DNA of 64,000 nucleotides from an uncultured Bacteroidota bacterium (GTDB taxonomy: Bacteria > Bacteroidota > Bacteroidia > Bacteroidales > UBA12077): the NCBI GenBank assembly GCA_913055635.1, contig CAJXLK010000011.1:1-64000 (forward strand), read 5' to 3'. This document shows, piece by piece, positions 1 to 64,000 of this stretch (position 1 is its first letter; each line of letters begins with the position of its first letter). The position numbers and the translations under genes are program-made. The notes below the pieces were generated by a model. It worked only from the letters and a program-made list of their open reading frames with translations, made no database searches and was not told the origin of the DNA.

Positions 1-3000
1 TTATCAAATAAAGTTCCGCTGCTGATGGAAAGGTCTCCATTGATAGTTATATTCGTATTGCCATGTAATTTCACAGAATCGGAAGTATTCACCACCGCAT
101 GCTCAAGAAAAACATTGCCATTGATGTATTGGTTTTCGCCTGAACTGCTAAATGTTGTCGTATTTTCACCGGTGGTATAAGAACCGGAACCCATGGTATG
201 CAGGTTGCCGTTCAGGGTAATGTCATATCCGTTGGCATCGAAAACAGTACCATCATTGATGATCAGCGAATCCATGGTGATGGCCTGGGTGTAAACCAGG
301 GCCGTTTCGTTAGCCACTTCCACATTCTTTAACGGTATGTTGGAATAAATACCAATTGTATCATCAGCTGGAGTATCTCCGCTACCTATGGTAATGGTAG
401 CGCCGCCGGCCAGGGTATGAGTTTCCGGTTCCAGGTAAATTGCCGGCTGACTCTTTGACTGTGACTGGACTATGGTTAGATTCCCGCCGGTATAGGTGAA
501 GTCACTTCCATTAAGCACTTCAAAGACGGCACGTTCTGTAGTTGGAGCACCGTTTTTCCCCACAATAACTTTACCGCCTGTTTGTTTGTAGATAAGCTCA
601 CCTGAGCTGATACCGGTTTCTCTGCGGAGCTGAGCACCTACGCTAAGCGTAGAACTATCTTCTACGATAAGCTGGCCGGTACCACTCGAGGCATATTCAA
701 TATATCCATTGCTTTCCAGTCTAAACTCACTACTATCCTCCAATTGGAGTTTTCCGGCTAAATACAAGCCATTAGAACCGGTGATTCTTGCAGTAGCACC
801 TTTTCGTAAAATCAACGACGTTTCCTCAGGTATATCAAAATCGCCATAATCAGAGGAAGAAAGCGTAACGTCAATATCATCATGATTCAGCACAAGCACT
901 CCTTTTTCTAATAGCAGGGAAATCTCTGACTGATCCAAAGAAAACGGTGTATTTATTTTAACCGTATCATCTGTATTGTTTTTATCCACGATCAGTTTGT
1001 TCAAATCCACAGTTCCGTTGGTGGTAGCATTGAGTTCGGACAAGGAATCCCCTTTGAAGGTAAGATTTACGCCCCGGTTGTTGTCTTTTCTCAGGATTAA
1101 ATTCCCCGGGCCCACATGGATATCGTCTTCTACGTAAAGATCATGCGCTGTGTTGCCATCACCGCCGGGAGCCACCGTAATGCTGTCTCCGGCATTGTTC
1201 ATTTCAATTGTATTTTGAACCGTCATGGAGCGGGCCGGCCCATCATCCTGGAACAGCAGTTTGCCGGAATTGTCCAGGAAGACGCTATCTTCCACAACCA
1301 TATCGCCATTGGGGTTGTTGCTTAATGTTAAGGTAACCGGGTTGGCAGAATATCCTATTTTGAGGTTCTGCTGGACAAGTATATCGGCGTCGGGAAGGAT
1401 TTTGGTGCTGGCAGAAGTAGGATTTCCGGTAACCCATAAATCAGGAAAAGTTGTTTGATCATCTAAAATAGTATATGTAACCCCATAATACTCAAAGATG
1501 GCTGTATCATTATTAACAAAATTTCCATAATTGGCATCAGGAATATTCTCTGTAGAAGTACGGAATTTACCGCCTTTTTTGATGTCTGTAAAATCGTGCC
1601 CGATGGTGCTGTTGATATCCAAAACAGAGCCTGGTTTAATATAAATTTGACCTGCAGCTTGCCCATCATTATCTATATAAATGCTATCATTATCTCCTAT
1701 TATTACTAAATCTTCAACGCCAGGAGCAGTTGCAGGATAATTTTCAGTATTATGATCAGTTAAGGACCAAGAAGTATATTCATCCGAAGAAAACAAACCA
1801 CCAGGATTATAAGCTGTCCATTGACCTCCCCCATTATAGCTATAATAGGTACGATAACCTACAAAAGCCATATGCAAATCCTCCCACGCAGCAAGATATT
1901 CAGCAGTAGTCAAATCACCTTCTATCAAACCACGTTGTGGATATTCCAATACAGTAAAATTATCTTCACTACCAGGAAGAACCCACCACTGCCCTTCAAA
2001 ATTAAAATACATTTTCCAGCCATCAGCTGCCCAGCTACTGCTTATTTGCGAATGATATTCAAATTCCAGTGAAATGGCATCTTCATTTGCATCCTGAAAA
2101 CCCAAATCTTTAAAACCCGTTAATTCAGTTTGCCAATAATAGGACAATACATCGTAACCAAAATCAGGATTGGTTGCCGGATGCTCTTCAGGTATGGGTG
2201 TCACACGGTAGGATCCTGAGCCATTTAAACCGGTCCCGTCTATGATGACATTTACAGGAGTATACTTATCTCCATTGTCATCTGAACCAACTGGATAAAC
2301 AATTGTTTTGCCGGAATAATCCCCCGATAAACTAAAATTATACTGCAAGCCTTTATCGGATGCAATCCCGGCAGTTTTAATCATTAGACTACTTGAAAAG
2401 GTATTCGCAGAAAGAATTTCATCATCATCCACACTCATCAGATCTTCTCCAATATTCATAATGCCATTGGTAAGTGTAAACTTTCCGAAATAACTGTCTC
2501 CATTGAGCTGTCCTCCGCTTCCATTATTCAGTTCCGCATGCCCGATATAAGGACTACCCAGATTGGAGCTTTCAATGGTCTGAGTGGACGAGCCGTTTAA
2601 AATAATCCGGCCTGTGGAGGATGGTCTACCCAACGTATCCTGAACAAATACATTGTTGGCGATATGCATCAAATGGCTACCATAGTCCAGAACGCCCCGT
2701 TCCACACGTATGTTGTTTGCAACATTGGCAACGGTATTTCCGGGAGATGAAAAGGAAACCTGGTACTCCGAAGCGGTTTTATTAACAATCAGGTCATGAA
2801 AGTCCAAAGTTTGGCTGCCATTGGCAATGGTTATCACCGAATTTTTCTCCCCGTTAAACGTGGTGGTATTGTTTTGTGTAATATAAGCTGCATCAGAAGT
2901 ATTGGTTGAACCTAAGGTAAAATTGCCGCCAATGGCCACATCGTGATTACTTCCTGAGGCATTGAGTTCGGTATTGTCATCAATCAACAGGTTGTTGGAT

Positions 3001-6000
3001 ACGGTTAATGCAGTGTCTAGTAGTATTTCAGTTGTATTACTGCTATTTAATCTATGAATATCCATGTTCCAGAAATTCGCCTTGGAATGGAGCTTAAAGG
3101 TCTCCCCACCTCCGTCGATCTCAAATGTAATTTTTCCCCCTGTTACATTAGAATTGTCTTTATTACAATTGATATAAAAATCCGGTCTCGTTGAACTACC
3201 ACTCACCCCATTTACATCATTAAGGATCAGCTCTCCCCCGCTCATTTGAAAGACAGAGGATGGCTGGCCCAGGTCAAAAATGCCGTAACTGTCATTAATT
3301 CCACTGCCGGAATAAACTTTATCGCCCCTGAGTGTAACAGTTCCACCCGATTGAATGTATGAAAATTTTCCGCCGCCTGTCCAGGTACTTCTAAGCTGAG
3401 AAGCATCGACTGAACCTCCGGTTACTATGAGCTGGCCTGTTTCTACCGGGCGGTAAACAATTCCAAAGCTATTGCGCGTACCAAACGTACCGGCAGAAAT
3501 CTTAAACTCTCCAAGTATACCAAAACCCTGATGATCACTGCCGTCTTCTATTCCAGTTGCGCCAGATGGTACATTAGGTGAACCACTCAGCGCGGTACTA
3601 TAGACTTCTACATTGTCTCCGGCGATCCATAGAGCGCCGTATTCACCAATGGCATAGTCACCGTTGTCGCCACCATCGTTTCCTTCTGATAAGGTTGGAA
3701 TAATTACATTCCCGGCAGACAAATCCGGGACATTTTCATTGCCTCCGATTTTTAAGGTACCATGATAAATCCACAGTGCTTTCCGGACTTCAGGGTTGGT
3801 AGCTGAAAACGGATCTTCAAACCCACTAGTTATCCTACCCACGCTATTGGGCCCGTATAATTCAAAATCATCGGTTTCAGATGCGTGTAATTCAAGGGTA
3901 TAGGATTTATCCTTCCCTTTATCCACAATGAGAAAATAAAAATCGGTGTTGTTGTAGAGTTTGACAATATTGTCGGATTTGCCTTTAAACCTAGCTGTAA
4001 CTGCGCCGTTACCGGCAAATGAATCATAATGGGGAGCTGACAGGTTAGTAAAACGTATGGTTCCATGATTGGTCAGATCCCCATACATATTGAACTGATG
4101 GTAAAAGTCATGAAACTTTCCCTGCCCAGGTAAATTCGAGGCAATCACATAGTTGTCATCGGAATTAGGATCACCTGTTCCTACGGAAATTTCTCCGTCT
4201 GACTGAACTGTAACATCACCCAAAACAGTGGTCGTATATTTTACACCATCCGTGTCGTCGTTTATTTGAAAATCACCTGTACTGACTGTAAACTCATTGT
4301 TAACCGTCAGGTCATTCTTCAAAGTAATGGCATTGGACGGATCCGAAAGGTTGATGATCAGATCGTGGTAAGCCCGGTGTTCGGAGAGCGAATAGCCACC
4401 ACCTTTATACTCTACTATGCCGGAATTGATGAAATTGGTTGTATCGCCGGCAGGGAAATTGTCGGCTTCCAGATGAATCCTTCCTTCCCCGGAAATGCTG
4501 GTAAAATCGTGTCCGGATGTGCCGGCTCCTACATCCACCACCCCACCGCTTCTGATGGAAATATGTCCACACTCGCGGGTATCTTTGGTAATGTTAACCT
4601 GATCCCCGTTCAATACCACTACCGTATCGCTTTCACCAGGGATGGATTTGCTGTCGTTCAGCAATAAAGAACCGTCGGGGTCCTGGGTCCAGGTTGAATA
4701 TTCATCCCACGGTCCGCTCATAAAAGTATACCAGGTGGTGCTCCCATCAACCGAACTGTTCACCCTGTCATCGGTGCCCAGGGTATAGTATCCCTGTCCA
4801 GGATCATTTACCGTGAAAGCAATCTGGTCTTTATTTTCCAGACTGGCAGAGGATGAAACCACACTGAAATCTTCTGTTTGATTTTCACGGTGAAGCAACA
4901 CATAATCATCGGCCGAAGAAGGAGCCGATCCGTCGATGCCTTCGCTGAAATCAAAAGCAATTTTAACTTCCATGCCATCTAGATCGGCATCAGCAGTATC
5001 CAGATACCAGGTTCGGTTCCAGCGTTCCTGAGCACTAGTGGTTGAGATATCCCGGGTAGTGACCGAATCTATTGAATTGTTGTGGCCGATCAACGCAAAT
5101 TCCCCATTGTTAAAGCCTGATTGTTTACTGATATAAACACCCGCCGAGTTAGATTTCGTACTGGTGGCGCTTCCGTCGGAAGCCTGCCCGACACCGGCCA
5201 CATCAAAGTCAAAATCACCATCTACCGTATCCCCGCCATAAACATCACTGGCCCCGGCAAGGGGCAAATTATATTTGGCACTCAAATAATTCTCCACCAC
5301 GGTCCGCTGAGCAGCGTTCAGGGCAGAATTAAACACCAACACCTCAGCCATATGCCCCGACCAGCCATTGGTTGAAGTACCATCCCGGGTTCCCAGAAAC
5401 AGATCTGCCGCCCCGCTTACATCCAAACTGCCATCAGTGGTCTGGCTGTTGTGCCTTGCTCCGTCTACATAAAAAGTCTGCTCCGGGGCATTTACATCCA
5501 CTGTCGCCCCAATGATGTGATAGCGGTCGGTTATATCGGAAGTATCCTCCAATTGACCGCCGGAACGGTTCGGAAAACTGAAAGATGCACTGTCCTCGAG
5601 CTGCCCGAAAGCTACTGTACCCCCACTTCCAGACCAGTTGAACCAGGTTGTGCCTCCCCCACCTTTGGCCACAAAATAAAAAGTGTTGTTTTCGGAACTA
5701 AAAACATCACTGCCATCTACCGATGTGCTTTTTAATCCTGCATCATAACCGGAAAAATGAACACTTGGATGCTGATTCAATACATTGGACCGAAAGACAG
5801 GCTTTGTAGAACTGTTGACAAAATCAATCTCATTGCCGCTGTAATCATTCCAGGAAGATATCTCTTTGTAGGTATCGTACTTGACGTATTTATCGGAGCG
5901 CAACCACAACTTAAGCTCAGAACTTTCATCCAATGTTCCGACTCCTCCCGGTCCATCCTGCGCAGTTACATATACTCCTGAAAATAAAAATAATAATATT

Positions 6001-6038
6001 AAGAAAAATGGCTTAACAATCCTTAAAAATACCAACAT
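1..6038 (-). CDS. Giant secreted surface protein, LamG-like N-terminus plus beta-strand repeats (partial, C-terminus beyond window)
   Basis: The frame is open from the ATG at 6038 to the window edge, giving at least 2012 residues. The N-terminus has a typical signal peptide (MLVFLRIVKPFFLILLFLFS, cleavage near VTAQ). A concanavalin/LamG-like segment (about residues 30-240) follows, with phrases such as LKLWLRSDKYV and TFYVDGARHN. The rest is low-complexity beta-rich sequence with recurring patterns of the type SGG-x-VxxG and GxFxIS, as in extracellular beta-helix or adhesin-like proteins. Two homologous modules are recognisable: near residue 433 (SGPWDEYSTWTQDPDG) and near residue 1406 (GGQWTAYNPGG). 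Each leads into a GHDFT motif and a block ending in a Y-rich segment. In Bacteroidota such proteins are usually exported by the type IX system through a C-terminal sorting domain. That end is missing here, so the export route is inference. Role unknown; adhesion or polysaccharide binding is plausible. Confidence 0.85.
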   Translation of the reverse strand, partial: MLVFLRIVKPFFLILLFLFSGVYVTAQDGPGGVGTLDESSELKLWLRSDKYVKYDTYKEISSWNDYSGNEIDFVNSSTKPVFRSNVLNQHPSVHFSGYDAGLKSTSVDGSDVFSSENNTFYFVAKGGGGTTWFNWSGSGGTVAFGQLEDSASFSFPNRSGGQLEDTSDITDRYHIIGATVDVNAPEQTFYVDGARHNSQTTDGSLDVSGAADLFLGTRDGTSTNGWSGHMAEVLVFNSALNAAQRTVVENYLSAKYNLPLAGASDVYGGDTVDGDFDFDVAGVGQASDGSATSTKSNSAGVYISKQSGFNNGEFALIGHNNSIDSVTTRDISTTSAQERWNRTWYLDTADADLDGMEVKIAFDFSEGIDGSAPSSADDYVLLHRENQTEDFSVVSSSASLENKDQIAFTVNDPGQGYYTLGTDDRVNSSVDGSTTWYTFMSGPWDEYSTWTQDPDGSLLLNDSKSIPGESDTVVVLNGDQVNITKDTRECGHISIRSGGVVDVGAGTSGHDFTSISGEGRIHLEADNFPAGDTTNFINSGIVEYKGGGYSLSEHRAYHDLIINLSDPSNAITLKNDLTVNNEFTVSTGDFQINDDTDGVKYTTTVLGDVTVQSDGEISVGTGDPNSDDNYVIASNLPGQGKFHDFYHQFNMYGDLTNHGTIRFTNLSAPHYDSFAGNGAVTARFKGKSDNIVKLYNNTDFYFLIVDKGKDKSYTLELHASETDDFELYGPNSVGRITSGFEDPFSATNPEVRKALWIYHGTLKIGGNENVPDLSAGNVIIPTLSEGNDGGDNGDYAIGEYGALWIAGDNVEVYSTALSGSPNVPSGATGIEDGSDHQGFGILGEFKISAGTFGTRNSFGIVYRPVETGQLIVTGGSVDASQLRSTWTGGGKFSYIQSGGTVTLRGDKVYSGSGINDSYGIFDLGQPSSVFQMSGGELILNDVNGVSGSSTRPDFYINCNKDNSNVTGGKITFEIDGGGETFKLHSKANFWNMDIHRLNSSNTTEILLDTALTVSNNLLIDDNTELNASGSNHDVAIGGNFTLGSTNTSDAAYITQNNTTTFNGEKNSVITIANGSQTLDFHDLIVNKTASEYQVSFSSPGNTVANVANNIRVERGVLDYGSHLMHIANNVFVQDTLGRPSSTGRIILNGSSTQTIESSNLGSPYIGHAELNNGSGGQLNGDSYFGKFTLTNGIMNIGEDLMSVDDDEILSANTFSSSLMIKTAGIASDKGLQYNFSLSGDYSGKTIVYPVGSDDNGDKYTPVNVIIDGTGLNGSGSYRVTPIPEEHPATNPDFGYDVLSYYWQTELTGFKDLGFQDANEDAISLEFEYHSQISSSWAADGWKMYFNFEGQWWVLPGSEDNFTVLEYPQRGLIEGDLTTAEYLAAWEDLHMAFVGYRTYYSYNGGGQWTAYNPGGLFSSDEYTSWSLTDHNTENYPATAPGVEDLVIIGDNDSIYIDNDGQAAGQIYIKPGSVLDINSTIGHDFTDIKKGGKFRTSTENIPDANYGNFVNNDTAIFEYYGVTYTILDDQTTFPDLWVTGNPTSASTKILPDADILVQQNLKIGYSANPVTLTLSNNPNGDMVVEDSVFLDNSGKLLFQDDGPARSMTVQNTIEMNNAGDSITVAPGGDGNTAHDLYVEDDIHVGPGNLILRKDNNRGVNLTFKGDSLSELNATTNGTVDLNKLIVDKNNTDDTVKINTPFSLDQSEISLLLEKGVLVLNHDDIDVTLSSSDYGDFDIPEETSLILRKGATARITGSNGLYLAGKLQLEDSSEFRLESNGYIEYASSGTGQLIVEDSSTLSVGAQLRRETGISSGELIYKQTGGKVIVGKNGAPTTERAVFEVLNGSDFTYTGGNLTIVQSQSKSQPAIYLEPETHTLAGGATITIGSGDTPADDTIGIYSNIPLKNVEVANETALVYTQAITMDSLIINDGTVFDANGYDITLNGNLHTMGSGSYTTGENTTTFSSSGENQYINGNVFLEHAVVNTSDSVKLHGNTNITINGDLSISSGTLFD

Positions 6039-6481
6039 TTAATCCACATTTTAGGAGATCATTATACTTTAATAATTACAAAAAGATTCATTCTAAAAGT
6101 GATATTTTACAATCTTTTGATAAAATGAAGCCTCATTTTCGCGAACAAATCTATGATTTATATAAATACCGTGAACCATTCTTTTAAGCCTTCTATTCGG
6201 CCAAATGCGATCTACCCGGCATCCCTTTGAGCAAGTACTCCCCTGGTGAGCTGGGAAAATAATGGTGGATTATTTACCTAAGTTTTAAATATCGGGGAAG
6301 GTGAACCTATTCCAGAGTAATTAACAATATAACCGGGAATTGATCAACCAACACCTTAACGCCCTTTTTTTATAGGCTATGCTTCTCATAACCGTATTAT
6401 GAGTGATAAGCCTAAATCAAAGGCAATCAATTAAAAAGGGGGGTTGCCAGTAGGATGGTCCCTGGTATTGATAGCGGTCTG
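6039..6481. other. AT-rich intergenic region without a gene
   Basis: This stretch of about 440 bases lies between the start of the giant surface gene and the end of the next minus-strand gene. I see no credible coding frame. The promoter of the surface gene should lie in 6040-6150 on the minus strand, but no confident motif was found. The only clear structure is an interrupted palindrome at 6373-6414. Confidence 0.6.
6373..6414. repeat. Interrupted inverted repeat
   Basis: Outer arms TAGGCT (6373-6378) and AGCCTA (6409-6414) enclose inner arms CTCATAA (6385-6391) and TTATGAG (6397-6403) with a 5-base loop. On neither strand is the stem followed by a T run (the T run at 6365-6371 precedes it on the plus strand), so it is not a standard rho-independent terminator. 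It could act as a 3' processing hairpin or be incidental. Confidence 0.45.
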
Positions 6482-6748
6482 TTAGTGCTCCATGCTGATG
6501 AAAGACTCAAACTCCGGGAAAAATTTGTTGATCACCTTTAAATCAAAACTCGACATGATCGATTCCTTCGGCTCCCTTTCCAGCAAAAATTCAAACGATT
6601 TCTTGATCAGCTCTTCCTTGGATATGATGTTACCAGATAACTTCTTATGGTATTGATCATCAAGTGTTACCTGATGGGCCGAACCCGAGCCCCCTTCCTC
6701 AACCTTTACCTGAAAAGTGTTTTCGTCTTGTTTCGTTACTCTAACCAT
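6482..6748 (-). CDS. Small conserved hypothetical protein (88 aa)
   Basis: The frame is open further upstream, but the ATG at 6748 (MVRVTKQDENTFQVKVEE) is the best start. It begins the well-behaved part of the protein and gives 88 residues; the upstream extension looks like read-through of non-coding DNA. The protein is soluble and charged, with an N-terminal beta hairpin-like section, a central KLSGNIISKEELIKKSFEFL segment and a C-terminal segment with LLEREPKESIMSSFDL. I recall similar small proteins of unknown function in diverse bacteria. No catalytic motif or metal site is visible. It is a single gene facing the divergent membrane protease gene, whose ATG lies about 190 bases away. Function unknown. 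Confidence 0.7.
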   Translation of the reverse strand: MVRVTKQDENTFQVKVEEGGSGSAHQVTLDDQYHKKLSGNIISKEELIKKSFEFLLEREPKESIMSSFDLKVINKFFPEFESFISMEH

Positions 6749-6758
6749 ACGATCGTGG

Positions 6759-6776
6759 ATTTTGGCATTCCAAAAT
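6759..6776. promoter_or_regulatory. Perfect short palindrome just upstream of a start codon
   Basis: ATTTTGG, a 4-base loop, then CCAAAAT lie 10 bases upstream of the ATG of the small minus-strand gene. This could be an operator or a translation-modulating hairpin. A 7-bp palindrome in AT-rich DNA can also arise by chance. Confidence 0.3.
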
Positions 6777-6938
6777 TGATTTGACAATGCTGTTTGTCCA
6801 AAGGTAAGGGTTGTTCTGCAAAATTGCAATTGATTAATAACCCGGGGAAAAGGCTTGAAAAAAAAATTTTCTGCGGCCATTTAAATAAAGGCTAAATTAT
6901 TGGCTATATTTGGTTTGATAAAAGACAAAAAGGGGCCA

Positions 6939-7745
6939 ATGGAGCAGGGTAAGACATATCTGATCATATTTGCAATCATTCTTATCCTGGTTATCGCAGG
7001 AAGCATTAAAAGGAGATTTCATCCCGCCAAGTTTGCCCTGAGCATCATCGCTCTTTTTTTTATTCCGGGGCTGATTCTGGCATTCTGGCATGGCCTGTTG
7101 CTGGTTGTCACGTATAAAAACATTTGGTTGCCCCTGTTCATCGGGCTCATAGCAGGGGTCATCCTATACCACCTGGTACTCAAACGCCTTTTTGGATTCT
7201 CAACCTTTGAACATGAACTCTCCCATGCCCTTGTCGCCCTGTTCTTTCTGAGAAGAATCAAAAAGTTTGTGGTCACCAGAAACAACGGAGGCTACGTAGA
7301 ACATTCCCATGGTTTTGGCGGTGAAGTGGGCAACCATTTTGTCTCGCTGGGTCCCTACTTCCTTCCTACCTTTACATTGATCTCAGTGTTGCTCAGACCC
7401 TTTCTACCGGTGGAATGGTTCCCCTGGTTCGATGTATGGATCGGAATCACCTTTTCCTACCAGACCATGAACAACCTGGATGAATTAAAAGACAACTGGA
7501 CCAGGAAAGGATTCAGATTGGCCGGCTCCGGTGATTACACAAAAACCGACATCGGCCGGGAGGGTTATATTTTTTCATTTATCATGATTATCGCCCTGAA
7601 ACTGCTTTTAATCAGCTTGCTGATGTTCATCCTGGTAAAAGGTTATCCTGCCTTCCGGGAGTGGTTAATCATCATCTGGAGCGAAAGCCTCGATTTTTTC
7701 CGGCCCGTCTTCACCGAAATGTTCTATTACCTAAAGCATATCTAA
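6939..7745 (+). CDS. Membrane-embedded M50-like zinc metalloprotease family protein
   Basis: This is a polytopic membrane protein of 268 aa with hydrophobic segments at about residues 8-25, 32-58, 62-82, 100-110, 135-180 and 205-235. The motif EHELSHALVA places an HExxH zinc site at H92, E93 and H96, at the edge of a membrane segment as in site-2-protease-like M50 peptidases. A later GPYFLP-type stretch fits the same fold. The frame extends to a TTG at 6900, but the ATG at 6939 follows a GA-rich AAAGGGG stretch and is preferred. No PDZ domain is seen, so a role in regulated intramembrane proteolysis is not established. The gene stands alone on the plus strand. The substrate is unknown and protease activity is inferred from the motif only. 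Confidence 0.7.
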   Translation: MEQGKTYLIIFAIILILVIAGSIKRRFHPAKFALSIIALFFIPGLILAFWHGLLLVVTYKNIWLPLFIGLIAGVILYHLVLKRLFGFSTFEHELSHALVALFFLRRIKKFVVTRNNGGYVEHSHGFGGEVGNHFVSLGPYFLPTFTLISVLLRPFLPVEWFPWFDVWIGITFSYQTMNNLDELKDNWTRKGFRLAGSGDYTKTDIGREGYIFSFIMIIALKLLLISLLMFILVKGYPAFREWLIIIWSESLDFFRPVFTEMFYYLKHI

Positions 7746-8052
7746 TCTCATTGATCGCGAACCATTCGGTAAATATCATACCTAAAAAGGTTTACCCTTG
7801 CAAAAGCACCATGTCAAATGAAGGCTCCATTCATAAAAGCAAAAAAAAGGGGTTTTCAAGGAGAAACAACCTTCTGCAAGGGAACAAACGAAAAAAGGGG
7901 AAACCCCTTATTGAAAGGCATTTCCCCAAGTAGCAGCAAATTGTTATTGATTCAATCATTAAAGTTAACCATCGTATTTTTCAATATCAAACAATTTCCA
8001 AAAAATACGAAAAAACACCTACCTTTCAATCCATTCCATCCAAATCTCCATA
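7746..8052. other. Convergent intergenic region, no gene seen
   Basis: This is about 300 bases between the 3' ends of two convergent genes. Open frames here have no protein-like composition. A small perfect hairpin (AAGGGG, AAA, CCCCTT at 7895-7909) could contribute to termination, but no T run follows it. Confidence 0.5.
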
Positions 8053-9066
8053 TCAGGGCAGGATGAGCCGGATCACATCCAATCCTTCCAGAACAACCCA
8101 CACCACGAAAACGATGTAAAATCCCAGCAATATCCAGTTTTCCTTTTTGGACAGGGTTAACCGGGTTCTCAAAAAGGTGAACAACATGATGGTGGCCAGG
8201 GTCAATATGCCCATCAGGGGGGCCGCCACACGGTAATCGACCTCTGTACTGCCGGCAATCATGATGCCGGCGGGAACGGCGATCAGCAAATCAAAAATAT
8301 TGCTGCCCAGCACATTCGATACACTGGGTATGCCCTGTCCTTTTCTTGCCATGCGGATGCTAACTATGGTATCGGGCAGGCTTGTAACAGCCGCCACCAC
8401 AGTGATTCCCCAGATGAAGCTGGGGGTGTTGAAATAATCGCCCAGAAAGATGCAGGAACGCACCAGGCCTTCCACCCCGACCAAAACCAGGGCCAGACTC
8501 AGTGTCAGCAGCCCCCATTGTTTGCCGATCTTGACCCCCTGAGGCCTTTCCTGGTGAACATCCTGAACCTCCATTTGCTGAATGAACAGGTACAGGCCAT
8601 ACAAAAGAATCGGAATCAGGGCCATCGGCCGGGAAATGACACCGGTCAGCGCCTTGCCTTCCACCGGCAAATAGATCACCGCAAAAGAAAAGGTGATCAG
8701 CAAAACCGCCACCGAAATGATATAAAACTGGGCATCCTTGTATATCAACTCTTTGTTGGTCCGGATGAGTTTTGAGGAAAAAATGCCGGATAAAGCCGGG
8801 ATAACCAATATGTTGAAAATGGCCGACCCGATCACCGTGGACAACCCCAACTCAAAATCCCCGTGCAAAGCCGTTGACAAAACAGCACCCGACAACTCCG
8901 GAAAACTGCTGCCAATGGCCACCACTACCGCCCCGTGAACGGCAGGAGGCAAACCGTAATAGGCACTGATCCGCTCGGCAGAGCTTTCCAGTAAAACACT
9001 ACCCCTCCATATGATGGCCGAGGCAACCCCGATAACAATCAGATATAACAAAAGATCAGACATCAT
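8053..9066 (-). CDS. Sodium/calcium exchanger-type antiporter (CaCA family)
   Basis: This is a ten-helix-like membrane protein with two internally related alpha repeats. Repeat 1 contains AIGSSFPELSGAVLS and GLSTVIGSAIFNILVIPAL. Repeat 2 contains AAVTSLPDTIVSIRMA and NVLGSNIFDLLIAVP. The GS-S-x-PE and GSNIFD motifs are the cation-binding signatures of the CaCA family, so the protein probably exchanges Ca2+ for Na+ or H+ across the inner membrane. The frame starts at 9144, but the ATG pair at 9066/9063 (MMSDLLLYLIVIGV) places the first helix at the N-terminus, as is usual, and gives about 338 residues. A charged cytosolic loop (EVQDVHQERPQGVKIGKQ) separates the halves. The ion specificity cannot be read from sequence. 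Confidence 0.85.
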   Translation of the reverse strand: MMSDLLLYLIVIGVASAIIWRGSVLLESSAERISAYYGLPPAVHGAVVVAIGSSFPELSGAVLSTALHGDFELGLSTVIGSAIFNILVIPALSGIFSSKLIRTNKELIYKDAQFYIISVAVLLITFSFAVIYLPVEGKALTGVISRPMALIPILLYGLYLFIQQMEVQDVHQERPQGVKIGKQWGLLTLSLALVLVGVEGLVRSCIFLGDYFNTPSFIWGITVVAAVTSLPDTIVSIRMARKGQGIPSVSNVLGSNIFDLLIAVPAGIMIAGSTEVDYRVAAPLMGILTLATIMLFTFLRTRLTLSKKENWILLGFYIVFVVWVVLEGLDVIRLILP

Positions 9067-9321
9067 TTCTGTGTTTTTCAGTATAAAAAGTGAAACGTCA
9101 ACCCCTAAAAACACCGGGGTTACAAAGTTCAACCAAAAACCCAATCAAATATATGGAGAAATTTGAAACAAAAAAATCCAGGTCGATTAAGGCATGCATT
9201 TATCGGGGGTGATGGTTTGTCTATAGTACTGTGCGATAACTTCTTATTGTAAGATGGCCGAATATGAGGATATGAATCACCAGGCAATTGAAAGAAAAAT
9301 CGACGCTTTGTCCCCCATGCA

Positions 9322-9353
9322 TTTGACGTTGGAATGGTAAATGATTACCTTTG
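9322..9353 (+). promoter_or_regulatory. Bacteroidota-type promoter for the MBL-fold gene
   Basis: TTTG at 9322-9325 and TACCTTTG at 9346-9353 are separated by 20 bases. This matches the -33 TTTG and -7 TAnnTTTG consensus known for Bacteroides-type housekeeping sigma factors. Transcription would begin near 9360, about 30 bases before the ATG at 9389. Confidence 0.6.
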
Positions 9354-9388
9354 TTCTGGGAATATTCTCATAAAACTGAAACAGCCCT

Positions 9389-10027
9389 ATGAAAATTACC
9401 ATACTTTACGACAACACGGCATTCAAAAATGACTTGACCCCCGACTGGGGTTTTTCAGCCCTGGTCGAAGCCCATGGCCGAACCCTGCTGTTCGATACCG
9501 GAGCTGAAGGCTCTGTACTTCTCGGTAACATGCAAAAACTGGGGGTTCAGCCTGAAAGCATAGAAGAGGTATTCATTTCCCACAACCATTTTGATCATCT
9601 GGGGGGCCTTTCGGAATTTTTAAGCAAAAACCGGAAGGTGGATATATATGTTCCCCCTACCGTACGGGGCATTCACAATGCCCATAAAATTACAAGGCTG
9701 GAGAAACCCACCAGGCTGCACGACCATTTCTTTTCCACCGGTGAACTCGACCACATTGAACAATCCCTTGCGGTAGAAACTGACAAGGGACTGGTGCTGG
9801 TGGTGGGCTGTTCGCATCCGCCCATGGATCAAATCCTCTCGGCTGCCTCCCGGTTTGGCACCCTGTATGGAATTGTTGGAGGGCTCCACGGGTTTCGGGA
9901 ATTCGAGCTGTTTGAAAACCTCCAGCTGATTTGCCCCACCCACTGCACCCAGCATATCGGGGAAATAAAAAGTCGTTATCCCGACCACTACTTGGAAGGC
10001 GGTGCCGGAAAAGTCATTGAGATTTAA
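9389..10027 (+). CDS. MBL-fold metallo-hydrolase
   Basis: This metallo-beta-lactamase-fold protein has 212 aa. The metal motif SHNHFDHLGG gives H65, H67, D69 and H70. Further ligands are probably in GCSHPPMD (H142 region), GGLHGF and the late PTHCTQHIGE motif. The THCT/GGAGKVIEI ending is characteristic of the subgroup often annotated as 7,8-dihydropterin-6-yl-methyl-4-(beta-D-ribofuranosyl)aminobenzene 5'-phosphate synthase-like. That annotation is generic and the true substrate is unknown. No signal peptide is seen, so the protein is cytosolic. It is followed after 19 bases by a small zinc-ribbon gene, so the two may be co-transcribed from the promoter at 9322. Confidence 0.85.
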   Translation: MKITILYDNTAFKNDLTPDWGFSALVEAHGRTLLFDTGAEGSVLLGNMQKLGVQPESIEEVFISHNHFDHLGGLSEFLSKNRKVDIYVPPTVRGIHNAHKITRLEKPTRLHDHFFSTGELDHIEQSLAVETDKGLVLVVGCSHPPMDQILSAASRFGTLYGIVGGLHGFREFELFENLQLICPTHCTQHIGEIKSRYPDHYLEGGAGKVIEI

Positions 10028-10046
10028 CCTGTAAAAACCACCCGCC

Positions 10047-10274
10047 ATTAGCACCAAAAAGATCTATTGCGCCAACTGCCATACACTGCTTTATAAATAC
10101 CATAAGGCCAGGGAAGGCCATCTGGTAAAAGTTTTTCTCAAACACATTAAGGAAGACCACACCCGGGGCGATTTACGCTGCCCTAACTGCGGAGAACAAT
10201 TCGCCCGCCGCAAAATGATCAAAGGCCAGCCGGCCAATAAGATGATTCAGGGCAAGGTCTACATGAAAAACTAA
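10047..10274 (+). CDS. Small zinc-ribbon protein with apparent ATT start
   Basis: This 75-residue protein is shown by a clean in-frame reading with two CxxC knuckles: C8/C11 (IYCANCHTLLYKYHK) and C45/C48 (LRCPNCGEQFARRKM). Its basic tail ends GKVYMKN. The spacing fits a zinc ribbon, perhaps a nucleic-acid or protein adaptor. No ATG, GTG or TTG lies upstream of the first Cys pair: the in-frame stop is at 10032-10034. The most natural start is the ATT at 10047, which would give (M)STKKIYCANC. ATT is a rare but known initiator. Alternatives are a mutated ATG, or translational coupling to the upstream gene, which ends at 10027. Automated gene callers are likely to miss it. Function unknown. Confidence 0.6.
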   Translation: MSTKKIYCANCHTLLYKYHKAREGHLVKVFLKHIKEDHTRGDLRCPNCGEQFARRKMIKGQPANKMIQGKVYMKN

Positions 10275-10400
10275 CAAGCTGGGATGCTGAAATTGAACAA
10301 TAACTGAAAAACCAGGGGACCAGGCTGCACAAGCTTGTTGAATTTCTCATAAAAAAGTCATAATTTGTCTTATAGATTTCCAAATTATTAACTCATAATC

Positions 10401-10406
10401 AGGAGG
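10401..10406 (+). promoter_or_regulatory. Strong Shine-Dalgarno (AGGAGG)
   Basis: AGGAGG ends 8 bases before the ATG at 10415 and fixes that start over the TTG at 10409. Such strong sites are uncommon in Bacteroidota. In this window they also occur before the chemotaxis gene (13270-13275, minus strand) and before the kinase at 33555 (33543-33548). Confidence 0.75.
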
Positions 10407-10414
10407 AATTGAGC

Positions 10415-11032
10415 ATGGATAAAAAAAGGCAAATTTATGAGAAGCGATCAGAGATTTTGACCAAGAAGCTGCTTTCAAGGATTTATGCCCTGGAGGCCAA
10501 TTACCTGGAAACCAAAATGGACGCACAAAAAAACCTGGAGCAGGTCAATGAACAATTGTCTGGTTGGGAAGAGCAATTAAAAGCCCTGGCCGAGGAACGC
10601 GAAAAATTAAACCGGCTTTATCAGGAGATGGTTGCCGCCACCCAGGATAAGTGGGAAGAGGCTTCGGGCCAGTTCGAGCAGTATGCCGAGCAGGTCAATG
10701 CCGAGAAACAAAATTTTTATGAGCGCACACAGGGATGGCTCAATGACACGGGGGCCTGGATCACGGACCTGGAAGAGCGGGCCCGGCAATCGAGCGGACA
10801 GCTGCGTGATCAGTTAAACCACCAGGTTGATTATCTTAAAAAACAACAGGCCAACCTGCGCAAAAAAGCCGGCGATTTGCAGAAGGCCACCGGCGAGAAC
10901 TGGGAAAAACTAAGCAGTGGCATCAGCCATGAAGTCAGTAGTATGAAGAGCTCGATCACCAAGCTTTATCAATCGATGGTCCCTAAAGGTAAAAAAGAAA
11001 AAGGGGCCTCTGAAATGGAAACCGAGCCATAG
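10415..11032 (+). CDS. Coiled-coil protein of unknown function
   Basis: This 205-residue, highly charged, almost wholly helical protein is predicted soluble. Heptad-like patterns run from about residue 10 to 185 (for example EQLKALAEEREKLNRLYQ and DYLKKQQANLRKKAGDL). There is no signal peptide or membrane segment. The middle (residues 75-150) has the alternating amphipathic character seen in apolipoprotein-like or phasin-like bacterial proteins. The C-terminus is K/E-rich (PKGKKEKGASEMETEP). The start is set by AGGAGG at 10401. No recognisable catalytic motif exists. A structural, granule-coating or stress role is possible but unsupported. It lies alone between the zinc-ribbon gene and a convergent chemotaxis gene. 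Confidence 0.7.
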   Translation: MDKKRQIYEKRSEILTKKLLSRIYALEANYLETKMDAQKNLEQVNEQLSGWEEQLKALAEEREKLNRLYQEMVAATQDKWEEASGQFEQYAEQVNAEKQNFYERTQGWLNDTGAWITDLEERARQSSGQLRDQLNHQVDYLKKQQANLRKKAGDLQKATGENWEKLSSGISHEVSSMKSSITKLYQSMVPKGKKEKGASEMETEP

Positions 11033-11175
11033 GAAAAGGCCGGCTGAAGGAAAGAAGATGGTTTATCGCCCCTCCTTTTCCAACAGACAGCCTTTTACCC
11101 CTGGCGGTTTAGCCCCCCTGCCCTTCATTTGATCTGACAGGGCAAGTAAAGCTTTTCTTTTAAGGATCCTTCCAT

Positions 11176-13263
11176 TTAATAATGCTCAAATGCACTGTCA
11201 TCCCGCTTGCCAGTGTTCATTTGCGTATCATACCCCTGGCCGGCATGATGATTCCCGTTTTGTTGGGTTTGCCGGGTGTGGGAAGGTTGTGATTGCCCTT
11301 CCCTGGCCTCTTGCCTGGGCTGAGCGGCTTTTGCAGCAGGGGTGTTTTGGTTTGAACCCTGCCCGTTAGGTTGTTGGGTTGTTTGCCCCTGATGCTGGTG
11401 CTTCCATTGTAAATGGCTGGTACCCTGAGCCTGATAGACCCCTCCTGCCTGCTCATCGAGTTTGAAAAACTTCACAGCCTGCTTCAATTCTTCAGCCTGG
11501 CCAGAGAGCTCTTCGGCATTGGAAGCCAGCTCTTCGGAAGAGGAAGCATTTTGTTGGGTGACCTGATTCAACTGCTGGATCGCATTGTTCACCTGGTCGG
11601 CGCCGGTGTTCATCTCATTGCTGGCCGCGGTGATCTCCTGAACCAACTGAGAGGTTTTCTCAACCTCCGGGACAATCTCACTGAGCTCCTGTCCGGCCTG
11701 CTCAGCAATCTCAACCCCTGACTTGGACTTCTCGTCAATCTCTTTCGCTGCCTCTCCGCTTCGCTCGGCCAGTTTACGTACCTCGGCAGCTACCACTGAA
11801 AAACCTTTGCCGTGTTCCCCGGCACGCGCCGCTTCTACTGCTGCATTTAAAGCCAGTATGTTGGTCTGATAGGCAATGTCGTTGATGATCGAGATCTTCT
11901 CCGCAATCTCCCGCATGGAACTGGCCGAATTCTGAGTGGCCTCATTGCCTTTCTTGATCCGCTCGGTGGTTTTCACCGAGATCTGTTCTGTTTGTTTGGC
12001 GTTATCGGTGTTCTGCTGAATGTTCGACTTCATCTGTTCCATCGAGGAAGAGACTTCTTCGGCCGATGAAGCCTGTTCGCTGGCTCCCTGCGACATCTGC
12101 TGAGAAGACGAGCTGATCTGTTCACTGGCCGAGGCAATATTCTCTGCCCCATTGTGGATGTTGGTGACAATCTTTTTAAGCTTGTCTGACATGTTCCTTA
12201 AGGCATCGGCCAATTGCCCTATTTCATCCTTCTGCTTTACCTCAATCCGGGTGGTCAGATCCCCTGAAGCAATCGCCTGGGCAAAGGAAACCCCCTTGTT
12301 GACCGGTTTGATGATGATGTTGTTGACAAAATAGTTCAACAGGATCATGAAGAGCACGAAAATACCGAAAAGTACCCCCAGCACCGTAAACAGCATGTTC
12401 CTGGTCTGATGTACCTGTTGCATCACCGCTTCCCGTTGAACACCCAAAAGATACAAACCCGTGGATGCTCCAGAGAAATCTTTGAACGAGCCCTTCATCA
12501 TCAAATAGCGATCGTCCATATGATAGCCCTTCTTATCGAGCCGGGCCAGGTTGAAATCCCCCTGCACATAATTCAGAAAAGTGGGGTTGACATCATTCTG
12601 ACTCAATACATATTGATTGAACCGGGCCTTCCCCTCCAGGGATTCCCCGATGTTCAAATCCGATTCATTCATGAAATACAAAAAATCGGTGTTATGGGGT
12701 TCCATCTTCCGCTTGATCGAATTCAAACCCCCTTCAAAATTGGCAATCCCAATGAAACGATCCTGATGAAAAATCGGGAATAGCCCCTTCAAACGCAAAC
12801 CTTTGGGCGATACTTCCAGGGCCACCTGGGCTTCGCGGGTTCGCCTCACCTTCTTGTAGCCGTTAGAATAACGCAAACTTTCCCCATATTGATCCGGGGC
12901 CCAGGACTTATAAAAGGAATTCAGATTCCGGTCGATGATATGGACCTTGATGTTTTTAAAACCCGTATTTTCCTTAAAGCTGTTGCCAAGCTCGTTGAGG
13001 GTCGACTCAAGTTGCTGACGGTTGGTATCGAGCAAACAATTCTTGACCTGCGGATTGTTGGCAATCAAAAGGGCATTGCCAATCCAGATTTCCTTCTTGG
13101 CTTCAAGGGCATCGCGGTAAACCTGTTGGGTTTCTTCAACCTTCTTCTGGATGCTCTCGGTTTTGATGTTGTTGTAATAAGAAAAGCCAATGGCCAGCAC
13201 TACTGCAAGCAGAATGGCCAGGACCGATAAATTAATGGTTAAAAATTTTCGGCTAAGTTTCAT
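11176..13263 (-). CDS. Methyl-accepting chemotaxis protein
   Basis: This is a 695-residue transducer. A membrane segment (about 8-28) is followed by a periplasmic sensor of about 260 residues (probably Cache-like) and a second membrane segment (about 288-312). A HAMP domain starts at [14 protein letters not shown] and covers [14 protein letters not shown], and a long cytoplasmic coiled coil follows. The conserved hairpin tip reads [20 protein letters not shown] plus [20 protein letters not shown], diagnostic for the CheA/CheW-contacting signalling domain. The C-terminal 70 residues are a Q/N/H-rich tail, as in other untethered-tail transducers, and end in EHY rather than a CheR-tethering pentapeptide. 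An AGGAGG ribosome site at 13270-13275 precedes the ATG. The gene starts 14 bases after the porin gene, so the two are probably one operon. Confidence 0.93.
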
Positions 13264-13277
13264 GGAAGACCTCCTGT

Positions 13278-14714
13278 TTATTGACTATTTTTTTGGATGA
13301 ATGAATTGATGAATATTTGCGGATTAAACTGAAGCATAACGAATCCCCAGTTGGCCGGTTGGTTGGGATCACCTCCCTTAATGGCACAGAGGTTATCTAT
13401 GGCCACCATGGCTGAATAGCCAGCTTTAAGGGAAAATTCGTCGCTGAAGTGATATTTAAGAGAAAAATCGATTTCGGAGCCCAGGGATGCATCGAGGGCT
13501 CTGGGTTCGGGGCCTTGATAGGTCGGATCGCGCACCTTACCGGTCAGGGCAAAATGGTGGTAAGTGATCCGGGCCGAAAGCCCGGGGTTAAAGGTGTAGG
13601 ACAGGCCCAGGTGGATATCCCGTAACCCACCCCCATTGGTATGCTGATCAATGGTGGTAAAATAGTCCATGCTGCCATAATAACCATGGCCTGAACCATA
13701 AAGGTTGTTGAAGGCGTTAATCGTCTGGTCGGTCGTATCCAGCTGGTTATCTCCGGAGAAATAATCCATACCGGCAATAACCCGAAAATCACCCAGGGCA
13801 TAGGAAGCTTTCAACGCCCAAAAATAAGCACGGATCTGACGGCCATGCTGATTTTGTCCGCCCTGCCAGTAAGATTTGCCCATCAGTTTGAGCCGGTCGT
13901 TATCGCTGTGATAATCCACATTGATACCGGTTGTAAGGCGCCAGTAAAGGCCACTGCCAGTTGGCTGCTGATGGCCGTCGGCAATCTCCAGCAATGAAAC
14001 CTCCAGCTGATCGGAGAATTGCCGGGAGGCCGAAAAAAACTGCAGGGCTTTATAATAGCTGGAGGCAAAATCATAATAGCTTTCGCTCAGTTTATTGCGG
14101 TCATTGTTATAGGCCATGCCCAGGTGCAGGTGATAATCCGGCTTTTCATATTGGAGCAATGCCATGTCATGGGTGGATCCCACATTGTTCCAATTGCAGG
14201 CTGCTAAAAGCCGCTGTTCATCATATTTAAGCACCTGACGCCCGACCTTCACAGAAAAGGAAGAGCTCAGGTACCACTCAAACCAGGCTTCATGCAGCAA
14301 AAAAGTAGATATGTCCCGTTTGATCCTGCTTTCCCCCCAGGTTCGAACATCCTGAAAAGAAACCCGCGAACGGAAATGGGAAGTGCTGTAAGTCAACCCA
14401 ATCCGGCTTCGCTGGTTGGTGATAAAAGCCGGGGTTAATGAATCGCTCATAGGCTTTTTATAACCGTTGCGGTATTCACTTCGCGGCCGGTATTGAAGGG
14501 TGAAGGCCATCCGGCTCCCTTTTTCCTGAACGCCTTGCCCTTGATTAGCCCCGGCCTGTAGGCTATCAACTGGTGAACCTCCGACATGACCTTCAAAATC
14601 CAATCGCCGGGGCCCCTGGACTCCGGTCCTTTCAAATTCCAATGCTTCGGCCGAATGAATCGAAATCATGCCCAAAATGACAATGAAAATGATGTACAAT
14701 CTCGCTCGCTGCAT
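13278..14714 (-). CDS. Alginate-export-type outer membrane beta-barrel protein
   Basis: This 478-residue protein has a signal peptide ([19 protein letters not shown], cleavage near SAEA). After a short variable N-terminal region comes a barrel rich in alternating aromatic strands. The segments [54 protein letters not shown] and [16 protein letters not shown] match the AlgE-like 'alginate export' family. In Bacteroidota, members of this family are usually porins of unknown cargo, so actual alginate export is not implied. The last strand ends in an aromatic-rich stretch ([15 protein letters not shown]). The downstream chemotaxis receptor begins 14 bases after its stop, which suggests that uptake and sensing are coupled. 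Confidence 0.8.
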
Positions 14715-14933
14715 ATGCCTTTTTTTTTAACAAAAGCCCCCTTTTATTTGCTCTTTCCAAAAAGCAGGCTTCCATTCATATAACACTGTGGATTAATTAT
14801 TTAAAAATAAGCAATCAGGTGAATTCACTTAACACAAAAGGGGGTTAAAGAAAGTATGATATTTTTTGTATATTATCGTTTTTGGAATAATCCCATCTTT
14901 TCACCTCCAGGGGTTACCCGCACGGGCCGTAAA

Positions 14934-15096
14934 CGAACCCCGCTTAGCGGGGTTAAAGAAAACGACCCCGCTTAGCGGGGTTAAAGAAAACGACCCCGCT
15001 TAGCGGGGTTAAAGAAAACGACCCCCGCTTAGCGGGGTTAAACAAAATGACCCCCGCTTAGCGGGGTTAAACAAAATGACCCCCGCTTAGCGGGGT
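14934..15096. repeat. Tandem array of six GC-rich palindromes (28-29 bp units)
   Basis: Six copies of the palindrome ACCCCGCTTAGCGGGGT, the later three with one additional C, begin at 14937, 14965, 14993, 15021, 15050 and 15079. They are separated by an almost constant A-rich spacer (TAAAGAAAACG, later TAAACAAAATG). Each unit can fold into a 7-bp GC stem. The array fills the divergent region between the porin gene and the aldo/keto reductase gene and ends 32 bases before the latter's ATG. The same palindrome recurs at 38506-38600 and 56300-56418. Confidence 0.9.
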
Positions 15097-15128
15097 ACAA
15101 ATAAGCAGGGGACAAATAAACTTAGGAT

Positions 15129-16007
15129 ATGAAAAAGATCAGCCGCAAAAAATTCCTTCAACAATCCACGCTCACTGCTCTGGGATTGGGATTGATCCCC
15201 AAAGCATGGGGATGGGCAGGCATTGCAAAGGATCGACTTGAGCAGCGCCAGTTGGGCAAAACGGGTATCCGGGTTACCACCCTGGGTTTCGGGGCCTCCA
15301 GGACCCAGGAACCGGCGGTGCTAAAAGCTGCCCTGGACCGGGGCATCACATTCATCGATACCGGCCGGGCCTATGCCAACGGCCAAAATGAGGAAATGAT
15401 CGGGCAGGTACTCAAAGACACCCGCCAACAGTATGTCATTCAGTCCAAAATGAAGGTGGATCCTGAAAAGCTGGGTGCCAAACCACAGCGAATCAGGCGG
15501 GAGATGGAAACCTCACTGGAAGCAAGCCTCAAGGCACTGCAAACGGATTATGTGGATGTAATGTTGCTCCACGGCATCACCAGGACAGATGTTTTGCAAA
15601 ACGAGACCATCCAGAAAGTTCTGGAAGAGATGAAGGCAAAGGGGGCCATCCGGGCCCATGGTTTTTCAGCCCATACCAACCATGTGGAATTGTTGACCCA
15701 GGCCAACCAACAGCCTTTCTACGATGTGGCCATGATACCGTTTAACCCCTCGGGTGGATTTAAACATTCGCTCAGCGGATGGACCACCTCCTGGGATCAA
15801 CAGGCCTTGATCAGGCAGATGCAGCAAGCCCATGAAAATGGAATGGGTCTTGTGGCTATGAAAACCTGCTCGGGGGGCACCTATGCCCCAAACAACCGTA
15901 ATTCTTCTTATCCCGGGGCCGTTCAGTGGGTCTGCTCCCACCCCTTTGTCCACACCACCGCGGTAGCGATGGCCAACTTCAACGAAATCAAAGCCCACAC
16001 CTCATAG
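15129..16007 (+). CDS. Aldo/keto reductase with Tat-like signal, short C-terminus
   Basis: This 292-residue protein is an NAD(P)H-linked oxidoreductase of the aldo/keto reductase superfamily. The barrel starts at LGKTGIRVTTLGFGASR. The catalytic tetrad is visible as Asp in FIDTGRAY, Tyr in the same motif, Lys in YVIQSKMKV and His in DVMLLHG. The N-terminus (MKKISRKKFLQQSTLTALGLG) resembles a Tat signal of the 'SRRxFL' type, but the second Arg is Lys, so export by Tat is uncertain. The protein stops at AMANFNEIKAHTS, right after the cofactor-binding region. Related proteins, as I recall them, continue for some 40 more residues, so the gene may be truncated. Short tandem repeats lie immediately downstream at 16023-16112. 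Confidence 0.82.
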   Translation: MKKISRKKFLQQSTLTALGLGLIPKAWGWAGIAKDRLEQRQLGKTGIRVTTLGFGASRTQEPAVLKAALDRGITFIDTGRAYANGQNEEMIGQVLKDTRQQYVIQSKMKVDPEKLGAKPQRIRREMETSLEASLKALQTDYVDVMLLHGITRTDVLQNETIQKVLEEMKAKGAIRAHGFSAHTNHVELLTQANQQPFYDVAMIPFNPSGGFKHSLSGWTTSWDQQALIRQMQQAHENGMGLVAMKTCSGGTYAPNNRNSSYPGAVQWVCSHPFVHTTAVAMANFNEIKAHTS

Positions 16008-16327
16008 CAGTGATGGTTATTTATAAAGTACCTCCGGCAGGATAAAGTACCTTCGGCGGGATAAAATGCCTCCGGCAGGAATGGTTCAGGAATGGTCCAG
16101 GAATGGTCCAGGAATACACCGGAGAATATCCCCTGATGGCGGCCAAAGACATGATGCTACAGGTAGTTAGCTATAATTTACCGACCAGTCCCGCCATCTC
16201 AGCCCGGAGCCGGACATACCGGAGCCAGAATCCAGGCTTACAAATATAAACAGATTAAAGTTCAGGGACCACGAATTCAGAGGCTGGGTTCTCTGGGATG
16301 AGGCAGCCCATTATCGGGCATCTGCGC
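16008..16327. other. Convergent intergenic region with repeats
   Basis: This is about 320 bases between the 3' ends of the reductase and the TonB-type receptor. It contains two blocks of tandem repeats (see 16023-16112) and otherwise no recognisable feature. A frame after 16100 is open for about 45 codons but resembles no known family. Confidence 0.55.
16023..16112. repeat. Two adjacent short tandem repeats (19 bp x3, 11 bp x3)
   Basis: ATAAAGTACCTCCGGCAGG-type units start at 16023, 16042 and 16061 (period 19, two to four substitutions each). They are followed without a gap by AATGGTCCAGG-type units at 16080, 16091 and 16102 (period 11). Neither period is a multiple of three. They start 16 bases after the stop codon of the shortened reductase. 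Confidence 0.85.
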
Positions 16328-18769
16328 TCAGAATTCCCCGCCTGCTCCGCCACCCCGGCGGCGACCCTGCCCGTTGCCTTCATAATCATTGATGCGCCAG
16401 GTAAGGTTCAGCATCACGATGGGCGATTTATGGGTGAAACGGCTGTAATTGTAGAAATTTTCCTGGTCAATCACCGAGACATGCTCTGCCGTACTGAAGA
16501 TATCGCGCATCTGGAGGGTAACATTCACCTTATCGTCCATGAAGGAGTGCCTAATTGCACCATCCACCTCAAAATAGCCTTCCTCTTTCTCCTGGGCTTC
16601 CACTTCCGGGCCCTCATAGGAAGGATTCAGCTGAATCCTTGTATTGTCGCCAATATGGAAAGTCTGGCTCCAGCGCAGCGACCAGGTGAAGCTGCTGCGG
16701 TCAAACTCCCGGCCATTAAGCTCGCCCTTCACGCGGTAATCATAGAAATTGCCGGTCAGGCTGTTTTCCCACCAGTCGTTGATGTTCATATTGTACATCA
16801 CCTCTGTTCCCAGGGAATAATCGGATCCCACATTTTTAAAGGTCTCCATCATGATATTTTGCTCGTATACCTTACGGATCCACTCGATGCGGTTATGGGT
16901 GATGCGGTAGTAGACCTGCAGGGAAAGGGACTGGTTGTTAAACGTATTCTGATAGCCCAGCTCCCATGAATCGATGTATTCGGGTTCAAGGGCGGGATTG
17001 CCCTGGCGCACGTTATAGGCATCCTCCCAGGTTAAAAACGGTTCCATGAACCAACTGTGGGGCCGTTCAATGCGTCGGGTGTAGCTGGCCATCAGTTGAT
17101 TCTTTTTCGGCAGCTGATAAGAAAAATGGAAAGTGGGAAAATAGTCCCACCGGTTGATCCGGGTGGCCCGGTCCGCGGCCTCTACCTTAATATCGCGGAA
17201 AGTATATTCTCCGCGGATGCCAGCCTGATAGCCCAAACTGCCCAATTCGCCCTTGACCAGGGCATAACCGGCATGAATGCTGCGTTTATAAAGCGATTCA
17301 TGGCTGAACTTGTCCCTCAGATCATATTCCTCGCGGGTGATATTATAGGTATACATATCGTTCCATTCTTCAGACCGACGAAGCCTGCCCTGCACACCGG
17401 CCTCAATCTTAACCGACTGACTGAAAGGCTGTTTATAGTTAACCCGGTATTCCAACCCCCGCGAAGGCCCACCTTCCTCCGATTTCTGACTGTTGCGGAT
17501 GTTGTCGCCCTCATTATACAAGGTGTTGGTCGTCTTCTCTTCCCCCTGCGAGGAATAAAGCATCAAGCGCAAATCCAGTTTATGTTCGGTGGAATCAAAC
17601 TTATAGGTATATTCATTGTTCAGGGCAAAAAACTCATGCCCCCGCTCGCCATCGGTCTCACTGTCATAAATTTGCTTATCCTGCTCTTCGGAATTCCACT
17701 CGCGGTAAGTGGTGACGGAATTCTCATTGTTGACTCCCCCGCCATAGCGGCCACTAATGGTCAATGTACTTCTTTCATCAGGGAACCATTCGAAACCGGC
17801 CCGCGCATTGTAATCGCGGTCGCCATCCTTGTTGGCACCACTGGAATGCAGATAATAAGTGGTATCCCCCTGGTAGGTCTCGTTTTCCCGACTAACAGAG
17901 CCCGGATAATGCCGGCGGCCATAATCGCCCCCGACAAAAACCCTGAAATGATCGCTTTTATAATTGATCAAAAAATCGCCCCCATATTTATCATCCAGGC
18001 CCACATTGGCATGTACCACGCCATTGAGCCCCATCAGGGCATTTTTTTTGGTCACGATGTTGATGATCCCGGCCGTGCCCTCCGGATCATACTTGGCCGA
18101 GGGATTGGTAATGATCTCGATGTCCTTGATCGAAGTGGCCGGTATCTGCTGAAGGGCTTCATTGGCCCCCAAAACGGTAGGGCGGTCATCAATCAAAACG
18201 GTGAAATGGCTGCTCCCCCGCAGGGTGACTTCACCCTGAATATCTACCTTGATGGAGGGCACATTTTTGAGCACATCTACTGCAGTACCGGATATCGAAG
18301 AATATTGCTCGTCGACATGCACCACCTTTTTGTCCACCTGGTAATCCACAGAATACTCATTGCCCGTTACGGTAACCTGCTCAATATCTGATGTAGCAGG
18401 CTTAAGACCAATCATCCCCATCTCCTTTTCTCGTTCACCTTTGTTCAGTTTTAACGAAACCGACCGGTCCTGATACCCCACAAAGCTGGCTTTAAGTACA
18501 TACTGACCCGGTTGATCTACTCCTACACTAAATTTCCCGGAAATACCGGTGGCAATTCCGCCTACCAGGGAACTGTCAGGCAACTCCAACAGCCGAATGG
18601 TGGCATATTCCAGGGGCTCTTCACTGCCGCGGGCCACCACTTTGCCCTTCACCTGATAGGCTGCATCATCTGACCCTCCCGGCGACTGAGCGCACAACAT
18701 ATTGCCTGACCCCACTAAAATTGCCATCAATAATATCACTACACCATCTCTCATCACACAACTCATCAT
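16328..18769 (-). CDS. TonB-dependent receptor-like outer membrane protein (OMP_b-brl_3 type)
   Basis: This 813-residue outer-membrane protein has a signal peptide (to about residue 28, ending LCAQ). A carboxypeptidase-D-regulatory-like beta sandwich follows (about 38-120: YQVKGKVVARGSEEPLEYAT, then FVGYQDRSVSL), and then a plug domain (about 150-245: VDVLKNVPSIKVDIQGEVTLRG, PSAKYDPEGTAGIINIVTKK). A large C-terminal barrel carries typical motifs such as YTRRIERPHSWFMEPFLTWED and ELGYQNTF. Members of this family take up peptides or other substrates in a TonB-dependent way, or are barrels of unknown cargo. No SusD partner is adjacent. The extreme C-terminus is Gly/Arg-rich (GNGQGRRRGGGAGGEF), which is unusual because many barrels of this family end in a hydrophobic strand. 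The substrate is unknown. Confidence 0.88.
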   Translation of the reverse strand: MMSCVMRDGVVILLMAILVGSGNMLCAQSPGGSDDAAYQVKGKVVARGSEEPLEYATIRLLELPDSSLVGGIATGISGKFSVGVDQPGQYVLKASFVGYQDRSVSLKLNKGEREKEMGMIGLKPATSDIEQVTVTGNEYSVDYQVDKKVVHVDEQYSSISGTAVDVLKNVPSIKVDIQGEVTLRGSSHFTVLIDDRPTVLGANEALQQIPATSIKDIEIITNPSAKYDPEGTAGIINIVTKKNALMGLNGVVHANVGLDDKYGGDFLINYKSDHFRVFVGGDYGRRHYPGSVSRENETYQGDTTYYLHSSGANKDGDRDYNARAGFEWFPDERSTLTISGRYGGGVNNENSVTTYREWNSEEQDKQIYDSETDGERGHEFFALNNEYTYKFDSTEHKLDLRLMLYSSQGEEKTTNTLYNEGDNIRNSQKSEEGGPSRGLEYRVNYKQPFSQSVKIEAGVQGRLRRSEEWNDMYTYNITREEYDLRDKFSHESLYKRSIHAGYALVKGELGSLGYQAGIRGEYTFRDIKVEAADRATRINRWDYFPTFHFSYQLPKKNQLMASYTRRIERPHSWFMEPFLTWEDAYNVRQGNPALEPEYIDSWELGYQNTFNNQSLSLQVYYRITHNRIEWIRKVYEQNIMMETFKNVGSDYSLGTEVMYNMNINDWWENSLTGNFYDYRVKGELNGREFDRSSFTWSLRWSQTFHIGDNTRIQLNPSYEGPEVEAQEKEEGYFEVDGAIRHSFMDDKVNVTLQMRDIFSTAEHVSVIDQENFYNYSRFTHKSPIVMLNLTWRINDYEGNGQGRRRGGGAGGEF

Positions 18770-19064
18770 AAATTCAATTTTATCTTCTACAATTAACTAC
18801 TAAACAACTACTTGGCTCCAATATCAGGTCAAAATCTGTAGAAAATTTGTAGACCCCACTTAGCGTCCAACCCATTTTGAACTTTTCCCGGTTTAAATTG
18901 TGTAGGTAGTAGAACCTGGTTGCCAACCTAACACCAAGGATATTTGACCATGCAGTCAAATATCTACCGAACAACATCAGGTGGCGGCTATGGAGCACAG
19001 GCATTTTGCAAAACAGAACCCTGGTAAAACAGGCATTCGAATCAAACCCAAAAAATAGCGACTT

Positions 19065-20141
19065 ATGTCAAACCGACCCTTCAAGCCTTACCCATTGATT
19101 ATGGCATTATTGCTGACTTTTTTAATCATGCCTTTTCATGAAGGGGTATCCCAGCAAAAGCCAAACATGGAAGGAACGATCATTGTGGGCAACAAAAGCG
19201 GCAACACCATTTCCCTGATCGATCGGGCCACGGGTAAAACCATCACCCAACTGCCCACCGGGCTTCAGCCCCATGAAGTAGAGGTTTCCGACGACGGGCA
19301 ACTGGCCGTCGTTGCCAATTACGGGGATCAGGAAAATCCGGGCAACACCCTCTCGGTCTATAACATCCGGCAAGCCCGGCAGACCAAGACAATTGACCTG
19401 GGAGCCAACACCCGGCCTCACGGGCTGGATTGGATCAAGGGCACCTCAAAGCTGCTGGTCACCACCGAAGGCACGCAAAAACTTCTGTTGGTGGATATAA
19501 AAAAGGGTGAAATCCTCAAGGATCTGGAAACCCAGCAGGAACTATCGCACATGGTGGCGGCCACTCCCAATGGAGACAGGGCCTTTGTTTCCAGCATCCG
19601 TACTGGCAACGTCACGGTATTCGACCTGAACAGTGGAGAACTTTTAGGTCAAATATACAGCGGCAAAGGAGCCGAAGGCATTGCCGTATCACCCGACGGC
19701 AGAGAGGTTTGGGTGACCAACCGGGCTGAAAATACCATTACCGTTTTTAACACCCAAAATCTTCAACAGATCACCCAGATCGCCTGCGGGGAATTTCCCA
19801 TCCGGGCCAAATTTTCACCCAACGGCAAATATTTTGTGGTCAGCAACGCCAAAAGTGGTGAAATTGCTGTTGTCCATGCCCGGGATAAAAAAGTCATCAA
19901 AAAAATCAAACTGCGTCCGCCCGTGCCTGAAAACAAAGACCCCCAACGTTATTTTTCAGAATTTAAGGGAACTTCTGTTCCCATTGGTGTTGTTGTGCCC
20001 GATAATCAAACTGCTTACGTGTCCAATACCCGTTCCGACGTGGTGACCGTGTTCAACCTGAAAAAAATGAAAATCGCCAAACATCTGCCGGCAGGCAAAG
20101 AACCCGACGGGATCCACTTCTCGCCGGTCACCCTCGAATAG
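19065..20141 (+). CDS. YVTN-type beta-propeller protein, periplasmic or secreted
   Basis: This 358-residue protein has a signal peptide (hydrophobic 12-24, cleavage near GVSQ). It carries about seven repeats of the YVTN/cytochrome-d1-like propeller. Typical blades include GTIIVGNKSGNTISLIDRAT, DGQLAVVANYG, GDRAFVSSIRTGNVTVFDL, DGREVWVTNRAENTITVFN, NGKYFVVSNAKSGEIAVV and DNQTAYVSNTRSDVVTVFNL. No haem-binding CxxCH is present, so this is the propeller alone, probably a ligand- or protein-binding scaffold in the cell envelope. It is a single plus-strand gene closed by the terminator at 20166-20203. Confidence 0.88.
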   Translation: MSNRPFKPYPLIMALLLTFLIMPFHEGVSQQKPNMEGTIIVGNKSGNTISLIDRATGKTITQLPTGLQPHEVEVSDDGQLAVVANYGDQENPGNTLSVYNIRQARQTKTIDLGANTRPHGLDWIKGTSKLLVTTEGTQKLLLVDIKKGEILKDLETQQELSHMVAATPNGDRAFVSSIRTGNVTVFDLNSGELLGQIYSGKGAEGIAVSPDGREVWVTNRAENTITVFNTQNLQQITQIACGEFPIRAKFSPNGKYFVVSNAKSGEIAVVHARDKKVIKKIKLRPPVPENKDPQRYFSEFKGTSVPIGVVVPDNQTAYVSNTRSDVVTVFNLKKMKIAKHLPAGKEPDGIHFSPVTLE

Positions 20142-20165
20142 TTGCCCAAAACAATTCACCCAAAA

Positions 20166-20203
20166 GCCGCCACAGGAAGTTTTTCCCAATGGCGGCTTTT
20201 TTA
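20166..20203 (+). terminator. Rho-independent terminator
   Basis: GCCGCCA (20166-20172) pairs with TGGCGGC (20190-20196) and is followed by a T run (TTTTTTATTT). It lies 25 bases after the stop codon of the beta-propeller gene. Confidence 0.88.
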
Positions 20204-20413
20204 TTTCTCCATCTCATCAGATTTAAGGATTTTTCGCAATGACTCTTGCAAACGTTATTGGTCCTGTTAAAAAAAATTACTTAAGTATATATTCCTCATA
20301 ATAAATGAATTCCGGGAAATTCTGTTGCAGATCATTGGTAAATCAAAAAAAATCCGGCATCCTTGCGCAAGTTTTTTCCCATCTACTTGTCTAAATAAGT
20401 AGTAAGGCTTTGC

Positions 20414-20986
20414 ATGGCAGAAGAGCTTATTGAAGAAATAAAGCGCGGGGATGAGGAGGCATTCCGGAAACTTATAGCTGATTACCAGGACATGGTGATC
20501 AATACCTGTTACGGGTTGGTTCAAAATAAAGCGGATGCCGAAGACATTGCCCAGGATGTTTTCGTGAAGGTTTATCAATCCATCCACCATTTCAGGGGGG
20601 AATCCAAACTTTCAACCTGGATATACCGGATTGCCGTGAATCAGTCTTTGAATGCCATTCGGAAGAACCGGTTTAAGAACTGGTGGATCAAGCTGGAAGA
20701 GGCTTTTAGCGATCCTTCCACCGGCAGGGAGCGGCAAGAGACCGGGCCCTATTTCATGCCCCATAAAAAAATGGAAACGGATGAAGGCCTGCGCATCATC
20801 CGCAAAGCCATCCTCAATTTGCCTAAAAATCAACGCATTGCCCTCACCCTCCATAAGTATGAAGAACGCTCCTACAGTGAAATTGCCGGGATCATGCAAA
20901 CCAGCCTCAGTTCAGTAGAATCATTGATATTCAGAGCCAAAAGAAACCTCCGGAAAAAACTGGTTCACTATTACAACCCAGATTGA
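20414..20986 (+). CDS. ECF-family RNA polymerase sigma factor
   Basis: This 190-residue sigma-70 family protein has region 2 at about residues 20-85 (DYQDMVINTCYGLVQNKADA, then AEDIAQDVFVKVYQ and LSTWIYRIAVN). A charged linker is followed by region 4 at about 125-183 (ILNLPKNQRIALTLHKYEE, YSEIAGIMQTSLSSVESLIF, RAKRNLRKKL). Lack of regions 1 and 3 marks it as an extracytoplasmic-function sigma factor. It heads a plus-strand series that continues with a Spy/CnrX-like protein and an anti-sigma-like protein, so it is probably controlled by release from the membrane anti-sigma. A metal or envelope-stress signal is likely. Target promoters could not be identified. Confidence 0.92.
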   Translation: MAEELIEEIKRGDEEAFRKLIADYQDMVINTCYGLVQNKADAEDIAQDVFVKVYQSIHHFRGESKLSTWIYRIAVNQSLNAIRKNRFKNWWIKLEEAFSDPSTGRERQETGPYFMPHKKMETDEGLRIIRKAILNLPKNQRIALTLHKYEERSYSEIAGIMQTSLSSVESLIFRAKRNLRKKLVHYYNPD

Positions 20987-21201
20987 CCTCTTTGATAAGA
21001 TAAAGACCAAAAACCACTAAAATGCAAAGAAGAACAGTTTGGACATAAAAATGACCCGCCCGGCCAGGAGTTGCTTAAATAAATACAGGCCTCCGAAACA
21101 GCGTTTTAAGAGCTATGAGCAACCTAAAACCGGAAAGCTGTCATCCCTGAATTATAAAGATCCAAACCTGGCAAGCTCAAACGCAAAATATACAGCACAC
21201 T

Positions 21202-21756
21202 ATGAAAACAATGAACCGTGCCGTCAGCAAACTCAACATCATCCTACTGATTGCCAACCTATCGGTACTGGTAGTGCTCTATTTCTTCACCGGGGAAAAC
21301 AACCAGCAGGAAGACACCCATAACCTGAGTTATCAGATGGAAACCGAGGAATTTTTGAAACAAGAGCTGGATTTCTCGGAAGAACAATACGAAGAGTACC
21401 TGGTGATGAACCGGGAAGTCATGGGAAGTTACCAGCACATCAACAGCGTCATTTGTGAAAACCACAACAAACTGCTCCGGGAACTGTCCAAACCCGAGCC
21501 TTCCCTAAAAACCATCGACTCCCTGAGCAGGGTCATTGGCGATGTACATGTGGGGCTAAAACGCTATACCGCCCGGCATTTTCTCAACATCAGGTCGATC
21601 TGTACGCCCGCCCAAAAAGAAAAGCTCCGGGGCCTGATCAGGGAGATGCTCGACATCGGCTCCTGCAGCCAATGCGAAAAAGAAAACTGCCAGTATGATA
21701 CTGCCCTGACTGCCTTTCCAGAGAGAAAAAAATTCCCCGAAAAACAAAAAAATTGA
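21202..21756 (+). CDS. Membrane-anchored periplasmic Spy/CpxP/CnrX-like protein
   Basis: This 184-residue protein has one N-terminal membrane anchor (about 11-28, IILLIANLSVLVVLYFF). A helical periplasmic domain follows with the LxxxLxFSEEQYEEYLVMN pattern and a second LTxxQ-like motif (ICTPAQKEKLRGLIREML), as in the Spy/CpxP/CnrX four-helix family (chaperones or metal sensors). The C-terminus carries a Cys-rich tail, CSQCEKENCQYD, which could bind metal or react to redox state. It lies between a sigma factor gene and an anti-sigma-like gene. In CnrYXH-type systems a protein of this fold senses Ni/Co and regulates the anti-sigma, so a sensing role is a reasonable inference. A gap of 215 bases separates it from the sigma gene. 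Confidence 0.75.
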   Translation: MKTMNRAVSKLNIILLIANLSVLVVLYFFTGENNQQEDTHNLSYQMETEEFLKQELDFSEEQYEEYLVMNREVMGSYQHINSVICENHNKLLRELSKPEPSLKTIDSLSRVIGDVHVGLKRYTARHFLNIRSICTPAQKEKLRGLIREMLDIGSCSQCEKENCQYDTALTAFPERKKFPEKQKN

Positions 21757-21818
21757 TCCTCCCCCCGCAAGTTTAGCCATCCTTACCTGTCATACTAATA
21801 AAAGCATCCAATTTCAGT

Positions 21819-22277
21819 ATGAAGTGTAAGGATTTCAAAAAACAACTCATATCAGGCAATCTCAGCGAAGAGGCCTATGCGCACCTGGAAAGCTGCGGGG
21901 ATTGCCGCCAATTGTATAACCGGGTGAACCAGGCCCTGGGGCAGCTCGATGAAGACCGGCTGCTACAGACCAATCCATTTTTCGCCACCCGGGTTATTCA
22001 ACGCCTCGAACACAAAAAGGGATCCTCAACCATAGGGCAACTCAAACCGGCTTTTTTACAAATTGCCAATGCCGTATCCATCTTTATTGCCGGGCTTTTC
22101 CTGGGGCTGTTGTTTTTGAAAAACATTGACGCCGAGGTTCAATTCCTCAATAAGCCCGATCAGCGCAAGGAAAGCATCCGCCAATTCATGGATGCCCATT
22201 ATCTGGATGCCGACCCGCAACGCATTCAGCTCATGGACCAGCTTAAAGAGGCTTCCCGGCACAAAGATCACCATTAG
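21819..22277 (+). CDS. Putative membrane anti-sigma factor with zinc-finger-like N-terminus
   Basis: This 152-residue protein has an N-terminal cytosolic domain MKCKDFKKQLISGNLSEEAY, with AHLESCGDCRQLYNRV following. The H-x3-C-x2-C arrangement is that of zinc-containing anti-sigma domains. One membrane segment (about 80-100, FIAGLFLGLLFL) and a short helical periplasmic C-terminus (to residue 152) follow. Its place after an ECF sigma gene and a Spy/CnrX-like gene supports the role of holding the sigma factor at the membrane. The gap to the following ferredoxin-like gene is 76 bases, so all are probably co-transcribed. The usual gene order is sigma then anti-sigma; here the putative sensor intervenes. 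Confidence 0.75.
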   Translation: MKCKDFKKQLISGNLSEEAYAHLESCGDCRQLYNRVNQALGQLDEDRLLQTNPFFATRVIQRLEHKKGSSTIGQLKPAFLQIANAVSIFIAGLFLGLLFLKNIDAEVQFLNKPDQRKESIRQFMDAHYLDADPQRIQLMDQLKEASRHKDHH

Positions 22278-22353
22278 CGCATCCCTTTTTGGATCAGCAA
22301 CCATTGTATCAGTAACCTTTTGTGCCCCAAACCGGGCCAATTAATCTCAAAAA

Positions 22354-24315
22354 ATGAAAAAACATCGCATCAATCATTACCGGTTAATATTACAATTAAG
22401 TGTCATCGCCATATTGTTTTACCTGGGCCATCTGGTCCTGTCACAGGGAACCAATGCCGCGGATTTCGAAGCTTATTGTCCGTTTGGGGGTTTGCTGGCC
22501 CTGGCCAATTTTGGGACGAGCCAGTCACTGGCCTGTTCCATGACTTCCCTCCAGATCAGCATGGGCATTGCCCTGGTGGTGGCGATCATCTTTTTCAGCA
22601 AACTCTTCTGTGCCTATCTGTGCCCGCTGGGCACAATCACCGAGTGGCTGGGGAAAGCCGGACGCCGGCTTAAAATACATCGCACCCTAACCGGCACCCC
22701 CGACAAACTCCTTCGCCTTATTAAATACGGCCTTTTGCTGGTGGTTTTTTATTTCACCCTTCAGTCCAGCGAATTGTTCTGCAAAACATTTGACCCTTAT
22801 TTTGCGGCAGCCACTGGTTTCGGCCCTGATGTGGAAACCTGGATGGCCATCCTCTCCATTGCGGTGTTGGTCATCGGATCCATCCTGGTGCGGATGTTCT
22901 GGTGCAAATATGCCTGTCCGCTGGGGGCCCTGTCCAATATTTTCATGTTTCCGATCCCGGCCTTTACCGTGGTTTTGGTCTTTATCGGGTTGGCCCTGCT
23001 GGGGATTCACCTAAATTTCATGTTTGCCCTGGTTCCAATGGCCATCATTGGATACACCGGGGAAGTAACGGAAAAGAAATTCGGGCAGTTGCCCCGGTTG
23101 CGGATCACCCGGAACGATCAAACCTGCATCGACTGCAAAAAATGTGACAAAGCCTGTCCCCAGGGCATTCAAGTATCCCGGTATGATCAGGTCGATCACA
23201 TTGACTGCCATTTATGCGGTGAATGCATTGGGGTGTGTCCGGTAAGCCATACCATGGGGATCAACAAAAAACACAGGATGAAATGGTTGCCAGCCGCCCT
23301 GGTCATTGTACTGGTGGCAGGCGGCATTGTTGCCGGAAACCAATTCGAAATACCCACCGTCCGGATGTTCTGGGGAAATGACAGTCAGCGCAGTGATGCC
23401 CGGGTTTTTCAGATGGACGATTTACGCAACATTAAGTGCTATGGCAGTTCCATGGCTTTTGTCAACCAAATGAAACGTGTAAACGGGGTATTGGGTGTAT
23501 CCACTTTTGTAAGGGATCACCAGGTAAAGATTCAGTATAATCCGCAACAAACCAACCGGGAAAAGATCAAACAGGCCATCTTTTCTCCGGCCCGGATGCT
23601 GGTGAAAGAACCTTCCGCCACGACCGATTCCCTGGAAATCATCAAAGGCCAAATCGACAACTTTTTCGATTCTTATGACAACCGCTTCATGACCCGCCTG
23701 CTTTCAAGGATACCCGGTATATATGGCTTTGAGTCCTATTACGGAGAGCCTGTACGAATCCGAATATATACCGATCCACATGTGGCGGTTGACTTGTATG
23801 AACTACGGCAAATCATGGAAAAAGAGCACCTGGAATACCAGCAGAACGGAACTTCATACAGCGAAACACTTCAATACGAGGTGGTCAACCTCCGCCATAC
23901 CGATCAGCATAAGGCGGTGGGCCAGTTCATGACCACCATGTACCGCGATTATGACGGCAAAGCCAATCAGCGGGACCAATATGAACCACAAGAAATTGAA
24001 TCGTTGAGGGTTAGGGTTACGGATTATCCGAAGAATTCGCAGAGGGCGCCCCATCTGCGAAATGACATCGCCCGTAATGACACCGGTATAGTTAGGGTGA
24101 AAACCTACTATACCGGTGATTACCCGGTAGCTGAATTTGAATACGTCAAAGGTCTGACCGATTCGCTGAAAGTCTGGCAACAAATCAGCAAAGACACCCT
24201 CAAGGTCACCTATTCCAACGGTTTTGTCCAAAAAATACGAAATCCTTACACTTTTGAACGCTTTGGTGCTGAAAAATCCCAAGTTAAATCTCAAAATCCT
24301 CCAAAAAATGATTAA
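22354..24315 (+). CDS. NapH/CcoG-like 4Fe-4S membrane protein fused to HMA-like C-terminal region
   Basis: This protein has 653 residues. The N-terminal half has about five to six membrane helices with the CxxxCP motifs typical of NapH/RdxA-like electron-transfer proteins (FCAYLCPLGTITEW, FWCKYACPLGALSN). Two ferredoxin 4Fe-4S clusters follow (CIDCKKCDKACPQGI and CHLCGECIGVCP, about residues 257-300). After one more helix (about 310-328) comes a soluble region whose start (IKCYGSSMAFVNQMKRVNGV, then KVQIQYNP-like and REKIKQAIFSPA) resembles a heavy-metal-associated fold with only one Cys. The last 250 residues match nothing I recognise. The stop overlaps the next gene's start by 8 bases (ATGATTAA), showing translational coupling. 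It probably passes electrons across the inner membrane to a metal- or cofactor-related process. Confidence 0.82.
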   Translation: MKKHRINHYRLILQLSVIAILFYLGHLVLSQGTNAADFEAYCPFGGLLALANFGTSQSLACSMTSLQISMGIALVVAIIFFSKLFCAYLCPLGTITEWLGKAGRRLKIHRTLTGTPDKLLRLIKYGLLLVVFYFTLQSSELFCKTFDPYFAAATGFGPDVETWMAILSIAVLVIGSILVRMFWCKYACPLGALSNIFMFPIPAFTVVLVFIGLALLGIHLNFMFALVPMAIIGYTGEVTEKKFGQLPRLRITRNDQTCIDCKKCDKACPQGIQVSRYDQVDHIDCHLCGECIGVCPVSHTMGINKKHRMKWLPAALVIVLVAGGIVAGNQFEIPTVRMFWGNDSQRSDARVFQMDDLRNIKCYGSSMAFVNQMKRVNGVLGVSTFVRDHQVKIQYNPQQTNREKIKQAIFSPARMLVKEPSATTDSLEIIKGQIDNFFDSYDNRFMTRLLSRIPGIYGFESYYGEPVRIRIYTDPHVAVDLYELRQIMEKEHLEYQQNGTSYSETLQYEVVNLRHTDQHKAVGQFMTTMYRDYDGKANQRDQYEPQEIESLRVRVTDYPKNSQRAPHLRNDIARNDTGIVRVKTYYTGDYPVAEFEYVKGLTDSLKVWQQISKDTLKVTYSNGFVQKIRNPYTFERFGAEKSQVKSQNPPKND

Positions 24316-26878
24316 ACGGTCGCTATGGACCCTTTTGATTGCAGGAAGCATGATCCTGACCGGTTGCAGCCTCGGTGCCGGGGTTGCCCAATCCGGTGAA
24401 AAGGGCGATAAGGAGCAACAAGAAAACAGCAAGAACAAAGACAAAGATAAGAATGGTAAAATCAAATCCCTGGATGAAGTAACCGAGTCGTGCAAAAAGA
24501 TTGACGGGCTGTTCACGGTCTATCAGGACACGGTCAAAGGCGATCTTTACTTGCAGGTGGAAAAAGAAAAGGTAGGCAATGAGTTCATTTATTTTGGCTA
24601 TGCCGAAAACGGGGTGCCTTCGCTGGATCTTTTCCGGGGTGCTTACCGGGCGAATATGGTCTTTAAGATCAAACGCTATTTCAACCGCCTGGAGTTCCAG
24701 GTGCCCAATCATAATTTTTACTTTGATCCGGAGAGTGCCCTAAGCAATGCATCGGAGGCCAACATCAGCGATGCGGTCATCTTTTCCGGCAAGATCAAAG
24801 GGATGAACAGCCAACAAGACACTTTCCTGATTGAGGCCAACGAATTGTTCATGGAACAGACCCTCTCCCGGATTGAGCCCCGGCAGTCGAGCCGAAGGGC
24901 CGGATACAAAGTGGGTCGGCTCAACGACGACATGACCAAGGTCAGCGACATCCGCAACTATCCGGAAAACACCAATGTAATGGTGGAATATGTTTTTGTC
25001 AACAAAAAGCCCAAGTACACGGCCGGTCCGGTTCTGGCCCATGATAAGAGTGTGAGCTTTAAGTTCCAGCATACTTTTCTGCGTATGCCCGAGAACGATT
25101 ATCAAAAGCGGAAAGCCGATCCGAGGGTAGGTTATTTCACTTCCAAGCAAAACAAGATGACCTCCACATCGGTGACCCCGTACCGTGATTTCATCCATCG
25201 CTGGAAGCTGGAAAAGAAACATCCCGAGCAGGAGCTTTCCGAGCCGGTCGAGCCCATTGTTTTCTGGATGGAAAACACCACCCCCAAGCATCTGAGGGAT
25301 GCCGTACGCCAGGGCATTTTGAACTGGAACAAGGCGTTTCGCGAGATCGGTTTCAAGAATGCGATTGTTGTGAAGCAGCAACCCAAGGATGCGGATTGGG
25401 AGGCTGGCGATATCCGCTACAATGTAGTGCGGTGGACCTCTTCTCCCAATCCGCCATTTGCCGGGTACGGGCCGCGTTTTTACAACCCCAGAACCGGTCA
25501 GATCCTGGGAGCCGATGTGATGTTGGAATACACCCAGTTCAAGCGAAGGGTCAACTACAAGACCCTCTACCAGGATGAAACCGCCAGCCAGCAGCTTTAC
25601 AGCAAGGAAGGGCCAAAACCCTTATCGCCCGGAGAGATGATGGCTCAGAACCTGGCCTTCGGATCCCTGATGGCCACCAGTCAACCCGAAATGGAAGGCA
25701 TGCTGCACGATGCAGTCGTATCCCTGGTAACCCACGAAGTAGGCCACACCTTAGGGTTAACCCATAATTTCAAGGGTTCCTATCACTTAACCCCGGAAGA
25801 GATCAACGACACCACCATCACTTCCGAAAAAGGTCTGAGTGCCTCGGTTATGGACTATACCCTGATCAATGTGGCCCTGGATACGGCCAAACAGGGCGAC
25901 TATTTCTCAACCACCATCGGACCTTACGATTACTGGGCCATCAAATACGGCTATCAACCGGTCGATAATGAGCAAGAACTCGAGGCCATTGCCCAGGAAT
26001 CGACCGAGGAAGGCCACCTCTTTGCCAATGATGCCGAAGCCATGCGCTCCTATGCCAGGGGAATTGATCCGCGGGTAATGACTTACGACCTGACCAGCAA
26101 ACCCATCGAATATTCCATTAAACGGATGAAGCTGGTGGATTCGCTGATCAGACAACTGCCCGAGAAATACATGGAAAAGGGTCGATCTTACCATGAAATG
26201 CGCTATGCATTCAGCACCCTGATCAATCAATACAAATATGCCGTAAGAACCATATCACGGTACATCGGCGGTGTTTATACCGACCGCCACCTGGTAGACC
26301 AGCAATCCGACCAACCCCCCTATCAACCGGTGCCGGAGAAAAAGCAAAAGAAAGCCATGGAGGCGATCACCGAATATGTCATGTCGCCTGAAGCCTTTGA
26401 TTTCCCCAAAAAGCTGCTCCAGCACATGCAATACCAGCGCCGCGGCTTCAACGTGGGCAACGACGCACCCCCGGTACACCGGATCGTGGAAATCCTCCAG
26501 AAAGAAGCCCTCAGGCCAATGATGTACCGCACCATGATGCAACGCTTGCTGGACTCCGAACATTACGGCAATGATTATGAGCTCTCCCAGTACCTCAGAG
26601 ACCTGACCAATGCCATCTTCATGGAGGACAAGGGCGAAAAGGTTAATACGTTCCGTCAGTACCTGCAGGTGCTCTATACCAAACAACTGGCCAATATGAG
26701 TGGCCCCAGCAGCCCGTTCTCACCAAACCGTTATCCCTATCAGGCACGGTCACTGGCCGTGGGTGAACTGGAGCATATCAAAGACATCGTTGCCCATGAT
26801 GTCAAAGATGCAGCCACTCAGGCCCATCATCAATACCTGAACAAAATGATCAAAAATGCCTTCCGGCATACCCAATAA
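24308..26878 (+). CDS. Zinc-dependent metalloprotease lipoprotein (DUF5117/DUF4953-type)
   Basis: This is an 856-residue lipoprotein. The lipobox is LTGC at C20 after MIKRSLWTLLIAGSM. The long N-terminal domain (about 60-330) has the motifs YLQVEKEKVGNEFIYFGYAE and LNDDMTKVSDIRNYPEN. The catalytic domain carries LVTHEVGHTLGLTHNFKGS, giving the metzincin-like zinc site H476, E477, H480 and H486, with the downstream SVMDYT Met-turn-like sequence. This is the family commonly annotated 'zinc-dependent metalloprotease' in Bacteroidota. The start at 24308 is preferred over the in-frame ATG at 24224, which lies inside the preceding gene, because it begins the lipoprotein signal. It overlaps the previous stop, so it is translationally coupled. 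Likely anchored in the outer membrane. The substrate is unknown. Confidence 0.87.
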   Translation: MIKRSLWTLLIAGSMILTGCSLGAGVAQSGEKGDKEQQENSKNKDKDKNGKIKSLDEVTESCKKIDGLFTVYQDTVKGDLYLQVEKEKVGNEFIYFGYAENGVPSLDLFRGAYRANMVFKIKRYFNRLEFQVPNHNFYFDPESALSNASEANISDAVIFSGKIKGMNSQQDTFLIEANELFMEQTLSRIEPRQSSRRAGYKVGRLNDDMTKVSDIRNYPENTNVMVEYVFVNKKPKYTAGPVLAHDKSVSFKFQHTFLRMPENDYQKRKADPRVGYFTSKQNKMTSTSVTPYRDFIHRWKLEKKHPEQELSEPVEPIVFWMENTTPKHLRDAVRQGILNWNKAFREIGFKNAIVVKQQPKDADWEAGDIRYNVVRWTSSPNPPFAGYGPRFYNPRTGQILGADVMLEYTQFKRRVNYKTLYQDETASQQLYSKEGPKPLSPGEMMAQNLAFGSLMATSQPEMEGMLHDAVVSLVTHEVGHTLGLTHNFKGSYHLTPEEINDTTITSEKGLSASVMDYTLINVALDTAKQGDYFSTTIGPYDYWAIKYGYQPVDNEQELEAIAQESTEEGHLFANDAEAMRSYARGIDPRVMTYDLTSKPIEYSIKRMKLVDSLIRQLPEKYMEKGRSYHEMRYAFSTLINQYKYAVRTISRYIGGVYTDRHLVDQQSDQPPYQPVPEKKQKKAMEAITEYVMSPEAFDFPKKLLQHMQYQRRGFNVGNDAPPVHRIVEILQKEALRPMMYRTMMQRLLDSEHYGNDYELSQYLRDLTNAIFMEDKGEKVNTFRQYLQVLYTKQLANMSGPSSPFSPNRYPYQARSLAVGELEHIKDIVAHDVKDAATQAHHQYLNKMIKNAFRHTQ

Positions 26879-26900
26879 AACACCAACACCAGCAGAGATC

Positions 26901-26938
26901 TTATCATACCGGGGCTTTATGATGCCCCGGTATGATAA
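26901..26938. promoter_or_regulatory. Perfect 15-bp hairpin between protease and SusC genes
   Basis: TTATCATACCGGGGC (26901-26915) and GCCCCGGTATGATAA (26924-26938) are exact reverse complements around an 8-base loop. No T run follows on either strand, so it is not a standard terminator. Located between the stop at 26878 and the ATG at 26964, it could be an mRNA processing or stability hairpin that lets SusC/SusD be expressed at a different level, or a dimeric operator. Confidence 0.8.
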
Positions 26939-26963
26939 AACATATGGAAACCTAAAATGAACC

Positions 26964-29900
26964 ATGATGCAATTGAAAGGAATATTAACTGTACTGGCGA
27001 TGCTGTTGATCTCAATGAACACCCTGAGTCAGGAGCATTTTGTCACGGGAAAAGTTAAATCAGAAGAAGGTGTGGCCCTGCCCGGCGCCACTGTAAAGGT
27101 AGCATCTTCCCAGACCGGCACCACCACCGATATCAAGGGAAAATATAAAATCCGCATGCCCGAAGATCACAATGTTCTGATCTTTTCCTTTGTCGGATAC
27201 AAGAATAAGCGGGTTGAAGTCAATGACAAGGAAACCATCAACATCACCCTGGAAAAGAAATCCCAGGAAATCAGCGAGGTGGTTTGTGTCGGTTACGGCG
27301 GGGCCAAGGCAAAAGAAAAGCTCACCGGCAGTGTGGATCACGTCGACTCAAAAGAATTAATGACCCAGCAATCGGCTGCGAGCGTAGATGAGATGATTGG
27401 CGGGATGATGGCCGGGGTTCGGATTAAAAGCAACAGCGGCAGCCCGGCTGACCCCAACAAAATCCGCATCCGTGGCCGGAGTTCGCTGAAACAGGTCACC
27501 GGCAATGCCATGGTGGCCTCCTCCCAACCCCTGATCATCCTCGACGGGGTGCCCCTGGAGGATGTCTCTGCACCCAATGAGGCCAATGACATGGTCAAGA
27601 AAAAGGTCAATCCCCTGGCCATGATCAATCCCAAGGACATTGAATCAATCACCGTCCTTAAAGATGCCTCGGCAACAGCCATTTACGGAGCAAACGCCTC
27701 CAACGGGGTTATCATCATCAATACCAAAGACGGACAGCAGGGTGAAACCAAGTTCGACTACACTTCCCGAATGGGCTTTTCACAACCGATCAACCACTTT
27801 CAGTTCCTCAACACCGAAGAGTATGTGACCCTGGCCAAGGAAACCCTCATGAATTCAGGCTATACAGAAGAAAAAGCCATGGAACAAATCGGCCCCACCG
27901 ATGTCTACACCAACTGGTTTGACCTGGTCAGCCGTACAGGCATCACCCAAAAGCATAACCTGAGTTTCTCAGGAGGCAAATCCGGGTTAAACTACCGCTT
28001 CTCGGCCGGATATTTTAACAACAAATCCATCGGCAAAGGCAACAACCTGGACCGCATCACCACGCGTCTGAATCTGACGGCTGATCTGACCGATAAGCTT
28101 CAATGGAACTTCATCCTGGGGGTTTCCAAGATGAAAAAGGATGTGTTCAGCGCCTTTCAGTCCATTTCATTCCCCCCCAACCTCTCTCCCTATGATGAAG
28201 ACGGTTCCTATAACGACGACCCCCCGTTCAACAACCTGTTGAACCCCCTGGCCGGTTTGGCTCAGAACGAAAACTGGATTAAAAATTTCTACACCAACGG
28301 GAGTACCAAGCTGCGGTATCAAATCACACCCAATCTGAAGCTCTCTTCTACCTTTGGTGTGGACTACAACAGCAAGGAAACCTATGTGTTTTACAGCCAG
28401 CAAAATGCCCTGGGAAGCAACCGCGGAGGTTATATCGCCCGGTTGAACAAAAACCGGCTCAAATGGATTTCATTCAACCAAGCCGACTATCAGCTGACGA
28501 TTCAGGACAATCACAACCTTGAATTCCTGGCCGGTTTCCAGATGGAAAACCGCAACGATTTGGTGCTGAAGGGCACCAATTCCGATTTGCCTTTTGAGAA
28601 GATTAAGGAATTAGGGATTTCGGAGACCGAAAACTCCAAAACCCGCAGCAACACAGGTAGTTTTGGATCGGTTTCCTATTACGGAAGAATGAGCTACAAT
28701 TACCGCAACCGGTATTACATGAACATGAACTTCCGCAGTGATGCAGCCAGTGTTTTTGGCGGGGACCAGCGGAGGGAAAATTTTGCATCGGTAGGTCTTT
28801 CATGGGTCATCTCCAAAGAAGCCTGGATGGAGCAATTCGACAACCTCGATATGCTCAAGATCCGCGGGTCCTATGGCAACACCGGGAATTCGCGGATCGG
28901 CACCTATGCGGCCCAGGGCCTTTACCAATACTCCGACCGCTATGGCTACGGCGGTGTGCTCGGGGCCCAGCCTCATCAGCCCCCCAATAAACACCTGACC
29001 TGGGAAAAAAATTACAAATTCAATATTGCCCTAGACATCGGCCTGTTTGAGCGGATGGACATCAAGTTCGAACATTACGTCAACACCACCCGCGATGCCA
29101 TAACCACAATGAAAGTGCCTTTTGAAAGCGGGTTCAACAACATACCGGTTAATGCCGCCGACATGCGCAACAAAGGATGGGAGCTGACCCTGCGCAATCA
29201 AGTCCTTCAATCAGAAAACTGGAACTGGACGGTCGATTTCAACATCGCCTCCAACAGCAATAAAATTCTTGCCCTGGGCAACGACCAGAATTATGTGCCG
29301 GCATCCAGTTACAATTCAGCCGGGCTGATCATTGGTGAAGAGGTCTCTTCTATCCTGGCCCTGCGTTATGCCGGGGTCAATCCTCAAACCGGGGATGCCC
29401 AGTATTACCTGAATGATGGCTCGATCACCACCAATGGGGATATTGCCAATCAGCCCAAACACCGTGTGGTGGTAGGCAAATCATCTCCCGATGCCCATGG
29501 CGGGCTCAACACAACCATTCAGTATAAAAACTGGACCCTTACGGGCATGCTCTCTTACGAATGGGGCGGATACCTGATGTTGCCCTACAATTCCTTCCGC
29601 TTTAACAGCGATGGAACCCAGATCCTGATCCACAACCAGAGCGTCAACCAGCTCGACAGGTGGCAGGAACCGGGCGATCAGACCGACATCCCGGAATTAA
29701 GCCTGGACAACCGCCCGGTGAAAAACACCACCCGAAACCTGTTCGACCGCACCCATATCCATTTCCGCAACGTGTCGCTGTCCTATAAACTGCCGGAACA
29801 CCTGGTTGAGAAATTCAAGTTGGATATGCTGCAGGTCAACATCACGGTCGACAACCTCGGCTATTGGTATAAAAGCGACAGCAATCCCAACCGCAATGGC

Positions 29901-29969
29901 ATTGCCGAATATCGCTATACCTACCCCGTTTCCAGAACTTTTACTTTAGGATTGAACGCCAAATTTTAA
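26964..29969 (+). CDS. SusC/RagA-family TonB-linked outer membrane transporter
   Basis: This 1001-residue outer-membrane transporter has a signal peptide (to about residue 22, ending NTLS). A carboxypeptidase-D-like N-terminal domain follows (about 26-95: VTGKVKSEEGVALPGATVKV). Next are a TonB-box-like segment (ISEVVCVGYG), the plug (GVRIKSNSGSPADPNKIRIR, ILDGVPLEDV, IESITVLKDASATAIYGANA) and the barrel. The SusC signature 'LKDASATAIYGANASNGVI' is complete. It imports a bulky substrate (oligosaccharide, peptide or metal chelate) together with the SusD lipoprotein encoded 6 bases downstream. The barrel is intact to the last strand (SRTFTLGLNAKF). The co-encoded protease and Calx-beta protein suggest a peptide or glycoprotein substrate, but this is inference. 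Confidence 0.95.
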   Translation: MMQLKGILTVLAMLLISMNTLSQEHFVTGKVKSEEGVALPGATVKVASSQTGTTTDIKGKYKIRMPEDHNVLIFSFVGYKNKRVEVNDKETINITLEKKSQEISEVVCVGYGGAKAKEKLTGSVDHVDSKELMTQQSAASVDEMIGGMMAGVRIKSNSGSPADPNKIRIRGRSSLKQVTGNAMVASSQPLIILDGVPLEDVSAPNEANDMVKKKVNPLAMINPKDIESITVLKDASATAIYGANASNGVIIINTKDGQQGETKFDYTSRMGFSQPINHFQFLNTEEYVTLAKETLMNSGYTEEKAMEQIGPTDVYTNWFDLVSRTGITQKHNLSFSGGKSGLNYRFSAGYFNNKSIGKGNNLDRITTRLNLTADLTDKLQWNFILGVSKMKKDVFSAFQSISFPPNLSPYDEDGSYNDDPPFNNLLNPLAGLAQNENWIKNFYTNGSTKLRYQITPNLKLSSTFGVDYNSKETYVFYSQQNALGSNRGGYIARLNKNRLKWISFNQADYQLTIQDNHNLEFLAGFQMENRNDLVLKGTNSDLPFEKIKELGISETENSKTRSNTGSFGSVSYYGRMSYNYRNRYYMNMNFRSDAASVFGGDQRRENFASVGLSWVISKEAWMEQFDNLDMLKIRGSYGNTGNSRIGTYAAQGLYQYSDRYGYGGVLGAQPHQPPNKHLTWEKNYKFNIALDIGLFERMDIKFEHYVNTTRDAITTMKVPFESGFNNIPVNAADMRNKGWELTLRNQVLQSENWNWTVDFNIASNSNKILALGNDQNYVPASSYNSAGLIIGEEVSSILALRYAGVNPQTGDAQYYLNDGSITTNGDIANQPKHRVVVGKSSPDAHGGLNTTIQYKNWTLTGMLSYEWGGYLMLPYNSFRFNSDGTQILIHNQSVNQLDRWQEPGDQTDIPELSLDNRPVKNTTRNLFDRTHIHFRNVSLSYKLPEHLVEKFKLDMLQVNITVDNLGYWYKSDSNPNRNGIAEYRYTYPVSRTFTLGLNAKF

Positions 29970-29975
29970 CCCATC

Positions 29976-31397
29976 ATGATGCGCACAACACTTTACATAA
30001 TGCTCAGCCTGCTGATGTTGCTATCAGCCACTTCCTGTGAAGAGTTCCTCAACCGGGATCCGGAAGACAAGATCTCCAACGACGGGCTGTTCAAGGACAT
30101 GACCGGCGTTAAATACGCTCTGGCCGGTGCCTACAACAGCCTGGCCGATAACGACTACTACCGCAAAAACTTCATCCTTAATGCGGAATTAAAGGGGGGC
30201 AATGTCAAATTCTCCTCCAACATTGTGGAGATGTATATGGATCGCTACCGAGATACCTACAATTTCAATCATTCTCCCAACGATGAACGTACCTCCTACT
30301 ATTTTTACCGCCACCTCTACGAGGTGCTCAACATGGCCAATAATGTGATTGCCAACACCCCGGATGCCAAAGGCGGTACGCAGGCGGAGAAGGATCATGT
30401 CCTCGGCGAGGCCCGTACCATAAGGGCCCTGGCCCATTTCGACCTGGTTCGCTTGTTCGCCCGGCGATATGACTATACCAACAATGCCCAGCATCCCGGT
30501 ATCGTCATCGTCAGGCAGTCTCCAGATGTCTTTGACCAGCCGGAGCGCTCAACCGTGTATGAGACCTACCGCTTTATTGTCGATGACCTGAAGCAAGCCA
30601 TCAACCTGCTGGAAAACAGCCCATCCAAAGACAAAGGCGATCTGTGGATCTCTGCCGCCACGGCTAAAGCCATCCTGGCCAGGGTTTACCTCTACAAGGA
30701 AGACTGGAACAATGCCATCGACATGGCCACCCAGGTGATTCAGAACAACAACTATAACCTGGTTCCCCATCAACAATACGTGGAAAAATTCACCCAGGAT
30801 CAACCCAGCCAGGAAGATATTTGGATGCTCGACAATTCTTATGAACTGGCCGAAGCCCTCTCCAAATTCATTGGAGTGCCGGGTAACGCCGATAAAACTC
30901 AGATGTCCGTCTCCAAAGACCTGCTCAATCTTTATGAACAAGAGGATGTGCGCCAGGAGTTGTTTACCACTTATGAAAACGATACCGTTTGCCGCAAATA
31001 TCAGGCGGAAAACAACATAGAAAGCAACATCCCCATGGTTCGCCTGCCTGAGATGTACCTGATCCGCGCCGAAGCCAGTGCCCGCATCGGCGAACCAATC
31101 CAGGCCCGATCCGACCTGGATAAGATCAGAAAAAGGGCCAACCCCGATGCTCCCTTTCCCAATTTAACGGGCCAGGAACTGATCGACCAGATCATCCTGG
31201 AAAAACGCAAAGAGCTGGCCCTGGAAGGACATCTTTTCTATGAACTCAAGCGCCTGGGCCGCGACATCAACCGCACGGATTGCAATGCAACCCGCAACCA
31301 AAACCTGACTTATCCCGATTACAGATATGTCATGCCCATACCCAAAGATGAAATGGACTACAACCAAAATATGATCCAGAATGAAGGCTATAAATAG
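29976..31397 (+). CDS. SusD/RagB-family outer membrane lipoprotein
   Basis: This is a 473-residue lipoprotein with its lipobox at C21 (LLSATSC), followed by the typical SusD opening EEFLNRDPEDKISNDGLFKD. Tetratricopeptide-like helices include ALAGAYNSLADNDYYRKN and ATAKAILARVYLYKEDWNNA. The C-terminal part has PMVRLPEMYLIRAEASAR and LEKRKELALEGHLFYELKR, diagnostic for the RagB/SusD family. It closes over the SusC barrel and binds the substrate on the cell surface. The gene starts 6 bases after susC and is certainly in the same operon. At 473 residues it is somewhat shorter than many family members but has all the conserved blocks. Confidence 0.94.
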   Translation: MMRTTLYIMLSLLMLLSATSCEEFLNRDPEDKISNDGLFKDMTGVKYALAGAYNSLADNDYYRKNFILNAELKGGNVKFSSNIVEMYMDRYRDTYNFNHSPNDERTSYYFYRHLYEVLNMANNVIANTPDAKGGTQAEKDHVLGEARTIRALAHFDLVRLFARRYDYTNNAQHPGIVIVRQSPDVFDQPERSTVYETYRFIVDDLKQAINLLENSPSKDKGDLWISAATAKAILARVYLYKEDWNNAIDMATQVIQNNNYNLVPHQQYVEKFTQDQPSQEDIWMLDNSYELAEALSKFIGVPGNADKTQMSVSKDLLNLYEQEDVRQELFTTYENDTVCRKYQAENNIESNIPMVRLPEMYLIRAEASARIGEPIQARSDLDKIRKRANPDAPFPNLTGQELIDQIILEKRKELALEGHLFYELKRLGRDINRTDCNATRNQNLTYPDYRYVMPIPKDEMDYNQNMIQNEGYK

Positions 31398-31425
31398 CTG
31401 AATGTAAACCCTAAAATTTAAATTT

Positions 31426-32979
31426 ATGAAACGCAGAACACTCACGATTCTTATGATGGTTGCTTTTGTAGCAACCATGGGGTTGGTTTCCTGTGAACAG
31501 GAAGAAGACAAAACCCTAAAAGTTTCCTTTGGACAGACCGAACTCTCCATTAAAGAAATCAACACCTCGACCCTGGAAGTTCCGGTCAAACTGAACATCA
31601 AAGCGGACAAAAATCTGGAAATTCCTTTTCAGGTCAGCGGCACGGCCGAGGCCGGTGTTCATTATGAGGCCATTGAGGACAAGACCGTGATGATCGAAAA
31701 AGGTGAAGATTCAACGGTTATCCTGGTTGATCCGATCAATGAAACCAAGATTCAGGGCGACAAAACCCTGGAACTGAAACTGGGGGCCGGCGATGGTTAT
31801 ATTCTGCAGGAAGCCAATACCGCCGAGGTTACCATTGTTGACAACGACGAAACCCTCAGCAACGCTCCGGTGGTGCAATTCACCTCAGACAGCACCATGA
31901 CCAATGCTTTCCTGCGCGACACGGTCGAAATGAAAGTGGGTTTAAGCAAAGCCCTGGACAATGATGTGATGATTCCCGTATCATTTGACGGCAGCACCGC
32001 CGAAAAGGGCACCCATTACGAAGTGGTTGGGCTCAACGATAACAACCAACTCAAGATGCCGGCCGGTGAGGTTTCAGCAAGCTTCGGCATCGCCGTCAAA
32101 TACACCGGCAAGATGAACATCGAAAAAATGGTCGAGGTATCACTTGCCGAACCCAACGTCACTTCCTATCAGCTGGGCGAAACCGGGAAAAACCTCGCCG
32201 TTGAGATCATCGATCCCAAGGTCACCAACGTATGGTTCATTGATGGCCGCTCCTGGGACGGAGGAAACCAGAAGATGGTCTTTGAGAAAAACGCCATCGG
32301 CGAGATGGCCTTTGACGAAAACTGCATCCCCAACCTGGTATTGGCCGAAGGCGTTTATGATCCCCACGTGCTCCGAAAAGAAACCGACGGCTATTCTGCA
32401 GCCTATCCTCCCCACACCGTTACCCAGCATTCGGAGGATCCCAATGCCTGGTCAGGCGACTGGACCTACACCTTCATCCGCAGAAGTTGCCCCACCAGTG
32501 AAGAACAAGACTATCCCTATTATTACAACTACCGTTGCAATGCCTATGACCTGACCGACGAGGCCCTGATGACTGAAGGTTACCTGGTCGGCTATATGAA
32601 CAACGGCATTCGCGTGGATAAATACCTGCGGTTTGCCGCCATGAACAAAGAAGGGACCAAAGGTAAAGTGGTCATACCCAAACAAACCATTACCGGTTAT
32701 GCCGCCAAAGAAGGCTACGACTGGGATGGTGAATCTGTCGTAGGCGATGTCTGGGGCAAGCAGAAAAACTGGAAAATCGATTCCCACAATTCCAACGGCA
32801 AAATTGAGGAAAGCGATAATGTGAAGGAAGTGAACATCACCGTGCATGGCGAAGGTTCCTTTAACACCGAAACCAAGGAAATCAAATTTACGGTACACTT
32901 CTCCTCAGAAGATCCCAATCTGAAGAAGGAAAAGGCTACCTTTAAGATTTATCCAACCCGGGATGACGTTCCCGAATGA
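31426..32979 (+). CDS. Surface lipoprotein with two Calx-beta-like domains
   Basis: This 517-residue lipoprotein has its lipobox at VSC (C23). Two Calx-beta repeats follow: about 32-140 (SGTAEAGVHYEAIEDKTVMI, AEVTIVDNDE) and about 150-265 (FDGSTAEKGTHYEVVGLND). The C-terminal half (about 270-517) is an unassigned beta-rich domain rich in Trp, Tyr and Gly, with a few Cys (RRSCPTSEEQ, YRCNAYD). It follows the SusC/SusD pair by 28 bases, in the position where such loci encode an additional surface glycan- or peptide-binding lipoprotein. I therefore infer that it is an accessory substrate-binding protein. The strong terminator at 32998 closes the operon right after it. Confidence 0.82.
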   Translation: MKRRTLTILMMVAFVATMGLVSCEQEEDKTLKVSFGQTELSIKEINTSTLEVPVKLNIKADKNLEIPFQVSGTAEAGVHYEAIEDKTVMIEKGEDSTVILVDPINETKIQGDKTLELKLGAGDGYILQEANTAEVTIVDNDETLSNAPVVQFTSDSTMTNAFLRDTVEMKVGLSKALDNDVMIPVSFDGSTAEKGTHYEVVGLNDNNQLKMPAGEVSASFGIAVKYTGKMNIEKMVEVSLAEPNVTSYQLGETGKNLAVEIIDPKVTNVWFIDGRSWDGGNQKMVFEKNAIGEMAFDENCIPNLVLAEGVYDPHVLRKETDGYSAAYPPHTVTQHSEDPNAWSGDWTYTFIRRSCPTSEEQDYPYYYNYRCNAYDLTDEALMTEGYLVGYMNNGIRVDKYLRFAAMNKEGTKGKVVIPKQTITGYAAKEGYDWDGESVVGDVWGKQKNWKIDSHNSNGKIEESDNVKEVNITVHGEGSFNTETKEIKFTVHFSSEDPNLKKEKATFKIYPTRDDVPE

Positions 32980-32997
32980 TAATCCCATACCATTTAT

Positions 32998-33035
32998 AAA
33001 AAAGGGATGGCCCCGGCGGGGTCATCCCTTTTTTT
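32998..33035 (+). terminator. Strong rho-independent terminator closing the SusC/SusD operon
   Basis: A 17-base arm (32998-33014, AAAAAAGGGATGGCCCC) pairs, with one G-T mismatch, to 33018-33034 around a 3-base loop, and T residues follow. The A and T tracts at either end make it potentially bidirectional. It lies 18 bases after the stop codon. Confidence 0.93.
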
Positions 33036-33541
33036 GGCCCGGACCCCGCCAAGCCATTCTCAATAAACGGCCCGTTCTATTGTTTTCATATCATTGGCCT
33101 GGTTGTGTGAGGCCATCACTGAAACCCATGTAAGCCCTAAAACCACACCCCCTGCGGTTGTTTGATCATGATTCTCTATTGATCGCACAAACCAAAAAAA
33201 CGAACATTCCACAGAAGTGCCGACGCCAGCCATTCCCAAGCCCCTCTTAATCAAGAAGGAGACACGAGCAATCCCTTTACGGATCAATTGAGGCATTTGT
33301 GCTGTAGGTTCTGTCCTACAGATAAAACCGAAAGATTTACGGACCCCGGGATCAATGCAACGGGAATGAGGTGCTTTAAGGAATCAGTAACCCATTTAAA
33401 CAACATCCAGGCAATTGGGCGATGCTTCAATTTTTATTATTTTCCCCCAATGAGAAGCCCATTGGACAAAAGATAACATTTCCCGGCTTGCTCCGTTGAA
33501 CAAAGAAAAAATTCGAACGAGGGCAACCTTTCCCGCTATCC
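33036..33541. other. Non-coding region upstream of the hybrid kinase
   Basis: About 500 bases. Short open frames on both strands show no protein-like composition. The kinase promoter must lie here, but no confident -33/-7 pair was found. A strong ribosome site (AAGGAGG) occurs at 33542-33548. Confidence 0.5.
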
Positions 33542-33554
33542 AAGGAGGTACCAT

Positions 33555-36500
33555 ATGTCAATCATCAACCAGGATCAGCCAACAAAAAAGAGGCATCAAA
33601 GGAATATTCCCTTTCGTTTGCGGCTCCTTTTCGCCGGGCTACTCATGTTGTCGCTGGTGTTGGGTATCTTATATTTTCAACGGGTGGGCCACCGAATGGC
33701 TTCCCATTATACCCCTATGCTAAAGGCTTCCAACAACATCAAGCAAAATATCACCTCAGCCCATTTGTGGACCGAGGAGGTCATCCTGGGAACCTCCAGG
33801 GTTCCTCTTGACTCGGTTAAATCACATATGGACAGGGCAATGGCCCTTACAGAGGCCATGCTGGAAGGGGGTAATGTGAAAGGCAACAAAATATTTCCTT
33901 TGACGGATAGCATCCTGCGCGAGAAAATGCAGATCACCCAACGGCGGGTAAAAAAATTCCACGCCCTGATTCTCCAAAGATGGCCCGGAGATGTCGGGTC
34001 AGGAAACACGGAAACCCAACCCCATTCCAGGTTCAACCGCCTTTACCAACAGATTGTACAAACGGTCGATCAACTGGAATTTCAGCTCCACCAACGCTTT
34101 AAGAGAGAGCTTTCCCGTTTTCGGTTCCTTCAGTTCCTCCTGCTTGGGATCCTTATCGTGATCGTTATCTACACCACCCTACTGGTTTATCGCTTCACCC
34201 GCGAACGCAATCAAACCCTGCAAGAGATCGCCGAAAACGAAAACAACCTTCGTATAACCCTCAAATCCATCGGGGATGCTGTGATCACCACCGATCTGAA
34301 CGGCAAGATCACCCGGATCAATCAGATTGCAAGGGAGCTTACCGGATACTTCGAGGGGGAAGCTCTCGGGCAAGCGGTCGATGACATTTTGATGCTTTAT
34401 CATACGCAAACCCGCGAAAAAATAAAAAATCCAGTCAATCTCGTCCTGCAAACCGGTAAAACAGCGGGGCTGGCCAATGACACCCTGCTAAAATCAAAAG
34501 ATGGCAGGGAATATCAAATTGCAGACAGCGGAGCCCCCATCACCGATGCAAAAGGGAACATCCATGGGGTTGTTCTGGTTTTTCGCGATATTTCCGAGGC
34601 GTATCAAAGGCAAAAACAAATCCGCGAAAGCGAAGCCAAATACCGGAAATTCTTCAAGACTTCACGCGATGCGGTTTTCATCACCACAGTGAAAGGCCGC
34701 TGGATTGACATGAACGATGCAACGGTTGAATTGCTGGGCTATTCCAGCAAGCAGGAACTGATGGAAACGCCCGTGCAACAAATTTATTACCGCCCTGAAG
34801 ACCGGAAAGAGCATACCAGTCAAATCATCTCAAAGGGTTTTACCCGGGAGTACCCGGTTGATTTGGTTAAAAAAGACGGAACCCTGGTGCATGCCCTGAT
34901 CACATCGGTGCCTTTCTACGACAGCAGCGGCCATATAGAAGGTTTTCAGGGCACCATCCACGACCACACCTACATCCAGCATACAGAAGAAACCCTACGA
35001 CAGGAAAGGAACAAACTGCGCCAACTCACCGAAACCAGCCCGGTAAGCATCCTGTTGATGGATGAAAGGGGTAGCCTGAATTACGCCAATCAGCGCGCCC
35101 GGGATGTATTGGACCTGGATGATGATGCCCTTGAGAGCCACCGGTGCATGGAGTCTCAATGGCAGATCACCGACATGAATGGCAATCCTGTGCCCCGGGA
35201 TCAACTTCCCTTTGAACAGGTCAAAAAAACGGGTAAGCCCGTGTATGGAAACGAATTCACCTTTACCCAGTCCAATGGCCGGCAACTGATGGTTCAGGTC
35301 AATGCAGCCCCGATCTTCGGAGGTTCGAACCATTTGAAGGGGGTGGTGGCCACCCTGGAAAACATTACCCGGCGCAAAGAAAATGAAAAACGCATCCATC
35401 ATTTAAATTCGGTGCTGGATGCCATCCGGAAAATCAACCAGCTGATCATCAAAGAACAGGACAGAAGCACCATCATTCATCAGGTAGGTCATATTCTGAC
35501 CGGGTCTAGAAACTTCACCAATTCATGGATCGCATTGCTGGATGAGCACCATCAAATTACCATGACCGCCGCATCCAACCTGAACCAACAATTTCCGGCT
35601 TTCCGCGAAAAACTGGCCGAAGGGTTTTGGCCACAATGCCTGAATCGGGTGATCCACCAAAAAACCACCTTCATCCCGGATAAACAAATCCACTGCCACG
35701 CCTGTCCCCTGGCTGATCTCTACCAGGAGACCGGCACCATTTGCCTGCCGCTTAAACATGGAAAAAAAATCTTTGGGATGCTCAATGTCACCCTGCCGGT
35801 TGAAATGACGGCCGATCCCGAAGAAAAGGCCCTGCTCGAAGAGATGGCCCACGACATTGGTTTTGCCCTTTTCAACATCGAATTAAGGGAAACCAAAGCC
35901 CGCATGGAAGCTTCCCTGATGGAGAGCGAACGGAAGTTCCGTACCCTGATGGAAAATGCTTTCGACGGGATCTACCTGACCCGCTCCAGACATTTTGAAT
36001 ATGTGAACCATCGCTTTTGCGAAATAACAGGTTATACCGCCGGCGAACTCACCTCCAGCGAATTTAATTTCTATGATTTGCTGACCCCGGAAAGCAAAAA
36101 CCTGGTGGCCCAGCGCTACCAGGCCCGCCAGCGGCAGGAAAAAATCCCTAACCGCTACGAAATGCGCATTTATACCGAAGCCGGGGAATTGAAAGATGTA
36201 GAACTGAGCACCGTATCGCTCGAATCCGGCAATGAAGTGACTGTGATGGGCATCATGCGGGATGTGACCCAACGCAAAATGGCCGAACGGGAACTGCTCA
36301 AGGCCAAAGAAAAAGCAGAAGAAAGCGACCGCCTCAAAACGGCCTTCCTGGCCAACATGTCGCACGAAATCCGAACCCCCATGAATGGCGTGGTTGGCTT
36401 TACCAAATTGCTCAAGCAAAAAGACTTTCCCAAAAACAAGCAGAAAGAATTCCTCGATATCATTGATTCCCGGGCCAACCACCTGCTGGATTTGATCAAC

Positions 36501-37457
36501 GACATCATTGACATCTCCAAAATCGAAGCCGGCCAGGTGCACATCGAACACACCCGGTTTTCCCTCAACGAAATGATGGACGAATTGTACCAGATGCATA
36601 GCAACGAACTGCAAAACAAAAGCAAAAACAACATTACCCTGAACCTTCATAAAGCTTTTTCTGATGCTTCCTCGGAAATCTCTTCTGATCAGCTGCGGCT
36701 CAAACAGATCCTTACCAACTTGCTGAGCAATGCCGTGAAGTTCACTTCCTCCGGTACCATTGAATTTGGTTATGAGCCCGCCGGGAACAACGGGCTTATG
36801 TTCTACGTGGAAGATACCGGACCGGGTATTCCCCAGGAAAAGCAAAAACTCATATTCAACCGGTTCCGTCAGGCAGATGAATCATCCTCCAAATCATTCG
36901 GAGGAACAGGCCTGGGATTGGCCATCAGCAAAAACCTGGTGGAAATGTTGGGAGGCTCCATTGAGGTGGAGTCCGAAGAAAATCGCGGCACCACTTTCCG
37001 CTTTACCCTGCCCTACCAGCCGGCCATCACCAGCAACACCTCCCAGTCTGCACCGGCCCACTCCAATCTGAGTCAATACGACAATCTGTTTGAAGGTTTT
37101 CAGATTCTGGTGATTGAAGACGACCCGATCAGCAAACAGTTTATCAGCGAAATCCTTCAACCCACCGGGGCGGTGCTGCATTTTGCCGAAAAAGCAACCC
37201 TCGGTTACCGGCGCTACTTCAAACTGCACAAGCAAATTGACCTGATTCTTATGGATCTCCGACTGCCGGACATCAGCGGACTGGATATCACAAGAAGAAT
37301 CAGAGCGTTAGACAAAAACCTGCCCATCATTGCCCAAACTGCCTATGCCATGAGCGAAGACCGGGAAAAATGCCTTCAGGCCGGATGCAACGATTACCTG
37401 GCCAAACCCACCGACCAGTTTAGCCTGCTGGCCAAACTCCAGGCTTACCTCAAATAA
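33555..37457 (+). CDS. Membrane hybrid histidine kinase with multiple PAS domains, one GAF and a receiver
   Basis: This 1300-residue kinase has two membrane segments (about 24-43 and 193-215) flanking a helical periplasmic domain of about 150 residues. Three PAS domains follow (about 228-345, 360-480, 490-615). Then comes a GAF domain (about 625-785) with an unusual HCHACPL motif near residue 713, and a fourth PAS (about 797-915). A HisKA domain has H937 (NMSHEIRTPMNGVVGF), an HATPase domain has N-, G1- and G2-box motifs (FGGTGLGLAISKNLVEMLGG), and the receiver has phospho-acceptor D1234 (LILMDLRLPDISG) and a C-terminal Lys (DYLAKP). AAGGAGG at 33542-33548 sets the start. No DNA-binding output domain is present, so the signal must pass to another protein. 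No partner regulator is adjacent; the ligand is unknown. Confidence 0.92.
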   Translation: MSIINQDQPTKKRHQRNIPFRLRLLFAGLLMLSLVLGILYFQRVGHRMASHYTPMLKASNNIKQNITSAHLWTEEVILGTSRVPLDSVKSHMDRAMALTEAMLEGGNVKGNKIFPLTDSILREKMQITQRRVKKFHALILQRWPGDVGSGNTETQPHSRFNRLYQQIVQTVDQLEFQLHQRFKRELSRFRFLQFLLLGILIVIVIYTTLLVYRFTRERNQTLQEIAENENNLRITLKSIGDAVITTDLNGKITRINQIARELTGYFEGEALGQAVDDILMLYHTQTREKIKNPVNLVLQTGKTAGLANDTLLKSKDGREYQIADSGAPITDAKGNIHGVVLVFRDISEAYQRQKQIRESEAKYRKFFKTSRDAVFITTVKGRWIDMNDATVELLGYSSKQELMETPVQQIYYRPEDRKEHTSQIISKGFTREYPVDLVKKDGTLVHALITSVPFYDSSGHIEGFQGTIHDHTYIQHTEETLRQERNKLRQLTETSPVSILLMDERGSLNYANQRARDVLDLDDDALESHRCMESQWQITDMNGNPVPRDQLPFEQVKKTGKPVYGNEFTFTQSNGRQLMVQVNAAPIFGGSNHLKGVVATLENITRRKENEKRIHHLNSVLDAIRKINQLIIKEQDRSTIIHQVGHILTGSRNFTNSWIALLDEHHQITMTAASNLNQQFPAFREKLAEGFWPQCLNRVIHQKTTFIPDKQIHCHACPLADLYQETGTICLPLKHGKKIFGMLNVTLPVEMTADPEEKALLEEMAHDIGFALFNIELRETKARMEASLMESERKFRTLMENAFDGIYLTRSRHFEYVNHRFCEITGYTAGELTSSEFNFYDLLTPESKNLVAQRYQARQRQEKIPNRYEMRIYTEAGELKDVELSTVSLESGNEVTVMGIMRDVTQRKMAERELLKAKEKAEESDRLKTAFLANMSHEIRTPMNGVVGFTKLLKQKDFPKNKQKEFLDIIDSRANHLLDLINDIIDISKIEAGQVHIEHTRFSLNEMMDELYQMHSNELQNKSKNNITLNLHKAFSDASSEISSDQLRLKQILTNLLSNAVKFTSSGTIEFGYEPAGNNGLMFYVEDTGPGIPQEKQKLIFNRFRQADESSSKSFGGTGLGLAISKNLVEMLGGSIEVESEENRGTTFRFTLPYQPAITSNTSQSAPAHSNLSQYDNLFEGFQILVIEDDPISKQFISEILQPTGAVLHFAEKATLGYRRYFKLHKQIDLILMDLRLPDISGLDITRRIRALDKNLPIIAQTAYAMSEDREKCLQAGCNDYLAKPTDQFSLLAKLQAYLK

Positions 37458-37537
37458 TACCTTTTACAAAATAAAGCCACCGCCTTTTGAGTTTATTTTT
37501 GTAATATTGTTGATCGCTAAACATCAAAATTACAAGT

Positions 37538-38011
37538 ATGTGGCGTAAAATCCGGATAACACTGAAAAACCACTGGGTCAAAATACTCTCCTCCCTGCTG
37601 GCTGGTTTGCTGATCGGCAGCGGCATCATTTATTCCATTGAACAGCAGCAGGAAGAATTCTGGCGCCAAAAATACCTGGCCCAGCAACAAATAAGTGATT
37701 CCCTGAAAAATCAACTAAGTCGGGCCCAGGATCAACAGGAGCAACTGATGGAAAAAAACAAAAAAATACGCAATGACCTGGGGGTAACCATCCTCTCCAG
37801 CATCCGCTCCAATTTTTATGACCTGAAAGCCCTGAAATCAAAAGATTATAATACCCAGCTTTACTACAACCAGGAAGAATACAAATCCAACCTGGTGCCC
37901 AAGGCCATTGGGGAAAGATGGAACATTGACATTTTCAACCAGCAGTACAAGGCGGAATTGCAAACGATGATGGATTCGATTGACCAGGCCAAAGAGCAGG
38001 AAAAAAACTAA
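37538..38011 (+). CDS. Membrane-anchored coiled-coil hypothetical protein
   Basis: This 157-residue protein has a single membrane anchor (about 15-33, ILSSLLAGLLIGSGIIYSI). A long charged coiled coil (about 35-80, QQQEEFWRQKYLAQQQISDS) and a C-terminal helical or mixed domain (to 157) follow. I do not recognise the family. A -7-like TATTTTTG lies at 37494-37501, about 40 bases upstream. It is followed after 21 bases by an MgtC-type gene, so the two may be co-transcribed. The topology suggests an envelope protein facing the periplasm. Confidence 0.65.
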   Translation: MWRKIRITLKNHWVKILSSLLAGLLIGSGIIYSIEQQQEEFWRQKYLAQQQISDSLKNQLSRAQDQQEQLMEKNKKIRNDLGVTILSSIRSNFYDLKALKSKDYNTQLYYNQEEYKSNLVPKAIGERWNIDIFNQQYKAELQTMMDSIDQAKEQEKN

Positions 38012-38032
38012 ATCATCATAAAACCAGGTCTT

Positions 38033-38503
38033 ATGGAATGGGTTAAAGAACTTGAAATTCTTTTACAGGTCATTATTGCCTCGATTTTAGGGGGCATCAT
38101 AGGATACGAAAGGGAAAAGACCGATAAACCGGCCGGCATCAAAACCAACATGATTGTTGGCGGGTCGGTGGCCTTGCTGGTATCGCTGGGGGAGACCATC
38201 ACCCTGCATTTTCACGAGCTGGATATCTCCGAAGACATTCAGGCCGATCCCACCCGGATCATTCAGGCCATCATTGTCGGGGTCAGCTTCATTGGCGCCG
38301 GCACGGTGATGCAGGTGCAAAAGGTGTATAAGGTCAAATACCTGACCACCGCCGCTTCCATCCTCTACTCTACGGGGGTGGGCATGAGTGTTGCCCTTGA
38401 GCAGTATATTCTGGCGGTCGGATTAACCGCATTCATTTTGATCATCTATTACCCGATCAAATGGATAGAAGACAAATTCATCAAAAAACCCCCCGAAGAC
38501 TAA
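38033..38503 (+). CDS. MgtC/SapB-family inner membrane protein
   Basis: This 156-residue protein contains the family motifs in order: LGGIIGYEREKTDKPAGIKT (the conserved GxERxxxxKPAGxRTN-like loop), VGVSFIGAGTVMQ and YLTTAASILYSTGVGMSVAL. It has four membrane helices. The C-terminal soluble domain of longer MgtC proteins is absent, which is common in SapB-type members. In other bacteria these proteins affect magnesium homeostasis, acid resistance or ATP synthase; the molecular role here is not known. The stop codon is followed within 2 bases by the GC-rich palindrome cluster at 38506-38600, which may terminate transcription. Confidence 0.88.
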   Translation: MEWVKELEILLQVIIASILGGIIGYEREKTDKPAGIKTNMIVGGSVALLVSLGETITLHFHELDISEDIQADPTRIIQAIIVGVSFIGAGTVMQVQKVYKVKYLTTAASILYSTGVGMSVALEQYILAVGLTAFILIIYYPIKWIEDKFIKKPPED

Positions 38504-38505
38504 GA

Positions 38506-38600
38506 ACCCCGCTTAGCGGGGTAAGCCCCCCGCTTAGCGGGGGTAGAAAAAGGGACCCCGCTAAGCGGGGTCGGATTTTTTTGACCCCGCTAAGCGGGGT
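38506..38600. repeat. Four GC-rich palindromes, two in each orientation
   Basis: ACCCCGCTTAGCGGGGT-type palindromes occur at about 38506-38522 and 38526-38542 in one orientation (core CTTAG). They occur at 38555-38571 and 38584-38600 in the opposite one (core CTAAG). The two halves are inverted with respect to each other, so the whole block could also fold into a large hairpin. It sits between the MgtC stop and the rhodanese gene promoter and belongs to the same family as 14934-15096 and 56300-56418. Confidence 0.88.
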
Positions 38601-38620
38601 GGGGTTAACATTTCTGTCCT

Positions 38621-38628
38621 TAAATTTG
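38621..38628 (+). promoter_or_regulatory. Probable -7 promoter element of the rhodanese gene
   Basis: TAAATTTG matches the TAnnTTTG consensus and lies 35 bases before the ATG at 38664. No TTTG is seen at the proper -33 position, which is occupied by the last palindrome. Confidence 0.4.
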
Positions 38629-38663
38629 TACCTTAGGGTGAACCAAATCAAAAAGACCGGACC

Positions 38664-39974
38664 ATGAGCCAGCGACCCGAAGAAGTATCGACCCAGCAAT
38701 TGATGGGGCATATACATGATGCTCGTCATGTGACAATAGATATTCGTCCCATTGAAGCCTATAATGGCTGGCCTCTCCAGGGTGAAGCCCGTGGGGGCCA
38801 TATTCAGGGATCCAAAGCTTTTCCTTATGAATGGACCGGTTATGAAAACTGGTGGCAAATACTCCAGGATAAGGGTGTTTCAATGGACCGGCCGGTAACG
38901 CTCTATGGTAATGACCCCGAAAAAACAGAGCAAATGGGAAGCTGGTTGATGGAAAAGGGCCAACAGCAGGTGAACATTTACCATGGCTTCACCAGGGAGT
39001 GGTCGGCTGATAAAAGCCTGCCCATGGAGCGGCTCGAACGCTACCCAATGCTGGTTGGCCCTCACTGGGTCAATGAACTGATCAACGGAAAGGATCCGGC
39101 CACTTTCGAAAACAAAGAATTTGTGGTTTGCCACAGCCATTACGGCTACCTGAAGGATTATCACAACGGGCACATTCCGGGGGCCATCGAGCTGAACACG
39201 ATGGATCTTGAATCGTCTGAGACGTGGAACCGCCGATCACCGGGAGAATTGCGCCAGGCCCTTCTTAAGCGGGGGATTACCAGGGATACGACGGTGGTTG
39301 TATATGGCCGTTTTTCCTATCCCGACAACCGCGAAAAATACCCCGGCCAACGGGCCGGGCATCTGGGCGCCATGCGGTGTGCAGCCATATTGCTATACGC
39401 CGGGGTACGCGACATCCGCATACTCAATGGAGGATTGGCCCGATGGGAACAGGCCGGTTACCCGGTTTCCCGGCAAACCAATAGCCCCGAGGCAAAGGAT
39501 AACTTCGGGGCAGAAATCCCCGTGCATCCGGGGGTATTTGTGGATATGGAACAGGCAAAAAACATGCTCCAGGCCAATGGCAGTGAACTGGTCAGTATGA
39601 GAAGCTGGGAGGAATTCATTGGGGAGGTCAGCGGATACAATTACATAGGTAAAACCGGACGCATCCCCGGGGCCATCTTTGGCAACTGCGGAAGCGATGC
39701 CTACCATATGGAAAACTACCGCAATCCCGACCATACCATGCGGGAGTATCATGAAGTAGCCGCTAACTGGGCAAAAAATGGGATTGTGCCGGAAAAGCAC
39801 ATTGCCTTTTACTGTGGCACCGGATGGCGGGCCAGTGAAGCTTTCTGGAATGCCTACCTGATGGGATGGCCTAACGTATCCATCTATGACGGGGGATGGT
39901 TCGAATGGGCCGGTAACCCCGACAACCCAATTGAACAGGGTGACCCTGGCCAGCCTTCCGGGTCAGCTCAATAA
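38664..39974 (+). CDS. Triple-rhodanese-domain sulfurtransferase-like protein
   Basis: This 436-residue cytosolic protein is made of three rhodanese-like domains. Domain 1 is at about 8-125 (HVTIDIRPIEAYNGWPLQGE, GGHIQGSKAFPYEW, VTLYGNDPEKT). Domain 2 is at about 128-270 (GHIPGAIELNTMDLES, DTTVVVYGRFSYPDNREKYP, RILNGGLARWEQAGYPV). Domain 3 is at about 285-425 (SMRSWEEFIGEVSG, GRIPGAIFGNCGSDAYHMEN, HIAFYCGTGWRASEAF, VSIYDGGWFEWAG). Only domain 3 has Cys at the catalytic loop position (FYCGTGWRAS). Domains 1 and 2 have YGND and YGRF there and are probably inactive. The likely reaction is transfer of a sulfane sulfur, from thiosulfate or a persulfide, to an unknown acceptor. Single gene; promoter motif at 38621. 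Confidence 0.87.
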   Translation: MSQRPEEVSTQQLMGHIHDARHVTIDIRPIEAYNGWPLQGEARGGHIQGSKAFPYEWTGYENWWQILQDKGVSMDRPVTLYGNDPEKTEQMGSWLMEKGQQQVNIYHGFTREWSADKSLPMERLERYPMLVGPHWVNELINGKDPATFENKEFVVCHSHYGYLKDYHNGHIPGAIELNTMDLESSETWNRRSPGELRQALLKRGITRDTTVVVYGRFSYPDNREKYPGQRAGHLGAMRCAAILLYAGVRDIRILNGGLARWEQAGYPVSRQTNSPEAKDNFGAEIPVHPGVFVDMEQAKNMLQANGSELVSMRSWEEFIGEVSGYNYIGKTGRIPGAIFGNCGSDAYHMENYRNPDHTMREYHEVAANWAKNGIVPEKHIAFYCGTGWRASEAFWNAYLMGWPNVSIYDGGWFEWAGNPDNPIEQGDPGQPSGSAQ

Positions 39975-40074
39975 GCCACCCCGACAGGGAGCTTCCCGAA
40001 AAGTTAAAGGTTGCGGCCATCACCTTCCTATTTGAACCACTATAGGGGCGTCGGCATAGCAGGGCAAAAAAATC

Positions 40075-40104
40075 TTGACATCTCTTAATATCTACCGTAA
40101 TTTG
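40075..40104 (+). promoter_or_regulatory. Possible promoter of hflK-hflC
   Basis: TTGACA at 40075-40080 is followed 17 bases later by TAATTTGG (40098-40105), resembling a shortened TAnnTTTG -7 element. The ATG is at 40129. An in-frame TTG within this motif should not be taken as the start codon. Confidence 0.35.
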
Positions 40105-40128
40105 GTAAAAATTCTAAATCAATCAACT

Positions 40129-41112
40129 ATGGCCAACAATGAAAACTCAGATTTCCGAGCATCTCCGGAATATCGAAAGTTCAAGAAGCATTACAAGACA
40201 GTGATCTTGTTGGTGGTTCTTGTAATTTTGGCGTTTAACGCCTTTTTCCAGATCGGCGCCGAAGAAGTCGGTGTGGTTACCCGGTTTGGGAAACATGTCC
40301 GCACGGTTAATTCCGGGCTTAAGACGAAAGTTCCCTTTATAGAAGACGTATATAAAGTACCGGTTGAGCGGCAAAAGAAGCAGGAGTTTGGATTCCGCAC
40401 GGCTCAGGCCGGGGTTCGCTCACAGTATGCGCGTTCGTCCAGCACCAGTGACGAAGCCCTGATGCTCACCGGCGATTTGAACCTGGCCAATGTGGAATGG
40501 GTGGTTCAATACCGCATCGACAAGCCCCACAATTACCTGTTCAAAGTACGCAATGCCGAGAGCACCCTTCGGGACATCAGTGAATCGGTGATGCGGCAGG
40601 TTGTAGGCGACCGCACGGTCAACGAAGTTTTGACGGTGGGAAGGGCTGAGATCGCCAGCAAAACCAAAGCACTGATCCAGGATTTGAGCCGGGAGTATTC
40701 CCTTGGTATTCAGGTGGCCCAGGTGGTCCTGCAGGATGTCAATCCGCCCGAGCCGGTTAAAAAAGCGTTTAATGCGGTGAACGAAGCCCAGCAGCAAAAA
40801 GAAACCCTGATCAACCAAGCCAAATCCGAGTACAACAAAGTGATTCCCAAAGCCAGAGGACAGGCTGAAGAAACCATACAGAACGCCAAAGGTTACGCCA
40901 CGCGAAGGGTCAACAACGCCCAGGGTGAAGTGGCCCGTTTCAATGCCCTTTACAAGGAGTACGTCAGGGCGCCCGAAGTTACCAAACGGCGCCTCTATCT
41001 GGAAACCCTCCAGGAGGTGATCCCCAAACTCGGAGATAAGATCATCACCCCCAAGGAAGGCGGCAACACGATCCCCCTGCTCCAGATGCACCTGAAAAAC
41101 AAACAACAATAG
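40129..41112 (+). CDS. hflK: HflK-type SPFH/band-7 membrane protease modulator
   Basis: This 327-residue protein has a short cytosolic N-terminus, one membrane segment (about 24-42, VILLVVLVILAFNAFF) and an SPFH/band-7 domain. Motifs are EEVGVVTRFGKHVRTVNSGL, LTGDLNLANVEWVVQYRID, SVMRQVVGDRTVNEVLTVGR and VAQVVLQDVNPPEPVKKAFN. A long helical region (EAQQQKETLINQAKSEYNKV) follows. It is paired with hflC 24 bases downstream. The HflKC complex forms a large periplasmic cage around FtsH in other bacteria and modulates membrane-protein degradation. The start chosen is the ATG at 40129, because the frame upstream is only an open extension through the promoter. Confidence 0.92.
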   Translation: MANNENSDFRASPEYRKFKKHYKTVILLVVLVILAFNAFFQIGAEEVGVVTRFGKHVRTVNSGLKTKVPFIEDVYKVPVERQKKQEFGFRTAQAGVRSQYARSSSTSDEALMLTGDLNLANVEWVVQYRIDKPHNYLFKVRNAESTLRDISESVMRQVVGDRTVNEVLTVGRAEIASKTKALIQDLSREYSLGIQVAQVVLQDVNPPEPVKKAFNAVNEAQQQKETLINQAKSEYNKVIPKARGQAEETIQNAKGYATRRVNNAQGEVARFNALYKEYVRAPEVTKRRLYLETLQEVIPKLGDKIITPKEGGNTIPLLQMHLKNKQQ

Positions 41113-41136
41113 TCTCAACCACCAAATATTCCCATT

Positions 41137-42081
41137 ATGAAAGGCAAAAAGATATTATATATCAGTTTACTCATCCTTCTGGGCATCATCGTGCTGGCCC
41201 AGAGTGCCTACGTGGTTAAAGAAACCGAACAGGTGGTGGTCACCCAGTTTGGTAAACCCATAGGCGAACCGGATACCGAACCGGGATTATACTTTAAGAC
41301 CCCCTTTGTCCAAAAAGCCAACTTCTTCGACAAACGCTATCTGGAGTGGGACGGCGACCGCAACCAGGTACCGACCAAGAACAAAAAATTCATCTTTGTC
41401 GACACCTATGCCCGCTGGCAGATCACCGAACCCCTGCAATTTTACAAGCGCCTGACCAACGAGCGGGGTGCCCAATCGCGGCTGGATGATATTTTGGACG
41501 GGGAAACCCGCGACATCATTGCCAGCCACAGCCTGGAAGAAGCCGTTCGCAGCACCAACCGGAAGGCCGATACCGCCGGTCGCATCAGCAAGCTGGTGGC
41601 CGACAGTTTGGTCAACATCGAACTGGGCCGGCGACGGCTCCAAAACATGGTTCAAAAGGCCGCCAACCAGCAAACCCAAGACCTGGGCATTAAAGTGTTG
41701 GATTTTCGCTTTAAACGAATCAACTATGTACAGGATGTACGCAAACGGGTTTACGAAAGAATGAGAAGCGAGCGCTTCCGAATTGCCGATAAATTCCGTT
41801 CGGAAGGGCAAGGAGAAGCCTCCCGCATTAACGGCCAGAAAAACCGGGAACTCAATCAAATCCGCTCGGAAGCGTTCAAAAAAGCCGAAAAAATCAAAGG
41901 GGAAGCTGATGCGGAAGCGGCAGAAATTTATGCCAACGCATACAATAAAACCAACCGCGCTCAGCAACTCTATGAATTTACCAAAACCATGGAAACATTC
42001 AGGAAGACATTTGACAGCACCACCACAATCCTGCTATCCACCGATAGCGAGCTGTACAAATACCTGGATTCCATGGATTAA
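41137..42081 (+). CDS. hflC: HflC-type SPFH/band-7 membrane protease modulator
   Basis: This 314-residue partner of HflK has an N-terminal membrane anchor (about 6-24, ILYISLLILLGIIVLAQSAY). The SPFH domain contains TEQVVVTQFGKPIGEPDTEP, GLYFKTPFVQKANFFDKR and TYARWQITEPLQFYKRLTNE, then LGIKVLDFRFKRINY. It ends in the helical HflC motif RMRSERFRIADKFRSEGQGE, continuing ADAEAAEIYANAYN. It forms a two-gene operon with hflK, closed by the terminator at 42103-42146. Expected location is the inner membrane, with the bulk in the periplasm. Confidence 0.93.
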   Translation: MKGKKILYISLLILLGIIVLAQSAYVVKETEQVVVTQFGKPIGEPDTEPGLYFKTPFVQKANFFDKRYLEWDGDRNQVPTKNKKFIFVDTYARWQITEPLQFYKRLTNERGAQSRLDDILDGETRDIIASHSLEEAVRSTNRKADTAGRISKLVADSLVNIELGRRRLQNMVQKAANQQTQDLGIKVLDFRFKRINYVQDVRKRVYERMRSERFRIADKFRSEGQGEASRINGQKNRELNQIRSEAFKKAEKIKGEADAEAAEIYANAYNKTNRAQQLYEFTKTMETFRKTFDSTTTILLSTDSELYKYLDSMD

Positions 42082-42102
42082 AAAAAACACCGACAATCAT
42101 GA

Positions 42103-42146
42103 AAAACCGGGCCTTGTCACCAAAACAAGGCCCGGTTTTATTATTT
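42103..42146 (+). terminator. Rho-independent terminator of hflKC
   Basis: AAAACCGGGCCTTGT (42103-42117) and ACAAGGCCCGGTTTT (42125-42139) form a perfect 15-bp stem with a 7-base loop, followed by ATTATTT. It lies 21 bases after the hflC stop. Confidence 0.93.
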
Positions 42147-42313
42147 CCATCGCCTGACCGTTTTTATGCCTGTAGGCAATCATAAAAGGTTAACCCACAT
42201 TGTATTGCCCGGTTATTCAGAGATACCGCCATCTTTCGTGACGGAACTTTCATGCCTCAGGCATTTCCTTGTTATGCAGGTTTGGTTTGCGGCGCAGGCG
42301 GGTTGGCAGAACT

Positions 42314-42901
42314 TCATTCGCTTTTGATCAGTTCTATGTCAACATTGATTCCAACCTCACGGCCTACAATCAATCCCTTTCCAAACGACTTATCCCAGTC
42401 AACATTGTAATCAAAGCGGTCAATGCTGCCGGTGAGTTTAAATCCGGCACGGGTAGCACCCATGGCGTCAACCGTCCCCATGTATTTTACATCAAAGGTT
42501 TCAGTCCTGGTAACATCCTTGATGGTAAGCTGACCGGTAAGCTCATATTTTTGTTCCCCGACTTTGTCCATCGATTCACTGACAAACTTAATGTCAGGAT
42601 ATTCGGAGGTATTCAAGAAATCTTCTCCCTGAAGGTGTTTATCGCGTCTGTCATTATCGGTATCTACACTGGCAGCATCAATGTTCACTTTGATCTGAAC
42701 ATCGGTAAAATCATCGCCTTCAGTGAGGATGGTTCCGCTGAAATCATGAAATTTTCCGGCTACTTCCGAAATCTTCATATGGGTAGCGGTAAACTGAACC
42801 TTAGAATGAGCCTTATCGAACTTCCAGGTAGTCGATTGCCCAAAAAGCACCCCTGTTAAAACCAGGAAGGCCAAACTCAATAGCACATGTTTCATTTTCA
42901 T
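42314..42901 (-). CDS. YceI-family periplasmic lipid-binding protein
   Basis: This 195-residue protein has a signal peptide (to about residue 22, VLFGQ). One YceI lipocalin-like domain follows: TTWKFDKAHSKVQFTATHMK, then SGTI and VQIKVNIDAASVDTDNDRRD, then LNTSEYPDIKFVSE, LTIKDVTRTETFDVKY and FKLTGSIDRFDYNVDW. The family binds long isoprenoids or amphipathic ligands in the periplasm. The conserved D-x-R-D-x-HL motif (NDRRDKHLQGEDFL) is complete. It is a single minus-strand gene, convergent with the hflKC terminator. Confidence 0.93.
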   Translation of the reverse strand: MKMKHVLLSLAFLVLTGVLFGQSTTWKFDKAHSKVQFTATHMKISEVAGKFHDFSGTILTEGDDFTDVQIKVNIDAASVDTDNDRRDKHLQGEDFLNTSEYPDIKFVSESMDKVGEQKYELTGQLTIKDVTRTETFDVKYMGTVDAMGATRAGFKLTGSIDRFDYNVDWDKSFGKGLIVGREVGINVDIELIKSE

Positions 42902-43123
42902 AGTCTTAGGTTTTAATATTTAACAATCACTAAAAGTCAGACAATCCACCAAAGGATTTTGTTCAGAAGGGATATGGCGCATTTCAGGGGTTTCCCGGCA
43001 TACCTGGCGATACCCTACCAACCTGGTGGTTTAAAAAGACAGGCTCCCGGCCGGGCATTTTCATACCCAGGGGGTTTGTAAGTTGGCGGCATCCGTTTTG
43101 CCCGGGCATTGACTCACAACAGA

Positions 43124-43492
43124 TCAACCATGATCCTGGGGTTTGTAGAAAAAAGGGATCAAAAGGGTCCAGAGCACCAGGATCACCGAGCCGATATAGC
43201 CGGTATAGAGGCCATAGTAAGCAAAAGGACCGCCCAGGGCGTAGACCCAGACCATAAAGGAAACCATGGTAAAGAGGATCTGCCGGGGAACCTTGACCTC
43301 CATGATCCGAGTCATATAAAAAGGAATCAGCACCAGCAGGATGAGTGTAGCCCCGAGGCTTACCCAGGGGGCGGTTGAGGCTTTTTCAGGTATCAACCCT
43401 TCAATAACCAGGTAAGCCGCCACAATTTCAGAGGGGATCAGCTTTAACAACCGGTCTTTATAAGGGTTTTCAGCCAGTATTTGACGGGACAT
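43124..43492 (-). CDS. Small four-helix membrane protein next to a metacaspase
   Basis: This 122-residue protein has hydrophobic segments at about 20-33, 43-60, 70-90 and 96-115. The N-terminus is cytosolic and basic (MSRQILAENPYKDRLLKLIP). I do not recognise the family. It begins 6 bases after the stop of the metacaspase gene and is surely co-transcribed. That arrangement suggests the membrane protein is an effector, anchor or substrate of the protease, but no direct evidence exists. No catalytic residue pattern is visible. Confidence 0.75.
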   Translation of the reverse strand: MSRQILAENPYKDRLLKLIPSEIVAAYLVIEGLIPEKASTAPWVSLGATLILLVLIPFYMTRIMEVKVPRQILFTMVSFMVWVYALGGPFAYYGLYTGYIGSVILVLWTLLIPFFYKPQDHG

Positions 43493-43498
43493 AGGAAA

Positions 43499-44380
43499 TT
43501 AATTTTCTGATGAGCCGGCCGTCTTTTTCGCGGGGGTGTAAGCCATAAAAGGCAATGACCTGAAAGAGGCGGGGCATTCGAGCTGAGGGGTTTGCCCATA
43601 ATGATGGTTCATCAGCGATTGCCTGACATCCATTATCACATCGGACCGAGGGCCGGCATGCTTGTCATCGCTGAGCTGTTGGCACAGGTAATAGGTAAAG
43701 GCCCCATTATAGGAACCATTGATCAGGGCATCGGCAGATGTCTGATGATCCTGGCAACCGGCCCATAAAACATGATGCCTGGTAATGCGCGGATCATCCC
43801 GGAAAGCTCTTTTAGCCTTCAGGGGAAGACGCTGCTCGGAAAAACGCGCGGAAATATCCATTGGTGGCGGCCAATAACGATTAATGACGGGGAAGAAAGG
43901 GCCGGGCTCTTCAGGCTGGCCAAAGGCATCAAAGCGGGTTGCGGTACCTGCATGGCAACAATCCAATATGATTTCCATGAATACCCCCGAGGGCAATTGT
44001 TCGACCAATCCCCCCACCATATCATCGCTGATAAAACCATTATCCCAGTTCATATCACAGGGACACAAAATTTCATCGAGATGGTCCTTTAGTTCATCGT
44101 TGTTTCGGTCCCTGATCTGCGATCCATGGCCTGAAAAATGGAAAACCAATACATCACCCGCCTCAGCATAGCTAATCATTTGTTCCAGCCGCATCAGAAT
44201 ATTCCGTTTGGTGGCGCGTTGATCGGTTAATACCCGTATATCCTCATTATCAAATCCAAAGAACGTTTTCAACACATTCCTGATGTTGGTGACATCGTTG
44301 ATGCATCCCCGTAAATCATGAGCCCCGCCATAATCATTGATGCCTACCAGCAATGCGCTTTTATTTCCATTTTCTTTCAT
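43499..44380 (-). CDS. Metacaspase-like cysteine peptidase (C14, caspase family)
   Basis: This 293-residue soluble protein has a caspase-like fold. It opens with SALLVGINDYGGAHDLRGCI, the usual start of bacterial metacaspases. The catalytic His is H85 in FHFSGHGSQ. The catalytic Cys is C142 in ILDCCHAGTATR, where D140 and the preceding Cys fit the D-x-C-H-x-G consensus. A CPCDM motif (C106, C108) resembles the calcium- or structure-related loop of the family. Family members cleave after Arg or Lys. No signal peptide is seen. The adjacent membrane protein gene follows by 6 bases. Such pairs occur in stress or programmed-death contexts in some bacteria, but the role here is unknown. Confidence 0.9.
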   Translation of the reverse strand: MKENGNKSALLVGINDYGGAHDLRGCINDVTNIRNVLKTFFGFDNEDIRVLTDQRATKRNILMRLEQMISYAEAGDVLVFHFSGHGSQIRDRNNDELKDHLDEILCPCDMNWDNGFISDDMVGGLVEQLPSGVFMEIILDCCHAGTATRFDAFGQPEEPGPFFPVINRYWPPPMDISARFSEQRLPLKAKRAFRDDPRITRHHVLWAGCQDHQTSADALINGSYNGAFTYYLCQQLSDDKHAGPRSDVIMDVRQSLMNHHYGQTPQLECPASFRSLPFMAYTPAKKTAGSSEN

Positions 44381-44602
44381 AGACCGTCTGAATTATTACC
44401 ACCCAACAAGTTAAGCTTTCTTGGCCGGGAAATATTGTAAAAATCGGACAAGTCGGCCAGATTTCACCACAGATGTTTTGAACCCGGTCGCCTTACCCCC
44501 CATAATCAGCTCGGCCTGCATTCAGGCAGCTCTGATCAAACTTTACCTGAATGTATACCTTCCCTTGGTGGTTCAATCCATTTTTTTATTATATTTGTTC
44601 CC

Positions 44603-44683
44603 AACAAGAATTAATCACTACAATTTAAATCCTGACTCCGGTTTACAAAAAAGGAGGATGCACAAGCATCCTTCTTTTTTTTC
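44603..44683 (+). ncRNA. Candidate small RNA
   Basis: A TAnnTTTG-type -7 motif (TATATTTG, 44590-44597) lies just upstream of a non-coding stretch that ends in a strong rho-independent terminator. The implied transcript is about 80 bases. A TTG at 44565 is 22 bases from the -7 motif, slightly too far. The terminator can equally serve the PAP2 gene on the minus strand, so the RNA is only a candidate. Confidence 0.3.
44647..44683. terminator. Bidirectional rho-independent terminator
   Basis: A-rich tract, GGAGGATGC, loop ACAA, GCATCCTTC, then eight T's on the plus strand. On the minus strand the same hairpin ends in TTTTTT and lies about 40 bases beyond the stop of the PAP2 gene, so it most likely terminates that gene. 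Confidence 0.88.
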
Positions 44684-44722
44684 TTCCTATCGGGATAAGC
44701 TGACTGCCGGGAAGTAGTGCGG

Positions 44723-45442
44723 TCAAAAACGGATAATCAGTTTATTGAAAGCCACCTGAACCGATTGGTCTTTATGCTGAAAAAAATAGCCGGTAAGGAA
44801 TCCAATGGCGGCGCCGAGCACCACATCGGAGGCCCAGTGTTTATCTTTATAGACACGGCTCACCGCGGTTGATGCCGGCAAAAGATAGAGCCATCGGCTG
44901 TACTGTTCGGCCAGAGGGGTAAAAAAGGCAAAGGCCAGGGAAGTGTGACCTGAGGGCAGGGCTTTATAATCGGGTTTATTGGGGGGAAACGGATTGAAAG
45001 CACCTGGTCCATGGCCGGTATAGGGGCGACTTCGGCCTAAAGTACGTTTTAAGCCTTCGGTAATGATCGCTGTAGCCACAATACTTTTCAGGGCATTCCA
45101 GGAAGTATGCCGAAGCTGCTGGTTGTCGCCCAGGTAACCGGTAGCCAGAAGGGCTGCATTCAGGGGAAGCACCAGGGTTTTATCGCCCATAAGGTTGGCG
45201 GTGTTAAAAATGTGCTTGCCGGTGGTTCCCTGATGATTCTGCATCCAATCCCGCACAGGCCGGTCGGTTAAAAAGGCGCCAGTCAACAAAAAGCCACCGG
45301 CCACTGAGGTATGCCGCACCATACGCCACTCCTTTGGGCTCATCAGGGACGTCGTATCCTGAGCCTCCAGCCCGTCTGAAAAAACGATCAACAGCAGGGT
45401 CAAAAAGACGGGAATATGTGGCCAATGGGTTATCCGGGGCAT
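44723..45442 (-). CDS. PAP2-family membrane-associated phosphatase
   Basis: This 239-residue protein has a signal-like N-terminus (MPRITHWPHIPVFLTLLLIV). The three phosphatase motifs are complete: KRTLGRSRPYTG (KxxxxxxRP), ALPSGHTSLAFA (PSGH) and SRVYKDKHWASDVVLGAAIG (SRxxxxxHxxxD). The reaction is dephosphorylation of a lipid phosphate (for example undecaprenyl pyrophosphate or phosphatidate) on the periplasmic side. The start at 45442 is preferred over the in-frame ATG at 45478, because it directly precedes the hydrophobic segment. Several weaker helices follow. It is a single gene terminated at 44647-44683. Confidence 0.9.
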   Translation of the reverse strand: MPRITHWPHIPVFLTLLLIVFSDGLEAQDTTSLMSPKEWRMVRHTSVAGGFLLTGAFLTDRPVRDWMQNHQGTTGKHIFNTANLMGDKTLVLPLNAALLATGYLGDNQQLRHTSWNALKSIVATAIITEGLKRTLGRSRPYTGHGPGAFNPFPPNKPDYKALPSGHTSLAFAFFTPLAEQYSRWLYLLPASTAVSRVYKDKHWASDVVLGAAIGFLTGYFFQHKDQSVQVAFNKLIIRF

Positions 45443-45731
45443 AGATTCAATGGTTTCAACCCCGCTAAAATAAACCATTCCCCCTTAATGACCCAATCGG
45501 CGGAAGGGGAAATTTCAAAAAAGGCCTGTATTTTTTGCAATTGCCCCCAAATATCCTGCCTTGATCATACCCCTTTATCCATGACAGCGATTGGATTCCT
45601 TCAATAAACGGCCATGGGGGAAGTGACCCACCAGGATACAAATAACATACCCCGTTTCCGGGGCGATGCACCGCTCAGGACTTTAACAACTTCTTAACCT
45701 CAAATAAGCTGTTGTCCAGGCTCCCCCTCAA

Positions 45732-46328
45732 TTAAAACATCAGTGTAACCCCCAGATTGCCGTAACCAAAGCTTCCCCGGCCCCCTTCAAAATAGAGCGA
45801 GAGGAAGTCAGAAAACTTATACCGAAAACCCGCCACTGAACCCAGATTCATATTAAAATCATCCTGATAGTAATCCTCATAATAATCGTCGCTGCTGGAA
45901 TAAGACCGACGTTCAAAAATCAACATCAGTGAGATGTAAAAGTCCCATTTGCTCTGATCAATTTCAGCGTCGGTCAGCTCATTGAGCAAAGGAATATAGT
46001 GGTAGGAGCCCCTCACCCCAAAATTCAGGAAAGACCATTTATACTCATAATTGCTGTACCCCTGATAACGGTAACTGCTGTAACCCAAGAAGCCCCCCGC
46101 ACTGATGTCGTCAGCAACAAAGGTTTCATAGCTGGCCGAAACAGGCAGGGTAAAACCTGTGCGGCTACCGACATACCCATAACCATAATAACCAAATGAA
46201 AAACCACCCTGAATGAGCTGACTGTAAGGCCGTTCATATTGCCCGGCCTCTTCAGATTCCTGCGCGCTGGTTTGAACCGAAAACAAAAGCGCCAATGCGG
46301 TCATTACCAAAATGATCTGTTTCATCAT
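45732..46328 (-). CDS. Small outer-membrane beta-barrel-like protein
   Basis: This 198-residue protein has a signal peptide (to about residue 22, QTSAQ). It is rich in Tyr, Gly and Phe, with alternating strands (SQLIQGGFSFGYYGYGYVGS, GGFLGYSSYRYQGYSNYEYK, SLYFEGGRGSFGYGNLGVTL) and ends in Phe, the classical C-terminal signature of outer-membrane barrels. An acidic/Tyr loop (SSSDDYYEDYYQDDFN) is probably exposed at the surface. It has the size of an eight-stranded barrel. Function unknown. Single gene. Confidence 0.8.
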   Translation of the reverse strand: MMKQIILVMTALALLFSVQTSAQESEEAGQYERPYSQLIQGGFSFGYYGYGYVGSRTGFTLPVSASYETFVADDISAGGFLGYSSYRYQGYSNYEYKWSFLNFGVRGSYHYIPLLNELTDAEIDQSKWDFYISLMLIFERRSYSSSDDYYEDYYQDDFNMNLGSVAGFRYKFSDFLSLYFEGGRGSFGYGNLGVTLMF

Positions 46329-46780
46329 GCAAGTGTTTTAAATGAACAAAAATCAAAGACAATCCTGTATTATATAAAGCCGCCTATACCATATATATAC
46401 TTTTAGCACGGGAAAAATCTCAGGATTAAAACCTCAGGGGGCATCAAAACACCCTGTTTGTCTTTACTTCCGATGGTTTAGAAATTTCAGAAACTTGCCC
46501 TGGCCATCGAAGCACATTGTTTCGATTTACCTTTGCCCCATTCAGGAGGTAATAAATTTGCCGTAACCATCAAAGCATGCTGGCGGTATTCATCCAAAAC
46601 ACGTTCAATCAGCCAAAAGGAGTCCGACAATGATTTTTTCTGCCCTTAGGCAATCTACCCGGCCTTATGTATAAAACAGAATAAAGGGCACACATTCATG
46701 AACAAATTAAGACATATACATGTATATAATCCCGGCAATTTTATTGCAGTCAAAACCACAAACGAAAAAAAACAACAACT
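46329..46780. other. Non-coding region upstream of a DUF302 gene
   Basis: About 450 bases. No coding frame is convincing. It contains a perfect 14-bp palindrome ATATACATGTATAT at 46714-46727, 54 bases before the ATG of the DUF302 gene, which could be an operator. Otherwise nothing recognisable. Confidence 0.5.
46714..46727. promoter_or_regulatory. Perfect 14-bp palindrome, possible operator
   Basis: ATATACATGTATAT is a perfect palindrome located 54 bases upstream of the DUF302 gene. Size and position suit a dimeric repressor site. The AT-rich composition makes chance occurrence possible. Confidence 0.35.
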
Positions 46781-47248
46781 ATGAAAAAGACAGCCATGTT
46801 AACGGCCGTATTTATGGCCCTGATCACCATCTCAGGCCTGGCCCAGAATAAAGTTGAAAAGGGGAACTACTATTTCCGCACCACCATCCCCGCCCCGCTT
46901 GAAGAAGCTACCTCAAGGGTTAAATCAGCACTTCAGGAAGAGGGATTTGGCATTGTCAGCGAGCTGAATATGCACAAGACCTTCAGGGAAAAACTGGGCA
47001 AAGAGATCGAACCTTATCGCATACTGGGGGTATGCAACGCATCATTTGCCTGGAAAACCATCCAGCGCGAGGAGAACATAGGGGTTTTTCTTCCCTGTAA
47101 AGTGCTGATCAAGGAAAAAGGCGAGCAGAAGACAGAAATTGTAGCGGTCAATCCGTCGCATCTGGTCAAAATACTGGAGAATCCCGAACTGAATGGTCTG
47201 GGAGATGAAATCACCCAACGTTTTCACCGGGCCCTCAAAAATCTTTAA
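46781..47248 (+). CDS. DUF302 domain protein, exported
   Basis: This 155-residue protein has a signal peptide (to about residue 21, SGLAQ) and one DUF302 domain. The recognisable motifs are the early SRVKSALQEEGFGIVSELNM with HKTF, the central YRILGVCNASFAWKTIQREE (GxCNPxxA-like) and the LPCKVLIKE motif with its single conserved Cys. DUF302 proteins bind small ligands and are often linked with redox or sulfur metabolism, but their role is not settled. It is preceded by a palindrome at 46714-46727. Single gene. Confidence 0.87.
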   Translation: MKKTAMLTAVFMALITISGLAQNKVEKGNYYFRTTIPAPLEEATSRVKSALQEEGFGIVSELNMHKTFREKLGKEIEPYRILGVCNASFAWKTIQREENIGVFLPCKVLIKEKGEQKTEIVAVNPSHLVKILENPELNGLGDEITQRFHRALKNL

Positions 47249-47521
47249 AGAGGAAAAAAAGGCAGAATGTGGGTCGCTCAGGGATCTTTAAATGAAAGGT
47301 CCCTGGCTTCCACCTCCTGGTCATTCAATCCAGGGATCAATGAGCCCATAAAAACGTCAAACTTCCTCGTTTAGCCTTATACCAGCACATCCTGTCTGTT
47401 GGGATGTAATGGCCTCTTATTCGGGAAGGGTTGATTTTTTGCCGAATATTTCTTAAATTGGAAAAGGCAAAAAAAGAAGCCTCCTGACAAGAGGCCATCG
47501 TTAAACACAAAAACCGGATCC

Positions 47522-47917
47522 ATGGAGAAAAAATACAGGCGAACCCGCGACATCTATGTGCTGATTCTAATCGTTGGAATGATCATCGTAATAGATAGTT
47601 TCAGATTAGATCCTTTCATCTGGCTGTATGACGGCATAAAATTTTTAATTGCCCTGCTGGTGGCCCTTTATGGCCTATGGGGCATATTGATTCCCTATGC
47701 CACACTGACTGAGAAAAAACTGCAGATTAATGCCACCATCTTAAAAACCAAAATTTTCGATTTGGCCCAGGAAACGACCATAACTTTTAATGACCGCGAA
47801 GATACCATCGAGATAAGCGACAACAAGAAAAGCCACCTGATCAGTACCAGAAACATCAAAAAATCAGACCGAAGTAAGCTCAAGAACGACCTCCAAAAAG
47901 CTGAAAATCAAATCTAA
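47522..47917 (+). CDS. Two-helix membrane protein with PH-like soluble tail
   Basis: This 131-residue protein has two membrane helices (about 12-27 and 37-57). A soluble C-terminal domain (about 60-131) reads like a beta sandwich: LTEKKLQINATILKTKIFDL, TTITFNDREDTIEISDNKKS, then a final helix. This plan resembles small bacterial PH-domain membrane proteins. No catalytic residues. Function unknown. Confidence 0.7.
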   Translation: MEKKYRRTRDIYVLILIVGMIIVIDSFRLDPFIWLYDGIKFLIALLVALYGLWGILIPYATLTEKKLQINATILKTKIFDLAQETTITFNDREDTIEISDNKKSHLISTRNIKKSDRSKLKNDLQKAENQI

Positions 47918-47992
47918 AACAAAAAACACATAAATTTTTTAAACATTTCCCCGCATTGGGGGTCTAAGCATTTTTGGGCGGTCCAAAATAAA

Positions 47993-48043
47993 ATAACCGT
48001 CCGGGCGGGAAAGGTCTATTGAGTCGGTGGCCCGGACGGTTAT
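47993..48043. repeat. 14-bp inverted repeat with alternative pairing
   Basis: ATAACCGTCCGGGC (47993-48006) and GCCCGGACGGTTAT (48030-48043) form a perfect 14-bp stem. The loop contains TGAGTCGG (48020-48027), which can pair with CCGACTCA at 48061-48068, giving a pseudoknot-like or switching arrangement. CGGGAA (48006-48011) can pair with TTCCCG (48058-48063). No T run follows, so a plain terminator is unlikely. Confidence 0.6.
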
Positions 48044-48235
48044 AATCCCAAGTTATCTTCCCGACTCAACCTCTTCAATAATTAATCCCTTAAAACAGGC
48101 CGGTATTGATTGGTGCATCCTTGATGTTTTACAAGATTATTTTTTGTCTATTTAATTGGCCTTGTGTAACTTACCATGACATAATAATCATCTTCTTTTG
48201 TGATATTAATGATGATTTTGTCATGGACGTTTCAT

Positions 48236-48371
48236 TTGTATAAAATTTAATGAACAGTTTGTATTTCAGTATAATAATAGCATGTAATTCGTTGGTCTCG
48301 GTAACCTCTGCCATGGAACCCCCATGTTTTATTCATTACCTTTTGTGCTAGTCGGTGCATGAGGGTTTCAG
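48236..48371 (-). repeat. Hairpin repeat unit with linker (copy a)
   Basis: The hairpin part is 48313-48370: ATGGAACCCCCATG at one end and CATGAGGGTTTCA at the other. It is preceded by an AT-rich linker (48236-48312). The whole block is nearly identical to 61815-61951, with only a handful of differences over about 136 bases. It lies in the gap upstream of the oxidoreductase gene. Minus strand is used here for the orientation in which the element begins ATGAAACC. Confidence 0.85.
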
Positions 48372-48568
48372 AAGGATCAAATGAGATTTCTCAAAATGAT
48401 ACCCGTTTGATCAATTTGTTAAATATAACAATTCTCATCACGCGTCCACGGCAGGCGCGATGGAAAAATTTTAAAAATCACATAATCAAAGAAATGGGTG
48501 CCATCCGGAGGGTTAATAAAAATTTAGTCTAAATAGAAAATAACCCGGAGGGATTTTAAGCGGAAGGG

Positions 48569-48598
48569 TTGTTTTGCTGGTCATATTGTATAATTTTG
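48569..48598 (+). promoter_or_regulatory. Possible promoter of the oxidoreductase gene
   Basis: TTG at 48569-48571 and TAATTTTG at 48591-48598 are separated by 19 bases, in keeping with the TTTG/TAnnTTTG pattern. The ATG is at 48616, leaving only about a 10-base leader. Confidence 0.45.
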
Positions 48599-48615
48599 TA
48601 GTAAAAGAGGCGTTC

Positions 48616-49605
48616 ATGAAAACCATTCGCTGGGGCATCATAGGAACCGGTTATATTGCCGGAAAATTCGCAGAAGACTACGCATACGTTCCGGAAGGTG
48701 AGGTTGCAGGAGTGGCTTCGCGTTCTGCCGAGCGGGCCGAGGCCTTTGCCCGGGAACACAAGATATCAAAGGCTTACAGAAGTTACGAACAGCTTTTCAA
48801 GGATAAGGACATCGATGTGGTCTATATTGCCACGCCTCATTCCGAGCACTATACCAACACGATGTCGGCCCTTAAGCATAAAAAGGCTGTTTTGTGTGAA
48901 AAGCCGGCTGCGGTTAATGCCGGTGAGTTGAACGAAATGATTGCCACGGCGCAAAAGTCGAACCTGCTTTTCATGGAAGCCCTGTGGACAGCCTTTCTTC
49001 CCACTATCCGTCAGGTACATCGCTGGATTGAGGATGGGGTCATTGGGGATATTCGCTTGATACAGGCAGATTTCGGCGCCCCCTCGGTGACCAATCCCGA
49101 ACACAGGCTTTACAACCCTCATTTGGCCGGAGGGGCGCTTCTGGACCTTGGCATTTATCCGCTTGCTTTCGCCAATATGATGGTGGGCCAGCAGGAGCCG
49201 GAAGTAATGGCCCGGGCCATCCATACATCCACCCACGTGGATGAAACCACCAGCATGCTGCTTCAATATCCCACTGGCGCTTTGGCTCAACTCAACTGCT
49301 CGGTTAAACACCGCACATCCCACAAGGGTTGGATCTTCGGGACCAGCGGTCATATAGAAATTCCCGACTTCTGGAAAGCCCGCCAGGCGACCGCCAAAAC
49401 CGGCGACGAAACCCTCCCCTTCCAGGATAATCGCGAATCCATCGGCTTTAATTATGAAATTGAAGCGATGAACCGTTTATTAAAAGAACATCAAAAACAA
49501 AGTCGGGTTATGCCCCCGAAAAGTTCCCTTCATAATCTGCGCATATTGGATGAGGTGCGCCGTCAAATTGGATTGGTCTACCCCTTTGAAAAAGCTTCCC
49601 CGTGA
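48616..49605 (+). CDS. Gfo/Idh/MocA-family NAD(P)-dependent oxidoreductase
   Basis: This 329-residue cytosolic protein has an N-terminal Rossmann domain with the GxGxxA-like motif IRWGIIGTGYIAGKFAEDYA. The motifs VYIATPHSEHYTNTMSALK and KAVLCEKPAAVNAGEL follow; the EKP lysine is the catalytic and cofactor-contacting residue of the family. A C-terminal substrate domain (LYNPHLAGGALLDLGIYPLA, QLNCSVKHRTSHKGWIFGTS) completes it. Family members oxidise or reduce sugars, inositols or trans-dihydrodiols. The substrate here is unknown. The frame extends to 48574, but the ATG at 48616 starts the domain. Single gene. Confidence 0.92.
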   Translation: MKTIRWGIIGTGYIAGKFAEDYAYVPEGEVAGVASRSAERAEAFAREHKISKAYRSYEQLFKDKDIDVVYIATPHSEHYTNTMSALKHKKAVLCEKPAAVNAGELNEMIATAQKSNLLFMEALWTAFLPTIRQVHRWIEDGVIGDIRLIQADFGAPSVTNPEHRLYNPHLAGGALLDLGIYPLAFANMMVGQQEPEVMARAIHTSTHVDETTSMLLQYPTGALAQLNCSVKHRTSHKGWIFGTSGHIEIPDFWKARQATAKTGDETLPFQDNRESIGFNYEIEAMNRLLKEHQKQSRVMPPKSSLHNLRILDEVRRQIGLVYPFEKASP

Positions 49606-49778
49606 AAGACCCACACTGATTAGCATCCGGTAAGGGCCCATCTGCTACCACGACAATACCTTTCAACGCTAAGCCCGGGGCCCTGAAAAAGTTACCAGCA
49701 TGCCTTTCACGCGGCTCCACTCCAAACCACAAAACAGATGGAACATTTAAAGAATTTAACCCACCTGCCACGAAGATC

Positions 49779-49803
49779 GGGTAAATTTTTGTTAAATTTA
49801 ACC
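49779..49803. promoter_or_regulatory. Imperfect palindrome upstream of nikR
   Basis: GGGTAAATT (49779-49787) and AATTTAACC (49795-49803) are inverted with one mismatch around a 7-base centre. TTAAATTTAA inside is a perfect 10-bp palindrome. It ends 25 bases before the nikR ATG and could be an autoregulatory operator. It does not resemble the E. coli NikR site. Confidence 0.35.
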
Positions 49804-49828
49804 TTTTAATCCTCAACCTATACTGTTT

Positions 49829-50230
49829 ATGGCCATCAAACGATTTGGGGTTTCCCTGGATGAACAGATATTGCGGTCACTGGACAGCCTGGTGGAAAAG
49901 CATCAGTTTCCCAACCGTTCTCAGGCCATTCGATATTTGATCAAGGAACATATGATTGAGGATAACTGGCAGGAAAACCGGAAAGTAGCCGGCACGGTGA
50001 CCCTTTTATATGACCACCACAAAAACGACCTTTCCGGACAAAGCAATGACATTCAGCACAAACACCATCATTTGGTGCTTTCCATGCAGCACGTCCATCT
50101 GGACCACAACAACTGCCTGGAGACCATTGTTTTAAAAGGAAAAGCCGAAGAATTAACCGAACTTTCCGATCAGCTGATTGGGCTGAAAGGAGTAAAACAC
50201 GGCAAGCTGGTTATGACCAGCCTGGATTAG
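49829..50230 (+). CDS. nikR: NikR-family nickel-responsive transcriptional regulator
   Basis: This 133-residue protein has an N-terminal ribbon-helix-helix DNA-binding domain (KRFGVSLDEQILRSLDSLVE, then NRSQAIRYLIKEH). The C-terminal ACT-like metal-binding domain has all four Ni ligands in register: H77, H88, H90 and C96. The spacing H-x10-H-x-H-x5-C is that of E. coli H76/H87/H89/C95, within SMQHVHLDHNNCLETIVLKG. The protein tetramerises and, with Ni bound, represses nickel uptake genes. The importer genes that follow immediately downstream are therefore its likely targets. An additional His-rich stretch (HKHHH, 77-81) adds further potential metal contacts. Confidence 0.93.
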   Translation: MAIKRFGVSLDEQILRSLDSLVEKHQFPNRSQAIRYLIKEHMIEDNWQENRKVAGTVTLLYDHHKNDLSGQSNDIQHKHHHLVLSMQHVHLDHNNCLETIVLKGKAEELTELSDQLIGLKGVKHGKLVMTSLD

Positions 50231-50247
50231 TTTTTTTTGCCCCATTA

Positions 50248-50274
50248 GTAACACGATTTTGCGAATAATAACAC
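50248..50274 (+). promoter_or_regulatory. Direct repeat resembling NikR half-sites
   Basis: GTAACAC (50248-50254) and ATAACAC (50268-50274) occur 20 bases apart in the same orientation, right after nikR and before the importer genes. GTGTTAC/GTAACAC are half-sites described for some non-enterobacterial NikR proteins, but as inverted repeats. The direct orientation here makes the assignment tentative. Confidence 0.3.
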
Positions 50275-50360
50275 AACCGGGGCGCGGCAACATCACAATT
50301 GGTATAGGTATGGACAGCAAACTTATGGTTTCAGAATCTAAGGGGGCAAAATTTTGGTTT

Positions 50361-50516
50361 TGGCTCGGAAAAGGCAGGAAGATAACCATACCTGTTTTTT
50401 GGCCTGGAAAAGGCAGGAAGATAACCATACCCTGGATTGGGCAGGGCAAAGGCAGGAATGTTGGCCTATGCTGGTCTGGGCTTGGTAGCGGGATGAAGGC
50501 AAGCCTACCCTGGATT
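50361..50516 (+). repeat. Four tandem 39-bp repeats in the leader of the nickel-binding protein gene
   Basis: Units begin at about 50361, 50400, 50439 and 50478. The first two are nearly identical (both with AAGGCAGGAAGATAACCATA), the last two diverged. The period is 13 codons and the reading frame of the downstream gene stays open through all four. If translated, they read as Gly/Lys/Trp-rich 13-residue units (W-x-G-K-G-R-K-I-T-I-P-x-x). They lie between nikR and the signal peptide of the binding protein. Confidence 0.85.
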
Positions 50517-50534
50517 GGACGCACAAAACAGAGG

Positions 50535-51689
50535 ATGTTGCTCATATTACGGTTGGCTCCTGGCATACGAACCACAACGGTTACCCTCCTGTTGTTATTG
50601 AGCATGGGTTTATTGATGTTTGGTTGTGGGCAGGAGGATGGCGATTCTGCTTTTCAGGGTCATTCTTCGGATGGGATAAGACAGGTAAAAGATATGCTGG
50701 GGCGAGAGGTAACGGTTCCGGCCCATGTTGACCGGGTCATAGGCATCGGTCCGGGTGCCTTACGGCTGCTGGTCTATCTGGAGGCTGAAGACCGGGTAGT
50801 GGGGGTTGAAGAACTCGAAAGGCGCACGGGTCGGCCTTATATTTTTGCCTGTCCGGAATTACAGGATAAACCCACCATTGGCCCACCTTTTACGGGAGAT
50901 GCCGAGTTGATTGTGGCCCGTAAGCCGGATGTGATTTTTAAGACCTACACCACAAAAGGAGAAGCCGAGGAGCTTGAGAAAAAGACGGGCATTCCCGTTG
51001 TTGGCCTGCGGTATGTAAACGAGGGGCCTTCATGGCGGGTACTCGACAGCGCGCTGTCTCTGATGGGCAGGATCCTGGATCGTTCTGACCGGGCCAAAGC
51101 ATTAACGCGATATTACCAACGCCTGATTGATACCCTGGCCCTCCGAACCCGGGCGATCCCGCAATCCGAAAAGCCCCGGGTTTACCTGGGGGGATTGTCG
51201 CACCGCGGAACCCATGGAATCAATTCCACCTCCCCCTGGTATGAATCCTTTGTTTTCGTCAATGCCCGAAATGTTGCAGCTCCCCTGAAGAAAAACTACC
51301 AAAACAATGAAGGGGTATTGCTCGATATAGAACAGCTGATGCAATGGAATCCCCAGGTTATCTTCATCGACCGGGCAGGCCGGGAACTGGTCAAAAAAGA
51401 TTTCCGGGAACATCGCGCATTTTTCAGCCACATCCGGGCTTTTCAAAAAGGACAAATCTATGGGGTTCACCCTTACAACTGGTACTCCACGAACTATGCA
51501 ACTGTGCTGGCCAATGCCTGGTATGTGGCAAAAGTACTGTATCCCAGCCATTTCAGAGGAACCAACCCGGCCCAAAAGGCCGATCAGATCTACCAGACAT
51601 TTCTGGGCCAGGGTGTTTACCGTCAAATGGAAAAGCAGTACGGAGGATATGGGCCCTTCAGGTATGATTCAACCCTTAAAAGCGAATAA
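50535..51689 (+). CDS. Periplasmic (lipo)protein binding component of a nickel/metal-chelate ABC importer
   Basis: This 384-residue substrate-binding lipoprotein of the FecB/BtuF type has its signal and lipobox at LLMFGCGQ (C31). Mature motifs are RQVKDMLGREVTVPAHVDRV (the family's 'D-x-x-G-R-x-V-x-x-P' opening), VVGVEELERRTGRPYIFACP, LIVARKPDVIFKTYTTKGEA and VVGLRYVNEGPSWRVLDSAL. The ATG at 50535 is preferred since it begins the signal peptide. The frame is open back to 50259 with an ATG at 50310, so a longer product containing the 39-bp repeats cannot be excluded. Adjacent NikR suggests the ligand is a nickel complex; heme, siderophore or cobalamin complexes are alternatives. Confidence 0.85.
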   Translation: MLLILRLAPGIRTTTVTLLLLLSMGLLMFGCGQEDGDSAFQGHSSDGIRQVKDMLGREVTVPAHVDRVIGIGPGALRLLVYLEAEDRVVGVEELERRTGRPYIFACPELQDKPTIGPPFTGDAELIVARKPDVIFKTYTTKGEAEELEKKTGIPVVGLRYVNEGPSWRVLDSALSLMGRILDRSDRAKALTRYYQRLIDTLALRTRAIPQSEKPRVYLGGLSHRGTHGINSTSPWYESFVFVNARNVAAPLKKNYQNNEGVLLDIEQLMQWNPQVIFIDRAGRELVKKDFREHRAFFSHIRAFQKGQIYGVHPYNWYSTNYATVLANAWYVAKVLYPSHFRGTNPAQKADQIYQTFLGQGVYRQMEKQYGGYGPFRYDSTLKSE

Positions 51690-51855
51690 TTGCCATGGAA
51701 ACACCCCAACTGCAAAAACAAGAGATACAGGTTGCTGCCTTGCATTTACGCGCGGGTACGAACCCGAAAAGCCTTTTTGACAGCAGGGCAAAAAAGCAAT
51801 ACACCGGCCACAATGCAATGGCATAACCATTCATGAATCAATTCGATAAACCTCT

Positions 51856-52926
51856 ATGGAGACAGCACAACTGGAGAAGCAATACAGCAGGCATATAGGC
51901 AGGAAGCACACCCTGATTGCCATTTTGTTGATCTTATTGGTAATTTCAGCCATTGCGGGAATGGTATTGGGATCAGCTGAAGTGGGCTGGAAGGCCATGG
52001 TTGAGACCCTGGGTTCGCAGGCCTCCGCCATAGAACAACAGATCATTGTGAACATCCGCCTGCCCCGCATCTTATCGGCCATTATTACCGGGGCAGCTCT
52101 GGCCGTTTCGGGGGCAGCCATGCAGAGCATCCTGAAGAATCCCCTGGGCTCGCCTTTCACCCTGGGCATCTCCAATGCCGCAGCTTTCGGGGCAGCCTTC
52201 GCTGTTATCATTCTGGGAGCCGGAACCACCCAGAGCGGCAGCGCCAATCCGGTGATCCTGAACAACCCATACGCGGTAACGGCTTCAGCCTTTCTTTGGA
52301 GCCTGGTGAGCACCGGCATCATTTTCCTTCTGGCCCGCTATAAAGGAGCTACCCCCGAAGTGATGATTTTAACAGGCATCATCCTGGGTTCGCTCTTTTC
52401 GGCCGGTATGACCGCTTTGCAATATTTCGGCGACGACATTGAAATCTCTACGGTGGTCTTTTGGACCTTTGGCGATATCGGACGGGCCTCCTGGCGGGAT
52501 TTCAACATATTGCTGTTGGTGGTGATCGCGGCCATGGTCATCTTCATCCGCAACCGCTGGAACTACAATGCCCTGGATGCCGGCGATGAAGTCGCCAAAA
52601 GCCTTGGCGTGAACGTGGAAAGAACCCGGCTGGTCGGGATGGTTACGGCTTCCCTGGCCACAGCCATCGCCGTATCCTTTTTCGGAATCATTGCCTTTGT
52701 CGGCCTGGTCGTACCCCATATCGTGCGCCGCCTCATTGGAGGTGATGAACGCTACCTGATCCCTGCTTCTGCCATCTTTGGAGGCGTTTTCCTGCTGGTC
52801 TCCGACATCGTTGCCCGTACCATCGTGGCACCGGTGGTATTGCCGGTAGGTATCCTGACTTCTTTTTTAGGAGCCCCCCTGTTCCTTTATCTGCTGATTA
52901 AAGGCATTGGCAAAGGGTACTGGTGA
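51856..52926 (+). CDS. FecCD/BtuC-family ABC importer permease
   Basis: This 356-residue protein has about ten membrane helices. The typical opening appears as LPRILSAIITGAALAVSGAA, then MQSILKNPLGSPFTLGISNA; the family's 'NPLAxPxxLGxxxGA' corresponds here to NPLGSPFTLGISNAAAFGAA. The coupling region is SLGVNVERTRLVGMVTASLA, then FFGIIAFVGLVVPHIVRRLI with GGDERYLIPASAIFGGVFLL. It is a homodimeric permease with the ATPase encoded at 53062 and the binding protein at 50535. The interval to the ATPase gene is about 135 bases and holds a copy of the hairpin repeat. Confidence 0.93.
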   Translation: METAQLEKQYSRHIGRKHTLIAILLILLVISAIAGMVLGSAEVGWKAMVETLGSQASAIEQQIIVNIRLPRILSAIITGAALAVSGAAMQSILKNPLGSPFTLGISNAAAFGAAFAVIILGAGTTQSGSANPVILNNPYAVTASAFLWSLVSTGIIFLLARYKGATPEVMILTGIILGSLFSAGMTALQYFGDDIEISTVVFWTFGDIGRASWRDFNILLLVVIAAMVIFIRNRWNYNALDAGDEVAKSLGVNVERTRLVGMVTASLATAIAVSFFGIIAFVGLVVPHIVRRLIGGDERYLIPASAIFGGVFLLVSDIVARTIVAPVVLPVGILTSFLGAPLFLYLLIKGIGKGYW

Positions 52927-52927
52927 T

Positions 52928-52985
52928 CAAATCCGCATGCAGGAACCTGTGCAACCAGGCAATGAATAAAACATACGGTTCCCAT
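52928..52985 (+). repeat. Hairpin repeat (copy b), diverged
   Basis: AAATCCGCATGC at the start and ACATACGGTTCCCAT at the end. The core GCAACCAGGCAATGAATAAA resembles copies c and d. It begins 2 bases after the permease stop codon and lies within the importer operon. Confidence 0.65.
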
Positions 52986-53061
52986 GGCCAAAAACCAATA
53001 ACAAACAATTGATGCTTCATACCACACCGAATTCAAACCTTTTAAATAAGTTTAAATCCCC

Positions 53062-53823
53062 ATGAAGCTCTCCATCCATAATGTTACCTTCAGCTACAAC
53101 GGGACACCGGTACTGGAAAATGTAACGGAAAATATCCCGGCCGGCTCCTTTGTTGCCATCGTAGGCCCGAACGGTTCGGGTAAAAGCACCCTGCTGCGCT
53201 GCATCGACGGGATACTCAAACCCCGAATGGGTTCCGTTCTGCTTGAAGACCGCGATGTACAAGACTTTGACCGGCCCCACAAAGCCAGAAAGTTCGGATA
53301 CGTTCCGCAGGAAGCCGGGCACACCCCTCCCTCCACTGTTTTTGACACCGTGCTGATGGGTCGAAAACCCTACATCGGCTGGCAGGTCAAACAACAGGAC
53401 AAAACCATTACATCCAGGATCATCCGTCAACTTCACCTGGAGGAGATCGCCCTGAGAGATGTCAACAAACTCAGCGGAGGTCAGCGCCAGAGGGTTTTCA
53501 TAGCCCGGGCCCTGGCCCAGCAACCCGAAGTATTGCTGCTCGATGAACCCACCGCCAACCTAGACCTGAGACATCAGCTTGAAGTCCTCCAGCTCTTGCA
53601 GTCGGTCTCCCAAAAACAAATCACTACCCTGGTGGCCATCCATGATTTGAACCTGGCAGCTCAATACTGCTCCCACTTCATCATGTTGCGGGAAGGAAAA
53701 ATATTCTCCAGCGGCGGCCGCGAAATCCTTACCCGCGAAAATATTGAAAGCCTTTACGACATTCGGGTGAACATTTTCCAGGCCGATGACAAAATTTTCT
53801 TCGTTCCGGTAGATAAGAAATGA
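53062..53823 (+). CDS. ABC importer ATPase (FecE/BtuD type)
   Basis: This 253-residue ATPase carries Walker A GPNGSGKST (about 35-43), the Q-loop GYVPQE, the signature LSGGQRQRVFIARALAQQ, Walker B EVLLLDEPTANLDL and the switch His in VAIHDLNLAAQYC. It is the nucleotide-binding subunit for the FecCD-type permease encoded upstream and completes the importer. It is read with the importer genes and closes them. The C-terminus (LYDIRVNIFQADDKIFFVPV) is typical of the FecE/BtuD subgroup. Confidence 0.95.
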   Translation: MKLSIHNVTFSYNGTPVLENVTENIPAGSFVAIVGPNGSGKSTLLRCIDGILKPRMGSVLLEDRDVQDFDRPHKARKFGYVPQEAGHTPPSTVFDTVLMGRKPYIGWQVKQQDKTITSRIIRQLHLEEIALRDVNKLSGGQRQRVFIARALAQQPEVLLLDEPTANLDLRHQLEVLQLLQSVSQKQITTLVAIHDLNLAAQYCSHFIMLREGKIFSSGGREILTRENIESLYDIRVNIFQADDKIFFVPVDKK

Positions 53824-53966
53824 AGGGATTGCCTCAACGGCCTGTTGACCATCGCCCGTGCTCATGCCCGAAAAATTTGCAATGGCCCCAAAATTTGCAA
53901 GATCCACCAAAATGAAGGCATCAAAAACAAACGCGGAAGGAACCCTGCATAAACCGATTCAGTGAT

Positions 53967-54530
53967 ATGAACCCTGAAACCTACAAAGAGCTGATCATCC
54001 CGCCGCATCAGGTCAATAAAAAAGCCCTGGTGGCCATAGGCCCGATGGTAGGCCTATATGTATTGCTGTACGCTGTTATGTGGAATGACCATTTCTCGTG
54101 GGAAGCAATCCGGGAGGCCATACCTGCCAACCCGCTCACCCTGTTCGCAGTCCTACTGGGCGGCATCTTCCTTCATGAAGGCCTTCACGGTTTAACATGG
54201 GCCATTTTCAGCAAAAACGGCTTCCGTTCCATTCGTTTCGGTTTTATGCTCAAGCTGCTTGCCCCCTACTGTCACTGTAAAGAACCCCTTAAAACGCCCC
54301 ACTACATTTTGGGAGGCCTGGCCCCCGGCCTGGCCCTGGGAGTGGCCCCTTCTGTATATGCGCTAATATCAGGTAACATGAGCTGGCTCCTTTTTGGCAT
54401 CCTATTCACAGTGGCTGCTGGCGGCGATTTTGCCATGATGTGGCTCCTGAGAAACATCGCTCGAAACCGGTGGATCAAAGACCACCCTTCCCAGCTGGGC
54501 TGTTACATCTATGAGGATCCAAACACCTGA
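53967..54530 (+). CDS. DUF3267-family membrane protein with HExxH motif
   Basis: This 187-residue protein has four or so membrane helices (about 25-43, 57-75, 110-130, 138-160). The motif GGIFLHEGLHGLTWAIF contains HExxH (H72, E73, H76). It continues with LAPYCHCKEPLKTPHYILGG, in which GGLAPG resembles the membrane-embedded second motif of M50-like peptidases. Members of DUF3267 are thought to be membrane metalloproteases, but activity is unproven. It follows the nickel importer ATPase by 143 bases, so it may be part of the same transcript. Whether it depends on zinc or another metal cannot be told. Its stop codon lies inside hairpin repeat copy c. Confidence 0.8.
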   Translation: MNPETYKELIIPPHQVNKKALVAIGPMVGLYVLLYAVMWNDHFSWEAIREAIPANPLTLFAVLLGGIFLHEGLHGLTWAIFSKNGFRSIRFGFMLKLLAPYCHCKEPLKTPHYILGGLAPGLALGVAPSVYALISGNMSWLLFGILFTVAAGGDFAMMWLLRNIARNRWIKDHPSQLGCYIYEDPNT

Positions 54531-54586
54531 ACCCCCCATCCAAGAACTTACACAACAAGGCAATGAATAAAGCATGGGGGTTCCAT
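54528..54586 (+). repeat. Hairpin repeat (copy c)
   Basis: The left arm AACCCCCCATC pairs with the right arm ATGGGGGTTCC. The core AGAACTTACACAACAAGG, then CAATGAATAAA, is shared with the other copies. It overlaps the stop codon of the DUF3267 gene. It is followed by a linker (54587-54663) that matches, in inverse orientation, the linker of 61815-61891. Confidence 0.85.
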
Positions 54587-54663
54587 GGCAGAGGGAAGCA
54601 AACCATGCAATGTTGGAAGTAAAATTATATTGAAATACAGAACGTTAATTAAACTTTATACGA

Positions 54664-54723
54664 ATGAAACCTGCATCCAGTAACCTACACAACAAGGACA
54701 TGATTATTCCATGCAGGTTCCAT
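54664..54723 (+). repeat. Hairpin repeat (copy d)
   Basis: ATGAAACCTGCAT at the left and ATGCAGGTTCCAT at the right form a 13-bp stem with a single A-C mismatch. The central variable base pair changes compensatorily in other copies (CCTGCAT/ATGCAGG here; CCCGCAT/ATGCGGG in copy f; CCCTCAT/ATGAGGG in copy g). The core AACCTACACAACAAGGACAT is the most typical version. Confidence 0.9.
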
Positions 54724-54837
54724 ACGGCCAATATATTAACAAAAAAAAATAACCGTATGAAACCACCCTCCTTGCCTTACCCAACTGCCCCGTTTTCAAA
54801 CCATATCAGAGGGAATGTTAACGGATTCCCCAAATAA
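54664..54837 (+). CDS. Possible 57-residue ORF within repeat copy d
   Basis: The ATG that begins hairpin copy d opens a frame of 57 codons (MKPASSNLHNKDMIIPCRFH, continuing to VNGFPK). Copies c, f and h keep the same frame (KPPSKNLHNK, KPACKDLHNKD), though some lack ATG or end early. The upstream linker resembles that before the ATPase gene at 55198. Translation is doubtful: the similarity may simply come from the DNA repeat. Confidence 0.2.
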   Translation: MKPASSNLHNKDMIIPCRFHTANILTKKNNRMKPPSLPYPTAPFSNHIRGNVNGFPK

Positions 54838-54971
54838 AAGCCCAAATCCTTCCCTTCGATTGGTAATTTTCATATCTTGTTATCCAATTTCCACTACGAA
54901 CACCTTGCCGGTTTTACCTGCAAACTTTTAACGCTTCAGCACATTAAAAAAATAAATTGGGGCATCCAATT

Positions 54972-55031
54972 ATAAATCCCGCAAGCAAGGAATGACGCAT
55001 TAAAGCGATGTATCAAGCATGCGGGATCCAT
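54972..55031 (+). repeat. Hairpin repeat (copy e), diverged core
   Basis: AAATCCCGCA at the left and TGCGGGATCCAT at the right keep the stem, including a compensated change at the second position (TCCCGC/GCGGGA). The core (GCAAGGAATGACGCATTAAA) is diverged from the other copies. Confidence 0.7.
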
Positions 55032-55062
55032 AAGGCCAACATATTACATAAAAAATAACCGT

Positions 55063-55121
55063 ATAAAACCCGCATGCAAGGATTTACACAACAAGGACAT
55101 AGACATACATGCGGGTTCCAT
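55063..55121 (+). repeat. Hairpin repeat (copy f)
   Basis: AAAACCCGCATGC at the left and CATGCGGGTTCCAT at the right form a long stem. The core AGGATTTACACAACAAGGAC closely matches copy d. It is preceded by a short linker AAAAATAACCGT also seen before copy d's second ATG (54740-54757). Confidence 0.88.
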
Positions 55122-55197
55122 AATGATTGACCCCATAATTTCTGTTTAAAGATTCAGACCATATTGATTTACAAACTGTTAATTAAGTTATATCCGT
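55122..55197 (+). repeat. Repeat linker directly upstream of the ATPase gene
   Basis: This 76-base segment (containing GATTCAGACCATATTGATTT and ACAAACTGTTAATTAAGTTA) is an inverted, nearly identical copy of 61951-62026. It leads straight into the ATG of the DUF4143 ATPase, in the position where other copies lead into ATGAAACC of a hairpin. It presumably contains the promoter of the ATPase gene. Confidence 0.85.
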
Positions 55198-56310
55198 ATG
55201 AAACGCGTTACCAGGGACCTCCAGGTTAATCTGATCAACTCCCTGAAACCTGGCAGCATCGTCTCCGTAGAGGGAGCCTCGGGGGTTGGCAAAACTCAAT
55301 TGCTCAAACAAATCCACCGCCGTTATGGAACGACAAGCCTATACCTCAACGCAGACAAGGAAAAAGAACGGTTGAGCATACAGGACGGCAAAGCCCTGAA
55401 CATGTCCGATATCCCTTCATTATGCATCATTGACCAGGCTCATCTGCTTAACAACTGGCATCAGGTCGTGGAGGCCATCCTCAAACATCATCACCGCACC
55501 CGGATCATCATATCGGTGGAATCCATCGCCCAATTAAAAAACAACCACATCATATCCCACCAGCATGTACTATTTCCCTTGAGAGAAGGAGAATTCAAAC
55601 AGTTCAAACCCGTCAAAAACCATGAGGATTTTCTCGCTCAACGCCTGGTTTATGGAAATTATCCCAGGTTGCTTCACCTAAAAACGCGAAGGGAGCAGCA
55701 AAATTACCTAAAGGAACTGGTTCACTTATATATTAGGACTTATTTCAGGGGCAACGAGCAAAAAGGCATTAAGCTCTTCAGGATGCTTTCCTTTTTAGTG
55801 GGGCGGGAAATATTTTACCGGGAGTTGGAACAGAAAGTTTCTTTAAGCCGCCGATGGATCGAACAGTTTATTGAGGTACTCATCGAGCGGGGCATCATTT
55901 ACCGGTTGTGGGGGATCAAAAGGAAGTTGAAGAAGGAAGTGGGCAAGCATGCCTGTTTATACTTTACGGACAACGGGGTACGCAACGCGATCATAGATGA
56001 TTTCAATCCCGTGCGCATCCGAAGCGATGTGGATAAACTCTGGAAGAACTATCTGATCAGCGAGCGGATCAAGCAACAAGGTTACCGGAATATGGCGACC
56101 ACCAATTTTTTTTGGCGCACCTATGATCAACAGGATTTGGACTGGGTTGAAGAATACCAGGGGCAACTCACGGCATATCGCTTTTCGCTGGAATCTGATG
56201 CCCCCACGGCACCATCGGCCTGGAGAAGGGCTTATCCGAAGGCCGAATATAAGGTGATCCACCCCGACAACTACCAGGAGTGGCTTGGCTATTGGCCCCA
56301 CCCCGCTTAG
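55198..56310 (+). CDS. AAA_14/DUF4143-type ATPase
   Basis: This 370-residue protein has an N-terminal P-loop: VEGASGVGKTQLLKQIHRRY (Walker A GASGVGKT, about 25-32) and a Walker-B-like SLCIIDQAH. A sensor-like RTRIIISVESIAQL and a helical linker FLAQRLVYGNYPRLLHLKTR follow. The DUF4143-type C-terminus has the winged-helix-like LSRRWIEQFIEVLIERGIIY and a nuclease-like fold remnant (YFTDNGVRNAI, DLDWVEEYQGQL). Such ATPases are common in Bacteroidota and their function is unknown; roles in mobile elements or toxin-antitoxin-like systems have been suggested. The stop codon TAG lies inside the GC-rich palindrome at 56300-56316, and the gene follows a cluster of hairpin repeats directly. Confidence 0.85.
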   Translation: MKRVTRDLQVNLINSLKPGSIVSVEGASGVGKTQLLKQIHRRYGTTSLYLNADKEKERLSIQDGKALNMSDIPSLCIIDQAHLLNNWHQVVEAILKHHHRTRIIISVESIAQLKNNHIISHQHVLFPLREGEFKQFKPVKNHEDFLAQRLVYGNYPRLLHLKTRREQQNYLKELVHLYIRTYFRGNEQKGIKLFRMLSFLVGREIFYRELEQKVSLSRRWIEQFIEVLIERGIIYRLWGIKRKLKKEVGKHACLYFTDNGVRNAIIDDFNPVRIRSDVDKLWKNYLISERIKQQGYRNMATTNFFWRTYDQQDLDWVEEYQGQLTAYRFSLESDAPTAPSAWRRAYPKAEYKVIHPDNYQEWLGYWPHPA

Positions 56311-56418
56311 CGGGGTCGAAACATAACGGGGTCGAAAAATTTGATGGCATCAGTCGTAGCCAGGGCGAATCTTCTATAACCCCTACTTTCCTTGTATTTG
56401 GACCCCGCTTAGCGGGGT
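56300..56418. repeat. GC-rich palindromes at the ATPase / kinase junction
   Basis: ACCCCGCTTAGCGGGGT occurs at 56300-56316 and 56402-56418. A degenerate partial copy (AACGGGGTCGAAA) lies between them. The first contains the stop codon of the ATPase gene (GCT TAG). Both lie between two convergent gene ends, 18 bases from the stop of the kinase at 56436. They belong to the family at 14934-15096 and 38506-38600. Confidence 0.88.
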
Positions 56419-56435
56419 TCATTTCCGGGTTCGTT

Positions 56436-59400
56436 TCAAGCCGGGTTAGCGGGCTGGAGGTAGGGACGAAGCATCGCCAAAACCCTTTGCCGATGGAGGG
56501 GTTTGGCAATGTAATCATTGAACCCGGCCCGGATAATCGATTCACGGTCTCCCTTCAAGGCATAAGCGGTTTGGGCAATAACCGGTATGTCCGGATAGCT
56601 CTGCCTGATCTGTTTCAAAGCCTGATAACCATCCATCCCGGGCATCTTGATGTCCATCAGCACCAAATCAATGCCCGCATGCTCCCGCATAAGCTTTAAA
56701 CACTGAAGCCCGTCACTGGCCTTAAGCATATAGATGCCGGTGTCTTTCAACAGTTCTTCCAAATGGAGCATATTGGCCATATCATCTTCTGCAATCAAAA
56801 CCGTCTTGCCCTTCCAATTCTGAGGTTCCTCATCTACAAAACGTAGACCTTCCCCGGGGGTGGCCTGCCCCCGATACCAGGGCAGAATAAAATAAAAGGT
56901 GCTGCCCTGATCGGGCTCAGATTCCACCCATATCTCTCCCCCCATTAATTCCACCAGGTTCCTGACAATGGCCAGCCCAAGGCCGGTGCCACCGTAATCC
57001 CGGTCCTGGCGGGTGTCTGACTGACGGAACTGATCAAATATGACGGCCTGCTTCTCCTTTTTGATCCCAATGCCGGTATCCTGAACATAAAACAAGATGT
57101 TGTCGGAATTCTGAGGCAGGTAACCCACCTCGATAAAACCTTCTCCTGTGAACTTCAGGGCATTGTTGATCAGATTGGTCAATATTTGCTGCAGCCGGTT
57201 GCGGTCCAAAACCACCTGAGCGTGTAGATCATCCAGTGAGGTCTTCATCCTCAGATCCAGGTTCGCGGCAGCTTTTTTCTCAGGCAGCTGGCCTTCATAA
57301 GAAATTTCCAACTCCCGGAACAACTGATTCAGATTAAACGATTGCCACTGGACCTCAAACTGACCGGATTGAATTTTGGAGATATCGATGATGTCGTTGA
57401 TCAACTGCATCAATTGATCGCCTTTGGAGCGAATGATCTCAATGAATTGTTTTTTACGTTCGGCGCTCAATTCTTCCTTTTCCAGCAGGCTGCTGAACCC
57501 CAGGATGGCATTCATGGGGGTGCGGATCTCATGGCTCAGATTGGCCAAAAAGGCTGATTTAAGCTGATCACTTTCCCTGGCTTTTTCAAGGGCTTGACTG
57601 AGTTCCTGTTGGTGGGCTTCCAGCTTTTGATTGGACTCAGACAATTCGTGGTTGGAACGCCACAATTCCTTTCTGACCTGCTCAAGGGCTTGCTTCTGCC
57701 GGTTCAGATGCTGCTCGGCCAGGACCTTTTGCAATGCAATGGCCGATTGAATCAAAAAAGCCTGAATAACTTCATTTTTTTCGGGTTTGGTCTTTTTCGT
57801 CAGCAACAGGGTCACACTGCCCAGCAATTTCTCGTCGCGGGTCAGGCCCATGCCCAGATATTGCTTTGCCCTGACCGCTTTTCCGATCTTTTGGTCGAGC
57901 ATCTGGTAGTTTTTCCGATGGATGGCCCGGGCAGAAGGGGTTAATTCCCGCAAGCGGGGTTCAAGGTAGCCCCGGGTTGTATCGTTATCCAAAGAATAAG
58001 TCATCTCCACGGGATCCCGGCCCAGGATTTTCCGGATCTGCCGATAAAGCTCTTCCGGGGCTTCCACATGTTCTATGCGATAGCGATCGTTTCGGGCGTC
58101 ATAGGAATTGACCACCACCAGTCCTTCTTCCACAAAGTCAAGCAGTTTGTTGCCGATGTATTGATAAATGGATTTGGCCGGGGCCATCTGAATGAATTCA
58201 AGGGCGGAATTGGAAAGGAAGCGCATATCGGCGACCTGTTCGCGAATTTGTTGTTCATTTTTTTTGCCTTCGGTAATATCCAAAAAGGCTCCAATGATAC
58301 GGGCAGATTTTTGAGCGGTATCGAGCAGCAGTTCGCCTTTGGAATAAACCCACCTTATTTCTCCGTTGGGGCGTACGATGCGTTTTTCCAGTTCATAACC
58401 GGGGGCCCCGTCGATGACTTTTTGATGGGCCTGGCGCACCCGTTCACGGTCATCTGGGTGAACCCGTTGGATTTGGGCCTCCAAAGAGGGGGTGATCTCC
58501 CCCGGCTGGTAGCCGCAAATATGGTAAAGCTCATCGGACCAATAGGTTTGGCCGGTATTCAGGTCGACTTCCCAGCTGCCGAGGTGGGCCATTTCCTGGG
58601 CCCTTTCCAAAAGCCGTTCATTTTCCTGCAGGCGGCTTTCGCTGATGATTTTCTGCAGGGCAATCGAAGCCTGGGTGACAAAGGCATGGATCACATCCTG
58701 ATTGTTGATTTGATGGCCCTCAAACAGGGCGATATTAACAATGCCCAGCAAATCATGATTGCGCGAGAGGCCCATCTGATAAACCGTTCCTATGCGAAAG
58801 GTCTTGAACAAACCCGAAGCCTTTGTTGATGACAACCAGCGCGTGATAAGAAAAGCCGAGTTGTCATGGAAAGGGGTCAATTCTTTGCGCAGTAGAATTT
58901 CGCGTTCCCCCAATTCGATGACAAACTGCATTCCCACCGGATCGGCTTGTAAATAAGTTTTCCATTCTTCCCACTGGCGGTCGATGCCCTGGACCGATTC
59001 AACCTTAGCCCTTTCATGGATGGCATCATAGGAGCTAACCACGACCACACCCTGGCCGATCAGCCGGTAGATGCTGCGGGCCACTTCCTGGTAGAGGTCA
59101 TCGGGCGAGGTGAGTTGGATCAGTTCCAGGGCAGCTTGAGAGAGAAAATGCATTTCCTCAATGCGCCGGTTCATTCGGGCTTCTGCTTCCTTTTGGCGGG
59201 TTATATCGGAAGCAATGCGAATGACAAGTTTACGGCCATCGGAGAGTTGATCCAGAGGAGCGGCGCTCATCAGCCATTGTCGTTGCTGGCCCGATTGGGT
59301 AATGAGGGTATATTCCTTTTCGTTCAATGCGTTTGTTTCTCCGGTCTGGTCACTAGCCGTATCATCGGGGCCAGCCTCCATACCTGAGGGGAAGGCCAAC

Positions 59401-61766
59401 TGGAGCCAGTCCTGGTATTGAGGGATCTGTTGAAGGCTGTACCCGGTGGTTTGCTGCCATGTCTGATTGATCAGAAGCACTTCACCATCTTCAACATGCA
59501 ACATAATGGGGATAGGGGCTTGCTGAACGGCGCGTCGAAATTGTTCTTCACTCTGGCGCAGATCCTGCTGCAATTTTTTTTGTTTGGCCCGGCTGCGCAT
59601 AGATTCGATGCCAAAAGACACATCATTGGCCAATTCTCTGATCAGACCCATTTCGTCTCCGTCGAAGGCTTCTCTTTGGGGGGCATACAAGGCCAAAATC
59701 CCCATTGCCTTTTGGTTGACCAAAAGCGGAAAAGCAGCTATTGAGCGGTAATTGCGCGCCCTCACCTCCTTTTGCCAGCTGCCGCTCTGGGCTTTATCCT
59801 GACCCGACTTCCATACCACCTCCTTTCCCGTTCGAAGGGCTTTGCCAACAGGCTCGTGGGTGTCAGTCCCTTTGCCCTGGCTCCTGTGAGGGGCCTGGTA
59901 TAAACCCTCCAGATTTCCCGCCCGGGCCGCCGGTTCAATGGTTTGATGCTTATCGCCCCGGGCATAACCAATCCAAACCAGCGGGTAGCTTCCCCGATCA
60001 GCAATGATGTGACAGACCCGCTGCACGAATGAATCCTCGTCCTCCACCTGGGTCAGTTCCCGGTTACACCGGCTCAATATCTCCATCGCCCGATTGATAC
60101 GCCTCAGGCTTTGTTCAGTCTGTTTTAGCTTTGAAATATCGGTAGAAACGCTGATGATCGAATTCAGGCCTCCCTGTTCATCCAATACCGGGGAGCTGGA
60201 AATGATGGCGGCAAAGACCCGGCCATCTTTATGGCGGACGTTGAGTTCGCCGCTCCAGGCATAACCATTGCGCAAAGCCTCCATAATATCCATGGCTTTG
60301 GCGCGCGAGGCATTGGGTATGATCACCTGATGGATATTCTTACCCAAAACCTCCCGGGCACGCCATCCGTAAACTCTTTCCGTTCCCCGCCCCCAATAAC
60401 TGATGACCCCACCCGGATCAGTGGCAATAATGGCCTGGCTTACTGCATTCAACATACGGGCCTGAAAAGCATTCTTTTCCTGAATGCGCTTGCGATGGGT
60501 AATGTCTTCCATGGAACCTTCAAAACGTAAGACCTCTCCCACCTCATTCATCACACACCGGGAATTTTCCAAAACCCATATGATTTGGCCGTCATAGCGT
60601 TTCAAGACCGTTTCAAACTGATAAACCTGGCCCTCAGATTTCATCAGGGTCCGCCATTTTCTTCGATCCTTTGCATCGGGATACAAATCTGGGGCATGAA
60701 CATTTAAAAGGCTTTCTTTACTGGGGAACCCCAGCAAACGGACCATTGCCGGGTTGGCATCCATGATGGCCCCGTCGGGCCGGCTGACATAAAGGCCCAC
60801 CGGCACATGCTCGAACAGATGATGATAACGCTGCTGCATCGCCTCACGGGCCTGCTCGGCATCACTCTGTTGCTGCTCTACCTCCAGGTTATATAAGGCA
60901 AAACTCAAATCCTGGGCAATCTCACGAAACAACTCCTGCTCCTGCTTTTCCCCTGAAAACTCATCGGGGATATTCACCCAAAGCAACCCCATCAGCCGCT
61001 GATGATAACTCAGGGGATGAATCAGAACGGAATTGCCACAGGAGTTGCTATATAAAGGACACTGCAGACATTCCTCCTGCCGGTTGTTCAAAACCACCAG
61101 CGAAGATGCAGCCATGGCTTTTCGCATACATTGCTGAAAACCAACATCCGGACTTTTCAGGTTTTTTTCAATGGCCTCCCGAAGGGGCCCGGCTGAGGCG
61201 TGACCAATGATCTGGCGGTTCTGATCAAGTAAAATGATCCAGGCGTTGTCGTATCCCCGTATTTCTACCAGCTGATCACAAATTTTACCGGCCAGCACAT
61301 GCTTATCCCGCTCATTCACGATTAACCGATTCACCCCCCTTAAAGTACGCAACACCAAATTCAGATGGGCCATTTTCCGTCCCGATTCATGGCGCTCCAG
61401 GGTATAAAAAAGGGTTCTTTGTAAAAGTTCCGCATCAACGTGGCTTTTTACCAGGCAATCCTGGGCCCCTTGGCGCAGACATTGAGCCGCCAGGTCATCA
61501 TCCCGCTGCGAAATCATAACAACCACCGGCAAAGTATTAGCAGCAGCCCTCAGGGCAATAAGGGTATCAAGGCCCTCGCTATCCGGTAAAAAAAGATTGA
61601 CCAGGATAAAGTCAATCTTTTGCCCACTCAAAATCGACAAAGCCTGCTCCAGACTCCGGGCACGTATAACCTCCGGATCAATCCAACTGGTTTGAGCCAG
61701 CAATTGATCCATCCGTCCCAAATCGGCCTGTTCTTTTTCAATGTGTAGAAGATGAATTTTTTCCAT
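56436..61766 (-). CDS. Very large soluble hybrid histidine kinase with pseudo-receiver, four PAS and four GAF domains
   Basis: This 1776-residue kinase has no membrane segment. An N-terminal receiver-like domain (about 1-125) has Asn57 at the phospho-acceptor position (FILVNLFLPDSEG), so it is probably non-phosphorylatable. Next is a GAF domain (about 135-300) with the Cys-rich motif EECLQCPLYSNSC near residues 228-240, then two PAS (about 312-430, 437-560), a GAF (about 570-720) and a PAS (about 745-865). Two homologous GAF-like blocks follow (about 890-1060 and 1200-1370, both with VVVxSYDAxxxR), the PAS between them at about 1070-1190. HisKA has H1412 (NLSHEIRTPMNAILGF), HATPase has GGTGLGLAIVRNLVELMGG, and the C-terminal receiver has D1705 (LVLMDIKMPG). 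It could be coupled to the receiver protein encoded upstream at 62129. Confidence 0.92.
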   Translation of the reverse strand: MEKIHLLHIEKEQADLGRMDQLLAQTSWIDPEVIRARSLEQALSILSGQKIDFILVNLFLPDSEGLDTLIALRAAANTLPVVVMISQRDDDLAAQCLRQGAQDCLVKSHVDAELLQRTLFYTLERHESGRKMAHLNLVLRTLRGVNRLIVNERDKHVLAGKICDQLVEIRGYDNAWIILLDQNRQIIGHASAGPLREAIEKNLKSPDVGFQQCMRKAMAASSLVVLNNRQEECLQCPLYSNSCGNSVLIHPLSYHQRLMGLLWVNIPDEFSGEKQEQELFREIAQDLSFALYNLEVEQQQSDAEQAREAMQQRYHHLFEHVPVGLYVSRPDGAIMDANPAMVRLLGFPSKESLLNVHAPDLYPDAKDRRKWRTLMKSEGQVYQFETVLKRYDGQIIWVLENSRCVMNEVGEVLRFEGSMEDITHRKRIQEKNAFQARMLNAVSQAIIATDPGGVISYWGRGTERVYGWRAREVLGKNIHQVIIPNASRAKAMDIMEALRNGYAWSGELNVRHKDGRVFAAIISSSPVLDEQGGLNSIISVSTDISKLKQTEQSLRRINRAMEILSRCNRELTQVEDEDSFVQRVCHIIADRGSYPLVWIGYARGDKHQTIEPAARAGNLEGLYQAPHRSQGKGTDTHEPVGKALRTGKEVVWKSGQDKAQSGSWQKEVRARNYRSIAAFPLLVNQKAMGILALYAPQREAFDGDEMGLIRELANDVSFGIESMRSRAKQKKLQQDLRQSEEQFRRAVQQAPIPIMLHVEDGEVLLINQTWQQTTGYSLQQIPQYQDWLQLAFPSGMEAGPDDTASDQTGETNALNEKEYTLITQSGQQRQWLMSAAPLDQLSDGRKLVIRIASDITRQKEAEARMNRRIEEMHFLSQAALELIQLTSPDDLYQEVARSIYRLIGQGVVVVSSYDAIHERAKVESVQGIDRQWEEWKTYLQADPVGMQFVIELGEREILLRKELTPFHDNSAFLITRWLSSTKASGLFKTFRIGTVYQMGLSRNHDLLGIVNIALFEGHQINNQDVIHAFVTQASIALQKIISESRLQENERLLERAQEMAHLGSWEVDLNTGQTYWSDELYHICGYQPGEITPSLEAQIQRVHPDDRERVRQAHQKVIDGAPGYELEKRIVRPNGEIRWVYSKGELLLDTAQKSARIIGAFLDITEGKKNEQQIREQVADMRFLSNSALEFIQMAPAKSIYQYIGNKLLDFVEEGLVVVNSYDARNDRYRIEHVEAPEELYRQIRKILGRDPVEMTYSLDNDTTRGYLEPRLRELTPSARAIHRKNYQMLDQKIGKAVRAKQYLGMGLTRDEKLLGSVTLLLTKKTKPEKNEVIQAFLIQSAIALQKVLAEQHLNRQKQALEQVRKELWRSNHELSESNQKLEAHQQELSQALEKARESDQLKSAFLANLSHEIRTPMNAILGFSSLLEKEELSAERKKQFIEIIRSKGDQLMQLINDIIDISKIQSGQFEVQWQSFNLNQLFRELEISYEGQLPEKKAAANLDLRMKTSLDDLHAQVVLDRNRLQQILTNLINNALKFTGEGFIEVGYLPQNSDNILFYVQDTGIGIKKEKQAVIFDQFRQSDTRQDRDYGGTGLGLAIVRNLVELMGGEIWVESEPDQGSTFYFILPWYRGQATPGEGLRFVDEEPQNWKGKTVLIAEDDMANMLHLEELLKDTGIYMLKASDGLQCLKLMREHAGIDLVLMDIKMPGMDGYQALKQIRQSYPDIPVIAQTAYALKGDRESIIRAGFNDYIAKPLHRQRVLAMLRPYLQPANPA

Positions 61767-61814
61767 CTCTTTTTATTAACGCAAAATCTTATTATCAACT
61801 CAAAATCTTTTGAT

Positions 61815-61951
61815 TCGTATAAAGTTTAATTAACAGTTTGTATTTCAGTATAATAATAGTATGTAATTCGTTGGTCTCGGTAACCTCTGCCATGGAACCC
61901 TCATGTTTTATTCATTACCTTTTGTGCTAGTCGGTGCATGAGGGTTTCATA
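61815..61951 (-). repeat. Hairpin repeat unit with linker (copy g)
   Basis: The hairpin 61892-61950 reads ATGGAACCCTCATG on the left and CATGAGGGTTTCAT on the right in plus-strand terms. The linker at 61815-61891 contains TTAACAGTTTGTATTTCAGT. It is a near-identical direct copy of 48236-48371. It lies upstream of the giant kinase start. Confidence 0.9.
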
Positions 61952-62086
61952 AGGATTTAACTTAATTAACAGTTTGTAAATCAATATGGTCTGAATCTCA
62001 AAACAGACATTATGGGGTCAATCATTATGGAACCAGCATGAAATAATCATGTCCTTATTGTGTAAGTTCTTGGATGGGGGTTTCAA
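61951..62086 (-). repeat. Hairpin repeat unit with linker (copy h)
   Basis: The hairpin is 62027-62086: ATGGAACCAGCATG on the left and GGATGGGGGTTTCAAT on the right, core CTTATTGTGTAAGTTCTTGG. The linker 61951-62026 is the inverted copy of 55122-55197. It sits just beyond the 3' end of the receiver gene at 62129. Confidence 0.88.
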
Positions 62087-62128
62087 TGGGTTAAATGAAA
62101 AATCCAAGGCGATATGGCCCCCAAGGGG

Positions 62129-62488
62129 TTAGGCATACTCCTGCATCAACCGCACAAGCTTATCGATGCCACCACCAGCTTTATCTAAAAAATAATGCGC
62201 TCCCAGCTCATAACTCTTCCTTCTTTGTGAAATATCGGTTAACCGGGTCAGAACAACGACCAACATCTCCAGGTCATGATGTATCAGGTAATCAAGGATT
62301 TTAAACCCCTGATTCCTGGACAAATGTATGTCAATGATAATGGTATCCGGGTAATGGCTTCTGATAACATCAATGGCTGAGTCAACATCCCCGGCTTCAA
62401 AGATAAGATGGAGGTTTTTGACCTTACTGAGCAACCTTCTCAGCTTGCTGCGTTCTGCTTTGGAGCCATCTGCAATTAATACTTTCAT
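62129..62488 (-). CDS. Stand-alone response regulator receiver domain
   Basis: This is a 119-residue CheY-like receiver with no output domain. Motifs are MKVLIADGSKAERSKLRRLL (acidic D pocket), TIIIDIHLSRNQGFKILDYL (phospho-acceptor Asp at about position 53) and VVVLTRL with the switch Thr. The C-terminal Lys is in HYFLDKAGG. The ATG at 62488 is chosen over the one at 62494, two codons upstream. It lies upstream of the giant hybrid kinase on the same strand, with 362 bases of repeat DNA between. It might be the kinase's phosphotransfer partner; no direct evidence. Confidence 0.88.
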   Translation of the reverse strand: MKVLIADGSKAERSKLRRLLSKVKNLHLIFEAGDVDSAIDVIRSHYPDTIIIDIHLSRNQGFKILDYLIHHDLEMLVVVLTRLTDISQRRKSYELGAHYFLDKAGGGIDKLVRLMQEYA

Positions 62489-62774
62489 GCTCATCTGATA
62501 AAACCTTTACGGACGATAGGTGAAGCGGCAGATCTGACAGGAATTTCATCCTTTGGCTTCAGGGAAAGGAAGGACATTATAAGACCACTTATGATCTGTT
62601 TTGCCGTGAGCAAAAATCGTTTAAAGGACGTTGAGCAAAAACCTTTTGAAGGATGATGGCCATTCCTTCCTATTTCAAGATACAACATTATTTGATGCCA
62701 AACAAGTTTTTTACGTATTAATACCTAGCTTTAAAAATTTGTATTTATAGCTTTGAGTTTGTATTTTAATAAGC

Positions 62775-63344
62775 ATGAAGAAACTATCTGCAGTGGCCCT
62801 GGCCTGTATGGCCCTGGTTCAGGCAAGCATTGCCCAGGACACCGACAGCCTGGTCCTGGAAAACACCCGCTATCTAAAAAAGCAGATCAACCTCTTAGAG
62901 TACAGGCTCAGCCAGTTGGAAAGGGGCACCCAATCGGGGTTCGACAGCCTGCAATCCTTGTCCTCCTCCTCCCAAAGGAAGCTCGAAAGGCTGGAAGCCC
63001 AGGCAAAACAGCAACACAAAAGCCTCCAGGACAGCCTGGGTCAAAACGCTAGTCACCTGGAACACTTTTTAACCCGCGCCCAAAGGCAGCTTTCACGCTC
63101 ATCAACCCTTCATCTGGCAACTTATGGGGTAGCAACAGGGCTGATCATCTTGCTGTTGGTATTGTTTTTCCGGGAAAGGAAAAAGACCATTGACCATTTG
63201 ATCCATCAGGGCGAAAAAATGGCCGGGCAGAATGAGCAAATCCTGGAGAAAACCGCTGAGCTGGATCAAATCAGAAACGATCTGGAAAAGAACCTCAAGC
63301 AGCAAAAAAAATTGAAAAAGAAGGTCAAAAAAATCAAAAAATAA
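62775..63344 (+). CDS. Exported coiled-coil membrane protein
   Basis: This 189-residue protein has a signal peptide (MKKLSAVALACMALVQASIA). A long coiled coil follows (about 25-110: LENTRYLKKQINLLEYRLSQ, then KLERLEAQAKQQHKSLQDSL), then one membrane helix (about 114-134, YGVATGLIILLLVLFFRE) and a cytosolic Lys-rich coiled coil ending KKVKKIKK. I do not recognise a family. The architecture (periplasmic and cytosolic coiled coils joined by a helix) suggests a scaffold or signalling protein. The ATP pyrophosphatase-like gene follows about 78 bases downstream. Confidence 0.68.
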   Translation: MKKLSAVALACMALVQASIAQDTDSLVLENTRYLKKQINLLEYRLSQLERGTQSGFDSLQSLSSSSQRKLERLEAQAKQQHKSLQDSLGQNASHLEHFLTRAQRQLSRSSTLHLATYGVATGLIILLLVLFFRERKKTIDHLIHQGEKMAGQNEQILEKTAELDQIRNDLEKNLKQQKKLKKKVKKIKK

Positions 63345-63421
63345 GGCCATCCGCCACAGAAAAACCCGATTAATCCTCCTGCGTTTTGCCAGGTATTGAG
63401 TGAACAATAATTTTACGGGCT

Positions 63422-64000
63422 ATGGGGAAGTCAAAAGCAACGATTGAGCGGGAAAAAGTCATCAAGCAAGTAGGCAGGGCCCTGGGTAGCTATCAAATGG
63501 TAAGCTCAGGCGACTCTATTCTGGTGGGGTTATCAGGCGGGATAGATTCATCGGTGATGTTGGATATCCTGGCCACCCGGCATAAATTCCTTCCCTTCGG
63601 CTATCAGCTAAAGGCCCTGCATGTTGAGGCTAAGGGTGGACCGCGAACGAGCGATCAGGCATATTTAAAGGAACTATGCGCCAGGCATGGAATCCCCCTG
63701 CATACCCAAAAGGTGTTTCCGGAAGAGGACCACCAGGGAAAAAAATCATTTTGCTTTCAATGTTCCTGGCAGCGCAGAGCAGCCGTATTTAAAAAGGCCC
63801 GGCAATTGGGGTGCAATAAAGTAGCATTTGCTCATCATATGGACGATGCCCTTGAAACCCTGTTTATGAATATGACCTTTCATGGTGAAATCTCATCCAT
63901 TCCCCCGCGCATAGAGATGTTCAACGGAGCCTTTGAGCTGATTCGCCCGATGATTCTCACCAGCAATGCCCAGATTGAATCTTATGCCCGGCATGAAGGC
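63422..64000 (+). CDS. TtcA-like PP-loop ATPase (partial, C-terminus beyond window)
   Basis: The frame is open from the ATG at 63422 to the window edge, 193 codons. The PP-loop SGGIDSS (residues 38-44, LVGLSGGIDSSVMLDIL) marks an ATP pyrophosphatase that adenylates tRNA or another substrate. The Cys pair in SFCFQCSWQRRAAVF and the motif AFAHHMDDALETLFMNMTFH match the TtcA family (tRNA 2-thiocytidine synthesis), where two conserved CxxC motifs hold a 4Fe-4S cluster; the second lies beyond the edge. The Cys spacing FCFQC fits the first. The biosynthetic role in thiolating tRNA cytidine 32 is therefore likely. A related family, TilS, is less likely because it lacks these Cys. Confidence 0.85.
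   Translation, partial: MGKSKATIEREKVIKQVGRALGSYQMVSSGDSILVGLSGGIDSSVMLDILATRHKFLPFGYQLKALHVEAKGGPRTSDQAYLKELCARHGIPLHTQKVFPEEDHQGKKSFCFQCSWQRRAAVFKKARQLGCNKVAFAHHMDDALETLFMNMTFHGEISSIPPRIEMFNGAFELIRPMILTSNAQIESYARHEG

Follow-up and report, generated by a model that had tools for sequence, protein, structure and literature searches.

A CnrYXH-like switch, a membrane ferredoxin and a SusC/SusD importer in a candidate self-regulated uptake operon of an uncultured Bacteroidales bacterium

What could bring a metal-sensor-like regulatory switch, an inner-membrane electron carrier, a surface protease and a SusC/SusD importer together in one locus? In TonB- and SusCD-dependent import of the Bacteroidota, the outer-membrane step is well studied, whereas the periplasmic fate of metal-bearing cargo is poorly known. 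We analyzed a locus of this composition in the window, a stretch of 64,000 nucleotides (contig CAJXLK010000011.1, positions 1 to 64,000), and computed which genes and promoter sites it contains, how its proteins are predicted to fold, how far it is conserved and how partner systems are swapped in relatives. With confidence about evenly balanced, we propose that the locus may be a self-regulated uptake operon, in which a CnrYXH-like switch would control surface proteolysis, import and reduction, in the periplasm, of a cargo that bears a metal or thiols.

Organization of the locus and its predicted promoters

Two strong terminators bracket a set of eight plus-strand genes (Table 1). The gaps are 215 bp between the sigma factor and sensor genes, 62 bp between the sensor and anti-sigma genes, and 76 bp between the anti-sigma and ferredoxin genes; the ferredoxin and protease genes overlap, followed by gaps of 85 bp (protease to SusC), 6 bp (SusC to SusD) and 28 bp (SusD to DUF4843). 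Terminator-like matches between the eight genes were no more than expected by chance, which, together with the coordinates, confirms the preliminary description of eight consecutive plus-strand genes without an internal canonical terminator. The same description spoke of a sigma/sensor/anti-sigma module fused to a ferredoxin, protease and SusCD operon; the genes are separate, and none is fused.

Table 1. Genes, terminators and predicted promoters of the locus (positions in the window).
Feature	Position	Strand	Basis
Upstream terminator, of beta-propeller gene	20162..20200	+	GC-rich stem and T run, -21 kcal/mol
P1, predicted autoregulated ECF promoter, GCAAGTTT-N14-GTC	20367..20391	+	pattern match in genome; relatives
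ECF sigma factor (Sigma70 r2 + r4_2)	20414..20986	+	Pfam/NCBIfam; adjoins sensor gene in relatives
CnrX-like periplasmic sensor, N-terminal membrane anchor	21202..21756	+	AF2 model, Foldseek/VIA; conserved Cys
P2, second predicted ECF promoter, GCAAGTTT-N14-GTC, before anti-sigma/ferredoxin	21767..21791	+	pattern match in genome; relatives
Anti-sigma-like protein, one TM helix, periplasmic tail	21819..22277	+	weak NCBIfam anti-sigma match; sequence; conserved position
FDX (membrane ferredoxin)	22354..24315	+	Pfam/NCBIfam; AF2; Foldseek/VIA
Met-zincin lipoprotein protease, DUF5118/DUF5117/DUF4953	24308..26878	+	Pfam; motif; lipobox
SusC/RagA TonB-dependent outer-membrane transporter	26964..29969	+	TIGR04056; solved SusC/RagA homologs
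SusD/RagB-like lipoprotein lid	29976..31397	+	Pfam SusD_RagB, SusD-like_3; solved homologs
Surface lipoprotein, Calx-beta + DUF4843	31426..32979	+	Pfam; conserved in related locus L033
Downstream strong intrinsic terminator	32998..33034	+	17-pair stem, -27.3 kcal/mol, T run

The pattern GCAAGTTT-N14-GTC has exactly two matches in the 4.08 Mb genome, P1 and P2, and both lie in this unit. P1 ends 22 bp before the sigma ATG, and a P1-like site with identical spacing precedes the sigma gene in the related loci L033, L077 and L081. Of 23 related loci, 20 have a P2-equivalent site 3' of the sensor gene, by a pattern that takes in the AAGTTT variant, against 0.04 expected; since the motif was derived from the same loci, the P value of this enrichment is optimistic, and the genome-wide count is less affected. 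A scan for sigma-70 promoters gave matches at chance level only, as expected for an ECF-controlled unit. As in CnrYXH-type switches, predicted ECF promoters stand before the switch and before its target genes. P1 would serve the sigma factor and the sensor, and P2 the anti-sigma protein, FDX, the protease, SusC, SusD and the DUF4843 lipoprotein. These predicted sites support the earlier suggestion that the whole set is under the control of this sigma factor. The linkage of the eight genes also stands; their expression as one transcript became less sure, as the second predicted ECF promoter inside the unit suggests two co-regulated or nested transcripts.

The switch, the membrane ferredoxin and the importer

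In a Foldseek search with the AF2 model of the sensor, CnrX was the first match (probability 1.00), ranks 1 to 14 being CnrX or NccX, and VIA gave a Z of 11.7 against CnrX (107 aligned, rmsd 2.9), a match that carries the caveat of helical bundles. The predicted fold backs the preliminary claim of a CnrX-like sensor and, in combination with the N-terminal membrane anchor, is that of a CnrYXH-type sensor. The cysteines C85, C155, C158 and C163 of the sensor are invariant, and the anti-sigma-like protein contains a zinc-finger-like HxxxCxxC motif (HLESCGDC). The CnrYXH system of Cupriavidus metallidurans governs nickel/cobalt resistance. The present locus resembles it in having a three-part ECF switch, a membrane-anchored sensor of the CnrX fold, a transmembrane anti-sigma protein and self-regulated promoters, but differs in the four invariant cysteines of the sensor, in the gene order (sigma-sensor-anti-sigma) and in the target, which is a candidate uptake operon here and an efflux pump in CnrYXH.

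FDX has seven predicted TM helices, two CX3CP motifs (C86xxxC90P and C184xxxC188P), a cytoplasmic 2x[4Fe-4S] domain and a predicted periplasmic tail of three tandem HMA-like folds (residues ~350-416, 426-497 and 548-629). All 16 cysteines, including those of the CX3CP motifs and the eight of the ferredoxin domain, are invariant in 107 sequences. Profile searches (Pfam/NCBIfam) matched NapH/MauN, NosR and Fer4_5; the scores were far under the cut-off of every known family, as represented by NapH/MauN TIGR02163 (51.3 bits, cut-off 213.05) and CcoG TIGR02745 (16.7 bits, cut-off 316.7). FDX defines a protein family that is conserved and seems not to have been described before. Its TM part with two CX3CP motifs is shared with NapH, NosR and RdhC (PceC), and its two [4Fe-4S] motifs with NapH and NosR, modules of this kind being known to take electrons from menaquinol and pass them to enzymes of the periplasm (PMC5928378). 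Beyond these proteins, FDX has an extra TM helix, the three predicted periplasmic HMA-like domains and, in loops predicted to be periplasmic, further cysteines that are invariant. From the NapH/NosR-type module and the predicted periplasmic domains it is reasonable to deduce, as proposed previously, that electrons cross the inner membrane. FDX also resembles the CcoG/RdxA/FixG cupric reductases, polyferredoxin-type membrane proteins with a proposed role in copper reduction, but has the HMA-like tail and no adjoining cbb3 oxidase genes.

The AF2 model of FDX, which is of moderate quality (pLDDT 71, with low values in the cysteine loops), shows the beta-alpha-beta-beta-alpha-beta fold three times, and these domains matched CopA, ATP7B, Atx1 and MerP by Foldseek and VIA with moderate scores (best Z 9.4). 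A Pfam search of FDX gave no HMA match. The HMA CxxC motif is absent, as the first domain has CxxS (KCxGS) and domains 2 and 3 have no cysteine, so that these domains are not expected to bind metal in the classical way. The heavy-metal-associated-like part noted previously was therefore recovered as three folds, but neither as the motif nor as the Pfam family.

The protease contains an HExxHxxGxxH motif (HEVGHTLGLTH) and a lipobox (LTGC), and scored over the cut-offs of PF16313 (263.6 bits) and PF17148 (92.4 bits). Its PDB sequence search yielded only weak matches to nanobodies, which we ascribe to chance. SusC scored 741.2 bits against TIGR04056 (cut-off 368.25), and the adjacent SusD was over the cut-off of SusD_RagB; this SusC/SusD pair matches solved importer structures, including RagA. 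The Calx-beta lipoprotein also matches DUF4843; a PDB sequence search with this lipoprotein gave no match, and searches of the open-access literature for DUF4843 peptide importers gave nothing relevant. The RagA-like SusC, the SusD lid and the surface lipoprotein resemble RagAB/SusCD importers; unlike these, the importer here shares its locus with a sigma/sensor module, an electron carrier of the inner membrane and a met-zincin.

Partner systems in related genomes

In relatives, the sigma-sensor-anti-sigma-FDX module is found for the most part with TonB/DUF4876/DUF6850/ABC/DUF4857 systems, and FDX and DUF4857 occur together in 6 genomes (0.37 expected, P 1e-7). The pairing of the module with TonB/DUF4876/DUF6850/DUF4857 is the best clue to its function. 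PepSY_TM-like (reductase-like) genes are present at four of six DUF4857 loci without FDX. Known PepSY_TM proteins reduce ferrisiderophores, and CrpH, encoded in a TonB-receptor operon, is a proposed copper reductase (PMC13038864). Iron depletion induces BT3625-3633 of B. thetaiotaomicron (DUF4857, ABC, two PepSY-TM, DUF4876 and TonB) 37-128x and PG1019-22 of P. gingivalis (DUF4876 and TonB) 21-214x (PMC10434189). The TonB/DUF4876 parts of both loci are usual partners of the FDX module, as are the ABC/DUF4857 parts of BT3625-3633, which lists PepSY_TM proteins and no ferredoxin. The locus here has SusC/SusD/DUF4843 and a DUF5117 protease instead; the iron response is that of relatives whose receptor is TonB/DUF4876 rather than SusCD, and a link from it to FDX itself would be indirect.

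SusCD-linked FDX proteins, from several families, form a single supported clade of the FDX tree (99/94); two origins of this linkage, suggested by a smaller tree, were rejected when more loci were included. The DUF5117 protease is present at all six fully readable loci of this clade. Co-conservation of the ferredoxin, SusCD and DUF5117, the lack of which had been named beforehand as grounds for refutation, thus holds across relatives. Searches of the open-access literature for DUF5117 with SusC and for CnrX in Bacteroidetes gave no description of this set. Three genomes have both FDX versions, one with SusCD and DUF5117 and one of the TonB/DUF4876 type. Cultured carriers include Plebeiobacterium for the SusCD type, and Maribellus and Draconibacterium for the sigma-sensor-DUF4876 type. 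The genome of the present locus has neither DUF4876 nor DUF4857, indicating that its SusCD unit does not serve as an accessory of such a system. Many FDX genes stand alone or beside housekeeping genes, and FDX may therefore have a broader role.

Proposed mechanism and its rivals

In the proposed uptake operon, as we infer its wiring, the ECF sigma factor would be kept inactive by the CnrX-like sensor and the membrane anti-sigma protein until a shift in the metal or redox state of the sensor cysteine site frees it to fire P1 and P2. The met-zincin lipoprotein would act at the cell surface with the SusC/SusD/DUF4843 complex to cut, capture and import a peptide-like cargo with metal or thiols. 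FDX, in the inner membrane, would receive electrons from quinol or a cytoplasmic ferredoxin and pass them through the periplasmic cysteines C42, C61, C143 and C362 and the HMA-like domains to the cargo. Fe(III) or Cu(II) would be the most likely target of this reduction, a disulfide a less likely one, and the metal would thereby be released and used. Peptidase genes (S46, M16, C25-like and DUF5117) recur beside FDX, in keeping with this proposal. More tentatively, with somewhat less than even confidence, FDX may be the first member of a class of transenvelope metal reductases, as yet undescribed, in the Bacteroidota and the Calditrichota, in which a NapH/NosR-type module would deliver electrons into HMA-like domains via a four-cysteine site, as a ferredoxin-type alternative to PepSY_TM reductases, with the four-cysteine CnrX-type sensor as the switch and interchangeable TonB/DUF4876 or SusCD/protease receptors.

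The four invariant cysteines at predicted periplasmic positions of FDX, the CxxS in place of CxxC in its first HMA-like domain, the four invariant sensor cysteines and the neighbouring peptidase genes are also consistent with a ferredoxin-driven counterpart of DsbD/TlpA, which would reduce disulfides of imported Cys-rich peptides while the sensor gauges the periplasmic thiol state, with no metal import. We consider this unlikely, as FDX folds are HMA-like and not thioredoxin, the nearest fold of the sensor is the metal sensor CnrX, and the related receptor systems are iron-responsive.

A decidedly improbable alternative is that a RagAB-like SusCD and a surface protease simply scavenge peptides, the regulator and FDX having been joined to them by an accident of operon assembly. 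The match of SusC/SusD to RagA and other solved importers would fit this, as would the DUF5117 relatives at 40-48% identity, which mostly stand alone, in genomes that lack FDX. Accidental assembly is, however, hard to reconcile with a linkage of FDX, SusCD and DUF5117 that forms one clade across several families and includes different DUF5117 subfamilies (about 25% identity), and with the predicted P2 ahead of FDX and the remaining genes. Least probable in our view is a defence against metal stress, in which the CnrX-type switch would sense excess metal, FDX and its HMA-like domains would detoxify it, and SusCD would be secondary. The role of CnrYXH and the RND pumps near the module in 14 of 80 loci point in this direction, but the RND permease scores closer to drug than to CusA types, the present operon has neither an efflux pump nor a P-type ATPase, and the module usually goes with uptake receptors, relatives of which respond to a limited iron supply.

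If the reductive uptake operon proposed here is correct, a conserved electron carrier tied to TonB/SusCD receptors, with a dedicated metal-sensor-like switch and a two-promoter regulon, would supply a directly testable reductive step, and would give a functional setting to the DUF4857, DUF4876 and DUF6850 families. Among the members of these families are some of the genes that respond most strongly to iron in gut and oral Bacteroidota.

Operon layout, predicted promoters and sensor

The eight consecutive plus-strand genes of the preliminary description were borne out: all lie between two terminators, in the order ECF sigma factor, CnrX-like sensor, transmembrane (TM) anti-sigma-like protein, membrane ferredoxin (FDX), DUF5117/DUF4953 met-zincin lipoprotein (the protease), SusC, SusD and Calx-beta/DUF4843 lipoprotein. 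The FDX and protease genes overlap, and gaps of 6 bp and 28 bp separate SusC from SusD and SusD from the lipoprotein, respectively. Both flanking genes, for a beta-propeller before and a PAS hybrid histidine kinase after, are outside these terminators.

Features of the operon and its surroundings in the window
Feature	Position	Strand	Remark
TonB-dependent receptor-like outer-membrane protein, carboxypeptidase-regulatory-like N-terminus	16328-18769	-	adjoins YVTN beta-propeller gene
YVTN beta-propeller gene	19065-20141		upstream of operon
Terminator	about 20162-20200		upstream border
P1	20367-20391		match to GCAAGTTT-N14-GTC
P2	21767-21791		match to GCAAGTTT-N14-GTC
FDX	22354-24315	+	
Protease	24308-26878	+	
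Terminator	about 32998-33034		downstream border
Large multi-PAS/GAF hybrid histidine kinase with receiver domain	33555-37457	+	start 575 bp past operon, beyond terminator

Comparison of upstream regions yielded a candidate ECF promoter motif, GCAAGTTT-N14-GTC, with exactly two matches in the whole 4.08 Mb genome, both before genes of the operon (P1 and P2). The reversed pattern, used as a control, gave three matches, so a few chance matches are expected somewhere in the genome; that both matches fall within 1.4 kb here is not expected by chance. Directly 3' of the sensor gene, 20 of 23 related loci have a site equivalent to P2, where the background in the remainder of that DNA would predict 0.04; the P value is optimistic, since the motif was defined on those loci. 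Equivalents of P1 precede sigma in three loci (L033, L077 and L081), and relatives repeatedly show the same motif position and constant 14-base spacer. In the simplest interpretation, the ECF factor is dedicated and self-regulated and would act at two predicted promoters, P1 serving sigma-sensor and P2 serving anti-sigma-FDX-protease-SusCD-lipoprotein.

A Pfam search with the sensor returned no match. In its AF2 model, built with 25 homologs (pLDDT 79), Foldseek ranks 1-14 were all CnrX and NccX (prob 1.00), which also took the top VIA ranks with a Z of 11.7 (rmsd 2.9, 107 aligned), where values below ~13 may be generic for helical bundles. The ranking was consistent, ZraP, Spy and CpxP falling below CnrX/NccX, and the set of sigma, anchored sensor and TM anti-sigma matches that in CnrYXH. 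Invariant residues of the homolog alignment include C85, C155, C158 and C163; judging from helix order, C85 may face C155 to form a four-cysteine site.

The membrane ferredoxin

FDX matched NapH/MauN, NosR and Fer4_5 weakly, with scores far under the family cut-offs. Its AF2 model, of moderate confidence (pLDDT 71), has seven predicted TM helices and places the ferredoxin domain, which separates helices 6 and 7, on the same side as both CX3CP motifs, a side that would be cytoplasmic by analogy with NapH. Past helix 7 are three HMA-like folds, matched by CopA, ATP7B, Atx1 and MerP. None of the window protein's 16 cysteines varies in the 107 sequences compared, part of which is biased because the search patterns included some of these residues; profile-found genomes, free of this bias, agree. 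The ferredoxin domain contains eight of the 16 and the two CX3CP motifs another four; the remaining four occupy predicted periplasmic positions (C42, C61, C143 and C362, the last within KCxGS). FDX has a membrane module of the same sort as NapH, NosR and RdhC, whose common module is held to take electrons from menaquinol and move them towards periplasmic enzymes (PMC5928378).

Distribution and partners of FDX

Roughly one in eight of the 98 nearest relatives encodes a full or near-full-length FDX, as do 42 of 393 genomes of the order and 10 of 296 across the phylum, and FDX also occurs in Calditrichota. Its commonest partners in 80 named loci were an ABC ATPase (32), a TonB receptor (31), DUF4876 (29), a small lipoprotein (28), DUF4857 (26), DUF6850 (25), sigma (24) and sensor (23). 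FDX and DUF4857 occurred together in 6 of 296 genomes against 0.37 expected (P 1e-7), and in each of these six the two share a contig and lie within about 13 kb.

The small lipoprotein (~141 aa; L046, 7817-8242, and 27 other loci), without a Pfam match, has conserved CYG and GC-containing motifs and is encoded by the gene that opens the DUF4876-type module, in which FDX joins a TonB/DUF4876/DUF6850/ABC/DUF4857 system instead of SusCD. In L062, L060, L069, L070 and L087 (about 1470-8283), the small lipoprotein-sigma-sensor-FDX module is directly preceded by an RND efflux operon and a gene for a P-II-like protein of 97 aa; RND genes are close to FDX in 14 of the 80 loci. The last gene of the DUF4876-type module in L062 (20579-21913) encodes a product with weak similarity to peptidase family C25. 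C25-like genes occur in 10 of the 80 loci, with S46 and M16 peptidases at the module end elsewhere.

The proposed linkage of ferredoxin, protease and SusCD held in a gene-neighbourhood check: FDX followed by SusC/SusD, with a DUF5117 protease, was found in the window, L033 (genome G014), two Plebeiobacterium species (L042 and L043), G538 (L185) and G414 (L184 and L193), and in part in G002, where FDX-protease-SusC is visible at a contig edge (84-89% identity). Identity to L033 is 49-57% for sigma, sensor, FDX, protease, SusC and SusD, and lower for the anti-sigma-like protein and last lipoprotein. SusCD-linked FDX proteins form one clade (support 99/94), made up of six members of the tree together with two loci truncated at contig ends, in which the sigma-sensor-anti-sigma genes are confined to the window/L033 branch. 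The protease precedes SusC in the window type and follows SusD in the others. Since the window protease is nearest to solitary DUF5117 proteins of other genomes and only 25% like those of L042/L185, a met-zincin was apparently recruited on more than one occasion. The presence of both FDX-SusCD and FDX-DUF4876 units in each of G014, G414 and G538 argues for distinct cargoes. Genomes lacking FDX (L133, L137, L138 and L146) repeatedly carry solitary DUF5117 met-zincins that are 40-48% identical to the window protease and have conserved neighbours of their own (about 131, 496 and 538 aa).

Proposed function

The genes, promoter sites, predicted folds and conservation were established computationally. 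The best reading is that a CnrYXH-like switch, with putative sensor/anti-sigma wiring, would control the operon, and that surface proteolysis and SusCD capture of cargo would be followed by FDX, as a putative reductase, reducing metal- or thiol-bearing cargo in the periplasm. The operon parts are of known kinds, and the literature searched appears to contain no description of the FDX family and its combination.

Two metals are candidates. Copper is suggested by the modelled HMA-like folds, and iron by the regulation of related systems: BT3625-3633 of B. thetaiotaomicron and PG1019-22 of P. gingivalis, of the same families as the FDX partners, are among strongly iron-depletion-induced genes (PMC10434189). 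PepSY_TM proteins are known to reduce ferrisiderophores, and for one of them a role as copper reductase has been proposed (PMC13038864). A PepSY_TM-like gene is present in four of six DUF4857 loci that lack FDX, so the same reductive step is plausibly carried out by FDX; some loci carry both. A protein of ~154 aa (DUF4920 in L157) stands beside a PepSY_TM_like_2 protein in FDX or DUF4857 loci L119, L120, L125 and L157, which suggests another constant partner of these loci.
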